Origin: Pseudolabrys sp.
GTDB taxonomy: Bacteria; Pseudomonadota; Alphaproteobacteria; Rhizobiales; Xanthobacteraceae
Reading direction: 5' to 3'
DNA: 41,978 nt
Assembly: GCA_019635575.1 (NCBI GenBank)
Contig: JAHBZF010000018.1
Coordinates: forward strand, 1 to 41,978
Part shown: positions 1 to 41,978 of the stretch, in pieces
How the letters are laid out: each line of letters begins with the position of its first letter
How positions within the stretch are numbered: position 1 is the stretch's first letter
Translations under genes and position numbers: made by a program
Notes under the pieces: generated by a model
What the model was told of the DNA's origin: nothing
Database searches by the model: none
What the model saw: only the letters and a program-made list of their open reading frames with translations

Positions 1-17
1 TTGAAAGTGCGCTGTCC

Positions 18-902
18 CTACCGTTTCAGCGACAGCATCTCGCGCGCCTCGTCGGATGACGCGAGCGTGCCACCGAGCTTCTCGATCAGCCAGCGCGCTT
101 TCTCCACCAGCTCGCCGTTGCCGCTGGTGAGCTGCCCACGGCCGACATAGACCGTGTCTTCCATGCCGATGCGGATATGGCCGCCGAGCAGCCACGCCTG
201 CACCATCATCGGGAACGCCATGCGGCCGACGCCAAAGCCGGTCCACTCGATGCCGGTGGGGAGCCGCGACTTCACGAACGCCATGGTCTCCGGCGTCGAC
301 GGCATGCCGTATTTCGTGCCGTGCACCAGCGACGCCATCGCCGGCATCTTCAGGCTGCCGTCGGCGAACAGGTCGCGACACAGTTCGATATCGCCGGTGT
401 CGAACAGTTCGATCTCCGGCTTCACGCCGCTGTCGTAGATGGCGGCGGCCATCTTGCGCACATTCGGCGGGATGTTGATCACCACCTCCTGGCCGAAGGT
501 CATGGTGTTGAGATCGAGCGTGGCAATCTCGGGCTTCAGCGCGACGATGTGCTCGACGCGCTTGTGCGGCGGCAGGAAATTGGTGCGCGGGCCGGGCTTG
601 GCGGGATCCTCGTCGCCCGGCTGGAACCGGCCGCCGGGACCGGTGGTGAGGTTGATGATCAGCGCGGTGTTCCTGGCGCGGATGCGCTCCATCACCTCGC
701 GATAATACGCCAGTTCCATCGACGGCCGCCCGTCGGGCTCGCGCACATGGATGTGGACGATGGCCGCGCCGGCGTCGGCGGCGGCGAGGCAGTCACGGGC
801 GATCTGTTCCGGCGTGATCGGCAGCGCCGGGTTCATCTCCGGCCGCGTCAGATTGCCGGTGACCGCGCAGGTGAGAATCGTCCGTCGTTCCGATGCCGCC
901 AT
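18..902 (-). CDS. Beta-keto acid cleavage enzyme (BKACE/DUF849 family)
   Basis: A complete 294-residue protein of the usual length for the family. These are zinc-dependent TIM-barrel enzymes that condense a beta-keto acid with acetyl-CoA to give acetoacetate and a new CoA ester; Kce of lysine fermentation is the founding member. The sequence shows the family start ([18 protein letters not shown]), a metal-binding HIHVREPDG segment with His50 and His52, and the late [17 protein letters not shown] segment. The ATG at 902 follows GGAAATAAAG, an acceptable ribosome site. No same-strand partner is visible inside the window. The substrate differs widely among members and cannot be read from the sequence. 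The family call is secure; the specific reaction is not. Confidence 0.9.
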
Positions 903-964
903 CTTTATTTCCGATGCGTTGCAAAAATGTTCGTCTGATTGTCACTCGAATCAACTATACTCTC

Positions 965-1123
965 AATCAATGGCGACCCGTCTACTACGGAAGACAGCAC
1001 GGTCAGGTCGTTCGGGACCAGCAGGTCCACGAATGCAGCCGTTGCCGCCGCCTCCTGTTACCCCCTCTTTGACTGCCTCGCTCGCGCCGCCAAGACACGA
1101 TCTTGGGGCGCGTTTTGCTTTTT
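965..1123 (+). ncRNA. Candidate small RNA or structured 5' leader upstream of phoH
   Basis: This stretch has no supported protein but can fold strongly on the plus strand. A first hairpin pairs 1009-1019 with 1024-1035 (loop AGCA, one bulged A at 1029). An unpaired pyrimidine-rich segment with CCTCCTG (about 1051-1057) follows, which could pair with ribosome binding sites. The element ends in the terminator hairpin at 1084-1111 plus T-runs. A possible -10 box TATACT lies at 956-961, but I see no convincing -35, so the 5' end is a guess. It could be a free sRNA or an attenuator controlling phoH, which starts about 110 nt further on. Confidence 0.4.
1084..1123 (+). terminator. Rho-independent terminator or attenuator before phoH
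   Basis: GCGCC(g)CCAAGA pairs with TCTTGGGGCGC around a CACGA loop, giving 11 base pairs with one bulged G. It is followed by GTTTTGCTTTTT. No annotated plus-strand gene ends here, so it terminates either a small RNA or the phoH leader. Confidence 0.7.
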
Positions 1124-1232
1124 GGCGGGGCAGTCCATCGGTCTCTTTGCTGGCCGCGGTCTCCGCGGCACGCCGGCGGCATCGCGCCGGAACAAGCTCT
1201 GCACTGCCGGTCACATGAAGAAGGAGCGAGCC

Positions 1233-1985
1233 TTGGGTAAGAGCCTTGCCAGAAAGCGACGCCGCCACGAACGCCACCAGGAGCGCAGCCACGAGCGCTA
1301 TTCCGCCGAAATCATCGACCTGCAGGGGACGAAATTCGAGACGGAGCGTGCGCTGCCGCCGATCAAGGCGTTGAACCCGACCCAGGCCGACTATCTGGAG
1401 GCGCTGCGCAAGAGCGAGCAGGTGATCGTGCTCGGCCCTGCCGGCACCGGCAAGACCTGGATCGCGGCGACCCATGCCGCCGACCTGCTGCGCCATCGCC
1501 GGATCGACAAGATCATCCTGACGCGGCCGAACGTGCCGTGCGGCCGCTCGCTCGGCTTCTTCCCCGGCAGCATCGAGGACAAATTCATGCCGTGGGCGAC
1601 GCCGCTCGCCGAAGCGATCAAGGATCGCATCGGCAAGGCGGCGTTCGAGATCGCGCTCAAGAACGGCGACATCGAACTGGTGCCGTTCGAGGTGATGCGC
1701 GGGCGCTCGTGGAAGAATGCCTTCATCCTGTTCGACGAGGCGCAGAACGCGACGCGCGGCGAGATCAAGACCTTCCTCACCCGCATCGGCGAGAACTGCA
1801 CCGTCGTGATCAACGGCGACGTCAGCCAGTGCGATCTGGAAGAGGCGAGCGGGCTGCGCACCGCGCTGCATCTGATCAAGTCGCAACTGCTGCCGGTACC
1901 GGTGATCGAATTCACCCGTGCCGACATCGTACGCTCCGGCGTCTGTGCCATGTGGGTGCAGGCATTCGAGGACGCGAACCTCTAG
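1233..1985 (+). CDS. PhoH-like P-loop ATPase
   Basis: A 250-residue cytoplasmic ATPase of the PhoH family, whose members are linked to RNA metabolism and phosphate-starvation responses without a settled reaction. A very basic N-terminus (MGKSLARKRRRHERHQERSH) precedes Walker A GPAGTGKT at residues 68-75 and Walker B FILFDEAQN at about 164-172. I place the start at TTG 1233 because AAGGAG (1221-1226) sits six bases upstream. The in-frame ATG at 1215 has no ribosome site, and the longer open frame back to 939 runs through the structured RNA and the terminator. It lacks the KH or PIN domain of longer PhoH proteins. A strong terminator follows, so it is probably monocistronic. Confidence 0.88.
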   Translation: MGKSLARKRRRHERHQERSHERYSAEIIDLQGTKFETERALPPIKALNPTQADYLEALRKSEQVIVLGPAGTGKTWIAATHAADLLRHRRIDKIILTRPNVPCGRSLGFFPGSIEDKFMPWATPLAEAIKDRIGKAAFEIALKNGDIELVPFEVMRGRSWKNAFILFDEAQNATRGEIKTFLTRIGENCTVVINGDVSQCDLEEASGLRTALHLIKSQLLPVPVIEFTRADIVRSGVCAMWVQAFEDANL

Positions 1986-2011
1986 CCTCGTCGCGAGGCG
2001 GCGATCGTCAG

Positions 2012-2039
2012 CGCGCCGGAGTGATCCGGCGCGTTTTTT
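2012..2039 (+). terminator. Rho-independent terminator of phoH
   Basis: A perfect 9-bp stem, CGCGCCGGA/TCCGGCGCG, with a GTGA tetraloop, followed directly by six T residues. It lies 27 bases after the phoH stop codon. Confidence 0.92.
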
Positions 2040-2154
2040 ATGGGCCGCCGGACCGGCGCCGCGGTCCGCGTACCCGTCGGTCTCGGCGGTTCCGCATGTC
2101 TGGCATGACGGCCGTCATGGCTTGCCATGGCCGAAGGGCTTGCCGGCCAATAGA

Positions 2155-2186
2155 TGATATGTCATGCAATTTACATGATACGTCAT
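2155..2186 (+). promoter_or_regulatory. Tandem operator boxes for the adjacent MarR regulator
   Basis: Two near-identical boxes, TGATATGTCAT (2155-2165) and TGATACGTCAT (2176-2186), match at 10 of 11 positions. They are spaced 21 bp apart, two helical turns, on the same DNA face. Each is internally palindromic (ATGA....TCAT). They end 12 bp before the marR start, where binding would block transcription or translation. Autorepression is the usual arrangement for MarR-exporter pairs; assignment to this regulator is inference. Confidence 0.65.
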
Positions 2187-2198
2187 CTAACAAATGAG

Positions 2199-2681
2199 AT
2201 GTCAGACGGGCCGGAGCAGGGCGAAGCAGCGTCCCCCGCCGGCCTCCGGCTCGGGACGATGATCGGGCTCGCCGGCCGGCAATGGCGGCGAACCGTCGAT
2301 CTGCGGTTACAGTCGTTCGACCTGACGGAAGCGGCCTGGATGCCGCTGGTGCAGCTCGCCCGCGCCGACGGACCCATGCGGCAGAAGGATCTCGCCGCGG
2401 CGCTGTCGCTCGACAGTTCGTCGGTGGTACGGGTGCTGCAAAACCTGGAGGCCGCCGGGTTCGTGACCCGTGAGGAAGACGCGGACGACCGTCGTGCCAA
2501 GGCGATCGCCATCACCCGCGCCGGCCGCAAACGCGCGCAGCAGGTGCTGCGTCTCTCCGAGCAGCTCGAACACGATCTGCTCGCCGGCATCGCGCCGGCC
2601 GACCTCGCCGCCACGCGCCGTGTGCTCGCTCACATCTGCGATCAGTTGGGACGCTTCACCGACAAGGCATCGGAACGATGA
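2199..2681 (+). CDS. MarR-family transcriptional regulator
   Basis: A 160-residue winged-helix repressor, the normal size for MarR proteins. The central segment (MRQKDLAAALSLDSSSVVRV, then LENL-like helix and FVTREEDADDRRAKAIAITR) is the helix-turn-helix and wing, with the characteristic DDRR turn. I prefer ATG 2199. An upstream in-frame ATG at 2154 would put the operator boxes inside the coding sequence. No clear Shine-Dalgarno is visible, so the mRNA may be nearly leaderless. The stop overlaps the start of the next gene (ATGA), coupling it to the exporter. Members typically sense the toxic small molecule that the partner exports. Confidence 0.9.
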   Translation: MSDGPEQGEAASPAGLRLGTMIGLAGRQWRRTVDLRLQSFDLTEAAWMPLVQLARADGPMRQKDLAAALSLDSSSVVRVLQNLEAAGFVTREEDADDRRAKAIAITRAGRKRAQQVLRLSEQLEHDLLAGIAPADLAATRRVLAHICDQLGRFTDKASER

Positions 2682-3886
2682 TGCGGCCAAGACCCGATAA
2701 CTTCAAAACGACGGCGAATCCGCCATCGGTGCCCGCGCCGCTCTGGCTGCTGGCGTTGATCACGTTGAGCGGCACGCTGGCGATGCACATCTTCGTACCG
2801 GCCCTGCCGCATACGGCACACGATCTCGGCGCGAGCGCCGGCGCCGCGCAATGGACCCTGAGCGCGTATATTCTCGGTCTGGCGCTCGGCCAGCTGACCT
2901 ATGGTCCGATCTCCGATCATTTCGGGCGGCGGCCGGTGCTGGCGGCCGGACTGGTCGTCTACGCGTTCGCCAGCGTCGCGGCGATGCTGGCGCCGAATAT
3001 CGAATCGCTGATCGCGTTGCGGTTCGTGCAGGCGCTGGGCGGATGCTCCGGACTGGTGCTCGGCCGGGCGATCGTGCGCGACACCGTGTCGGGCGACGAC
3101 GCGGCGCGCAAGCTCTCACTGATGAACCTGATGGTTTATATGGGGCCGGGCCTATCGCCACTGATCGGTTCGCTGCTGGCCGAGACCACCGGATGGCGAT
3201 CGATCTTCGTCGTGCTGTCGCTGCTTGGCTTCTTCAACCTGGCGCTGATGTGGCGGCTGCTACCGGAAACATCCGGCGGGGCGGGACACGACGTGGGGAC
3301 GGTGTTGCGCAGCTATCGGCATCTTGCCGCATCGCGCCGCTTCATCGGCTACACGATCGGCGGCGGCTGCGCGACCACGTCGCTCTACGGCTTCATCGGC
3401 GCCGCGCCCTTTATCTTCACCGATCAACTGCACCGGCCGACCCACGAGATCGGCTTCTATCTGTTCCTCACCATCGTCGGCGTCTGGTTCGGCAGTCTCA
3501 CCGCGAGCCGTCTGATCGGTGGCCTCTCGACGCGGCGGCTGATGGTGATGGGAAACATGCTCACCTGCGTGGCCGCGATCGTTTTCCTGCTGTTCGCGCT
3601 GTCGGGATCGCTGACGGTGCTGTCGACAATTATTCCGATCGTCGTGTTGTGTTTTGGCGCCGGCATCGCTTCGCCGACCGCCCTCGCGGAAGCAATGAGC
3701 ATCAATCCGGCGATCGCCGGCTCCGCATCGGGACTTTACGGGTTCGCCCAGATGGCGATTGGCGCGCTGTGCACGGCGCTCGGCGGGTTTGGCGGCAATC
3801 ACGCGCTCGCAGCGGCGCTGGTGCTCGCTGGCGCGGGGCTGATCGCGCAGGTCGCGTTCTGGTGGGCGGATCGCAAGCGCGCCTGA
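2678..3886 (+). CDS. MFS drug-resistance transporter, Bcr/CflA type
   Basis: A 402-residue inner-membrane proton-coupled exporter of the 12-helix DHA1 class. The N-terminal half has the Bcr-like opening (LITLSGTLAMHIFVPALP), an acidic/aromatic first loop, and motif A as GQLTYGPISDHFGRRPVL after helix 2. A further characteristic segment is FVQALGGCSGLVLGRAIVRD. Hydrophobic segments recur to the C-terminus (LVLAGAGLIAQVAFWWADRK). It overlaps marR by four bases and is presumably repressed by it through the operator at 2155-2186. The substrate is unknown; family members export chloramphenicol, bicyclomycin, sulfonamides or cysteine-pathway products. Confidence 0.92.
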   Translation: MMRPRPDNFKTTANPPSVPAPLWLLALITLSGTLAMHIFVPALPHTAHDLGASAGAAQWTLSAYILGLALGQLTYGPISDHFGRRPVLAAGLVVYAFASVAAMLAPNIESLIALRFVQALGGCSGLVLGRAIVRDTVSGDDAARKLSLMNLMVYMGPGLSPLIGSLLAETTGWRSIFVVLSLLGFFNLALMWRLLPETSGGAGHDVGTVLRSYRHLAASRRFIGYTIGGGCATTSLYGFIGAAPFIFTDQLHRPTHEIGFYLFLTIVGVWFGSLTASRLIGGLSTRRLMVMGNMLTCVAAIVFLLFALSGSLTVLSTIIPIVVLCFGAGIASPTALAEAMSINPAIAGSASGLYGFAQMAIGALCTALGGFGGNHALAAALVLAGAGLIAQVAFWWADRKRA

Positions 3887-3896
3887 CAAGGTCAGT

Positions 3897-3916
3897 GCGC
3901 CGGTGCGATCCGGCGC
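3897..3916. terminator. GC hairpin between convergent genes
   Basis: GCGCCGG (3897-3903) pairs with CCGGCGC (3910-3916) across a six-base loop, 11 bases after the MFS stop and 26 bases from the end of the convergent NTF2-like gene. No T-run follows on either strand, so it may be a weak or Rho-assisted bidirectional terminator. Confidence 0.4.
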
Positions 3917-3941
3917 GCGCGCCGTGACGACGAGCCGCCGC

Positions 3942-4385
3942 TCAGGCGTCGATGCCGTTGCGCGTCAACAGCCGCTCGGCGCTGTCGTTCCAGACGTCCA
4001 TTTGCACGATCTTGCCATCGCGCACGACGAAACGGTCGACATAGCGGTTGCCTTCGAACGGCGTTCCGTCCGGCCATTCGCCATAGAGCGTGCCGATATT
4101 GTAGACGATCGTTTCATCATGGCCGGGGACGACGTCCGAGCGTTCCATCGCCTTCTTCACCCACTTGTAGCGCTTGGCGTTGAAAGCCGTGCTCTCGCGC
4201 GGATGCGAGAATTTGCGGCCGCCGGTGAAGGTGAGCTTCAGCGGTTCGGCAATATAACGGGCGGCCGTTTCCGGATCGGGAATCATCGAGGCTGTCAGGA
4301 AGGCCTCGACGATCGCCGCCGCTTTCGCGGTCTCGTCCGAGGGCATGACAACCGAGGCTTTGGTGGCGGCTGTGGCGGCGGACAT
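3942..4385 (-). CDS. NTF2-like (SnoaL-type) protein
   Basis: A 147-residue protein with the cone-shaped NTF2/SnoaL fold signature. An N-terminal helix (AAAIVEAFLTASM), AARYIAEPLKLTFTGG, a central helix (RYKWVKKAMERSD) and a final beta-sheet (GTPFEGNRYVDRFVVRDGKIVQMDVWNDSAE) are all visible. The start at 4385 has AGGGGAG six bases upstream. The longer open frame to 4556 overlaps the regulator and has no such site. It lies downstream of the GntR gene on the same strand, after a 154-bp gap, and may share its transcript. Relatives include polyketide cyclases, epoxide hydrolases and binding proteins, so the catalytic role is unassigned. Confidence 0.75.
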   Translation of the reverse strand: MSAATAATKASVVMPSDETAKAAAIVEAFLTASMIPDPETAARYIAEPLKLTFTGGRKFSHPRESTAFNAKRYKWVKKAMERSDVVPGHDETIVYNIGTLYGEWPDGTPFEGNRYVDRFVVRDGKIVQMDVWNDSAERLLTRNGIDA

Positions 4386-4539
4386 GACGGCTCCCCTTCG
4401 TTTCTGTCCGGCTTCGGATGGCGATCCGGCCGGAAACTCCCGCTCTCTGGTTAGCCGATGATCGCTGAAACGAGAAGCCGTTTCACCCGGTCCGGGCGCT
4501 GCGCGATCCCGCGGAGGTGTATGTGGTGAGAACGATCCG

Positions 4540-5307
4540 CTAGGGCGCCTGAACATTGACGCTGAGTTTGTATACGTCGGGCAGCAGATAATGCAGCGAG
4601 CGCTCGATCGGCTCTCCCGTCGCGCTGTAGGAAATGCGATCGACGGACATCACCGGCGTCGCGCGGGAGACGCGGAGATGTTTCGCCAGCGCCCCGTCGG
4701 GAAGTTCGCTGCTGATGCTGAAAGACGCGCGCACCGGCGCGATCCCGCCTTTCTTCTTGAGGATTTCGTAGACGCCTCTGGTTTCCGCATCGGCGCGGCT
4801 CACCCGTTCCGCCAGATGGCCGGGAATCGCGATCTTCAGATAGCCATGCGGGACGCCGTCGGTCTCATACAGGCGCTCATAGACAAGCACGGGTTCCGAG
4901 GTGCCGAAACACTGCGTCATCGGTTCGTCGGAAGACCAGAAAAAATCGATGAGGTGCGCGGTGGCCTTGGTGCCTGAGGCCGCGAACGCATCCATGAAGG
5001 GGCCGAGCCGATCGATTTCATAGGTCACGCGGGGACGCGGCGCGGCTGTGAACGTGCCTATGCCCTGCCGGCGAACAAGCAATCCCTGATCGACGAGCGT
5101 TTGAATGGCGCGCCGGACCGTGACGCGGCTGACATCGTGCGCACGGGATATGGCTTCCTCGGTCGGGATCTGTTGCCCTGGAGGAACGTTCCGCAGGAAG
5201 TCCGCGCGCAGTTGCACGCTCAACTGTTCATGCAGCGCACGCGGATCGTTCCGCCGAAGCTTCGATGATCTTGCCTTCGGCGCCATGAGCACCCGTGCCC
5301 TGTTCAT
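4540..5307 (-). CDS. GntR-family regulator, HutC subfamily (UTRA domain)
   Basis: A 255-residue repressor. The N-terminal winged helix (PTEEAISRAHDVSRVTVRRA, IQTLVDQGLLVRRQGIGTF) is followed by a UTRA ligand-binding domain. UTRA features include LVYERLYETDGVPHGYLKIAI and the closing VMSVDRISYSATGEPIERSL. Length is typical for HutC proteins. I use ATG 5307; a TTG at 5319 and an ATG at 5286 are alternatives. It is divergent from the aconitase X operon, with a palindromic AT-rich region between them that is the likely operator. HutC-type regulators usually sense the pathway substrate or an early intermediate, so the natural hypothesis is control of the aconitase X genes. Confidence 0.88.
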   Translation of the reverse strand: MNRARVLMAPKARSSKLRRNDPRALHEQLSVQLRADFLRNVPPGQQIPTEEAISRAHDVSRVTVRRAIQTLVDQGLLVRRQGIGTFTAAPRPRVTYEIDRLGPFMDAFAASGTKATAHLIDFFWSSDEPMTQCFGTSEPVLVYERLYETDGVPHGYLKIAIPGHLAERVSRADAETRGVYEILKKKGGIAPVRASFSISSELPDGALAKHLRVSRATPVMSVDRISYSATGEPIERSLHYLLPDVYKLSVNVQAP

Positions 5308-5390
5308 TCTTCCGTCCAAACCTGTAGCGACATTCGGCCCGCGAGGACATTGCCGCCCCGGCCAAAAATACCGGCGTCAACCGTGTCATT

Positions 5391-5430
5391 ATATATGTTG
5401 CAAGATGTATTAGATACAATATAATACAAC
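5391..5430. promoter_or_regulatory. Probable GntR operator between gntR and the aconitase X genes
   Basis: An AT-rich island in GC-rich DNA. It contains the perfect dyad TGTATTAGATACA (5406-5418) and a further ATACAAC at 5424-5430, which repeats ATACAA (5414-5419) ten bases on. An outer GTTG (5397-5400) mirrors CAAC (5427-5430). Placement between the divergent starts (5307 and 5550) suits control of both units. Binding by this GntR is inferred. Confidence 0.6.
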
Positions 5431-5549
5431 TCAAGACCGGCATTCCCCCACGGCAATGTCCGAAGCGGGCAAACGCGTGGTCACAGGATGTCGCAAGGAC
5501 GCTTCGCGCGTTGACCGCGGAGATTGTCGCGAACAGGGGAGAGCGCAGC

Positions 5550-6776
5550 GTGAAGCTGACCGCGGAAGAAAAGGCGATGCTCGCCGGCGAGATGGGACCG
5601 GCGAAGCGCTGGGCCATCGATCATCAGATCAAGGTCGGCCGGGCTTTCGACGCGCCGGATCTCGTTCCGGTCAGTCAGGCGCATATGATGGCCGATCCGG
5701 AATCGGTCGGTGTCGCCGGCGTGACCTTCCTCGAGCAACTGGCCGACGAAGGGGCGAAGGTGGCGATCCCCATGATCACCGATCCCCGTGGCGTCGATCT
5801 CAACTACTACCAGCCGCTCGGACAAACCGAAGAGATGGCCGACATCGACCGGCGCACCATCGCGGCGTGCACCAGGATGGGCATTCTCATGACCAATACC
5901 TGCGTGAACTATCAGACCATCATGCCCCCCGTGCGCGGGGAGCATGTGGCATTCGGCGACACCGGCGTGGTGATCTACTGCAACAGCGTCTGCGGCGCGC
6001 GTTCCAATTTTGAAGGCGGTCCCTCCGCGCTGGCCGCGGGATTGACCGGCCGCACGCCACGCTACGGACTGCATCTCGATGACAAGCGGCGCGCGACGCG
6101 GCGCTTCCGTGTCCGTCAGCAACCCAAGGAACTGACCGACTGGGGCCTGCTCGGCGCGGTCGTCGGCCAGATGTCCGGCTCGTACTGGGCTGTCCCGGTC
6201 ATCGAAGGCATCGACGTTGCCCCGACCTCGGACCAGATGAAGCATCTCGGTGCCGCGATGGCGAGCTATGGGTCGACACCGCTGTTTCACATGGTCGGGA
6301 TCACGCCCGAGGCGGCAACATTGGCGGACACCGGGGGCGACAAGCTTCCGGTCGAGGAGATCGATGCGCGGGCCATCGACGCGATGCGGTCGCGCTTCGG
6401 CAGGAAAGGCGACGCAATCGATGTCGTCGTCTTCGCGGCGCCGCAGCTTTCTCTCGTCGAGATGCAAAGCGTCGCACGCCTTGTCGATGGCAAGACGATG
6501 AAGGTTCCCGTGATCGTCTGCACCTCGCCGCAAGTCTATCCGGACGCCGAGCGGATGCAGTTGATCGCGACGATCGAGAAATCCGGCGCCAAGGTTTTGC
6601 AAGGCACATGCTTCTATAACCAGTACGCGCGCGAGATCGGCGAGGCGAACGGCTGGACGCGCCTGCTGAGTAACTCCGCGAAGATCGTCAACATCCTCGG
6701 CGGATACGGCTATCAGCCCGCGCTCGCCAGCATGGAGGATTGCGTCGCCTCGGCCATCAAAGGGGAGATCGTCTGA
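5550..6776 (+). CDS. Aconitase X, large (catalytic) subunit
   Basis: A 408-residue subunit of aconitase X (DUF521), an iron-sulfur dehydratase family. Characterised bacterial members dehydrate cis-3-hydroxy-L-proline; archaeal members act on phosphomevalonate. Family landmarks are the opening LTAEEKAMLAGEMGPAKRWA, then MTNTCVNYQTIMPPVRGEH (Cys118) and YCNSVCGARSNFEGGP (Cys144 and Cys148), which correspond to the conserved C-x-Y and ANSVxGARxNxEGG regions. These cysteines are candidate cluster ligands. I place the start at GTG 5550 because AGGGGAG (5535-5541) lies eight bases upstream; the TTG at 5511 has no such site. Its stop overlaps the small-subunit start. The two-gene arrangement marks a split-subunit type. 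Confidence 0.88.
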   Translation: MKLTAEEKAMLAGEMGPAKRWAIDHQIKVGRAFDAPDLVPVSQAHMMADPESVGVAGVTFLEQLADEGAKVAIPMITDPRGVDLNYYQPLGQTEEMADIDRRTIAACTRMGILMTNTCVNYQTIMPPVRGEHVAFGDTGVVIYCNSVCGARSNFEGGPSALAAGLTGRTPRYGLHLDDKRRATRRFRVRQQPKELTDWGLLGAVVGQMSGSYWAVPVIEGIDVAPTSDQMKHLGAAMASYGSTPLFHMVGITPEAATLADTGGDKLPVEEIDARAIDAMRSRFGRKGDAIDVVVFAAPQLSLVEMQSVARLVDGKTMKVPVIVCTSPQVYPDAERMQLIATIEKSGAKVLQGTCFYNQYAREIGEANGWTRLLSNSAKIVNILGGYGYQPALASMEDCVASAIKGEIV

Positions 6777-7183
6777 TGCGTCAGCTCAACTGTCATGTCG
6801 GCATCGGCCCCGACACCGAAGGCGAGGCGCTGGTCGCGAACGACAACTTCTCGGCGCGCTACGATCTGGATCGTCTCAAGGGGATTTTTTCGCGTCCGCA
6901 GCACAAGCTCGTGGGGCAGTCCTACAAGGACAAGATCCTGGTCCTGAACACCGCCAAAGGCGGCGTCGCCTCGGCCTGGATGCTCTACGAGATGAAATCG
7001 CGCGGGATCGCGCCGAAGGCCATTCTGTTCAATCTCGCCAATACGATCCTGATGCAGGGCGCGGCGCTCGCCGACATGTCCATGTGCGACCGCTTCGAGG
7101 ATGGTGACGTCACGACCCTGATCAAGACGGGCCAGAAAATCCGGGTGGAACCGTCATCGGGTCGCGTCATCATCATGGATTAA
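6776..7183 (+). CDS. Aconitase X, small (swivel, DUF126) subunit
   Basis: A 135-residue partner of the upstream catalytic subunit, forming the mobile swivel domain that closes the active site. The core LVGQSYKDKILVLNTAKGGVAS is followed by helix ASAWMLYEMKSRGIAPKAILF, ANTILMQGAALADMSMCD and a final strand GQKIRVEPSSGRVIIMD. This matches the family pattern in which a serine/glycine loop follows the I-x-V-x-x-x-x-G strand. ATG 6776 overlaps the previous stop (TGATG) and has AGGGGAG upstream. In other lineages the two domains are fused in the order small-large or encoded apart, as here. Confidence 0.87.
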   Translation: MRQLNCHVGIGPDTEGEALVANDNFSARYDLDRLKGIFSRPQHKLVGQSYKDKILVLNTAKGGVASAWMLYEMKSRGIAPKAILFNLANTILMQGAALADMSMCDRFEDGDVTTLIKTGQKIRVEPSSGRVIIMD

Positions 7184-7194
7184 CGAGGGAGGCA

Positions 7195-8178
7195 ATGATG
7201 AGAGTGTCAGTCATGCGGATGCTGTTGTCGATCCTGGCGATCGTCGTATCCGCCTCGGGCGGTTTGGCGCAGACCTATCCCTCACGGGCGATTACGATCG
7301 TCGTTCCGTTCGCGGCGGGTGGCGCGACCGATGTCGTGGCCAGGCTGATCGGCGAGCGTCTGTCGGCGAAGCTCGGCCAGCCGGTTCTCATCGAGAACAA
7401 GTCCGGCGCGAACGGCGCCATCGGCTCCGCGCTCGTCGCGAAAGCAAATCCGGACGGCTACATGCTGGTCATGGGCGGCGTGAACACGCATGCGATGAAC
7501 GACAGTATCGTCAAGCCGCCGCTGTACAGCTCGACGAAAGATTTCGCGCCGATCGGTTTGATCGCGGAAATTCCGATCGCGATCGTCGTTCATCCGTCGC
7601 TCGGCGTGTCCACGCTTCCGGAGATGATCAAGCTCGTCAAGGAGAAGCCGAACACGATTTCCTATGGCTCCTCCGGCACGGGCGGTCCTCATCATCTCGC
7701 CATGGAGATGTTCAAGAGCATCGCCAAGCTCGATATGCCGCATGTTCCTTATCGCGGCGGCGCACCGCAGCTCAACGATCTGCTTGCGGGCCACATCAAG
7801 ATCGGCGTCGTCGGCCTGCCGCCGGTTCTGCCGCACCTGAACGCGGGCACGCTGCGGGCCCTGGCGGTGGTGGAAGGTCAGCGTTCCGAGTTGCTGCCGA
7901 ATGTGCCGACGATTGCGGAGCAGGGCTTTCCCGGTTTCGCGGTCAACTACTGGATGGGATTGCTCGCGCCGGCCAAGACGCCGAACGACGTCATCGCCCG
8001 GCTGTCGAAGGAACTCACGCTCATTCTCGACGAGCCTGATGTCGCTCCGGCACTCCGGAAACAGGGTGCGACGATCCTGCGCGGGTCGCCCGAAGAATTC
8101 AGCAAGCTCATTGCGTCGGAGGTGCCTCGCTGGGCGGCCGTGGTGAACAATATCGGTGCCACGCTCGATAATAAGTAG
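7195..8178 (+). CDS. Bug/TctC-type periplasmic solute receptor
   Basis: A 327-residue periplasmic binding protein of the tripartite tricarboxylate transporter receptor family. The signal peptide ends near residue 25 (SASGGLAQTYPSR). The family hallmarks are the first strand ITIVVPFAAGGATDVVARL, IENKSGANGAIGSALVAKA with PDGYMLVMGG, the mid segment PHVPYRGGAPQLNDLLAGHI, and the closing GATILRGSPEEFSKLIASE. GGGAGG lies just before ATG 7195, 11 bases after the aconitase X small subunit, so it is almost surely co-transcribed and should bind that pathway's substrate. No TctA or TctB membrane partner is present; orphan receptors are common in this family and may work with membrane proteins encoded elsewhere. 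Confidence 0.92.
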   Translation: MMRVSVMRMLLSILAIVVSASGGLAQTYPSRAITIVVPFAAGGATDVVARLIGERLSAKLGQPVLIENKSGANGAIGSALVAKANPDGYMLVMGGVNTHAMNDSIVKPPLYSSTKDFAPIGLIAEIPIAIVVHPSLGVSTLPEMIKLVKEKPNTISYGSSGTGGPHHLAMEMFKSIAKLDMPHVPYRGGAPQLNDLLAGHIKIGVVGLPPVLPHLNAGTLRALAVVEGQRSELLPNVPTIAEQGFPGFAVNYWMGLLAPAKTPNDVIARLSKELTLILDEPDVAPALRKQGATILRGSPEEFSKLIASEVPRWAAVVNNIGATLDNK

Positions 8179-8184
8179 GCTTCT

Positions 8185-8196
8185 TGTCGGGACCAC
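8185..8196 (+). repeat. 12-bp copy of the tRNA-Arg 3' end
   Basis: TGTCGGGACCAC here is identical to 12389-12400, the 3' end of the intact tRNA-Arg. It sits 73 bp before the broken tRNA copy at 8258. tRNA 3' ends are standard attachment sites for integrases, so this may be an attachment-site remnant. A 12-mer alone could be chance; its neighbour makes it notable. The sequence also forms a small hairpin with 8204-8209. Confidence 0.4.
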
Positions 8197-8234
8197 GCCG
8201 ATTTGGTCCGGCTCCGCGGCCGTCGCGTTGTGCG

Positions 8235-8252
8235 GGGGCTGCGCAGCCGCGC
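8235..8252. repeat. Palindromic repeat shared with the tRNA-Arg upstream region (copy 1)
   Basis: An 18-bp block, GGGGCTGCGCAGCCGCGC, containing the perfect palindrome GGCTGCGCAGCC. An identical block lies at 12284-12301. In both places it precedes a tRNA-Arg start, by 5 bp here and 24 bp there. This shows that the flank as well as the tRNA sequence was duplicated. Confidence 0.75.
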
Positions 8253-8257
8253 CACGC

Positions 8258-8292
8258 GGTCCCGTAGCTCAGCCGGATAGGGCGCGGTTTCC
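8258..8292 (+). pseudogene. Truncated tRNA-Arg pseudogene (5' half)
   Basis: The first 23 bases, the acceptor 5' strand and D-arm (GGTCCCGTAGCTCAGCCGGA onwards), are identical to the intact tRNA-Arg at 12326. The match continues loosely through the anticodon 5' stem (GCGGTTTCC) with small deletions, then is lost. The D-stem 3' strand is damaged and there is no T-arm or acceptor 3' strand, so it cannot be functional. With the 12-bp 3' fragment just upstream, it looks like the scar of a rearrangement or integration at this tRNA. Confidence 0.75.
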
Positions 8293-8559
8293 GAAGTAGC
8301 GAAGCCGGCTCGAAACGGCTCGACATTCGGCGGTCGGGTACGTTTGCCGGGATCGATCGCGGGAACAGCCATCTCCGGCGCGATCGGCGTCTGGTGCGCC
8401 GGCGGGTCGCTCGCGGCCGATCATTTCCCTAGATTTGAAAATTGCGTATTAAGGAGTCGTTCGGAGCAAGGTTGGGCCGGATGCTATCGATCCCGAGATT
8501 GCGGGTCGTTGACACGCGTAGTCCCTCGGAACGCAGGCGGCAGGAGAGGGTCGGCTGTC

Positions 8560-9063
8560 ATGACTGAAACGACGATGCATCCTGTGGCGGTCAAGCATTT
8601 GCCGTCCTTTATTACCGCTCCGGGTCAGACCGACATTCTGTTCAACGTTGTCCTGGTCTTCTTGGTGGTGATCGTATTTGCTGCCGGCACCTTCTATCTG
8701 CGCCTGCATGCGCTCCCTGAGCAGATCGCGCACCAGACGCAAAAGGTGCAGTTGCAAATTGTCGGGGTCCTGGCGCTTGTTTCCCTGTTCACCCACAATC
8801 AGTTGTTCTGGATAGCCGCCCTGGTGCTGGCGATGATCGAGATCCCGGATTTTCTGTCTCCGGTGACGTCAATGGCAAGATCGCTCAAGATGATGAGCCG
8901 ACGAAGGCGGGTATCCTTTGCGCCTGCACCTGCGCCGGTAGTTGTTCCTGAGGGTGACAAGGAATTGGCCCGCGCTGATCATGTGATGGCGGAGCCGGTG
9001 CGCCAGGATGATACCGGCGAACTCGCTTCGTCGACCGAGGCGGATACGAGCGGGAAGGCATGA
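8560..9063 (+). CDS. Small inner-membrane protein, YiaW/DUF3302-like arrangement
   Basis: A 167-residue membrane protein. Predicted membrane segments are at about residues 26-46, 66-78 and 82-95, followed by a charged, proline-rich cytoplasmic tail of about 65 residues. The loop HALPEQIAHQ and the segment ending SLFTHNQLFW recall the E. coli YiaW (DUF3302) pattern; this is recall, not an alignment. ATG 8560 has AGGAGAGGG about ten bases upstream. It sits 3 bp before a membrane-fusion protein gene, the same order as yiaW-yiaV. A role as accessory subunit of an envelope export complex is inference. The homology is uncertain. Confidence 0.65.
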   Translation: MTETTMHPVAVKHLPSFITAPGQTDILFNVVLVFLVVIVFAAGTFYLRLHALPEQIAHQTQKVQLQIVGVLALVSLFTHNQLFWIAALVLAMIEIPDFLSPVTSMARSLKMMSRRRRVSFAPAPAPVVVPEGDKELARADHVMAEPVRQDDTGELASSTEADTSGKA

Positions 9064-9066
9064 GCA

Positions 9067-10299
9067 ATGTTCGAATTCTTGCTCTGCTCGATGGTCACGA
9101 TCCTGCCCGATTACCTTTATCGCCGTTATGGGCAAGGGAAGCGGATCGGTCGGGAAATTACACTCTATTCGCTCTGGTTTGAGCTGCGTTGGGGTATCAC
9201 GGCGTGTTTAATCCTGACGATCTCGCTCGTCACCATGATCTTCTATTTCCATCCTTCAACGACCAATGCTTCGACGGCTTTTCGGACGGTGACCATCCTG
9301 CCGGAAACGGGAGGCCGCGTGGCCGAGGTTTATGTCAGCCGTTTTCAGAAGGTTGAAGCAGGCGCGCCCCTGTTCCGTCTCGATGACACTCTACAGGAAG
9401 CTGCTTTGGTCGCTGCCCAAAAGCGTGTTGCCGAAATCGATGCGCAGATGGCGGTTTCGACGACAGAACTTGCGGCCGCTGATGGCCAGATCCAGACGGC
9501 GCAGGCCGCGTTGCAGCAGGTCCAGGACGATCTCGGACGGCAACTCGAACTCCAGCAACGCAACTCCGGCACCGTGGCTCAGCGAGACGTCGATCGCTTA
9601 CGCCAGTCCGTCGAGGGAAACCGAGGGGCTGTCGCGGCTGCTATCGCCAACAAACAAAGCTTGCAAACGAAAATCTCGACCCTATTGCCGGCGCAAAAGG
9701 AAAGCGCCGAGGCGGCTGTGAAGCAAGCCCGGATCGCGCTCGACAAGACAGTGGTACGAGCCGGCGTGGCCGGCACGGTGCAGCAATTCACGCTCAGAGT
9801 CGGAGAGGTGGTCAACCCGCTGCTGCGGCCGGCTGGCATCATGGTGCCGGAAGACGCGGGTCGCGCGAACCTGATTGCCGGATTCGGGCAGATCGAGGCG
9901 CAGGTGATCAAGCGCGGCATGATCGCTGAGGTGACTTGTATCGGTAAGCCGTTCACGATTATTCCGATGGTGATCACCGATGTTCAGGATGTCATCGCTT
10001 CCGGTCAGGTGCGGGCGACAGATCAACTCGTCGATGCCCAGCAATTGGCGCGGCCAGGCACCATCACTGCCGTGTTGGCGCCGCTCTATCCCGGTCAACT
10101 CGATGGCGTGCCGCCGGGTAGCAACTGCATCGCCAATGCCTACAGCAACAATCACGATGAAATCGAGGCGCCAGACACAAGTTTTGCGCGCAAAATGTTC
10201 CTCCATGTCGTCGATGCGACTGGTTTGGTTCACGCCATGATTTTGCGCATCCAGGCGATTCTCATGCCGGTGCGCCTGCTGGTGTTGAGCGGACATTGA
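9067..10299 (+). CDS. HlyD/EmrA-family membrane-fusion protein (YiaV-like)
   Basis: A 410-residue periplasmic adaptor. A cytoplasmic N-terminus (MFEFLLCSMVTILPDYLYRR) leads to one membrane anchor at about residues 44-61. Next come a first lipoyl half (TILPETGGRVAEVYVSRFQK, VEAGAPLFRLDD), a long coiled-coil hairpin (about 105-215), and the second lipoyl half (KTVVRAGVAGTVQQFTLRVG, EVVNPLLRP). The last 150 residues form the beta-barrel region. Such proteins bridge an inner-membrane pump and an outer-membrane channel. No pump or channel gene lies next to it; only the small membrane protein upstream does. YiaV-like proteins share this pairing. Confidence 0.85.
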   Translation: MFEFLLCSMVTILPDYLYRRYGQGKRIGREITLYSLWFELRWGITACLILTISLVTMIFYFHPSTTNASTAFRTVTILPETGGRVAEVYVSRFQKVEAGAPLFRLDDTLQEAALVAAQKRVAEIDAQMAVSTTELAAADGQIQTAQAALQQVQDDLGRQLELQQRNSGTVAQRDVDRLRQSVEGNRGAVAAAIANKQSLQTKISTLLPAQKESAEAAVKQARIALDKTVVRAGVAGTVQQFTLRVGEVVNPLLRPAGIMVPEDAGRANLIAGFGQIEAQVIKRGMIAEVTCIGKPFTIIPMVITDVQDVIASGQVRATDQLVDAQQLARPGTITAVLAPLYPGQLDGVPPGSNCIANAYSNNHDEIEAPDTSFARKMFLHVVDATGLVHAMILRIQAILMPVRLLVLSGH

Positions 10300-10422
10300 A
10301 AATCGGACGGATGTCTTCGCTCTGGTCCTGGTCGGCGTTTGGGTACCCTGCGCCATCCGCGATCGCCGCCTGATTCCGGGCAGCGCAGTTGTGCGGACTT
10401 GTGATACGGAGCGCCGGTCGTA

Positions 10423-10770
10423 TCACCCCGCTGATGTTGGCTTCATCGGGATAATCGGGTTTTCGCCCGGTTTGGTGGTGAACAGGTCGGCCCATTCCGG
10501 ATGCTTGGCATACTGGCCGCGCACGAACGGACAGATGGGGATGATGCGAAACCCGTGCTCGCGGGCGTCGTTCAGCATGAAATCGAGCAATGCCTTGGCG
10601 ACGCCTTTCCCGTTCAGCGCCTCGGGAATGCCGGTGTGATCGGCACTGATGATGTTCGGGCCGCGATGGGTGAAGGTGATCTCGCCTTCGGCGTCAATGC
10701 CCGCGATGCGTGCCACATAGCGTCCATGGCTTTCGTCGCGCATTTCCTTGGTGATGGCCGCGGCTGACAT
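10423..10770 (-). CDS. Short GNAT-family N-acetyltransferase (YjdJ/COG2388-like)
   Basis: A 115-residue single-domain protein of the compact GNAT group. The acetyl-CoA loop is NGKGVAKALLDFMLNDARE, and the last strand carries the group's conserved IIPICPFVRGQYAKHPEW, with a Cys in the P-x-C-P-F motif. The short N-terminal half contains the GEITFTH and HTGIPE strands. GAAGGA lies upstream of ATG 10770. It is transcribed opposite to its neighbours and is probably monocistronic. Substrates of this subgroup are unknown. Confidence 0.85.
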   Translation of the reverse strand: MSAAAITKEMRDESHGRYVARIAGIDAEGEITFTHRGPNIISADHTGIPEALNGKGVAKALLDFMLNDAREHGFRIIPICPFVRGQYAKHPEWADLFTTKPGENPIIPMKPTSAG

Positions 10771-11086
10771 CTTGAAATTCCTTCTTCCTAGAGTTCCTTT
10801 TTGAGGATGGACCGATCGAGCGGGTCAGGCTCCGCTCCGCTCGCGTTGAAAAATAACGCTGCGATGGCCCCTAGAGTGTCGAAAAGTCTTCGTGAGGCCA
10901 CTGCCTTCATGATGGCCTTGGAGCCGAGGCTAGCAACAGTTTCCCATGAAACAGGCACTTTGTCCTTGTCGTGCGTTATCGAGTAGGCTGTCCCGCAACG
11001 GTACTCATGCCTCGATCAGATTCAATGACATGTTGTGGCTCGGCCGGCGAGAAACTTTATGATCGGGCAACAGAAGGGAGACGGAC
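10771..11086. other. Intergenic region between acetyltransferase and DoxX
   Basis: About 315 bp with no supported gene. It must hold divergent promoters. For doxX, TTGTGG (11033-11038) and TTTATG (11056-11061) with a 17-bp spacer form a weak candidate. No strong hairpin terminator or long repeat was seen. A 61-codon open frame at 10801-10986 begins with TTG without a ribosome site and was not accepted. Confidence 0.4.
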
Positions 11087-11539
11087 ATGCGCGACGGCAC
11101 AGTGAATGACTCGCACCGTCGTCTTCTTATCCCGCAGGTGGCACCCCTTTATGAGGCTATCGAGCCGTTCGCTTATGCGTTGATGCGGTTGGCATCCGGT
11201 CTGATCATGGCGAATTTGGGCTGGATGAAGCTGTTTGGCGGTGGGATGGCACGCGACATCGAGTTGTTCCAACAACTTGGATTGGCTCCTGCGGTGCCGC
11301 TCGCCTATTTCACCAGCGGCCTGGAATTCTTCGGCGGCATTGCGGTCGGAGTTGGTTTTTTGACACGGCCTCTCGCCGCGATGCTGCTCGGCGAACTGAT
11401 CGTCATCGTATTGCTGGTGATGATCCCGCGCGGGGCCGGTTATCATCTTTCCGTGGTTTGGCTCGGGGTTTTCCTGTTCATCCTCATTCACGGCGGCGGG
11501 CGCATCTCCGTCGACCGCATGCTCGGCCGCGAATTCTGA
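11087..11539 (+). CDS. DoxX-family membrane protein
   Basis: A 150-residue protein with four predicted helices, as usual for DoxX. The start of helix 1 has the family pattern YALMRLASGLIMANLGWMKL. Next come LAYFTSGLEFFGGIAVGVGF, LAAMLLGELIVIVLLVMIPR and a final helix LSVVWLGVFLFILIHGGGRI followed by SVDRML. AGGGAG precedes ATG 11087. A cysteine hydrolase follows after 32 bp and is probably co-transcribed. DoxX proteins have been linked to quinone-dependent oxidation of thiosulfate and to oxidative stress, but most are uncharacterised, this one included. Confidence 0.85.
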   Translation: MRDGTVNDSHRRLLIPQVAPLYEAIEPFAYALMRLASGLIMANLGWMKLFGGGMARDIELFQQLGLAPAVPLAYFTSGLEFFGGIAVGVGFLTRPLAAMLLGELIVIVLLVMIPRGAGYHLSVVWLGVFLFILIHGGGRISVDRMLGREF

Positions 11540-11571
11540 CGGCAGTATCAGTTCCTTCAGGAGTATTGGTC

Positions 11572-12195
11572 ATGACCAGCGAAGCCATCCGCGACCCCGC
11601 CAAGGATCATCTGCTGACGCCGGAGAATTCGGCGTTCATTGTCATCGACTATCAGCCGATCCAAGTCAGCTCGATCCGGTCGATGGATCAGAAGCAACTT
11701 GTCTTCAACATCGTTCATACGGCCAAGGCGGCGGTCAACTATGGACTGCCGGTCGTCCATTCGACGGTCAATGTCGCGACTGGGCGAAACAAGCTGCCGA
11801 TTCAGCCGCTCATGGATGTGCTGGGTGCCTTTCCGACCTATGACCGCACCACGATCAATAGCTGGGAAGACGTCGAGTTCAAGCAGGCGGTGCTGGCGAC
11901 CAAGCGCACGAAGCTGATCATGACGGCGCTGTGGACGGAGGCCTGCCTGACGTTTCCGGCGCTCGATGCCTTGAAGGAAGGCTTCGAGGTTTATCCGGTG
12001 GTCGATGCTGTCGGCGGGACCTCGGTCGAAGCGCACGAGGCGGCACTGCGCCGCATGGAGCAGGCCGGCGCCAAGCTGATCAGCAAGACGCAGCTCTATT
12101 GCGAGTTGCAGCGCGACTGGAATCGTCAGGCGACCGTTCCCGGCTTCATGGATGTGTTCGAGAGCTGGGACGGTTTCAATCCCGAGAAGCGCTGA
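11572..12195 (+). CDS. Isochorismatase-like cysteine hydrolase (YcaC group)
   Basis: A 207-residue alpha/beta hydrolase of the isochorismatase superfamily. The nucleophile is Cys125 in the loop LIMTALWTEACLTFPALDAL, and the first catalytic Asp is Asp26 in FIVIDYQP. The C-terminal part (FEVYPVVDAVGGTSVEAHEA) and PVVHSTVNVA also fit. The pattern is closest to YcaC, an octameric hydrolase of unknown natural substrate. AGGAG lies eight bases before ATG 11572. It follows doxX, and this pairing suggests a detoxification or redox role, which is inference. Confidence 0.87.
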   Translation: MTSEAIRDPAKDHLLTPENSAFIVIDYQPIQVSSIRSMDQKQLVFNIVHTAKAAVNYGLPVVHSTVNVATGRNKLPIQPLMDVLGAFPTYDRTTINSWEDVEFKQAVLATKRTKLIMTALWTEACLTFPALDALKEGFEVYPVVDAVGGTSVEAHEAALRRMEQAGAKLISKTQLYCELQRDWNRQATVPGFMDVFESWDGFNPEKR

Positions 12196-12283
12196 AGGGG
12201 ATTATCAGGGCCGGCGGCCTCTTCTGGAGGCTCCCAGTTTCTCGGCAGTCCGACGCATGACATCCGCGATGGTTGCCCGATCC

Positions 12284-12301
12284 GGGGCTGCGCAGCCGCG
12301 C
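12284..12301. repeat. Palindromic repeat upstream of tRNA-Arg (copy 2)
   Basis: Identical to 8235-8252, with the palindrome GGCTGCGCAGCC inside. It lies 24 bp before the intact tRNA-Arg. It could form a hairpin terminator for the preceding gene, but no T-run follows. Confidence 0.75.
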
Positions 12302-12325
12302 GGACCTGTGATACACGGAGCGCGC

Positions 12326-12402
12326 GGTCCCGTAGCTCAGCCGGATAGAGCAGCGGTTTCCTAAACCGAAGGTCACAGGTTCGACTCCTGTCGGGACCAC
12401 CA
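12326..12402 (+). tRNA. tRNA-Arg, anticodon CCT
   Basis: A full 77-nt cloverleaf. The acceptor GGTCCCG pairs with CGGGACC and is followed by A and an encoded CCA. D-stem GCTC/GAGC, anticodon loop TTCCTAA (anticodon CCT, decoding AGG) and T-arm ACAGG-TTCGACT-CCTGT are all intact. One mismatch (G-A) closes the outer end of the anticodon stem. AGG is a rare codon in GC-rich alphaproteobacteria, and such minor tRNA genes are frequent integration sites. The broken copy at 8258 derives from it or from a sister gene. Confidence 0.97.
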
Positions 12403-12448
12403 GTCTGCTGCTCCGGCGGGCTGCCTTGGCGGCGCGCGGAAGCGCCCA

Positions 12449-13378
12449 TCATGCCTCGCTTTCCGTCAGGATATCGCGAATGCAGGCGACGAAGCGAAGC
12501 GCGAGCGGGCTCAGGATCCGGTTCGGCAGCGTCACGACGCCGATCGGCCGTCGCATCGTTTCCAGTTCGATCAGTGCTTTGATCGTCGGATGCCGGGTCG
12601 GGAAGCGCAGCAGGGAATAGGGGACCGCGCTGAGGAAACGGCCGGTCGCGAGCAGGCTGTTGCGCAGGTTCAGCGACATGGTCGCGACCTTGGGCTGCGG
12701 CGGCTCCAGTCCATTGGCGTGGAATGCTTCCGCCACCAGAGAGCCAATGAAGGTTTCGCTCGACAGCACCCACGGCTCGTTCACCAGATCCACCAGTTTG
12801 ATGTTGCTCTGACGCGCCCAGCGACTCTCGATGCCGGCGGCCACGACAAACGGGTCGTGATACAGGATGTCGGTCTTGAGCTGTCTGTCGTCGAGCGGCC
12901 CGACCAGGCGGGAGACGACAAATTCGACGGTGCGGTCCTGCAGAGCGCGATAGAGCGCGGACGTGTCCGCCAGCGTGACGTGGAATACGATCTCCGGATG
13001 AGCCTGTGACAGGCGATTGATCGCCGCGGTGATGATGCTGGCGCCGAGCGGTTCGGTGCTGCCGAGCCGGACTTCGCCGGCGGTCGGATTGGTCAAAAAC
13101 TCGATGTCGTTGATGCTCTGCCGCAGCTCGTCGAACACGGCGAGGCCGCGCCGGACGAGCGCCTGCCCATATTGTGTCGGCTCGACGCCCTGCGGGCTGC
13201 GCTCGAGCAGCGGAACGCCGAGAGCATGCTCCATGTCGGCGATCGCCTTGGAGATGGCCGGCTGTGAGATGGAGAGTTGCCGGCTGGCCTTGGCCATGCT
13301 GCCGGCCTGCACCACCGCCAGCAGCACCTGCAGGTCCCGCAGTTTCAGCCGCCGGCCGATCCGATGATCCCAGTCCAT
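12449..13378 (-). CDS. LysR-family transcriptional regulator
   Basis: A 309-residue LysR protein of normal length. The N-terminal helix-turn-helix is RLKLRDLQVLLAVVQAGSMA, KASRQLSISQPAISKAIADM, and the linker helix follows. The periplasmic-binding-protein-like effector domain starts near residue 95 (GEVRLGSTEPLGASIITAAI). The start ATG 13378 is 16 bp from a perfect inverted repeat that should be its own operator. It is divergent from a Bug receptor and sulfatase. This is the standard layout for control of a solute receptor and its catabolic gene, so it probably activates them in response to the substrate. It resembles the GbpR-like subgroup. Confidence 0.92.
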   Translation of the reverse strand: MDWDHRIGRRLKLRDLQVLLAVVQAGSMAKASRQLSISQPAISKAIADMEHALGVPLLERSPQGVEPTQYGQALVRRGLAVFDELRQSINDIEFLTNPTAGEVRLGSTEPLGASIITAAINRLSQAHPEIVFHVTLADTSALYRALQDRTVEFVVSRLVGPLDDRQLKTDILYHDPFVVAAGIESRWARQSNIKLVDLVNEPWVLSSETFIGSLVAEAFHANGLEPPQPKVATMSLNLRNSLLATGRFLSAVPYSLLRFPTRHPTIKALIELETMRRPIGVVTLPNRILSPLALRFVACIRDILTESEA

Positions 13379-13394
13379 GGTTCAGTCCGGGGGT

Positions 13395-13410
13395 ATAACC
13401 TAATGGTTAT
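13395..13410. promoter_or_regulatory. LysR-type operator dyad
   Basis: ATAACC-TAAT-GGTTAT is a perfect 6-bp inverted repeat with a 4-bp spacer, 16 bp before the lysR start and 140 bp before the divergent receptor gene. Dyads of this ATA-rich type are typical LysR recognition sites. Its closeness to lysR suggests autorepression. A looser AT-rich stretch at 13420-13445 may be the activation site. Binding is inferred. Confidence 0.65.
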
Positions 13411-13550
13411 CGCAGAGATAGCATAATCGAAATTCCATTTATAGCTCGTGTTCTTACACTGACCGGCAACAAGAGCGCGGGCGACGCGGCGTCGCTGACG
13501 CGCCGAAGGCCAATCGACGGAAGACCAAATCGACAGGGAGGATCGGTGCG

Positions 13551-14519
13551 ATGCGCGCCCGTGGTTTGTTCGTTGCTCTGACGTTATGTCTCGGTTTTGG
13601 AATGGCGGCCGCGCGGGCCGATGACGCCTATCCGTCGCGCCCGATCACCATCGTCGTGCCATTCTCGGCGGGCGGCCCGCTCGATTTCGTTGCGCGTGCG
13701 GTGGGCGAGAAACTGACCGCCAGCCTGAAACAGCCGGTGATCATCGAGAACCGCGCAGGCGCCGGCGGCAATCTCGGCACGGCGGCGGTCGCGAAGGCGG
13801 CGCCCGATGGTTACACCTTGCTGGTGGTGTTGAATTCGACGCTGACCGTCAATCCCTGGCTCTACAAGAATCTCACCTTCGATCCGGCCAAGGATTTGCG
13901 GCCGATCTCGCTGCTGACCAATTCCAGCCAGATGCTGGTGGTGAATCCGTCGATGCCGGTGAAATCACTTGCCGAATTCGTCGCTTTCGCCAAGCAGACT
14001 CCCGTCACCTATGCGCATGCCGGTTACGGCAGTCCGGGTCATCTCGCGATGGAATATTTCCGCTTGCGCGCGGACTTCAAAGCCAACGCGGTGCCGTACA
14101 AGGGTAACGCTCCGCTGGTGACGGATCTGCTCGGCGGTCAGGTGCAGGCCGGCTTTGTTTCCAGTGCCGGCGTGATCAATCATGTCCGTGCCGGAAAGCT
14201 GCGTGGTCTGGCGATCTCGGCCAGCAAGCGCTCGCCTCTGGCCCCGGACATTCCGACGGTCGCCGAATCCGGCTATCCGGGATTCCAGGTCGATATCTAT
14301 TTCACGATGCTGGCCCCGGCCGGTGTACCGGACAAGATCGCCGCGTTGCTGGAAAGCGAGGTGCGCAAGGCGCTGCAGGATAAGGCTCTGCAGGTGAAGT
14401 TGCGCGCCCAGGATCTCGATCCGACCGGCAGCACCGCCGCCGAGGCCCAAACGAAGATTGCCGATGAGCGCAAGCTCTGGGGTGATGTCGTCAAGGCCGC
14501 ACACATGCATATCGAATGA
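13551..14519 (+). CDS. Bug/TctC-type periplasmic solute receptor
   Basis: A 322-residue receptor with a signal peptide ending near residue 24 (GMAAARADDAYPSR). Hallmarks are ITIVVPFSAGGPLDFVARAV, IENRAGAGGNLGTAAVAKAA with PDGYTLLVV, AVPYKGNAPLVTDLLGGQV and the C-terminal helix with LRAQDLDPTGSTAAEAQTKI. AGGGAGG lies upstream of ATG 13551. The ligand pocket Asp typical of carboxylate-binding members is plausible in GGPLDF. The sulfatase gene follows after 15 bp. No TctA/TctB partner is present. It is probably under control of the divergent LysR protein. Confidence 0.93.
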   Translation: MRARGLFVALTLCLGFGMAAARADDAYPSRPITIVVPFSAGGPLDFVARAVGEKLTASLKQPVIIENRAGAGGNLGTAAVAKAAPDGYTLLVVLNSTLTVNPWLYKNLTFDPAKDLRPISLLTNSSQMLVVNPSMPVKSLAEFVAFAKQTPVTYAHAGYGSPGHLAMEYFRLRADFKANAVPYKGNAPLVTDLLGGQVQAGFVSSAGVINHVRAGKLRGLAISASKRSPLAPDIPTVAESGYPGFQVDIYFTMLAPAGVPDKIAALLESEVRKALQDKALQVKLRAQDLDPTGSTAAEAQTKIADERKLWGDVVKAAHMHIE

Positions 14520-14534
14520 AGCGCGTTATCCGGA

Positions 14535-16103
14535 ATGACAACGTCTCCGAACTTTCTGTTCATCATCACCGATCAGCATCGCGCCGATCATCTCGGCTGC
14601 TACGGCAATCGCATCGTCAAGACGCCGGCGATCGACGGCATCGCGCGCGATGGCGTCAGCTTCGATCGCTTTTATGTGACGTCGGCGATCTGCATGCCGA
14701 ATCGCGCGACCTTGATGACGGGGCGGCCGCCCTTGCTGAACGGAGTGCGGCATAACGGTCTGCCGCTGCCGCTGGAGTCCGTCACGTTTCTGGATTGCCT
14801 GCGCGGCGCGGGGTATCGCACCCACCTCGTCGGCAAGTCGCATTTGCAGAACATGACAGGAAAGCCGGCGGTCGGCGCCGGAACAAAGCCCGTTACCGAG
14901 GCGGTGCGGCGTGCCGGCGGACGCTACGATCAGGAGATCGCCAGCAGATGGCGTGACGATCCCCACCACGATCTCGATCTGCCTTATTACGGGTTCGATG
15001 GCGTCGATCTCGCCATCGAACACAGCGATCAGGTCGAAGGTCATTATACGCGCTGGCTCAGGGCGCGGCATCCCGACCCGGACAAGCTGCGCGGCCCCGA
15101 GAATGCGTTATCGAACGAGGCCGCCGATCTGCCGCAGGCATGGCGCACGCGGGTGCCGGAAGAGCTGTATCCGACGACTTATATCGCCGAGCAGGCCATC
15201 GCGCGGCTCGGTGAGTTCGGCCGCAACAAGGAGCAGCCATTCTTCCTGATGTGCTCGTTTCCCGATCCGCACCACCCCTTCACGCCGCCGGGGCATTACT
15301 GGGATATGTACCGGGCTGCGGACATCCCGCTGCCGGCGAGCTGGAACGTCGATCGCGACACCTGTCCGCCGCATGTGCGACGTCTGCTCGACGAGCGCGA
15401 CAACGGACAGGCGCGCAAGGATACGCCGGCGCTGTTCGCCTGCACCGAAGACGAAGCGCGGCGGCTCACCGCGTTGACCTACGGCATGATCACCATGATC
15501 GACGACGCCGTGGCCCGCATCCTTGCCGCACTGGAAAAAGCCGGCGTCGCCGACAATACGGTGGTGGTGTTCACCTCGGATCACGGCGATCTGATGGGCG
15601 ACCATCAACTGATGCTGAAAGGCCCGGTGCACTATCAGGGGCTGATCCGCGTGCCGTTCATCTGGAGGGACACCGCGGAGCGGCGCGCCAACGGCCGTCG
15701 CGACGGGATCGGCGCGACGCTCGATCTCGCGCGAACGATTCTCGACCGCGCCGGGGTTGCGCCGTTCAACGGCATGCAGGGCGTGTCGCAGATGCCGGTG
15801 ATCGACGGTGCGTCCCCCGCGGTTCGGGACGCCGCGCTGATCGAGGAGGAGGGGCAGCGCATTTATATGGGGTTCCCGAGCCGTATCCGTATGCGAACGC
15901 TGGTGACCGAACGCGCCCGTCTCAGCGTGTTCGAGGGCGTGGATTGGGCCGAACTTTATGATTTGCGGGACGACCCCCAGGAGATGCGCAATCTCTGGGG
16001 CAGTGCCGCGGCGCGTTCGCTCGAGCGCGACATGCTCGAACGGCTGGCCCGCGAGATGATCGCGGCCTCCGAAACGAGCCCGCTACCGATGGGTCTGGCC
16101 TGA
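14535..16103 (+). CDS. Sulfatase (formylglycine-dependent, alkaline phosphatase superfamily)
   Basis: A 522-residue hydrolase of sulfate esters or phosphonate monoesters. The nucleophile motif C-x-P-x-R is present as Cys53-Met-Pro-Asn-Arg57, followed by ATLMTGR; Cys53 must be oxidised to formylglycine by an enzyme not in this window. Metal ligands appear as Asp13-Gln14 (FLFIITDQHRADHLGCYGN) and in FTSDHGDLMGDHQLMLKGP. There is no signal peptide, so it should act in the cytoplasm on an imported substrate, unlike many secreted arylsulfatases. The receptor gene just upstream could deliver that substrate. Choline-sulfatase and phosphonate monoester hydrolase are other possible activities. Confidence 0.9.
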   Translation: MTTSPNFLFIITDQHRADHLGCYGNRIVKTPAIDGIARDGVSFDRFYVTSAICMPNRATLMTGRPPLLNGVRHNGLPLPLESVTFLDCLRGAGYRTHLVGKSHLQNMTGKPAVGAGTKPVTEAVRRAGGRYDQEIASRWRDDPHHDLDLPYYGFDGVDLAIEHSDQVEGHYTRWLRARHPDPDKLRGPENALSNEAADLPQAWRTRVPEELYPTTYIAEQAIARLGEFGRNKEQPFFLMCSFPDPHHPFTPPGHYWDMYRAADIPLPASWNVDRDTCPPHVRRLLDERDNGQARKDTPALFACTEDEARRLTALTYGMITMIDDAVARILAALEKAGVADNTVVVFTSDHGDLMGDHQLMLKGPVHYQGLIRVPFIWRDTAERRANGRRDGIGATLDLARTILDRAGVAPFNGMQGVSQMPVIDGASPAVRDAALIEEEGQRIYMGFPSRIRMRTLVTERARLSVFEGVDWAELYDLRDDPQEMRNLWGSAAARSLERDMLERLAREMIAASETSPLPMGLA

Positions 16104-16141
16104 TTGCCGCTGCGGCCGGTGCCGGCCAGCCGCCCCCCGGA

Positions 16142-16164
16142 CAATATTTCATCTTTAAAATAAT
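16142..16164 (+). promoter_or_regulatory. AT-rich dyad shared with the catabolic operon (site 1)
   Basis: A 23-bp AT-rich block in GC-rich surroundings, identical at 21 of 23 positions to 28600-28622. The core ATTTCA-tctt-TAAAAT (16146-16161) is an imperfect dyad. It lies 61 bp before the NitT-type receptor start. It is probably an operator or promoter core. No -35 box is evident at the right distance. Confidence 0.65.
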
Positions 16165-16225
16165 TCCCCGGCTGCGGCATACTGAGGAGCCATTGGGCCA
16201 AAGGCCGTCACCGAGGGGGATTCAC

Positions 16226-17221
16226 ATGACCATCTGGCTGCGCTCCGCATTCGCCGCGAGCTGTCTTGTCGCCGCTACAGTCGCCGGGGCCGACCGCGCC
16301 TCGGCGCAAACCGTGCCGACCATCCGCGTCGGCTGGACCGTGCCGGCCGAGGACGCGAAATACTGGATGATGAAGCGGCCCGAGCAGTTCCCGAACCTCG
16401 GCAAGACCTACAAGGTCGAATGGATTCAGTTCCAGGGCACCGCGCCGATGGTGCAGGCCATGGTTGCCGGCGCGCTCGATTGCTCGACCCAGGGCGTGCT
16501 GTCACTCGGCCAGGGTGCGGCCTCGGCCGGCCTCGAGACCTATGTGGTGGCCCAGCATGTGGGCGAGAAGCCGGGCGGCTTCTCGGTCTACTGGGCGGTG
16601 AAGGACGACTCGCCGATCAAGACGGTGAAGGACATCAAGGGCAAGACCGTCGGCATCAACGTGCTCGGCTCCGGAATCTATGGACCGATGGCGATGTATC
16701 TGAAGAAGAACGGCATCGACCCGGACAAGGACATCAAGCTGGTGGAGGCGCCGTTCCCGACCCAGGAAGACGCGATCCGCTCCGGCCGCATCGATGTCGG
16801 CGTGCTGAACCAGCCGTTTGCCTCGCGCGCCGAGGCCAAGGGCGGTCTGCGCAAGCTGTTTTCCATCGCCGACGGCGTGCCGAACGTCGTGCACATCGTC
16901 GAAGCCTGCAAGAAATCGTTCGTCGACAAGAACCCGGATCTCGCGGCGATGTATGTGCGCGATCTGACCACCGGCATGGGCAAGGCGCTGGCCAACCGTG
17001 AGGAGACGCTGAAGATCGTCTCCGAAGTGTTCAAGGCGCCGGCGGCAGTGTTCGAGCCGTTCTACTTCAAGACCAACGACTTCGCGCGCGATCCGGGCGC
17101 AGCGCCGAACTTCGACGGCATCCAGCAGTTGTTCGACATCTATGCCGAGGTCGGCATGCTGCCGAAGAAGCTGAATGCCGCGGACTTCCGCAACGCCAAG
17201 ATCGTCGCACCGCTGAAATAG
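16226..17221 (+). CDS. ABC transporter substrate-binding protein, NitT/TauT type
   Basis: A 331-residue periplasmic receptor. The signal peptide ends at about residue 28 (AGADRASAQ, then TVPTIRVGW). The family features are IRVGWTVPAEDAKYWMM, MVQAMVAGALDCSTQGVLSL with the D-x-x-x-x-G pattern, DIKGKTVGINVLGSGIYGPM and IRSGRIDVGVLNQPF. GAGGGGGA lies before ATG 16226; an upstream ATG-like start at 16193 has no support. It heads a four-gene importer operon. The family transports taurine, nitrate, sulfonates, thiamine precursors and aromatic acids such as phthalate. The shared promoter motif favours an aromatic or related acid here. Confidence 0.9.
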   Translation: MTIWLRSAFAASCLVAATVAGADRASAQTVPTIRVGWTVPAEDAKYWMMKRPEQFPNLGKTYKVEWIQFQGTAPMVQAMVAGALDCSTQGVLSLGQGAASAGLETYVVAQHVGEKPGGFSVYWAVKDDSPIKTVKDIKGKTVGINVLGSGIYGPMAMYLKKNGIDPDKDIKLVEAPFPTQEDAIRSGRIDVGVLNQPFASRAEAKGGLRKLFSIADGVPNVVHIVEACKKSFVDKNPDLAAMYVRDLTTGMGKALANREETLKIVSEVFKAPAAVFEPFYFKTNDFARDPGAAPNFDGIQQLFDIYAEVGMLPKKLNAADFRNAKIVAPLK

Positions 17222-17230
17222 CTGCGCGGC

Positions 17231-18031
17231 GTGGGAAGCGTGACCGAACGAGCGCCGATGATCGCGATCGAAGGCGTGTCGAAACGCTTTGATGCCGCGC
17301 GCGACCGGCGGCATCTGGCGCTCAACGACGTGACCCTGTCGGTGGCCGAGGGCGAGTTCGTCTCGATCCTCGGCCCGTCCGGCTGCGGCAAGTCGACTTT
17401 GCTCTATATCGTCGGCGGCTTCGTCGAACCGACGGCCGGCCGCGTGCTGGTGAAGGACGTGCCGGTGCGAGGGCCGGGGCCGGACCGTGGACCGGTATTC
17501 CAGGAATTCGCACTGTTTCCGTGGAAGACCGTGCTCGGCAATGTGATGTACGGTCTGCAGCAGGGCGGCGTGCCGCGCGCCGAGGCGCTGGCGCGCTCGC
17601 GCGAACTGCTGACCATGGTGCGGTTGTCGGCCTACGAGAATTTTTACCCGAAGGAGTTGTCCGGCGGCATGAAGCAGCGCGTGGCGATTGCCCGCACGCT
17701 CGCCTATAAGCCCAATATTCTCCTCATGGATGAGCCTTTCGGCGCGCTCGATGCACAGACACGCACACGGTTGCAGAACGATCTCCTGAAGATCTGGGAC
17801 GAGGATCGCAAGACGGTGCTGTTCGTCACCCATAGTGTCGAGGAGGCCGTGTTCCTGTCCGACCGTGTGGTAATGATGTCGCGCTCGCCAGGCCGCATCC
17901 AGGAGATCATCGACATCGACCTGCCGCGCCCGCGCTCGCGCGCCGAACTGCTGCTCGACCGGCGGTTTCAGGACTACGTGGTCGAGATCGAGAAGATGTT
18001 CGACGATACCGCGCAGCAGGCGCCGGCATGA
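17231..18031 (+). CDS. ABC transporter ATP-binding protein, NitT/TauT type
   Basis: A 266-residue ATPase with Walker A GPSGCGKS (residues 48-55), Q-loop VFQEFALFPWKTV, signature LSGGMKQR, Walker B ILLMDEPFGALD and the H-loop LFVTHSVEEAVFLSDRV. These are the SsuB/TauB/NrtD variants. It energises the importer formed with the two following permeases. The start is uncertain: GTG 17231, GTG 17240 and ATG 17258 are all possible and none has a strong ribosome site. It follows the receptor by nine bases and overlaps the next gene by four. Confidence 0.93.
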   Translation: MGSVTERAPMIAIEGVSKRFDAARDRRHLALNDVTLSVAEGEFVSILGPSGCGKSTLLYIVGGFVEPTAGRVLVKDVPVRGPGPDRGPVFQEFALFPWKTVLGNVMYGLQQGGVPRAEALARSRELLTMVRLSAYENFYPKELSGGMKQRVAIARTLAYKPNILLMDEPFGALDAQTRTRLQNDLLKIWDEDRKTVLFVTHSVEEAVFLSDRVVMMSRSPGRIQEIIDIDLPRPRSRAELLLDRRFQDYVVEIEKMFDDTAQQAPA

Positions 18032-18810
18032 CGCGGATCACCGCGATTCCCGGTCTGCCGCCATTGCTCGCTTGTCTCGGCATATTGGCGGTGTGGGAAT
18101 TGCTGGCCCGCTGGTACGGGCTTAACGGCCTGCCGCCGGCGTCGCAGGCGCTGCCGCAGATCCCGCATATTCTCTCGGACAAGGAATCGCTGATCGATAT
18201 GAGCGAATCGCTGCGCCGCATGGCGATCGGCTATGGGCTTGCCCTGCTGGTCGCGGTGCCGATCGGCCTGTGGATGGGCCGCAGCCGATATGCGGCGGCG
18301 TTCTTCAATCCGCTGATGATGGTGATCTATCCGGTGCCGAAGGCGGCGCTGATGCCGATCATCATGCTGTGGCTCGGCGTCGGCGATGCGTCGAAGACGC
18401 TGGTCATCTTCCTCGGCGTCACGCTGCCGCTGATCTATCATTCCTATCAGGGCAGCCGCGCGGTCGAGGAAAAGCTCCTCTGGTCCGCATCCGCCATGGG
18501 GCTTGGCGGCTTTGCGCGGCTGTGGCGCGTCGTGCTACCGGCGGCGCTGCCGGAAATCCTCGTCGGCTGCAAGACCGGACTGGTGCTCGCTTTGATCACC
18601 ATGGTGACGAGTGAGATGATCGCGCGGCAGGCCGGCATCGGCAATATCGTTTTCGTGTCGCTCGATCTCGGCGCCTACGACACCGTCTACGCGATGATCG
18701 TCATCATCGGCATGCTCGGCATCCTGTTCGATGTGGGCTTCGAGGTGTTGCGCCGCCGTCTGGTCGGCTGGGCGGATTCACCCCACACCATCATGGTGGG
18801 TAGCGCATGA
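18028..18810 (+). CDS. ABC transporter permease 1, NitT/TauT type
   Basis: A 260-residue inner-membrane subunit of the SsuC/TauC class. About six hydrophobic segments are visible, from LLACLGILAVWELLARWYGL to IVIIGMLGILFDVGFEVLRR. The EAA loop that contacts the ATPase reads WSASAMGLGGFARLWRVVLP, AALPEILVGCKTG. It overlaps the ATPase gene (ATGA) and the second permease gene (ATGA). NitT-type importers often have one permease gene acting as a homodimer; two different permease genes here point to a heterodimer. Confidence 0.92.
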   Translation: MTRITAIPGLPPLLACLGILAVWELLARWYGLNGLPPASQALPQIPHILSDKESLIDMSESLRRMAIGYGLALLVAVPIGLWMGRSRYAAAFFNPLMMVIYPVPKAALMPIIMLWLGVGDASKTLVIFLGVTLPLIYHSYQGSRAVEEKLLWSASAMGLGGFARLWRVVLPAALPEILVGCKTGLVLALITMVTSEMIARQAGIGNIVFVSLDLGAYDTVYAMIVIIGMLGILFDVGFEVLRRRLVGWADSPHTIMVGSA

Positions 18811-19577
18811 ACGCCGTGCGGCAATGGTCGGAGCGGCTGATCGGCGTGGTGCCGATCGTCGGCTTGCTGGTGCTGTGGCAGGCCATCGCCATGTCCGGGC
18901 TCGCGCCGCCGGCGCTGCTGCCGACACCGGGTGTGGTGTTCGCGCGCTTCTTCCAGCAGCTCGGCTCGCCGGCGTTTCTCGATCATGCGGCGGTGACGCT
19001 CTACCGGTTGTTTGCCGGCTTCATGATCGCGGTGGTGATGGGCGTCACGCTCGGCATCGCCGCGGTCGGCAGTCGGGCGTTCGCCGCGATCGTGACGCCG
19101 GTGGTGCGAGTGCTCGCGCCCGTGCCGAAAATCGCGCTGTACCCGGCCTTCACGCTGACGCTCGGTTATGACGATGCCTCGAAGATCGCACTCGTCATCG
19201 CCGACGCGCTCTTTCCCATCCTGCTTGCCACCTACCAGGGAACATCAGCCGTCGAGCCCAAGCTCGCTTGGTCGGCGCGCGCGGCCGGGGTATCGCCGCT
19301 GCGCACATTGTTCACCGTGGTCTTGCCCGCAGCCCTTCCCTCGGTGCTGACAGGCTGCCGCATCGGCCTCGTCATCTCCTGCATCGTGGTTTTTCTCGCG
19401 GAGATGATCACCTCGACGGATGGCCTCGGCCATCTCCTGATGCGCGCGGCGCGCAATTTCCAGACGGTCGATATGTTCGTGCCGCTGATCGCCATCTCGA
19501 TCCTCGGGCTGATGCTGAACGCGCTGTTCAATCTGGTGCGCCGCCGCCTGCTGCGCGGCTTCCCGGAAGAGAAATAG
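18807..19577 (+). CDS. ABC transporter permease 2, NitT/TauT type
   Basis: A 256-residue paralogue of the preceding permease, with the EAA loop as WSARAAGVSPLRTLFTVVLP, AALPSVLTGCRIG. Membrane segments include VVPIVGLLVLWQAIAMSGL and AISILGLMLNALFNLVRRRL. It ends the importer operon. The stop codon is only two bases from the stop of the convergent dehydrogenase gene, with no room for a terminator between them. Confidence 0.92.
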   Translation: MNAVRQWSERLIGVVPIVGLLVLWQAIAMSGLAPPALLPTPGVVFARFFQQLGSPAFLDHAAVTLYRLFAGFMIAVVMGVTLGIAAVGSRAFAAIVTPVVRVLAPVPKIALYPAFTLTLGYDDASKIALVIADALFPILLATYQGTSAVEPKLAWSARAAGVSPLRTLFTVVLPAALPSVLTGCRIGLVISCIVVFLAEMITSTDGLGHLLMRAARNFQTVDMFVPLIAISILGLMLNALFNLVRRRLLRGFPEEK

Positions 19578-19579
19578 CG

Positions 19580-20569
19580 TCAGTCGTTCAGCACCGGCGG
19601 ACGCACCAGTTTCAATTGGTCGAGCATGGCGATGAAGGCGCCCAGCCGCTCGCGGCGATAGGCGTCGATATCGAGGTTCTCGTAATTGAGGAAACCTTGC
19701 CCGGTGCGCAATCCGATGCGGCCCTCGCTCATATTGCGCTCGATGATCTCCGGCGCGGCGTAGCGGTCGCTGTCCAGTGCCTTGGACAGATAGCGGCTCG
19801 CATAGAAGAGAATGTCGCCGCCGCCCCAGTCGATGAATTCGAGCAGGCCGAGCACGGCGAAACGGAAGCCGAATCCGTATTTGATCGCCTTGTCGAGGTC
19901 TTCGGCGCTGGCGACGCCTTCCTCGACCATGCGGGCGGCTTCGTTCATCGCCAGTGCCTGGATACGCGGGACGATGTAGCCCGGCCGCGCGGCGCAGACG
20001 ACCGGCACCTTGCCGACGGATTCCAGAAGCTGCTTGAGCCGCTCGGTGACGGCCGGATCGGTGCGCTTGCCGGGCGAGAGCTCGACCAGCGGCACCAGAT
20101 AAGCGGGATTGAGCCAGTGCGCGTTGAGGAAGCGCTCCGGCCGGTCGACGGAATCCGAGAGATCGTCGACGAGAATGGTGGAGGTAGTCGAGGCGATGAT
20201 GGCGTCCGGCGCCGTCATCGCGCTGGCGCTGGCAAACGCCTCGCGCTTCATCGCCACCACTTCCGGGATGCCCTCGAACACGACTGCCGCGCGGCCCAGT
20301 GCATGCGCGGCGTCGGCGTGACCGATCACCGAAACGCGCTGCGCGATGGTCGCGACATCCTGCTCGTGAAACATGCCGAGCTGCGCCAGCATGCGCAGCG
20401 TCTCCGTGACCTCACGCATCACATCAGCGCGAAGCGTCTCCAGTCCGGCGGCATCGCGCGACTTGAAATCGATGACATCGACCGCATGCCCGGCGTAGGC
20501 GAACACCACGGCGATGCCGCGGCCCATGCGACCCGCGCCGAGGCAGGCGATGCGTTCGCGCGTGCTCAT
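19580..20569 (-). CDS. 3-hydroxyacyl-CoA dehydrogenase family protein
   Basis: A 329-residue NAD-dependent dehydrogenase. The N-terminal Rossmann motif is IACLGAGRMGRGIAVVFAYA, followed by VIDF with an acidic residue favouring NAD. The catalytic region contains AHWLNPAYLVPLVELSPGKR, with the His-x-x-Asn-Pro pattern. The C-terminal domain has GYIVPRIQALAMNEAARMVE and GLRTGQGFLNY. This is the HBDH/FadB-like fold without a hydratase domain. It probably oxidises a 3-hydroxyacyl-CoA or a related 3-hydroxy acid. It overlaps the upstream gene by four bases (ATGA) and is last in an eight-unit minus-strand operon with a Liv-type importer and an acyl-CoA ligase. Confidence 0.88.
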   Translation of the reverse strand: MSTRERIACLGAGRMGRGIAVVFAYAGHAVDVIDFKSRDAAGLETLRADVMREVTETLRMLAQLGMFHEQDVATIAQRVSVIGHADAAHALGRAAVVFEGIPEVVAMKREAFASASAMTAPDAIIASTTSTILVDDLSDSVDRPERFLNAHWLNPAYLVPLVELSPGKRTDPAVTERLKQLLESVGKVPVVCAARPGYIVPRIQALAMNEAARMVEEGVASAEDLDKAIKYGFGFRFAVLGLLEFIDWGGGDILFYASRYLSKALDSDRYAAPEIIERNMSEGRIGLRTGQGFLNYENLDIDAYRRERLGAFIAMLDQLKLVRPPVLND

Positions 20570-21660
20570 CGGAAGCCGTCGTGGAGAAGCTTCTGCAGGC
20601 TGGCGCGGTCGAGATGCCCGAAGCCGAGGCTATGGAGCGTGCGGCCGGTGTGCATGAAATCCTCGCCGCAGACCGCGCCGCCGATCGACGCGAAAGCGCG
20701 CGCCAGCGGCACCGGCACCTTGGCCAGATCGGCGACGGAAATCAGGAACGACAGGCCGATACGCGTGTCCTCACGCATATAGCGGTGCTCGGTAAGGACG
20801 ATATGCTCGCGCCAGTCGCCCGAGTCCGTGAGCCGGTCATGGGAGCCGCGGCCGTACATCCATTCGTCGCCTTCCTTGGCATAGTGGTCGGCCAGCGGAA
20901 AATGCGGCGCGCCGTAACCAAGCTCGCTGCGCACGGCAATGCGTTCGGCGTCGAGCGCGCTGGTCACGCGGCGGATCGCTGGCTGCGTGCCTTCCTTGTG
21001 AATGTCCCAGCGGTCGAAATGTTCGAGTGGGCCGGCATTCATGGTGATGAGCGGCGGATGGATGATCGGACCGGCATTCATCAGCGCGCCGGAGAGCGCG
21101 TCGCCGCAATCCTCGATCACGTTCGGGAACGCGGCCGAGATCACCGACAGTGCATGCGCCTTGCGCACCAGCGGAAACACGCCGGTCGGCAGCCGCTTGG
21201 CGCGCACGGTGATCGCCACCTCGAACGGCGCGTGCTTGCGGGTGAGCCACGGCAGCGTCCCGGTCTCCGCGAACGAGGCCTGCGCGCGGTTGCCGGCGTC
21301 CCACGCCGCCTTGGCGAAGATCATCGCGCCGAACGTGCCGGGCGGCAGATACACTACCTGGCCGTCGCGCAGATGCGGCGCGAGCAGTTTGGCGATGTCG
21401 GGCTGCGCCGTCGCCGGCGCGGGGCAAAGGATCAGCTCCACGTCTTTCACCGCGGCCGCGATGTCGTTGGTGATGTCGGCAATCTTGATGTCGCGCTTGC
21501 CGTTGAAATCCTTGACGGTGATGATGTTGCCGTTGGCGCGATGCTGCGCGACCGCATCACGGTCGCGCCGCCATAGCCGTGTCTCATGCCCGGCGGCCGC
21601 CATATCGGCCGCCGCCGCGAACGAGCCGTTTCCGCCGCCCAGAACTGCAATGCGCATCAT
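20566..21660 (-). CDS. Opine/octopine dehydrogenase-like NAD(P) oxidoreductase
   Basis: A 364-residue two-domain dehydrogenase of the NAD/NADP octopine/nopaline dehydrogenase family. The nucleotide-binding motif is IAVLGGGNGSFAAAADMAAA, with G-G-G-N-G-S typical of the family. The C-terminal helical domain contains NVIEDCGDALSGALMNAGPI and HPPLITMNAG, which includes the conserved N-x-x-x-x-x-H-P region, and later LGYGAPHFPLADHY. Opine dehydrogenases join or oxidatively split amino and keto acids, but many bacterial members have no known substrate. Its place between an acyl-CoA ligase and a 3-hydroxyacyl-CoA dehydrogenase suggests a catabolic oxidation step. That role is inference. Confidence 0.87.
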   Translation of the reverse strand: MMRIAVLGGGNGSFAAAADMAAAGHETRLWRRDRDAVAQHRANGNIITVKDFNGKRDIKIADITNDIAAAVKDVELILCPAPATAQPDIAKLLAPHLRDGQVVYLPPGTFGAMIFAKAAWDAGNRAQASFAETGTLPWLTRKHAPFEVAITVRAKRLPTGVFPLVRKAHALSVISAAFPNVIEDCGDALSGALMNAGPIIHPPLITMNAGPLEHFDRWDIHKEGTQPAIRRVTSALDAERIAVRSELGYGAPHFPLADHYAKEGDEWMYGRGSHDRLTDSGDWREHIVLTEHRYMREDTRIGLSFLISVADLAKVPVPLARAFASIGGAVCGEDFMHTGRTLHSLGFGHLDRASLQKLLHDGFR

Positions 21661-21672
21661 CGATCCTCGCTC

Positions 21673-23286
21673 TTATCGCTTGCTGCGCGACACCGGGCCG
21701 CGATCGAACGTCGCTGCGGTGACGCCGCGCTCGCGCAGCTTGAATTTCTGCACCTTGCCGTTCTCGGTCGCCGGCAGAACTGTCATGAATTCCAGATAGC
21801 GGGGGACCGCGAAATAGGCGAGGCGCGGTTCGCAATAAGCGATCAATTCCGCTGGCGCCAGCGACGTACCGTCGCGCAGGATCACCGCCGCCATCACCTC
21901 GTCCTCGGCAAGCTCCGAGCGCACCGGGAACACGGCGGCGTTGGCGACCGCTGGATGACTGAGCAGCACCTGCTCGACTTCGTAGGACGAGATATTCTCG
22001 CCGCGCCGGCGGATCGCGTCCTTGACGCGGTCGACGAAACGGAAATAGCCGTCCGGCTGACGGATGACGCGATCGCCGGTGTGGAACCAGAGATTGCGCC
22101 ACGCTTCCACGGTCTTGTCGTCGGCGCCGAAATAACCGGTGGCGAAGGCGAACGGATCGTCGGCGCGGACGATCAGTTCGCCGGCGGTGCCGTCGGGCAC
22201 CGGATTGTCCTGGTCGTCGACCACGCGCGCATCGAAGCCGTCGAATGCCGGACCCATGCAACCGGGCTGCTGATGGTCGATCGGCGCGCCGATGGCGAAA
22301 TTGGTCTCGGTGGAGGCCCAACCTTCCAGCAAGCGGATGCCGGTGCGCGCGGTGAAATCGCCGTGGAAGCGCGCCGGCACGCCGGGCGCGAGCGCGAGGC
22401 GCGCGCGGTGGTTGCGCTCGGCCGCATCGGGTGTGCGCGACAGCAGGATCGGCACCATGGCACCGAGCAGGAACGTCACGGTAGCGTTCGAGCGCGTCAG
22501 CGCGTCGAAGAATCCGGATGCGGAGAAGCGCGTCTCGTAGTGGACATGGCCACCGATCAGCAACGCTTGATAAAAAGTGTTGAGCGCATTGGTGTGAAAC
22601 AGCGGCAAGGTGGTCGAGAGCACGTCGCCGTCGTGCAGCTCCAGCAGCGAGGCGGTATTGACGCCCCACCAGAAATATTGCCCGTGCGGGCAGCACACGC
22701 CTTTCGACAGGCCGGTGGTTCCGGAGGTGTACAGGATTAGCGCCATGTCGCCGGGCCGCACCGGCGCCGGCGGGAGCGGCGCGGCATCGCGTGGCATCGG
22801 CGCGATTGTCGCAGGCAGCGCGACCGGCGCGGATGCGCCGATGGTCCAGATCGTGTCGATGGCGAGGGCCGCCGGGTCGAGCAGCGCGAGATTGTCGGCG
22901 AAGCTGGTTTCGAGCACGAGCAGGCGCGCGCCGCTGTTCGACAGCATGTGCTGAAGCTGCGGCCCACGCGAGGCGGTGTTGAGCGGCACCAGCACGGCGC
23001 CGAGCCAGGCGCAGCCGAGCAGCAGTTCGATGAATTCGATCCGGTTCGAGCAGATGATGGCGACGCGGTTGCCGGCGCGTACGCCCGCCGCATGCAAGGC
23101 ACCGGCACAGCGGGCCGCGACGGCGCAGGCGGCGTCATAAGTGAGGGTAGTGTCCCCGAACGTGACCAGCGGCGCGCGGCCGTTCCTGCCGGCCTGACGC
23201 TGCAGCATCGCCGTCAGCGTGCGTTCCTCCGGCGAGAAGGCACCGATCCAGTGTCGTCGTAACGTGGACGCGCCGGTCTGCTTCAT
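21673..23286 (-). CDS. AMP-forming acyl-CoA ligase
   Basis: A 537-residue ANL-superfamily ligase of normal length that activates a carboxylic acid to its CoA thioester through an acyl-AMP. The phosphate loop is [11 protein letters not shown] (residues 186-196). Later motifs include [10 protein letters not shown] (A5), [20 protein letters not shown] (A7), [20 protein letters not shown] (A8) and the catalytic Lys in [11 protein letters not shown] (A10). The sequence pattern is near crotonobetaine/carnitine-CoA ligases, a group used for many acids. Its start overlaps the livF stop (ATGA), so the importer and activation step are translated together. It is a distant paralogue of the ligase at 31430. 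Confidence 0.92.
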
Positions 23287-24005
23287 TCCACTTTGCCGCC
23301 GAGATAGCTGGCGATGACCTTGGGATCATGGATCAGACCGGAGGCCGGCCCGCTGTGCACGATGCTGCCGGTCTCCAGCACATAGCCGTAGTCGGCGGTC
23401 TCCAGCGCGGCGCGAGCGTTCTGTTCGACCAGCAGGATCGACACGCCGAGTTCGCGCAGGTTCATGACGATGCGGAAGATCTCGCGCACGATCAGCGGCG
23501 CGAGGCCGAGGCTCGGCTCGTCGAGCAGCAGCAGGCGCGGCTTCGCCATCAGCGCACGGCCGAGCGCCAGCATCTGCCGTTCGCCGCCGGACAGCGTGCC
23601 GGCGAGCTGCGTGCGCCGTTCCGCGAGCCGCGGGAAGCGCGCGTAGACCTGGTCGAGTTCGGCGTCGAGCGCTTTACGGTTGTTCCAGTGGGTATAGGCG
23701 CCGAGGATCAGATTGTCGGCGACCGTCATGTCCGTGAACAGTTCACGGCTTTCCGGCACCAGGCAGATGCCGCGGCGGACACGCTCCTCGGTGCCGAAGC
23801 GGCGCATGTCGGCGCCGTCATAGCGCACCGCGCCGGTGGAGGGCAGCAGGCCCATGATGGCCGCGAGCATCGTCGTCTTGCCGGCGCCATTCGGGCCGAT
23901 CACGGTGACGATCTGCCCGGCCTGCATCTCGAGCGAGACACCGCTGACGGCCTCGACTTTGCCGTAGGCAACATGCAGATCTTCGACGGCGAGAAGCGTG
24001 CTCAT
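23283..24005 (-). CDS. Branched-chain-type ABC transporter ATPase (LivF family)
   Basis: A 240-residue ATPase with Walker A GPNGAGKT, signature LSGGERQML, Walker [16 protein letters not shown] and switch region [20 protein letters not shown], the usual LivF wording. [19 protein letters not shown] is the Q-loop region. It works with the ATPase domain of the LivM-LivG fusion. Its start overlaps the fusion gene's stop (ATGA). In aromatic-degrading bacteria Liv-type systems often import aromatic or dicarboxylic acids, so the name does not fix the substrate. Confidence 0.93.
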
Positions 24006-25771
24006 GCGACGCCTCCAAGATAGGCTTCCTGCACGCGCGCGTCGGCGCGGATGAGGGCTGGCTCGCCTTCGGCGAGCTTGGCGCCAAAATCGACGACGAC
24101 GATGCGGTCGACCAGGTTCATGACGAATTCCATGTCGTGCTCGACCAGCACGATGGTCATGCCCTCGGCGCGTAAGCCGCGTAGCAGGTCGGACAGGGTC
24201 TGCTTCTCGAGACGGCGCAGGCCGGCGGCCGGCTCGTCGAGGATCATCAGCGTCGGATCGGCGGCGAGTGCCCGCGCGACTTCGAGCAGGCGCTGCTGGC
24301 CGAGCGCGAGATTGCCGGCGAGATCGCCGTATTTCTCGCCGAGGCCGACCCGTTGAAGCTGCCGCAGCGCCTCATGGCGCGCCGAGGCTTCTTCCTTGCG
24401 GTCGAGCCGCAACGCGCCGGTGAGAAATCCGGCACTCGTGCGCGGATAGAGGCCGAGCATCACGTTGTCGATGCAGGTCATGTTGGGACGCAGCTTCACA
24501 TGCTGGAAGGTGCGCGCCATGCCGGCGGCGGCGATGCGCCGCGACGGCAGCGTGGTAATGTCGGTCCCCTGAAAGCGGATGGTGCCGCTGTTCGGTTTCA
24601 GTACGCCGGTGATCAGGTTGAGCAGCGTGCTCTTGCCGGCGCCGTTCGGGCCGATCAGGCCGAGCACCTCGCCGGATCGCACCTCGAAGCTGACGTCGTT
24701 GACGGCAACGAGCGCGCCGAACCGCTTCACCGCATTCCGCACGCTCAGGACGGGATTTTGTGCCGCCGTCTGCTGATGCGCGCGCGGTGGTAGCGCCGGC
24801 GCATCGACCACCGGTCGGGGCTTCGGTCGCGGCAGCAGGCGCTTGATCATCAGCACGACGCCGCCGCGCGCTTTTTGCAGTAGCACGATGAACAGCACGC
24901 CGAACACGACCACTTCGAGCTGCGCGCTGTAGCGGGTGAAGGCCGGCAGCACGTCCTGCAGGATGTTCTTGATCAGCGTGACGATGGCCGAGCCGATCAC
25001 CGCGCCGACGATCTGCCCGGCGCCTCCGACCAGCGCCATCAGCAGGAGTTCGATGCCGGCGCGCACGTCGAACGGGGCGGGGCCAACGTAACGTTGCACA
25101 TGCGCGTAGAGCCAGCCGGACAGGCCGGCAAGCACGCCGCCGAGCACGAACACGGCAAGGCGCATCCGGAACGCGTTGATTGCCAGGCTCTCGACCAGCG
25201 CGGTGCCGCCGCGCAGCGCGCGAATGGCGCGGCCCTGTCGCGAGTCGAGCAGGTTGTGACAGAGCAGCATCGCCAGGCCGAGTACGATCCAGCAGAAGTA
25301 ATAGGCAGCCGTGGTGCCCTCGAACGATAGCTGGCCGATACGGATCGCAGGAATGCCCGACAGGCCGCTATAGCGGCCGAGCATGTCGAGATTGCCGAAC
25401 AGGAAGAAGATCGCGATGCCCCAGGCGATGGTGCTCAATGGCAGGAAATGGCCGCTCAATCGCAGCGTCGCGGCGCCGAGCACGGTGGCGACGATCGCGG
25501 TCATGGCGAGCGACAGGATGAGGCCGATCCACGGCGAGCCGCCCTGTGTCGCGGTGTACCAGGCGGTGGCGTATGCGCCGATGCCGACGAAGGCGGCCTG
25601 TCCGAACGATGTGAGCCCGCCGACGCCGGTGAGCAACACGAGGCCGAGCGTCGCCATGGCGTAGATGGCGATGTAGTTCAGCAGGGTAATGGTGAAGCTG
25701 CCGAACAGGAACGGCGCCGCCGCCAGAAAGGCGATTGCGAGAGCGAAAAGGAGGCGCGTGATCGCGGGCAT
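24002..25771 (-). CDS. LivM-LivG fusion: ABC permease plus ATPase
   Basis: A 589-residue fusion. Residues 1 to about 310 form a LivM-type permease ([40 protein letters not shown] with the EAA-like loop). A proline/arginine-rich linker (about 312-335) joins a LivG-type ATPase with Walker A GPNGAGKS (374-381), [15 protein letters not shown], Walker [13 protein letters not shown] and [14 protein letters not shown]. Such fusions are known in alphaproteobacteria and fix permease-to-ATPase stoichiometry. There is no stop or frame change between the parts. It overlaps livH by one base and livF by four. Confidence 0.93.
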
Positions 25772-26838
25772 CAGGCTTGCCCCTCGCTCTCGTCTTCCTC
25801 GATCTCTTCCTCGACGCCGGTGTGCGAGGTGAAGGATTGCCAGACCAGGATCGGAATCAGCGACGAGAAGACGATCACTTCCTTGAGCGCGCTATCCCAG
25901 AACGAGGCGAAGCTCTCGAAGATGCCGACCAGGATTGCACCGACCGCGGTCGCCGGATAGCTGACGAGGCCGCCGATGATCGCGCCGACAAAAGCCTTCA
26001 GGCCGATCAGGAAGCCGGAGTCGTAGTAAAGCGTGGCGATCGGGCCGATCAGAATGCCGGAAATGGCGGCGAGCAGCGAGGCGATCAGGAACGCCGTGGC
26101 GCCGGTGGTCGAAGGCAGGATGCCGACCAGCCGCGCGCCGACGCGGTTGACGGCGGTGGCGCGCAGCGCTTTGCCGATCAGCGTGCGCTCGAACACGAGA
26201 TAAAGAAGGAAGCTGAACAGCGCCGACGATACGACGATCAGGATGCTCTGGCCGGAAATGGTCAGCGCGCCGAGATCGAAGAAGGCGCGGGTCATCGGCT
26301 CGGTGCGGAAGCCTTCCGGACCGAAATACAGGAGCGCGAGCCCCGACATGGCAAAGTGTACGGCCACCGCGACAATCAGCAGCACCAGCACCGACGCATC
26401 GGCGAGCGGGCGGAACGCGATACGATAGAGCAGCGGTGAGATCGGCAGCACCACCGCGACGGTGAGCAGCGTGGCAAGCCACATCGGCAGCGCGTGCATC
26501 GACGCAAAATACACCACGGCCGCTGGCAGGATCGGCAATACGGCGTAGAACAGCAGCGCGCGCGGAATGCGGTGCGCGTCGCCCTGTCGGGCGAGGCTCA
26601 CGACCTCCATCACGGTGGCGATCGCGGCCAGAGTCAGCACCAGCCAGACGGTGCCGGGCATCTGCCCGAGCTGCAGCGCCGCGAGCGTCAGCGCCGCATA
26701 GCCGACCACGTCGCCGAACGGCACGAAGATGACGCGGGTGACGAGGAAGATCAGCACGATCCCCAGCGCGACCAGCACATAGATCGCACCGGTGGAGATG
26801 CCGTCCTGCACCAGCAGCAGGGCGATCTCCCACGTCAT
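25771..26838 (-). CDS. Branched-chain-type ABC transporter permease (LivH family)
   Basis: A 355-residue inner-membrane permease. It starts with the LivH pattern LVQDGISTGAIYVLVALGIV and has IGKALRATAVNRVGARLVGI as the EAA-like contact loop. It ends in a charged cytoplasmic tail (EEEIEEDESEGQA). It is longer than the usual 290-300 residues because of extra hydrophobic sequence between residues 60 and 120. Its ATG overlaps the stop of a 25-codon open frame (ATGA), and that small frame carries the ribosome site. Confidence 0.92.
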   Translation of the reverse strand: MTWEIALLLVQDGISTGAIYVLVALGIVLIFLVTRVIFVPFGDVVGYAALTLAALQLGQMPGTVWLVLTLAAIATVMEVVSLARQGDAHRIPRALLFYAVLPILPAAVVYFASMHALPMWLATLLTVAVVLPISPLLYRIAFRPLADASVLVLLIVAVAVHFAMSGLALLYFGPEGFRTEPMTRAFFDLGALTISGQSILIVVSSALFSFLLYLVFERTLIGKALRATAVNRVGARLVGILPSTTGATAFLIASLLAAISGILIGPIATLYYDSGFLIGLKAFVGAIIGGLVSYPATAVGAILVGIFESFASFWDSALKEVIVFSSLIPILVWQSFTSHTGVEEEIEEDESEGQA

Positions 26839-26912
26839 GCGCGGGGGACCGCCGTCTGGGAGCCGTGCGCTGTTTCACGCGCGGCATGATGGTGAAGTTG
26901 AAGCAAAGACAT
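26835..26912 (-). CDS. Possible 25-residue leader peptide coupled to livH
   Basis: ATG 26912 has GGAG six bases upstream, runs 25 codons and ends in a TGA that overlaps the livH start (ATGA). The peptide begins MSLLQLHHHAARETAHGS and has no known domain. livH itself has no clear ribosome site inside this frame, so translation of the small ORF would be needed to start livH. The Shine-Dalgarno overlaps the 3' arm of the hairpin at 26920-26953, so folding could gate the whole downstream operon. The coding claim is tentative; the geometry is seen directly. Confidence 0.45.
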   Translation of the reverse strand: MSLLQLHHHAARETAHGSQTAVPRA

Positions 26913-26919
26913 CGTGGTC

Positions 26920-26953
26920 TCCGCGGCTTCCTGGGTTCGAGCCGAGCCGCGGA
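26920..26953 (-). promoter_or_regulatory. Intercistronic hairpin after the receptor gene
   Basis: TCCGCGGCT and AGCCGCGGA form a perfect 9-bp stem with a 16-base loop, directly adjoining the receptor stop codon. No U-run follows. Such hairpins usually protect the receptor mRNA and lower expression of the membrane genes downstream. Its 3' arm also covers the ribosome site of the small ORF. Confidence 0.65.
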
Positions 26954-28102
26954 TTACTTCAACAGCTTCCACTTCCCGTCCTGCAACTGGACGAGCACAC
27001 GCGCGCGCTCGTCGACGCCGAACGGGCTGCCGGGCTTGAAGTTGTAGACGCCGTGGGTGCCGACCACTTCCTTGGTCGCCAGCATGGCGTCGCGGAAGGC
27101 TTCGCGGAACTGCGGCGTGCCGGGCTGCGCTTTTTCCAGGGCGCGCTTGGCCGCATCGGCGAACACCAGCCAGGCGTCGAACGAATAAGCCGAGAAGGCG
27201 TCGCCGGTCGGCGCGTTGTTGACCTTCTGATAGACGTCGCGGAATGCGAGCGAAATCTTCTTGGTCGGATTGTCGTCGGGCAACTGCTCGGCAACGATCA
27301 CAGGGCCGGTCGGCGCGATCACGCCGTTGACCGCCTTGCCGCCGACACGCACGAAGTCCGGATTGATCAACGCATGGGTGCCGTAAAGGCCGCCTTTGTA
27401 ACCGCGCTCGGCGAGCGCGAGATAGGGCAACGCACCGGGCGTACCCGAGCCGCCGGTGATGACGGCGTCCGGCCGCGCCGCGATGATCTTCAGGGTCTGG
27501 CCGGTGACGGAGGTGTCGGCGCGGGCGTAACGCTCGTTGGTGACGACCTCGATGTTCTTGCTCGGCGCGTTCTGCGTCAGCGCGCTGTAGACCAGATCGC
27601 CCCAGGAATCGCTGAAGCCGATATAAGCGGCGCGTTTCACCTTGTCCTGCGCCATGCGCTCGACCACGGCGGCGACCATCAGTGGCGGCGGCTGCGGAAT
27701 GGAAATCAGCCACTGGCCGTTCGGGCTCTGCGGCTGGGTCGCCGGCGTGAGCGAGATGATCGGTGTCTTGGTTTCGGCGGCGACGACGGCCATGGCGATG
27801 GTGCCGGGCACGCCGGACGTGCCCATCAGCACGTCGACCTTTTCTTCCTCCACCAGCTTGCGCGCGTTGCGCGTCGCGGCGGACGGATCAGAGGCGTCGT
27901 CGAGCCGGATCAGCTTGACCTTCACGTCGCCGATCTTGCTGGCATAGGCTTCGCCCGCGAGAATGCCCTTTTCATAAGGGATGCCGATCGAGGCGCCCGG
28001 CCCGCTCAGGGAGGTGACGAAACCGACGGTGATATCCGCGGCGGAGACGGCCGTGACCGACACGAGCACGGACGCGGCGGCAACGCACAGACGCGACAAC
28101 AT
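26954..28102 (-). CDS. Branched-chain-type ABC transporter substrate-binding protein (LivK family)
   Basis: A 382-residue periplasmic receptor. The signal peptide ends near residue 22 (VLVSVTAVSA-ADITVGF). The type I receptor pattern includes VGFVTSLSGPGASIGIPYEK, VKLIRLDDASDPSAATRNAR, KLVEEEKVDVLMGTSGVPGT and GDAFSAYSFDAWLVFADAAK. The start is fixed by GGGAGG seven bases before ATG 28102; an open frame extends to 28366 but crosses the promoter. It heads the eight-unit minus-strand operon. This receptor group (ABC_perm periplasmic, Liv-like) often binds aromatic acids in soil bacteria. Confidence 0.93.
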   Translation of the reverse strand: MLSRLCVAAASVLVSVTAVSAADITVGFVTSLSGPGASIGIPYEKGILAGEAYASKIGDVKVKLIRLDDASDPSAATRNARKLVEEEKVDVLMGTSGVPGTIAMAVVAAETKTPIISLTPATQPQSPNGQWLISIPQPPPLMVAAVVERMAQDKVKRAAYIGFSDSWGDLVYSALTQNAPSKNIEVVTNERYARADTSVTGQTLKIIAARPDAVITGGSGTPGALPYLALAERGYKGGLYGTHALINPDFVRVGGKAVNGVIAPTGPVIVAEQLPDDNPTKKISLAFRDVYQKVNNAPTGDAFSAYSFDAWLVFADAAKRALEKAQPGTPQFREAFRDAMLATKEVVGTHGVYNFKPGSPFGVDERARVLVQLQDGKWKLLK

Positions 28103-28140
28103 GATTGATCCTCCCAAACTGAGCCTCTGGACGAGCCCAG

Positions 28141-28170
28141 CAATTACTTTAACTTTAAAACTTCTGTCAG
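28141..28170 (-). promoter_or_regulatory. Promoter and diverged AT-rich motif of the Liv-type operon (site 2)
   Basis: On the minus strand CTGACA (28170-28165) and GTAATT (28147-28142) are 17 bp apart, a reasonable sigma-70 promoter 40 bp before the receptor start. The spacer holds a relative of the motif at 16142 and 28600. It keeps CAAT and TTTAAAA but has one extra base and several changes. A regulator binding here would overlap the promoter. Confidence 0.5.
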
Positions 28171-28348
28171 GGCTGGCAAGCGCCTTTGCAATTCGGCTCT
28201 TGACGGCCGCCCCCGCATCGAAAGACGCGCCGCACAGGTCCGCGTGGAAGGCGATATCGATTGCGCGACCTGCAAGATTTATTGCGTGAATGGCACGATC
28301 GATCGCCACGGAATTGTGACGGGTACCGTCGTGCCTCGCATCGTTGTG

Positions 28349-28387
28349 GCGCGTGACGCGCAACACGTCATCACGACAGCGCGTGAC
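28349..28387. promoter_or_regulatory. Paired 9-bp repeats in the divergent promoter region
   Basis: GCGCGTGAC occurs at 28349-28357 and 28379-28387, 30 bp apart. Between them TGACG-cgcaaca-CGTCA forms a dyad. It lies midway between the divergent operons at 28102 and 28626. It may be an activator site; no regulator is identified. The rest of the 523-bp gap holds no supported gene. Confidence 0.35.
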
Positions 28388-28599
28388 AAATAACGATGTG
28401 CCCGAGGTAAAATACGGCCGTGTCGCGATAACCCGCCCACCGGCCGGGCAATGGAATATCTCCGGTCACTGCGCGGGATAAGCCGCGCGGGGCGCAAGGC
28501 GGTCGCGATGCCCGGTCTCTCCGGTGGCGGAATACCGTGTTGCCATTCCCGGCGCCGCGCCGTCAGATCGTCGCCGGTGTGCGCCGGCATTGCGCCGGC

Positions 28600-28622
28600 C
28601 AATATTTTATATTTAAAATAAT
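28600..28622 (+). promoter_or_regulatory. AT-rich dyad at the start of the catabolic operon (site 3)
   Basis: The core ATTTTATATTTAAAAT (28604-28619) is a perfect 6-4-6 dyad, and the 23-bp block matches 16142-16164 at 21 positions. It ends three bases before the ATG at 28626, where a ribosome site would be expected. TTGCGC (28590-28595) and TAAAAT (28614-28619), 18 bp apart, could be the promoter, which would place transcription start at or near the ATG. Confidence 0.65.
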
Positions 28623-28625
28623 CCG

Positions 28626-29600
28626 ATGCCGCAGGATGGTCGTCTCGAACTGGTCGTTACGGATGTGGAAAGCGTCACCCCGCTGATCCGCACCATTCGG
28701 CTGGCGCGACCGCACCAGGAGCCATTGCCGTCCTGGGAACCGGGTGCGCATCTCAAGGTGCGCATCGGCGGCAACGATGAACGCTCCTATTCGCTGATCA
28801 ATGCGTCCGCCGATCCCGCGGCTTGCACCCACCCGAAAGCCTATCGGCTCGGTATCCGGCTCGAAACACCGAGCCAGGGCGGCTCGGTCTACATGCACGC
28901 CTTGAAAGCCGGCGACACCGTTTCGGTGACGCCGCCGAGCAACAATTTCCCGCTGGAGCCGACCGGCAAGCCGGTGGTGCTGGTGGCCGGCGGTATCGGC
29001 GTCACGCCGATCGTGTCGATGGCGGCGGCGCTGCAGGCGGCGGGTCATCCCTACCGGTTCTATTACGCCGGCCGTGCCCGCGACCAACTGGCATTCCTGC
29101 CGGAGATCGAGGCGCTCGCTGGCGGGAATCTCACCGTACACACCGACGACACCGCGCAGGCTTTCTTCGATCTCGCCGGGCTGATGGGGTCGCTCGCCGG
29201 CGACGAGCCGCTGTATTGCTGCGGGCCGCTGCCGATGATCGAAGCGGCGATCGCCACGGCGAAGACGCTCGGCTGGGCGTCGGGCCGGCTGCATTTCGAG
29301 ATTTTCACCGCGGCGGCGCCGCAAGCAGGCGATCAGGCGTTCGAGGTGGTGCTCAACAGCACCGGTGAAAGCTTCACCGTGCCTCCGGGAAAGTCCGTAC
29401 TCGACGTGCTGATCGAAGCGGGCAAGGATCCGCTTTATGATTGCAAGCGCGGCGATTGCGGGATCTGCCAGGTCGGCGTGATCGAGGGAACGCCAGACCA
29501 CCGCGACTTCATTCTGTCCGACAGCGAGAAGGCGTCGGGCAAGCTGATGCAGATTTGCGTGTCGCGCGCGAAGACGCCGCGTCTGGTGCTGGATTTGTAA
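28626..29600 (+). CDS. Oxygenase reductase with C-terminal [2Fe-2S] ferredoxin domain
   Basis: A 324-residue class IA (phthalate dioxygenase reductase-like) electron-transfer protein. The flavin domain has R53-S-Y-S56. The NAD domain has GGIGVTPIVSM (122-132) and CCGPLPMIEAA. The C-terminal plant-type ferredoxin carries Cys273, Cys278, Cys281 and Cys311 (C-x4-C-x2-C-x29-C). It passes electrons from NADH to the Rieske oxygenase encoded next. No Shine-Dalgarno precedes ATG 28626; an AT-rich dyad occupies that place, so the message may be leaderless or the operator may overlap the initiation region. It is first of eight same-strand genes with tight spacing. Confidence 0.93.
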   Translation: MPQDGRLELVVTDVESVTPLIRTIRLARPHQEPLPSWEPGAHLKVRIGGNDERSYSLINASADPAACTHPKAYRLGIRLETPSQGGSVYMHALKAGDTVSVTPPSNNFPLEPTGKPVVLVAGGIGVTPIVSMAAALQAAGHPYRFYYAGRARDQLAFLPEIEALAGGNLTVHTDDTAQAFFDLAGLMGSLAGDEPLYCCGPLPMIEAAIATAKTLGWASGRLHFEIFTAAAPQAGDQAFEVVLNSTGESFTVPPGKSVLDVLIEAGKDPLYDCKRGDCGICQVGVIEGTPDHRDFILSDSEKASGKLMQICVSRAKTPRLVLDL

Positions 29601-29617
29601 GACGACAGGAGGCAGTG

Positions 29618-30931
29618 ATGGACCGTTATCGTGGCAATGCGGATGCCGTCAAAGGTCTGGTCCGCGACACCGAGGTGCATCGCGACGTCTATATCGACGA
29701 CGAGGTGTTTCAACTCGAGATGGAGCACCTGTTCGCCAACACCTGGGTCTATGTCGGCCATGACAGTCAGGTGGCCAATCCGGGCGATTATTTCGGCACC
29801 ACCATCGGTGCGCAGCCGGTGCTGATGGTGCGTCACACCGACAAGACGGTGAAAGTTCTCTACAACCGCTGCCCGCACAAGGGTACGCGCATCACTACCG
29901 AGACCTGCGGAAATACAGGGAAGTTCTTCCGCTGCCCGTATCACGCCTGGAGTTTCCGCACCGACGGCTCGCTGCTCGCGATCCCGCTGAAGAAGGGTTA
30001 CGAGAACACTGGCTTCGAGGGGAGCCATGCCGCCAAGGGCATGACGCCGGTGAAGCATGTGCACAATTACCGCGGCTTCGTGTTCGCCAAGCTGAACGAC
30101 GGCGGGCCCGGCTTCGAGGAGTTCTTTGGCGACAGCCTGTCGAGCTTCGACAACATGGTCGATCGCTCGCCGGTCGGCAAACTCGAAGTCGCCGGCGGCG
30201 TGTTGCGCTACATGCACAACTGCAACTGGAAGATGCTGGTCGAGAACCAGACCGACACCTGCCATCCGATGGTGGCGCATGAATCGTCGGCAGGAACCGC
30301 GATCAGCGTGTTCGATAAGCAGCCGCCCGGCACCAAGAAGCCGATGGCGGTGGAGATCTACGCGCCGTTCATGGCGCCGTACGAGTTCTTCGAGAACATG
30401 GGCATCCGCGTCTGGCCGAACGGCCACGGCCATACCGGCGTGCATCACTCGATCCATTCCGACTATTCCGCCATTCCCGGCTATTTCGAGAAAATGGTCG
30501 CGGCCTATGGCGAAGAGCGCGCCAAGGCGATCCTCGGGGAGAACCGTCACAACACGGTCTATTTCCCCAATCTGATGATCAAAGGTCCGATCCAGCTCAT
30601 CCGTCTGTTCAAGCCGATCGCGGCCAACAAGACGCTGGTGGAATCCTGGACGTTCCGGCTGGTGGATGCGCCCGACATGCTCTTGGAGCGCACCTTGATG
30701 TACAACCGGCTGATCAATGCGCCGACCTCGGTGGTCGGCCACGACGATCTCGAAATGTACGAGCGCGCACAGGAAGGGCTGCACGTCGACGCCAATCAAT
30801 GGGTCAACGTGCAGCGGCTCTACGATGCGGCCGAGCCGCCGGACGCGACCGCGGAAACCAACGGCACGACGGAATGGCAGATGCGCAATCAGTTCCGGGC
30901 CTGGTCGAAATTCATGACCCTGTCGATGTGA
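29618..30931 (+). CDS. Rieske aromatic ring-hydroxylating dioxygenase, alpha subunit
   Basis: A 437-residue catalytic subunit. The Rieske cluster ligands are Cys85, His87, Cys106 and His109 (NRCPHKGT and FRCPYHAW). The mononuclear iron site is Asp213, His216 and His221 (NQTDTCHPMVAH). It inserts both oxygen atoms of O2 into an aromatic ring, or one for a hydroxylation or demethylation, using electrons from the preceding reductase. AGGAGG lies before ATG 29618; the open frame continues upstream to 29441 inside the reductase gene, but that part is not coding. Having a beta subunit next to it points to an alpha3beta3 enzyme of the benzoate/toluate/anthranilate kind. The substrate is not identifiable here. 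Confidence 0.95.
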   Translation: MDRYRGNADAVKGLVRDTEVHRDVYIDDEVFQLEMEHLFANTWVYVGHDSQVANPGDYFGTTIGAQPVLMVRHTDKTVKVLYNRCPHKGTRITTETCGNTGKFFRCPYHAWSFRTDGSLLAIPLKKGYENTGFEGSHAAKGMTPVKHVHNYRGFVFAKLNDGGPGFEEFFGDSLSSFDNMVDRSPVGKLEVAGGVLRYMHNCNWKMLVENQTDTCHPMVAHESSAGTAISVFDKQPPGTKKPMAVEIYAPFMAPYEFFENMGIRVWPNGHGHTGVHHSIHSDYSAIPGYFEKMVAAYGEERAKAILGENRHNTVYFPNLMIKGPIQLIRLFKPIAANKTLVESWTFRLVDAPDMLLERTLMYNRLINAPTSVVGHDDLEMYERAQEGLHVDANQWVNVQRLYDAAEPPDATAETNGTTEWQMRNQFRAWSKFMTLSM

Positions 30932-30941
30932 GGATGCGGCC

Positions 30942-31424
30942 GTGACAACGCCCAGCGACCAGCAATTGATCGAGTTCGTCCAGCGCGAAGCGCGGCTGAT
31001 CGATCAACACCGGTTCGAGGAATGGCTCGAACTGTTCACCGACGATGGCATGTACTGGATGCCGCTCGAATGGGGGCAGACCGACCCGAAGCTGACGACT
31101 TCGCTGATGTACGAGGACAAGCTGCTGCTGACGATCCGGGTCGAGCGGCTGAAGGGCAATCGCACCTTCTCGCAGAAACCGAAAAGCCGCTGTCACCATC
31201 TGCTGCAGACGTCGCAGATTGACCGGCGCGACGAGGCCAACAACGAATACGTCACCTGGACGCCGATGCACTATGTCGAGACGCGGTTCGACGAGCAACA
31301 GCTCTATGCCGCGTGGGTGACGCATACGCTGACGGTGAAGGACGGTGCGCTGCGCATCAAGCTCAAGCGCGTCGATCTGGTGAACTGCGACGCCGCGTTC
31401 GGCAATATCCAGCTCTTCATGTGA
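30942..31424 (+). CDS. Aromatic ring-hydroxylating dioxygenase, beta subunit
   Basis: A 160-residue small subunit with the cone-shaped NTF2-like fold. It has the family start (LIEFVQREARLIDQHRFEEW, LELFTDDGMYWMPLEW), the mid segment SRCHHLLQTSQI and the last strands LRIKLKRVDLVNCD ending NIQLFM. It is structural in the alpha3beta3 hexamer. GTG 30942 is the likely start, ten bases after the alpha-subunit stop. Its end overlaps the region where the ligase begins. Confidence 0.93.
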   Translation: MTTPSDQQLIEFVQREARLIDQHRFEEWLELFTDDGMYWMPLEWGQTDPKLTTSLMYEDKLLLTIRVERLKGNRTFSQKPKSRCHHLLQTSQIDRRDEANNEYVTWTPMHYVETRFDEQQLYAAWVTHTLTVKDGALRIKLKRVDLVNCDAAFGNIQLFM

Positions 31425-31429
31425 TCGGC

Positions 31430-33073
31430 ATGCAGCTTCCGGCCGACAGTCCGCAGAGCGTCTACGATCTGTTCAGCCGGCAGGCGGCGCGGGTGCCGCA
31501 GCGCGCGTTCCTGTGCGTGCTGCCGGAGACGGCACAGGCTTACGGCATCGCGGCCGGCGAAGTGACCTATGGCGAGGCGCACGCCACCGTCGAGCGGTTG
31601 CGCGCAGCCTATGCCGCAGCGGGCTATCGCGCCGGGCAGCGCGTGGCGATGCTGCTGGAAAACCGGCCGGCCTACTTCCTGCACTGGTTCGCGCTCAACG
31701 CGCTCGGTGTCTCGGTGGTGCCGCTCAATCCGGATATGCGCGCGGCCGAACTGGAATATGTGCTGGGCCATTCGGATGCCGTCGGCGTCGTGGCGATCCT
31801 TGCGCGGCATACCGGTTTGCGCGCGGCGGCGCAGGCGGTCGGTCGCGCGATCCCGGTGTTCGGCCCCGACGACGCGCCGCAGCCGCCATTCGTGGGCGAG
31901 GTGAGCGCGCCGGACACGGGCGGCGCCGCCGAATGTGCGCTGCTCTACACCTCCGGCACCACCGGCAAGCCGAAAGGCTGCGTGCTGCCGAATGAATATT
32001 TCCTCTATGCCGGTCACTGGTACGCGACGGCCGGCGGGCTGATCGTGTTTCTCGACGATGGCGAGCGCATGCTCACCCCGCTGCCGGTGTTCCACATGAA
32101 CGCCATGGCCTATTCGGCGATGGCGATGCTCGCGGTCGGCGGCTGCCTGATCCCGCTCGACCGCTTCCATCCGAAGACCTGGTGGCAAAGTGTGCGCGAC
32201 AGCCGCGCCAGCATCGTCCACTATCTCGGTGTGATGCCGCCGATGCTGATGAGCGCGCCGGAGAGCAAAGAAGATCGTTCGCACAATGTGCGGTTCGGTT
32301 TCGGCGCGGGTGTCGACCGGGCGCTGCATGCGCCGTTCGAGCAGCGCTTCGGCTTTCCGCTGATCGAGGCGTGGGCGATGACCGAAACCGGCGCGGGCGC
32401 GGTGGTGGTCGCGGCGCGCGAGCCGCGTCATGTGGGCACGAGTTGCTTCGGTCGGCCCGGGCCCGAACTCGAAACCCGCATCGTCGATGAAGCGGACGCC
32501 GACGTGCCGCGGGGCGAGCCGGGCGAACTGCTGGTGCGCCACGCGGGCGGTGCGCCGCGCTACGGTTTTTTCCGTCGCTATCTGAAAGACCCGGATGCCA
32601 CCGCGCAGGCGTGGGCGGGCGACTGGTTCCACACCGGCGACGTGGTGCGGCAGGACGCCGACGGCGCGATGCACTTCGTCGACCGGCGCAAGAACGTGAT
32701 CCGCCGCTCCGGCGAGAACATCTCCGCCGTCGAGGTGGAGAGCGTGCTGATGCAGCATCCGGCGGTGCGGCAGGTGGCCGTCGCGCCGGTGGCCGATCCG
32801 GTACGCGGCGACGAGGTGTTCGCCTGCATCGTTACCCATCAGCCGGCGGCGGACCGTGCGGCGCGCGAACGGGTGGCGGGGGAGATCGTCGCGTGGTGTC
32901 TGACGCGGCTCGCTTATTACAAGGCGCCGGGCTATGTCGGTTTCGTGCCGGAGATCGCTTTGACCTCGACCCAGAAGATCCAGCGCGGCAATTTGAAGGA
33001 CATGGTTGCCGGCCTTGTCGGCGGTGACGCCTGCGTCGATACGCGCGCGCTGAAACGGCGGACCGCAGCATGA
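31430..33073 (+). CDS. AMP-forming acyl-CoA ligase
   Basis: A 547-residue ANL-superfamily ligase. The phosphate loop YTSGTTGKPKG lies at residues 173-183. EAWAMTETGA, WFHTGDVVRQDADGAMHFVD, KNVIRRSGENISAVEVESVL and the A10 Lys region TSTQKIQRGNLK are all intact. I use ATG 31430; GTG 31421, which overlaps the previous stop, is an equal alternative. A longer open frame to 31313 overlaps the beta subunit and is rejected. It overlaps the thiolase-like gene by four bases. It probably makes a CoA ester of the oxidised aromatic acid or of a ring-fission product. Its relative at 21673 in the divergent operon may act on a different intermediate. Confidence 0.92.
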   Translation: MQLPADSPQSVYDLFSRQAARVPQRAFLCVLPETAQAYGIAAGEVTYGEAHATVERLRAAYAAAGYRAGQRVAMLLENRPAYFLHWFALNALGVSVVPLNPDMRAAELEYVLGHSDAVGVVAILARHTGLRAAAQAVGRAIPVFGPDDAPQPPFVGEVSAPDTGGAAECALLYTSGTTGKPKGCVLPNEYFLYAGHWYATAGGLIVFLDDGERMLTPLPVFHMNAMAYSAMAMLAVGGCLIPLDRFHPKTWWQSVRDSRASIVHYLGVMPPMLMSAPESKEDRSHNVRFGFGAGVDRALHAPFEQRFGFPLIEAWAMTETGAGAVVVAAREPRHVGTSCFGRPGPELETRIVDEADADVPRGEPGELLVRHAGGAPRYGFFRRYLKDPDATAQAWAGDWFHTGDVVRQDADGAMHFVDRRKNVIRRSGENISAVEVESVLMQHPAVRQVAVAPVADPVRGDEVFACIVTHQPAADRAARERVAGEIVAWCLTRLAYYKAPGYVGFVPEIALTSTQKIQRGNLKDMVAGLVGGDACVDTRALKRRTAA

Positions 33074-34239
33074 CGCATCGCCGTGCCGCTTACGACAACA
33101 TCGTCATCTGCGCGCCGGTGACGATCCCCTATCGTCGCTATTCCACGCACAGCGCGCATTGGTGGCTCGGCCGGTCACTGCATGAGCTGACCCGCACCGC
33201 CGGCATCAAGCCGAAGGATATCGATGGTCTCACGGTGTCGAGCTTCACCGTCGGCCCCGATACCGCGATCGGTCTGACCCAGCATTTCGGCCTGTCGCCG
33301 CGCTGGCTCGATCACATTCCGTTCGGCGGCGCGAGCGGCGTCGTGGCGCTGCGCCGTGCCGCGCGCGCGGTGCAGGCGGGAGACGCCGACATCGTCGCCT
33401 GTATCTCCGGCGACACCAACCACGTCGACTCGTTCCGCAAGACGCTGTCGACCTTTTCGCGGTTCGCCCAGGACGCTGTCTATCCCTACGGTTCCGGCGG
33501 TGCCAACTCTTCGTTCGCGCTTATTACCAAGCATTACATGAATCTCTACGGCGCGAAGCGTGAGGATTTCGGCAAGCTGTGTATCGCGCAACGCGACAAC
33601 GCGTTGTCGATCCCGTTCGCGATGATGAAGAAGAAACTGACGCTCGACGAATATATGTCGGCGCGGCCGATCGCTGATCCGGTGCATCTGTTTGATTGCG
33701 TCATGCCCTGTGCCGGCGCGGAAGCCGTACTGGTCTGCCGCGAGGACACCGCGAAATCGCTCGGTCTTCCCATGGTGCGCATGCTCGCCACCATCGAGCG
33801 GCACAATGCGTTCGGCGGCGACGTGATCCAGCATCGTGGCGGCTGGGAGGTGGACATCGGCGAGCTTTGGGCCATGGCCAGCATGAAGCCCTCCGATGTG
33901 AGTTTGGTGGAAACCTATGACGACTATCCGGTGATCGTCATGATGCAGTTCGAGGATCTCGGCTTCTGCAAGAAGGGCGAGGGGCCGGATTTCGTGCGCG
34001 GCCATACCTTCACCAATGACGGCACGTTCCCGCACAACACGTCGGGCGGTCAATTGTCGACCGGGCAGGCGGGCGCGGCCGGAGGGTTCCTGGGCCTGAC
34101 CGACGCGGTGCGGCAGCTCACCGACCGGCCGATCGGCACGGCAGTGGCGGATGCGCGGAGCGCTGTCATCTCCGGCTTCGGCATGATCAACTACGATCGC
34201 GGCCTGTCGTCGGCGGCCGCCGTGCTGGCGAGGGCCTGA
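33070..34239 (+). CDS. Thiolase-like protein lacking the catalytic Cys (lipid-transfer/Ltp2-like group)
   Basis: A 389-residue protein of the thiolase superfamily, SCP-x/lipid-transfer type. The nucleophile position (C-A-S-G in true thiolases) reads Gly87-Ala-Ser-Gly in IPFGGASGVVALRRA. The GHP motif near the C-terminus reads GQA (Gln333) in NTSGGQLSTGQAGAAGG. So neither the acyl-accepting Cys nor the His is present. ETYDDYPVIV (281-290) supplies tyrosines. Thiolase-like Ltp2 proteins use tyrosines and a DUF35 partner for retro-aldol cleavage of steroid side-chain CoA esters. The adjacent DUF35 gene makes the same chemistry plausible. The overlaps (ATGA before, TGATG after) suggest a complex. 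Specific function is inference. Confidence 0.88.
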   Translation: MTHRRAAYDNIVICAPVTIPYRRYSTHSAHWWLGRSLHELTRTAGIKPKDIDGLTVSSFTVGPDTAIGLTQHFGLSPRWLDHIPFGGASGVVALRRAARAVQAGDADIVACISGDTNHVDSFRKTLSTFSRFAQDAVYPYGSGGANSSFALITKHYMNLYGAKREDFGKLCIAQRDNALSIPFAMMKKKLTLDEYMSARPIADPVHLFDCVMPCAGAEAVLVCREDTAKSLGLPMVRMLATIERHNAFGGDVIQHRGGWEVDIGELWAMASMKPSDVSLVETYDDYPVIVMMQFEDLGFCKKGEGPDFVRGHTFTNDGTFPHNTSGGQLSTGQAGAAGGFLGLTDAVRQLTDRPIGTAVADARSAVISGFGMINYDRGLSSAAAVLARA

Positions 34240-35480
34240 TGACGACGCCGCTCACGCGCCCGAAACGCAAGAACCCGCTCAAGCGCACGCGCCTGCCGCT
34301 CAACCCGCAGGGCGTGCGCAGCCGCACCGCGCATGGTCTTACGGCGGCGGCGGCGGAAGGTCGCTTCGCGCTTCAGGTGTGCGAGGACTGCAAGACGGTG
34401 ATCTATCCGCCGCGCGACTGCTGTCCAAACTGCCTGTCCGCGCGGCTGCCGTTCCGCGATGTGCCGCGCGGCGGCATGCTGGTGGCGGAAACGACTATCC
34501 GCACCTCGACCGATCCCTATTTCCGCGAGCGCACGCCGTGGCGCGTCGGCAGCATCAAGCTCGATGCCGGGCCGGTGATCGTCGCGCATCTGCACGGCGA
34601 CACGGTGGAAGGTGCGCGCGTGCGGCTCGAATTCAAGCTCGACAAGAGCGGCGCGGCGGTGGCGCTCGCTCTGCCGGAACAGGACACGCCCCATATGGCC
34701 GACGACCCCCATCTGCGCGAGATGACCTGCGATCCGAAATTCCGCCGCGTGCTGATCACCGACGGTCGCACCGAGGTGGGGCAGGCGATGGCCAAGGCGT
34801 TCTCCGACGCCGGCGCCAACATTGTGTTCGTCGGCGTTGCCGATCAATGGAAACCGTTTCCGGGGATGGACAAGCTGCGACAGATCGAGCGCGTCGAGAT
34901 CGTGCCGCTTGACGTCACCGACACCGAATCCGTGACCGAGCAGGCGGAGCAGAACGGGTCGCGCATCGACATCATCGTCAACACGGCGGAGCATGTGCGT
35001 GCCGGTGGCATCGTCGACCGCCATGGTCTTACCGTGGCGCGCGAGGAGATCGACGTGCGCTATCTCGGCCTGATGCGGCTCGCGCAGGCATTCGGTCCGG
35101 TGATGCGCTTCCGCGGCGCCGACGGCGTCAATTCGGCGGCAGCGTTCGTTAACCTGCTGTCTGTGCATGCGCTGATGAACTGGCCGACCTATGGCGCCTA
35201 TTCGGCGGCCGAGGCAGCATGCCTGTCGGCGGCGCAATGTATGCGCGCCGAGTTGCGGCCGGGCGGCGTCAAGGTGCTCAACGTGTTCTTCGGCCCGCTG
35301 GAGACCGAATGGTTCCAGACCGTGCCGCCGCCGAAGGTGACGCCGGCCGCTCTGGCGAAGGCGGTGGTGCGCGGTTTGCAGCAGGGCATCGAGGATGTGT
35401 TCGTCGGCGATATCGCCGAGGACATCCGCGCGCGGCTCGCGGTCAATCCGAAAGCGCTCGAACGCGAAATGGCAGGTTAG
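34239..35480 (+). CDS. DUF35 zinc-ribbon/OB-fold domain fused to a degenerate SDR
   Basis: A 413-residue two-domain protein. Residues about 30-150 form a DUF35 domain with zinc ribbon Cys48-x2-Cys51 and Cys62-x2-Cys65 (VCEDCKTVIYPPRDCCPNC), then an OB-fold (GSIKLDAGPVIVAHLHGD). Residues about 165-413 are an SDR Rossmann domain. There the glycine motif reads TDGRTEVG (174-181), Ser308 is kept (FVNLLSVHAL), but the catalytic Tyr-x3-Lys reads Tyr321-S-A-A-Glu325. The missing Lys argues against normal dehydrogenase catalysis. DUF35 proteins dock on thiolase-like partners and bind acyl-CoA, and the upstream gene encodes such a partner. The SDR part may be structural, bind CoA, or shield an intermediate. 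Confidence 0.85.
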   Translation: MTTPLTRPKRKNPLKRTRLPLNPQGVRSRTAHGLTAAAAEGRFALQVCEDCKTVIYPPRDCCPNCLSARLPFRDVPRGGMLVAETTIRTSTDPYFRERTPWRVGSIKLDAGPVIVAHLHGDTVEGARVRLEFKLDKSGAAVALALPEQDTPHMADDPHLREMTCDPKFRRVLITDGRTEVGQAMAKAFSDAGANIVFVGVADQWKPFPGMDKLRQIERVEIVPLDVTDTESVTEQAEQNGSRIDIIVNTAEHVRAGGIVDRHGLTVAREEIDVRYLGLMRLAQAFGPVMRFRGADGVNSAAAFVNLLSVHALMNWPTYGAYSAAEAACLSAAQCMRAELRPGGVKVLNVFFGPLETEWFQTVPPPKVTPAALAKAVVRGLQQGIEDVFVGDIAEDIRARLAVNPKALEREMAG

Positions 35481-35488
35481 GAGAAATT

Positions 35489-36271
35489 ATGCCGACCGAT
35501 GTGCTTGCCTTCGCCCGCGATATCGCCGCCGGCGCCGTGCGCGTGATCGACCTCACGCAGACGCTGTCGCAGGACTTTCCGATCATCACGCTGCCGCCGG
35601 AGCTTGGTCAGTGCGCGCCGTTCCGCATCGAGGAAGTGTCGCGCTACGACGAGCGCGGACCGGCCTGGTACTGGAATAACATCTCGCTCGGTGAGCACAC
35701 CGGAACGCATTTCGATGCGCCGATCCACTGGATTTCCGGCAAGGATCTGCCGAACAATGCGGTCGATACCATCGATGTGCGCAAGTTCATTGCGCCGGCC
35801 GTGGTGGTCGATTGCTCGAAAGAATGCGCCGCCGATCCGGACTTCGCGCTGACGATTCCGTTCGTTGAAGCATGGGAGGCAAAGCACGGCAGGATTCCGC
35901 CGGGCCATTGGGTGCTGCTGCGCACCGACTGGTCGAAGCAGAGCTTCGCCGACTACGCCAATCTGCGCGATGACGGCGCGCATACGCCCGGCCCGGAGCC
36001 GAAAGTGGTCAAGTGGTTCGTCGAGGAGCGCGACGTGCACGGCTTCGGCACCGAGACGATCGGCACCGACTTTGGGCAGGGGCACCATTTCAATCCGCCG
36101 TTTCCGGCGCATTTCTACATGCACGGCAAGGGCCGGTTCGGCCTGCAATGCCTGACGAATCTCGATCTGCTGCCGCCGAAAGGCGCGGTGATCGTCGCCG
36201 CGCCGCTGAAGATCAAGCAGGGCTCGGGTAGCCCGCTGCGCGTGCTTGCTTTGGTGTCGGGGGAGAAATGA
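35489..36271 (+). CDS. Cyclase-family metal hydrolase (kynurenine formamidase-like fold)
   Basis: A 260-residue enzyme with the family metal motif H-x-G-T-H-x-D-x-P-x-H as His70-Thr-Gly72-Thr-His74-Phe-Asp76-Ala-Pro78-Ile-His80. Also present are the opening VIDLTQTLSQDFP and GHWVLLRTDWSK. The family includes kynurenine formamidase and isatin hydrolase, which open amide or lactam bonds, and many of unknown substrate. GGAG lies before ATG 35489. It may open a lactone or amide made after ring oxidation. The next gene overlaps by four bases. Confidence 0.88.
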   Translation: MPTDVLAFARDIAAGAVRVIDLTQTLSQDFPIITLPPELGQCAPFRIEEVSRYDERGPAWYWNNISLGEHTGTHFDAPIHWISGKDLPNNAVDTIDVRKFIAPAVVVDCSKECAADPDFALTIPFVEAWEAKHGRIPPGHWVLLRTDWSKQSFADYANLRDDGAHTPGPEPKVVKWFVEERDVHGFGTETIGTDFGQGHHFNPPFPAHFYMHGKGRFGLQCLTNLDLLPPKGAVIVAAPLKIKQGSGSPLRVLALVSGEK

Positions 36272-36996
36272 CCCAGCCTGTCGCGATCGTCACTGGCGGC
36301 TCGACCGGCATCGGCGCGGAACTGTGCCGGCAGATGCTGGAGCGCGGCTACGAGGTGATCTCGCTGGCGCGGCGCAAGCCGCCGATCAGCGACGCGCACC
36401 TGCATGCGATGGAAGTCGATCTGTTCGACAATGCCGCGACGGCGCAGGCGATGCGCGAGATCGCGACGCAGTATCAGGTGACGCATTTCATCCATAACGC
36501 CGGGCTGATCCGCCCGGCCTTGCTGCCCGACGTGACGCAGGATGATCTCGCGGCGGTGACGCAACTGCATCTCGGTGCGGCGCTGACCATCATGCAGGCG
36601 GTGCTGCCGGGCATGCGGCAGCACCATTTCGGCCGCGTCGTGCTGCTGTCGTCGCGCGGCGCGCTTGGCCTTCAGACACGCTCGGTTTACTCCGCGACCA
36701 AGGCGGGGATGATCGGCATGGCACGCACCTGGGCGCTGGAAACGGCGGCCGACGGCATCACCGTCAACGTGGTGGCGCCGGGGCCGATCGCCGACACCGA
36801 GATGTTCCGCAGCGTCATTCCAGCGGAGAGCGAGCGCGAGAAGGCGCTGGCGGCGCAGATCCCGGTGAAGCGGCTTGGCCGCAGCGATGACGTGGCGCGC
36901 GCGGTGCTGTTCTTCTGCGATGCGGAGAACGGCTTCGTCACTGGGCAGACACTGTATGTTTGCGGCGGTGCCAGCGTCGGCACGCTGACGATTTAG
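36268..36996 (+). CDS. Short-chain dehydrogenase/reductase (intact active site)
   Basis: A 242-residue classical SDR. The cofactor motif is VTGGSTGIG (T9-G16), the N-A-G motif reads HNAG, and the catalytic triad is Ser129 (LLSSRGA) with Tyr141 and Lys145 (YSATK). It ends the eight-gene operon. Unlike the SDR half of the DUF35 fusion, it keeps all catalytic residues and should reduce or oxidise a hydroxyl/keto intermediate such as a cis-diol or 3-hydroxyacyl compound. Dihydrodiol dehydrogenation after the Rieske oxygenase is an attractive role but unproven. Confidence 0.92.
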   Translation: MTQPVAIVTGGSTGIGAELCRQMLERGYEVISLARRKPPISDAHLHAMEVDLFDNAATAQAMREIATQYQVTHFIHNAGLIRPALLPDVTQDDLAAVTQLHLGAALTIMQAVLPGMRQHHFGRVVLLSSRGALGLQTRSVYSATKAGMIGMARTWALETAADGITVNVVAPGPIADTEMFRSVIPAESEREKALAAQIPVKRLGRSDDVARAVLFFCDAENGFVTGQTLYVCGGASVGTLTI

Positions 36997-37002
36997 CATG
37001 AG

Positions 37003-37113
37003 CCTTATGGTGAGGAGCATCGCATCAGCGATGCGTCTCGAACCATGAGACGGAGAACGGGGCCGCCTCGTCCTTCGAGACGGCCGCTCTGCGGCCTCCT
37101 CAGGATGAGGCGG
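37003..37113. repeat. Intergenic palindromic repeat
   Basis: Two related 51-bp blocks, 37003-37053 and 37063-37113, are imperfect inverted copies of each other. Each has a GAGGAG...CGTCTCGAA pattern (or its complement) with its own inner hairpin, for example GCATCGCatcaGCGATGC at 37018-37034. The whole can fold as one long cruciform. Elements of this wording recur between genes in Bradyrhizobium-like genomes (from memory). It separates convergent operons and may act as a bidirectional terminator. Confidence 0.75.
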
Positions 37114-37122
37114 ATAACTCGC

Positions 37123-37989
37123 TCAATGCTTCGGCGCGATGCCCGCCGCGCGCTCTGCCGACGCCGCGGTGTTGGCGAGCAGCATGGTCACCGTCATCGG
37201 CCCGACGCCGCCCGGCACCGGCGTGATATACGACACTTTCGGCAGCAAGCCCTCGAAGTCGGCGTCGCCGACGAGTTTGCCGTTCGGCAGGCGGTTGATG
37301 CCGACATCGATCACCACCGCGCCGGTCTTCACCATCTGCGGCAGGATCAGGTTCGGGTGGCCAGCGGCGACCACCAGAATGTCGGCGAGGATGGTGAACT
37401 GCGCAAGGTCGCGCGTCTTGGCATGGCAGATGCACACGGTGGCGTCACGCTGCATCAACATCAGCGCCATCGGCTTGCCGACGATGTTGCTGGCGCCAAC
37501 CACGACGACATTCTTGCCTTCGATCTCGATACCTTCGTGCTCCAGCAGCTTGACGACGCCATAAGGTGTGCACGGCGGAAACACGGTGTCGCCGACGACG
37601 AGGCCGCCGACATTGTAGAGATGGAAGCCATCCACATCCTTGTCGGCCGAAATGGTCTGCAGCACCTCGGAGATGGAGAACTGCGGCGGTAGCGGCAGTT
37701 GCACCAGGATGCCGTGGGTGTCGGCGCGGGCGTTGAGTTCGGCGATCAGGTCGAGCACCTGCTGCGGCGAGGCGTCGGCCGGAAAATCGTAGCGGAACGA
37801 CTGGATGCCGACCTCCGCGCAAGCGCGGATCTTGTTGCGCACATAGACGGCGGAAGCCGGATTGGCGCCGACCATGATGACGGCGAGGCCGGGCGTCACG
37901 CCGCGCTGTTTCAGGACGTCCACACGTTGCCTGATTTCTGCCCGCATCGCGGCAGAAACGGCAACACCATTGATGATTTTGGCGGTCAT
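37123..37989 (-). CDS. folD: Bifunctional methylenetetrahydrofolate dehydrogenase/cyclohydrolase
   Basis: A 288-residue FolD, the normal length. It oxidises 5,10-methylene-THF to 10-formyl-THF in two steps with NADP. The catalytic Tyr49-x3-Lys53 lies in AVYVRNKIRACAEVGI. The conserved signatures are GILVQLPLPPQF and PYGVVKLLEHEGIEIEGKNV followed by VVVGASNIVGKPMA. The start ATG 37989 gives the usual MTAKIINGVAVS beginning; TTG 38010 is an alternative with no better ribosome site. It sits alone downstream of a CoA-transferase gene on the same strand. Confidence 0.97.
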   Translation of the reverse strand: MTAKIINGVAVSAAMRAEIRQRVDVLKQRGVTPGLAVIMVGANPASAVYVRNKIRACAEVGIQSFRYDFPADASPQQVLDLIAELNARADTHGILVQLPLPPQFSISEVLQTISADKDVDGFHLYNVGGLVVGDTVFPPCTPYGVVKLLEHEGIEIEGKNVVVVGASNIVGKPMALMLMQRDATVCICHAKTRDLAQFTILADILVVAAGHPNLILPQMVKTGAVVIDVGINRLPNGKLVGDADFEGLLPKVSYITPVPGGVGPMTVTMLLANTAASAERAAGIAPKH

Positions 37990-38096
37990 TGGCTTGGTCG
38001 GATGCCGCAACTTGGCGTTGCGGCAGGGTCAGGCGAAAGAAGGTGCGGTCTCTTACACCCGCGTCGGTGCGTGGGGAACCCCCGACGAAGGGTCAC

Positions 38097-39242
38097 CTAA
38101 TCCGGTGCGAATTCCTTACGCAGTTTGCCCGTATGTTCGCCCAGGGCCGGCACGGGTCCGAAGGTGGGCGGCGTGTGGTCGATCAGCGCGCCCGGCGCCA
38201 GATAGCGCACCGGGCCGGTGGGCGTGTCGACCTCGACATAGCGGTTCTGCGGGTGCTTCACCACGTCATCCATGGTGCTGACGCGGCCATAGGCGATGCG
38301 CGCCTGCTCCAGCCGCTGCACCACGGTCTCGCGCGGCTGCGTACCGAAGGCGGCAAGGATGATCGCATCGAGGGCGGCGCGGTTGGCGACGCGCAGCGAA
38401 TTGTTGGTGAAGCGCGGATCGGTGGCGACGCCGGCGTCGCCCAAAACATCGGCGCAGAGCGCGGCCCATTCGCGCTCGTTCTGGATCGAGATCAGCACCG
38501 CCTTGCCGTCGCCGCAGGCGTAGGCGCCGTAGGGCGCGATGGTCGGGTGGTTGAGGCCGGCGCGGGCCGGGACCTTGCCGCCGTAAGCGAATTGCAGATA
38601 CGGCACGTTCATCCAGTCGGCCAGCGCATGATAGAGCGATACGGCGATGTGGCGGCCGACGCCGCTCTGTTGCCGCGCATAGAGTGCCTGCAGCACCGCC
38701 TGCAGCGCGGTCATGCCGGCGGCGATGTCGCACACCGAGACGCCGACGCGCGCCGAGCCGTGCTCGTTGCCTGTGATCGAGGAGAGGCCACTCTCCGCCT
38801 GCACCAGCAGATCGTAGGCTTTCAATTCGCGGAACGGCCCTTCGTCGCCGTAGCCGGAGATCGAGCAGGTGATGAGGCGGGGATATTTCTTGCGCAGGTC
38901 ATCGGCGCCGAAGCCGAGCCGCTCGACCGCGCCGGGTGCGAGGTTCTGGATGAACACGTCGGCTTTGGCGACCATCGCCGCGAGCACCGCGACGTCGTCC
39001 GGCTTTTTCAGATCGAGGCAGACGGACTCTTTGCCGCGATTGAGCCAGACGAAATACGCGCTCTCGCCGTGGACCAGGGTATCGTAGCCACGGGCGAAGT
39101 CGCCTTCCGGACGCTCCACCTTGATGACGCGCGCGCCGGCGTCCGCCAGACGGCCGGAGAGATAAGGGGCCGCGACCGCCTGTTCGATCGAAACAACGAG
39201 GATGCCGTCGAGATCGCGTTGCATACCGGGATGAGGGTTCAC
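38097..39242 (-). CDS. CaiB/BaiF-family CoA-transferase
   Basis: A 381-residue class III CoA-transferase that moves CoA between carboxylic acids through an aspartyl-CoA intermediate. Typical segments are LDGILVVSIEQAVAAPYLSG, GARVIKVERPEGDFARGYD, NRGKESVCLDLKKPDDVAVL, NLAPGAVERLGFGADDLRKK and LLVQAESGLSSITGNEHGSA. The Asp nucleophile probably lies in VSVCDIAAGMTAL or just before it. I choose GTG 39242 because GGAG, the last bases of the upstream hairpin, is six bases away. ATG 39248 and 39245 touch that hairpin directly. The substrate is unknown. A second family member begins at 41509 on the other strand. Confidence 0.9.
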   Translation of the reverse strand: MNPHPGMQRDLDGILVVSIEQAVAAPYLSGRLADAGARVIKVERPEGDFARGYDTLVHGESAYFVWLNRGKESVCLDLKKPDDVAVLAAMVAKADVFIQNLAPGAVERLGFGADDLRKKYPRLITCSISGYGDEGPFRELKAYDLLVQAESGLSSITGNEHGSARVGVSVCDIAAGMTALQAVLQALYARQQSGVGRHIAVSLYHALADWMNVPYLQFAYGGKVPARAGLNHPTIAPYGAYACGDGKAVLISIQNEREWAALCADVLGDAGVATDPRFTNNSLRVANRAALDAIILAAFGTQPRETVVQRLEQARIAYGRVSTMDDVVKHPQNRYVEVDTPTGPVRYLAPGALIDHTPPTFGPVPALGEHTGKLRKEFAPD

Positions 39243-39248
39243 CATCAT

Positions 39249-39274
39249 CTCCGGCGCGTGATCGCGCCGGAGTC
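39249..39274 (+). terminator. Hairpin with T-run abutting the CoA-transferase start
   Basis: CTCCGGCGCG and CGCGCCGGAG form a perfect 10-bp stem with a TGAT loop, followed on the plus strand by TCTTTTT. It resembles the phoH terminator but no plus-strand gene ends here. On the minus strand it lies between infA and the CoA-transferase and contains the latter's ribosome site. There it could block translation or separate the two genes. Confidence 0.6.
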
Positions 39275-39308
39275 TTTTTCCTTCAACGGGGTTGTGCGTG
39301 ACTGCCGC

Positions 39309-39593
39309 TTAACGGCGGCTGCCGCCGCGGAAATTCGGCTTGCGCTGCGCGCCGCCGGCCGGCGGCGGTGCATCGCCCTTGTGACGGAAGCTGATGCGAC
39401 CGCGCCCGAGGTCGTAGGGCGACATCTCGACGATCACGCGATCGCCGACGCCGGTGCGGATGCGGAATTTGCGCATCTTGCCGGCGGTGTAGGCGAGCAC
39501 GTTGTGCTGATTATCGAGCAGCACGCGGAAGTTTCCGTCCGGAAGCACTTCCGTCACCGTGCCGTCGAATTCGAGCATTTCTTCCTTGGCCAT
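39309..39593 (-). CDS. infA: Translation initiation factor IF-1
   Basis: A 94-residue S1-fold protein that binds the ribosomal A site during initiation. The core is [60 protein letters not shown] and [12 protein letters not shown]. It has a basic C-terminal extension of about 20 residues (ending PNFRGGSRR) compared with the usual 72-residue IF-1. Some alphaproteobacteria carry two infA genes and the second has such a tail; this may be that copy. GGGGAGACAGG precedes the ATG. It follows the helicase gene by 22 bases on the same strand and is probably co-transcribed, as in a cold-shock unit. Confidence 0.95.
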
Positions 39594-39615
39594 CAGTCCT
39601 GTCTCCCCGTTTTAT

Positions 39616-41127
<1,512 letters not shown>

Positions 41128-41154
41128 ACGTTCTCTTTCTATGCAGCGACGCAT

Positions 41155-41508
41155 CCGTTCGCGGGATTGCGACGGAGGGGCCGCGGGTTCAAGACATCCC
41201 CGCGTGGCCTGGGCTGTCGGCTGTTCGAGAGTAGAGGGATGGGCGGGGCGAAAACCGTCAGGGTTTCGTGCACGCGGCCCGCAAGATCCGATGGCCGGAT
41301 CATCATCCGCGCCGCTGATATGGCAGGGAAGTGGTGTTTTTGCAAGCTGCGGCCAGCAGCCGGAGCCGTAAAAGCGGCGGAACACCCTGACATAATGAAT
41401 GAAATCCGCCCAGACCTGCGATCCGCCCGGTAGACAAGAGGGGGGCGGATACGGGAAGGTTTCCCGTTCCCGCCCGCCTTTGCCTCCGCCGCGATACCGA
41501 GAGATTCG
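41155..41508. other. Intergenic region between helicase and CoA-transferase genes
   Basis: About 354 bp between divergent starts. It holds the helicase's long 5' leader on the minus strand and the promoter of the plus-strand CoA-transferase. AT-rich bases at 41394-41404 (ATAATGAATGA) may be part of a promoter, but no clear -35/-10 pair was found. No supported gene or long repeat was seen. Confidence 0.4.
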
Positions 41509-41978
41509 ATGGCTGTTCCGTCTTCTGCTCCCTCCCGAGCCCTGTCCCGCTTCACGGTCCTCGACCTCACCCGCGTCCGGTCCGGCCCGACGGCAGTGCG
41601 GCAGCTCGCCGACTGGGGCGCGCGGGTCATCAAGATCGAGACGCCGGCGCATCTCGCTGAGGGTGAGGGCATGGGCGGGCCGCGCGAGAACTCGGATTTC
41701 CAGAACCTCCAGCGCAACAAGCGCGGCATCGCCCTCGACCTGAAGTCGCCGCAAGGCATCGCCGCGTTCCGCCGGCTCGCTGCCAAGGCGGACGTGGTGG
41801 TCGAGAACTTCCGACCCGATGTGAAGACCCGGCTCGGCATCGACTACGAGTCGTTGAAGCGCCTCAACAAGGGCATCGTGCTGGCGAGCATTTCCGGCTT
41901 CGGTCAGGACGGGCCCTATGCCAAGCGGCCGGGCTTCGACCAGATCGCGCAGGGCATGGGCGGGCTGATGTCGATCAC
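41509..41978 (+). CDS. CaiB/BaiF-family CoA-transferase (5' part, cut by window edge)
   Basis: The first 156 codons of a class III CoA-transferase, open to the last base of the window. Visible family segments are FTVLDLTRVRSGPTAVRQLA, DWGARVIKIETPAH, NLQRNKRGIALDLKSPQGIA, VVVENFRPDVKTRLGIDYES and LASISGFGQDGPYAKRPGFD, ending QIAQGMGGLMSIT. The Asp nucleophile is expected just beyond the edge. ATG 41509 is preceded by GAGAGATTCG, a weak ribosome site. It is divergent from the helicase. The wording is nearer to formyl-CoA/oxalate or succinyl-CoA-dependent members than the copy at 38097, but the substrate cannot be told. Confidence 0.93.
   Translation, partial: MAVPSSAPSRALSRFTVLDLTRVRSGPTAVRQLADWGARVIKIETPAHLAEGEGMGGPRENSDFQNLQRNKRGIALDLKSPQGIAAFRRLAAKADVVVENFRPDVKTRLGIDYESLKRLNKGIVLASISGFGQDGPYAKRPGFDQIAQGMGGLMSI

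Follow-up and report, generated by a model that had tools for sequence, protein, structure and literature searches.

A thiolase-fold protein and its DUF35 partner with a degenerate SDR domain as a putative retro-aldolase of the iad auxin degradation operon in Pseudolabrys sp.

Introduction

Thiolase-fold aldolases that act together with a DUF35 protein are known from steroid degradation. The bile-acid side-chain aldolase Sal-Shy of Comamonas testosteroni (9myr) has a thiolase fold with Gly at the position of the thiolase Cys, a catalytic Tyr within the motif YDCY and the DUF35 protein Shy as partner, the zinc ribbon of which is of the C3H1 type. The steroid aldolase Ltp2-ChsH2 (6ok1) likewise has a thiolase fold in which Gly occupies the Cys site, together with the Tyr of a YDxx motif (YDHF) and a DUF35 partner, here with C4 zinc ligands, and the hydroxyl group of its substrate sits on a ring carbon (C17). 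In an aromatic pathway, a thiolase and a DUF35 protein also form benzoylsuccinyl-CoA thiolase BbsAB (7pxp), which keeps Cys, HDAF and GHP and is a true thiolase.

In PMC8383072, the name iad denotes a cluster described there as similar to iac. For the iad genes of Variovorax paradoxus CL014 (PMC12633357; PMC9613470), a 2025 preprint assigns IadG as ketothiolase, IadH as alcohol dehydrogenase and IadI as broad amidase (PMC12633357). Deletion of iadF, iadG, iadH or iadI each led to build-up of C10H9NO4 (dioxindole-3-acetate), and C8H7NO2 was found in the iadI deletion as well as in a strain expressing all genes but iadI; this is the formula of dioxindole, i.e., isatin plus 2 H. A reductive removal was inferred there, and the intermediates were described as quickly channelled (PMC12633357). 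The formula of isatin, C8H5NO2, does not occur in the main text of the preprint. Among the matches listed in a search of the open PMC literature, a scope outside which most subscription papers lie, there was neither a retro-aldol step or DUF35 protein in auxin degradation nor a paper on a DUF35-SDR fusion. Thus far, the step of side-chain removal has been assigned by annotation, which does not match the residues of the proteins.

Results

The window, i.e., the whole analyzed stretch of 41,978 nucleotides of Pseudolabrys sp. DNA (contig JAHBZF010000018.1 of assembly GCA_019635575.1), carries an operon on the forward strand from 28626 to 36996 that corresponds in its parts and their order to iadCDEFGHIJ, the genes for degrading auxin (IAA) via isatin. 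The order from C to J agrees with the gene numbers in PMC10374108 and the construct names in PMC12633357. The operon encodes an oxygenase reductase (IadC, 28626..29600), the Rieske oxygenase alpha subunit (IadD, 29618..30931, start inferred within an ORF that opens at 29441) and beta subunit (IadE, 30942..31424), and an acyl-CoA ligase (IadF, 31430..33073, start codon inferred within an ORF that opens at 31313), followed by the thiolase-fold protein IadG of 389 amino acids (33070..34239), IadH of 413 amino acids (34239..35480), IadI (35489..36271) and IadJ (36268..36996). IadD and IadE matched the crystallized oxygenase of Variovorax CL014 best (9o71; E-values of 5.6e-191 and, for the beta chain, 1.4e-49). 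The thiolase-fold and DUF35-SDR pair is therefore IadG and IadH of an iad operon; the two ORFs overlap by one base and together span exactly the 33070..35480 that had been predicted. A periplasmic binding protein encoded on the reverse strand (26954..28366, ORF coordinates with unrefined start; best PDB match 7ylt) is possibly an IAA uptake protein.

The best PDB match of IadG was Sal (9myr), both by sequence (E-values of 6.3e-48 with the single sequence and 3.4e-65 with the profile) and by fold (E-value of 1.5e-32, TM-score of 0.87, using a predicted model with pLDDT 84.5 and values below 50 for residues 120-143). Among the matches listed in the fold search, all 50 were thiolase-like chains by title, confirming the thiolase fold. 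Overall identity was 31% to Sal, barely above the 28% to a Pyrococcus thiolase, and 23% to the BbsAB thiolase; grouping IadG by identity alone was hence uninformative, and because the values for Sal and the thiolase are nearly equal, the case for a retro-aldolase depends on the residue pattern. In the tree, the four thiolases stood apart (100/99) from every row that shows the aldolase pattern, and Sal adjoined the group of proteins with the motif YDDY (90/90), both across long branches, so that the tree is only supportive and does not discriminate between kinship to Sal and to Ltp2.

Conservation was assessed in a census that drew on loci L018-L097, the best 80 of 453 relatives, so that distant orthologues are under-sampled; matches below 40% identity and the window itself (L005) were dropped from its rows, and eleven plasmid loci were read separately, outside the census. 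The counts include near-duplicates, since L020 was kept although 96-100% identical to the window, as were both L006 and L052, which lie on the same 534451-base contig and are apparently one record. Alignment to the Pyrococcus thiolase 7yvy and to BbsB placed Gly87 (codon at 33328..33330, forward strand) at the site of the nucleophilic Cys and Gln333, within GQA 332-334 (34063..34071, forward strand), at the site of the GHP His. Among census rows with letters in the respective column, position 87 was Gly in all 86 and Cys in none, and position 333 was Gln in all 87 and His in none, on which grounds an ordinary thiolase was rejected. Tyr283 and Asp285 of the motif YDDY 283-286 (33916..33927, forward strand; YDHF in Ltp2, YDCY in Sal) as well as Gln328 were each found in 86 of 86 rows. 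The motif was also present in all 13 further IadG-like matches from the plasmids and the window's own genome (the thiolases of L003 and L004 set apart), and a distant YDDY relative, L016, has Ser in the Gly87 column. The nucleophile and GQA assignments of the original prediction thus hold; its description of the protein as lacking Cys applies to the nucleophile, whereas IadG does possess other cysteines.

The conserved residues of IadG have counterparts in Sal: Gly87, Tyr283, Gln328 and Gln333 align with Gly89, Tyr302, Gln347 and Gln352. On the other hand, the oxyanion residues Gln161 and Gly391 of Sal are not conserved and align with Ala145 and Met372, and the known proton donors, Cys304 of Sal and Tyr344 of Ltp2, are replaced by Asp285, at the position of the His in YDHF of Ltp2, and by Gln333. 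With both donors replaced, IadG fits neither clade without qualification and is instead a variant, and since the Sal variants C304A, C304S and C304H were reported to be inactive, the Asp at this site is a real departure. The loss of the thiolase residues would also fit an inactive IadG serving as chaperone or scaffold, with the C-C bond cut by another enzyme or spontaneously after CoA activation; however, the invariance of Tyr283, Asp285 and both Gln in the census, together with the build-up of dioxindole-3-acetate reported upon iadG deletion (PMC12633357), renders this extremely unlikely.

IadH comprises a DUF35 part at residues 36-133 (34344..34637, forward strand; zf-ChsH2 and OB_ChsH2_C by domain match), i.e., a ChsH2-like C4 zinc ribbon with OB fold, encoded next to IadG, with zinc Cys 48, 51, 62 and 65 conserved in 90 of 90 census rows, and an SDR domain at about residues 169-405 (34743..35453, forward strand; SDR matches). 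The fusion is a difference from Ltp2-ChsH2, and the SDR domain stands where the Sal partner has a MaoC hydratase. The SDR domain is conserved to the same degree as the DUF35 part, and its fold is clear (TM-score of 0.93 by target length to 5u4s for a predicted model with pLDDT 88.9). As predicted, the former Tyr-x3-Lys reads Tyr321-x3-Glu325 in the window (35199..35213, forward strand). Only 2 of the 88 IadH rows with letters keep both residues; orthologues retaining the thiolase Cys or the SDR Lys had been named as evidence against the prediction, and although the Cys never occurred, the Lys persists in 17 of 88 rows, 15 of which miss the Tyr. A second lesion, absent from the original prediction, was seen in the nucleotide-binding loop, where TGxxxGxG has become TDGRTEVG; the first Gly is replaced in all 90 rows, by Asp in 86 of them and by Ser or Asn in the other 4. 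As a control, IadJ, the other SDR of the operon, has TGxxxGxG and Tyr-x3-Lys intact, and all 59 rows keep Tyr, Lys and the three glycines, with Ser in the Ser column of 49 (rows longer than 200 amino acids from 63 loci found, the window being one of them). Judged by these residues, the dehydrogenase site of IadH is decayed, and a working dehydrogenase was rejected on this basis. That the SDR domain of IadH is a copy of IadJ is disfavored, given that the best-scoring NCBIfam model differs between the two, although both scores stay below the cut-off.

IadI is by sequence an isatin hydrolase homologue (E-value of 1.4e-116 to isatin hydrolase A, 5nnb), and its motif HTGTHFDAPIH fits the HxG[T/A]HxDxPxH Mn motif described for isatin hydrolases in PMC6117287. 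In Roseibium aggregatum, the gene directly after iadGH matches the crystallized LaIHA (5nnb) over all 257 residues (E-value of 7e-175). Across the best 80 of 453 relatives, an IadI relative of at least 55% identity was present in 79 loci and IadG in 77, the remaining three of which begin at a contig end. The SDR extension is nonetheless not strictly tied to isatin loci: within the stretch examined, no isatin hydrolase match was seen for L073 or for L099 and L100, both of which bear the SDR, and in L017, with a plain DUF35 protein, such a match lies at a distance of about 8 kb and is truncated where the stretch ends. For L021, without an IadF relative, and L064, without iadDE, Pfam scans yielded context only.

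Discussion

Here, we propose that IadG and IadH form a retro-aldolase that converts dioxindole-3-acetyl-CoA to isatin and acetyl-CoA, with the SDR domain of IadH in a structural or binding, non-redox role; we assign this reading a probability of about 0.84. IadF would convert dioxindole-3-acetate (3-hydroxy-2-oxindole-3-acetate) to its CoA thioester, a tertiary beta-hydroxyacyl-CoA with the hydroxyl on a ring carbon as in the Ltp2 substrate. IadG and the DUF35 domain of IadH would then act as one enzyme, in which Tyr283 may abstract the proton of the C3 hydroxyl, the bond between C3 and the side-chain CH2 would break with release of isatin, and the acetyl-CoA enolate would be protonated, most likely by Asp285. 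IadI would subsequently convert isatin to isatinate en route to anthranilate. A retro-aldol cleavage is redox-neutral and yields isatin, which would explain the near-constant isatin hydrolase homologue next door. A retro-aldolase of the Ltp2 type with a DUF35 partner in an aromatic operon, as originally predicted, is thus strongly supported, whereas the active site resembles that of Sal more than that of Ltp2, with Tyr and with Gln at the position of Tyr344 of Ltp2, and has an Asp of its own. The iad pathway as such is known, and only the roles of these genes appear to be mis-assigned. For the SDR domain, the data show decay of the dehydrogenase site, and the scaffold or CoA shield of the original prediction stays hypothetical.

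The published roles, in which an ordinary ketothiolase IadG and an alcohol dehydrogenase IadH would, together with IadF, remove the acetyl group reductively to give dioxindole, are in line with the annotation of both genes, with the thiolase fold of IadG and, above all, with the C8H7NO2 of the iadI mutants (PMC12633357), which is the main contrary datum for the retro-aldol reading and obliges us to assume an off-path reduction of isatin. However, the residues argue against both roles: the thiolase Cys and His and the dehydrogenase dyad and loop Gly are lost, while IadJ retains its own. Moreover, the beta carbon of the substrate is quaternary, so that no beta-keto thiolase substrate can be formed without ring opening, and the next gene encodes an isatin hydrolase homologue. 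We therefore regard these roles as very improbable.

The same mutant data could be accommodated if IadGH were a retro-aldolase in which the SDR domain still bound a nucleotide or the CoA part and reduced isatin or gated the active site. In favor of a retained ligand site are N248 (89 of 89 rows with letters), Ser308 (85 of 89), a basic residue at position 177 (90 of 90) and the invariant W204, R292, A294, D295 and W358 (59 rows). By contrast, the positions of Tyr and Lys are among the more variable ones of the domain, at the 86th and 87th percentile, and the IadH tree, from which L013, L014 and L020 were left out, requires a minimum of 14 substitutions at either position, although scored as kept versus lost 3 changes suffice for Lys and 10 for Tyr. 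We consider this variant unlikely, albeit with some weight. A catalytically inactive SDR kept beside an active one has an analogue in BbsCD, which belongs to a separate pathway and has no DUF35 fusion. The SDR domain of a retro-aldolase IadGH might, as an inactive subunit beside an active one, tether IadJ into a channelling complex, an idea that gains from the active-looking IadJ two genes downstream of IadH and from the quick channelling of intermediates reported in PMC12633357. An obligate tether is disfavored, however, by the lack of an IadJ relative of at least 45% identity in 11 of 53 long-flank loci keeping IadH, where it could lie elsewhere in the genome, and the different best NCBIfam models of the two SDRs also count against it; such a role appears improbable.

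Beyond the non-redox retro-aldolase favored here, it is conceivable, though we put it forward tentatively and at somewhat less than even odds, that, among thiolase-fold aldolases, the YDDY proteins constitute a third class by catalysis, with a Tyr base and an Asp acid, used beyond steroids, and that the partner SDR of the isatin branch is a non-redox ligand-binding or gating domain with a decayed dyad, the TDG[RK] loop, and the inserted segment 294-300 and two Trp fixed. If so, several YDDY relatives with a standalone DUF35 partner would be further unrecognized aldolases.

If the main reading is correct, retro-aldol formation of isatin and acetyl-CoA would account for a middle step that is poorly explained in a known auxin degradation pathway and close this pathway with redox balance, and the range of thiolase-fold aldolases would widen beyond steroids to include indoles, with a distinct active site. 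IadH would clearly exemplify a dehydrogenase domain retained after loss of its chemistry, and in the reverse direction the enzyme may be a C-C bond-forming catalyst for 3-substituted 3-hydroxyoxindoles. Auxin-destroying bacteria alter root growth, and a root bacterium equipped with iad genes was reported to raise the shoot biomass of Arabidopsis grown in natural soil (PMC12633357).

Results and Discussion

The reading frames of IadG, the thiolase-fold protein (33070–34239, plus strand, 389 aa), and IadH, the DUF35-SDR fusion (34239–35480, plus strand, 413 aa), lie exactly at the coordinates of the original prediction, overlap by one base and belong to a closely packed plus-strand operon. Pfam and NCBIfam gave the domain order ferredoxin-type reductase (28626–29600, plus strand), Rieske oxygenase alpha subunit, Rieske oxygenase beta subunit, AMP-forming CoA ligase and IadG, followed by IadH (zf-ChsH2 and OB_ChsH2_C, together DUF35, then an SDR domain), a hydrolase of the cyclase family and, last, an intact SDR. 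The binding protein at 26954–28366 on the minus strand has 7ylt as top PDB match; our guess is that 7ylt is IadK2. The contig is one of 209 in a 3.83 Mb assembly, and the nearest named relative among the best 80 of 453 is Rhizobiales bacterium 64-17 (IadH 99%). In parts and order, the operon is the iadC-D-E-F-G-H-I-J auxin-degradation locus of Variovorax described in three reports (PMC12633357, PMC10374108, PMC9613470). The top PDB match of IadD is the Variovorax CL014 structure 9o71 (E 5.6e-191), a code named in PMC12633357, with 7yls second (4e-186), and IadE matches the beta chain common to 7yls, 8h2t and 9o71 (1.4e-49). Judged by its sequence, the cyclase-family protein IadI is an isatin hydrolase: it matches isatin hydrolase A (5nnb) with an E value of 1.4e-116 and carries HTGTHFDAPIH, the enzyme and its motif being described in PMC6117287. 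In Roseibium aggregatum, the gene directly 3' of the DUF35-SDR gene matches the crystallised isatin hydrolase over 257/257 residues (E 7e-175).

The module was surveyed in 80 named loci, the best 80 of 453 relatives. IadG precedes IadH in 77/80, the remaining three starting at a contig end, and an isatin hydrolase relative (≥55%) is present in 79/80. Its distance from IadH, measured between tblastn ends, is at most 300 bases in 78 of these loci; in the one exception it is about 3 kb. At ≥45%, IadD was detected in 53/80, IadF in 51/80 and IadJ in 61/80 loci; within the 53 loci of this set with long flanks, G was found in 53, I in 52, D and J in 42 each and F in 37. With G and I near-constant and D, F and J less so, the constant core therefore consists of the aldolase subunit, the DUF35-SDR protein and isatin hydrolase. 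The iadG-iadH junction is usually a near-overlap, with a gap of about 400 bases in 3 of the 72 loci measured (L084, L087, L089).

Alignment with the Cys thiolases 7yvy and BbsB bore out the predicted replacement of the nucleophilic cysteine by Gly87 and of the GHP histidine by Gln333, and it placed the HDAF histidine opposite Tyr283. The census of IadG comprised 87 rows, namely the window and 86 loci at ≥40% identity, the entry that is the window itself being left out. Orthologues were checked for a retained thiolase cysteine, and glycine occupies the site in 86/86 rows with letters there; counted likewise, Tyr283, Asp285 and Gln328 are each conserved in 86/86, Asp284 in 85/86 and Gln333 in 87/87. 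According to PMC12329534, the base of the bile-acid aldolase Sal is Tyr302 and its acid Cys304, supported by Gln347 and Gln352, with glycine at the former cysteine site. These residues align with Tyr283, Asp285, Gln328, Gln333 and Gly87 of IadG, and 11/11 residues of that paper that were looked up gave the correct letter in the numbering used, which verifies the mapping; IadG is therefore a Sal frame with aspartate in place of the acid cysteine. Unlike Sal, IadG also lacks the oxyanion residues corresponding to Gln161 and Gly391.

The nearest solved protein to IadG is 9myr, Sal with its DUF35 partner, by sequence (E 6.3e-48), profile (3.4e-65) and fold (Foldseek 1.5e-32, TM 0.87), followed in the Foldseek list by thiolase 7yvy, 4u4e and the steroid aldolase Ltp2. 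In a maximum-likelihood tree of 30 rows, four Cys-thiolases stand apart from all others (100/99) and Sal adjoins the YDDY group (90/90), the branches being long and the deep joins unsafe. The Sphaerobacter 'putative thiolase' 4u4e has glycine at the cysteine site and YDSF, yet retains HP; it may be one more type of aldolase that carries the wrong name among structures already solved.

According to PMC12633357, deletion of iadF, iadG, iadH or iadI each leads to accumulation of C10H9NO4, dioxindole-3-acetate. IadF would convert this acid to the thioester, placing the C3 hydroxyl beta to the thioester on a quaternary carbon. Since a beta-ketone cannot form at quaternary C3, thiolysis would be closed to this substrate. 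Retro-aldol cleavage would instead be redox-neutral and yield acetyl-CoA plus isatin (C8H5NO2), probably with Asp285 as acid; the formula arithmetic is our own. Ltp2 carries out the same kind of reaction at the C17 hydroxyl. Contrary data come from PMC12633357: C8H7NO2, the formula of dioxindole, was found in the iadI deletion and in a strain expressing all but iadI, from which its authors infer reductive removal. We assume that this compound is isatin reduced in the cell; cultures are reported to contain isatin, dioxindole and isatinic acid (PMC9613470). Also, replacement of Sal Cys304 by Ala, Ser or His gave inactive enzyme (PMC12329534).

The zinc ribbon of IadH is canonical C4 in 90/90 rows, as in ChsH2 and in contrast to the C3H1 ribbon of Shy. 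A broken SDR dyad had been predicted, and as a dyad it held in orthologues, both residues being kept in only 2/88 rows (L079, L097); loss of the Lys by itself did not hold throughout, Lys being present in 17/88 and Tyr in 21/88. The residues seen at the two sites include F/E, T/Q, F/K, W/Q and L/H, and reading by eye found no Tyr-x3-Lys in seven further SDR-bearing plasmid copies (L015, L098, L100–L104). Both sites rank at the 86th–87th percentile of variability within the SDR domain, and each requires at least 14 residue changes on the IadH tree. Scored as kept versus lost, Tyr requires 10 changes and Lys only three, and the Lys-bearing rows are therefore largely clustered. Mean pairwise identity is 0.59 for the SDR domain and 0.59 for DUF35 (1,500 sampled pairs). 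Asp replaces the first glycine of the nucleotide loop in 86/90 rows, and position 177 is always basic (Arg or Lys, 90/90). In the control IadJ, Tyr, Lys and the three glycines are kept in 59/59 rows and the Ser column is S in 49/59. Relative to the active-type relative 5u4s, IadH carries a seven-residue insertion (294–300). Across 59 rows its A294, D295 and A300 do not vary, and the same holds for W204 and W358 outside the insertion. The SDR domain looks to be under selection for a role different from SDR chemistry.

A YDDY site together with a plain DUF35 partner occurs at L103, L105, L016, L017 and L002; the fold thus does not need the SDR extension. L103 is on a Sulfitobacter sp. THAF37 plasmid, where a second aldolase-like gene of the YDDY kind and its standalone OB-fold partner (9529–11129) follow just downstream of the iad operon, so that related enzymes with and without the pseudo-SDR lie close together. 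In Novosphingobium resinovorum (L105) the partner was found by tblastn, with no Pfam assignment at 1e-6. In the genome to which the window belongs, the paralogue L002 (G000:C166:42011-46090, 1501–2580; 40% to IadG) has a plain zf-ChsH2 partner. The pair lies with an ADP-forming acyl-CoA synthetase-like protein on one side and a TctC receptor on the other, and L002 is perhaps another aldolase, acting on a CoA ester. On an Ochrobactrum sp. MT180101 plasmid (L016:3295–10532), the YDDY protein and plain OB-fold are clustered with AtuA-family, DUF4387, CoA transferase and ABC transporter genes; here this kind of aldolase may serve another pathway. The tie between the SDR extension and isatin loci is strong, not strict: around L073, L099 and L100 the fusion is present and the stretch examined contains no isatin hydrolase, and L017 (Burkholderia multivorans) has a plain DUF35 with an isatin hydrolase about 8 kb away. 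At L099 (7832–10092, Paroceanicella profunda plasmid), the DUF35-SDR gene that accompanies the IadG relative is shortened, at 1101 bases; no isatin hydrolase match was found within about 9 kb on either side, and its enzyme may act on another substrate.

Elsewhere in the window, genes for a 3-hydroxyacyl-CoA dehydrogenase, an octopine-dehydrogenase-like protein and an acyl-CoA ligase lie in a row (19580–23286, minus strand), adjoined by a branched-chain-type ABC transporter (24002–25771), and together perhaps form a second small CoA-ester pathway. A LysR regulator, TctC receptor, sulfatase and ABC transporter (12449–19577) are perhaps a unit for sulfate-ester uptake and cleavage.

Among the literature matches listed, mostly open-access, no aldolase in auxin degradation and no DUF35-SDR fusion was found. 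The kind of enzyme, a DUF35-dependent thiolase-fold aldolase, is already known; its substrate class, Asp site and pseudo-SDR partner appear to be new.
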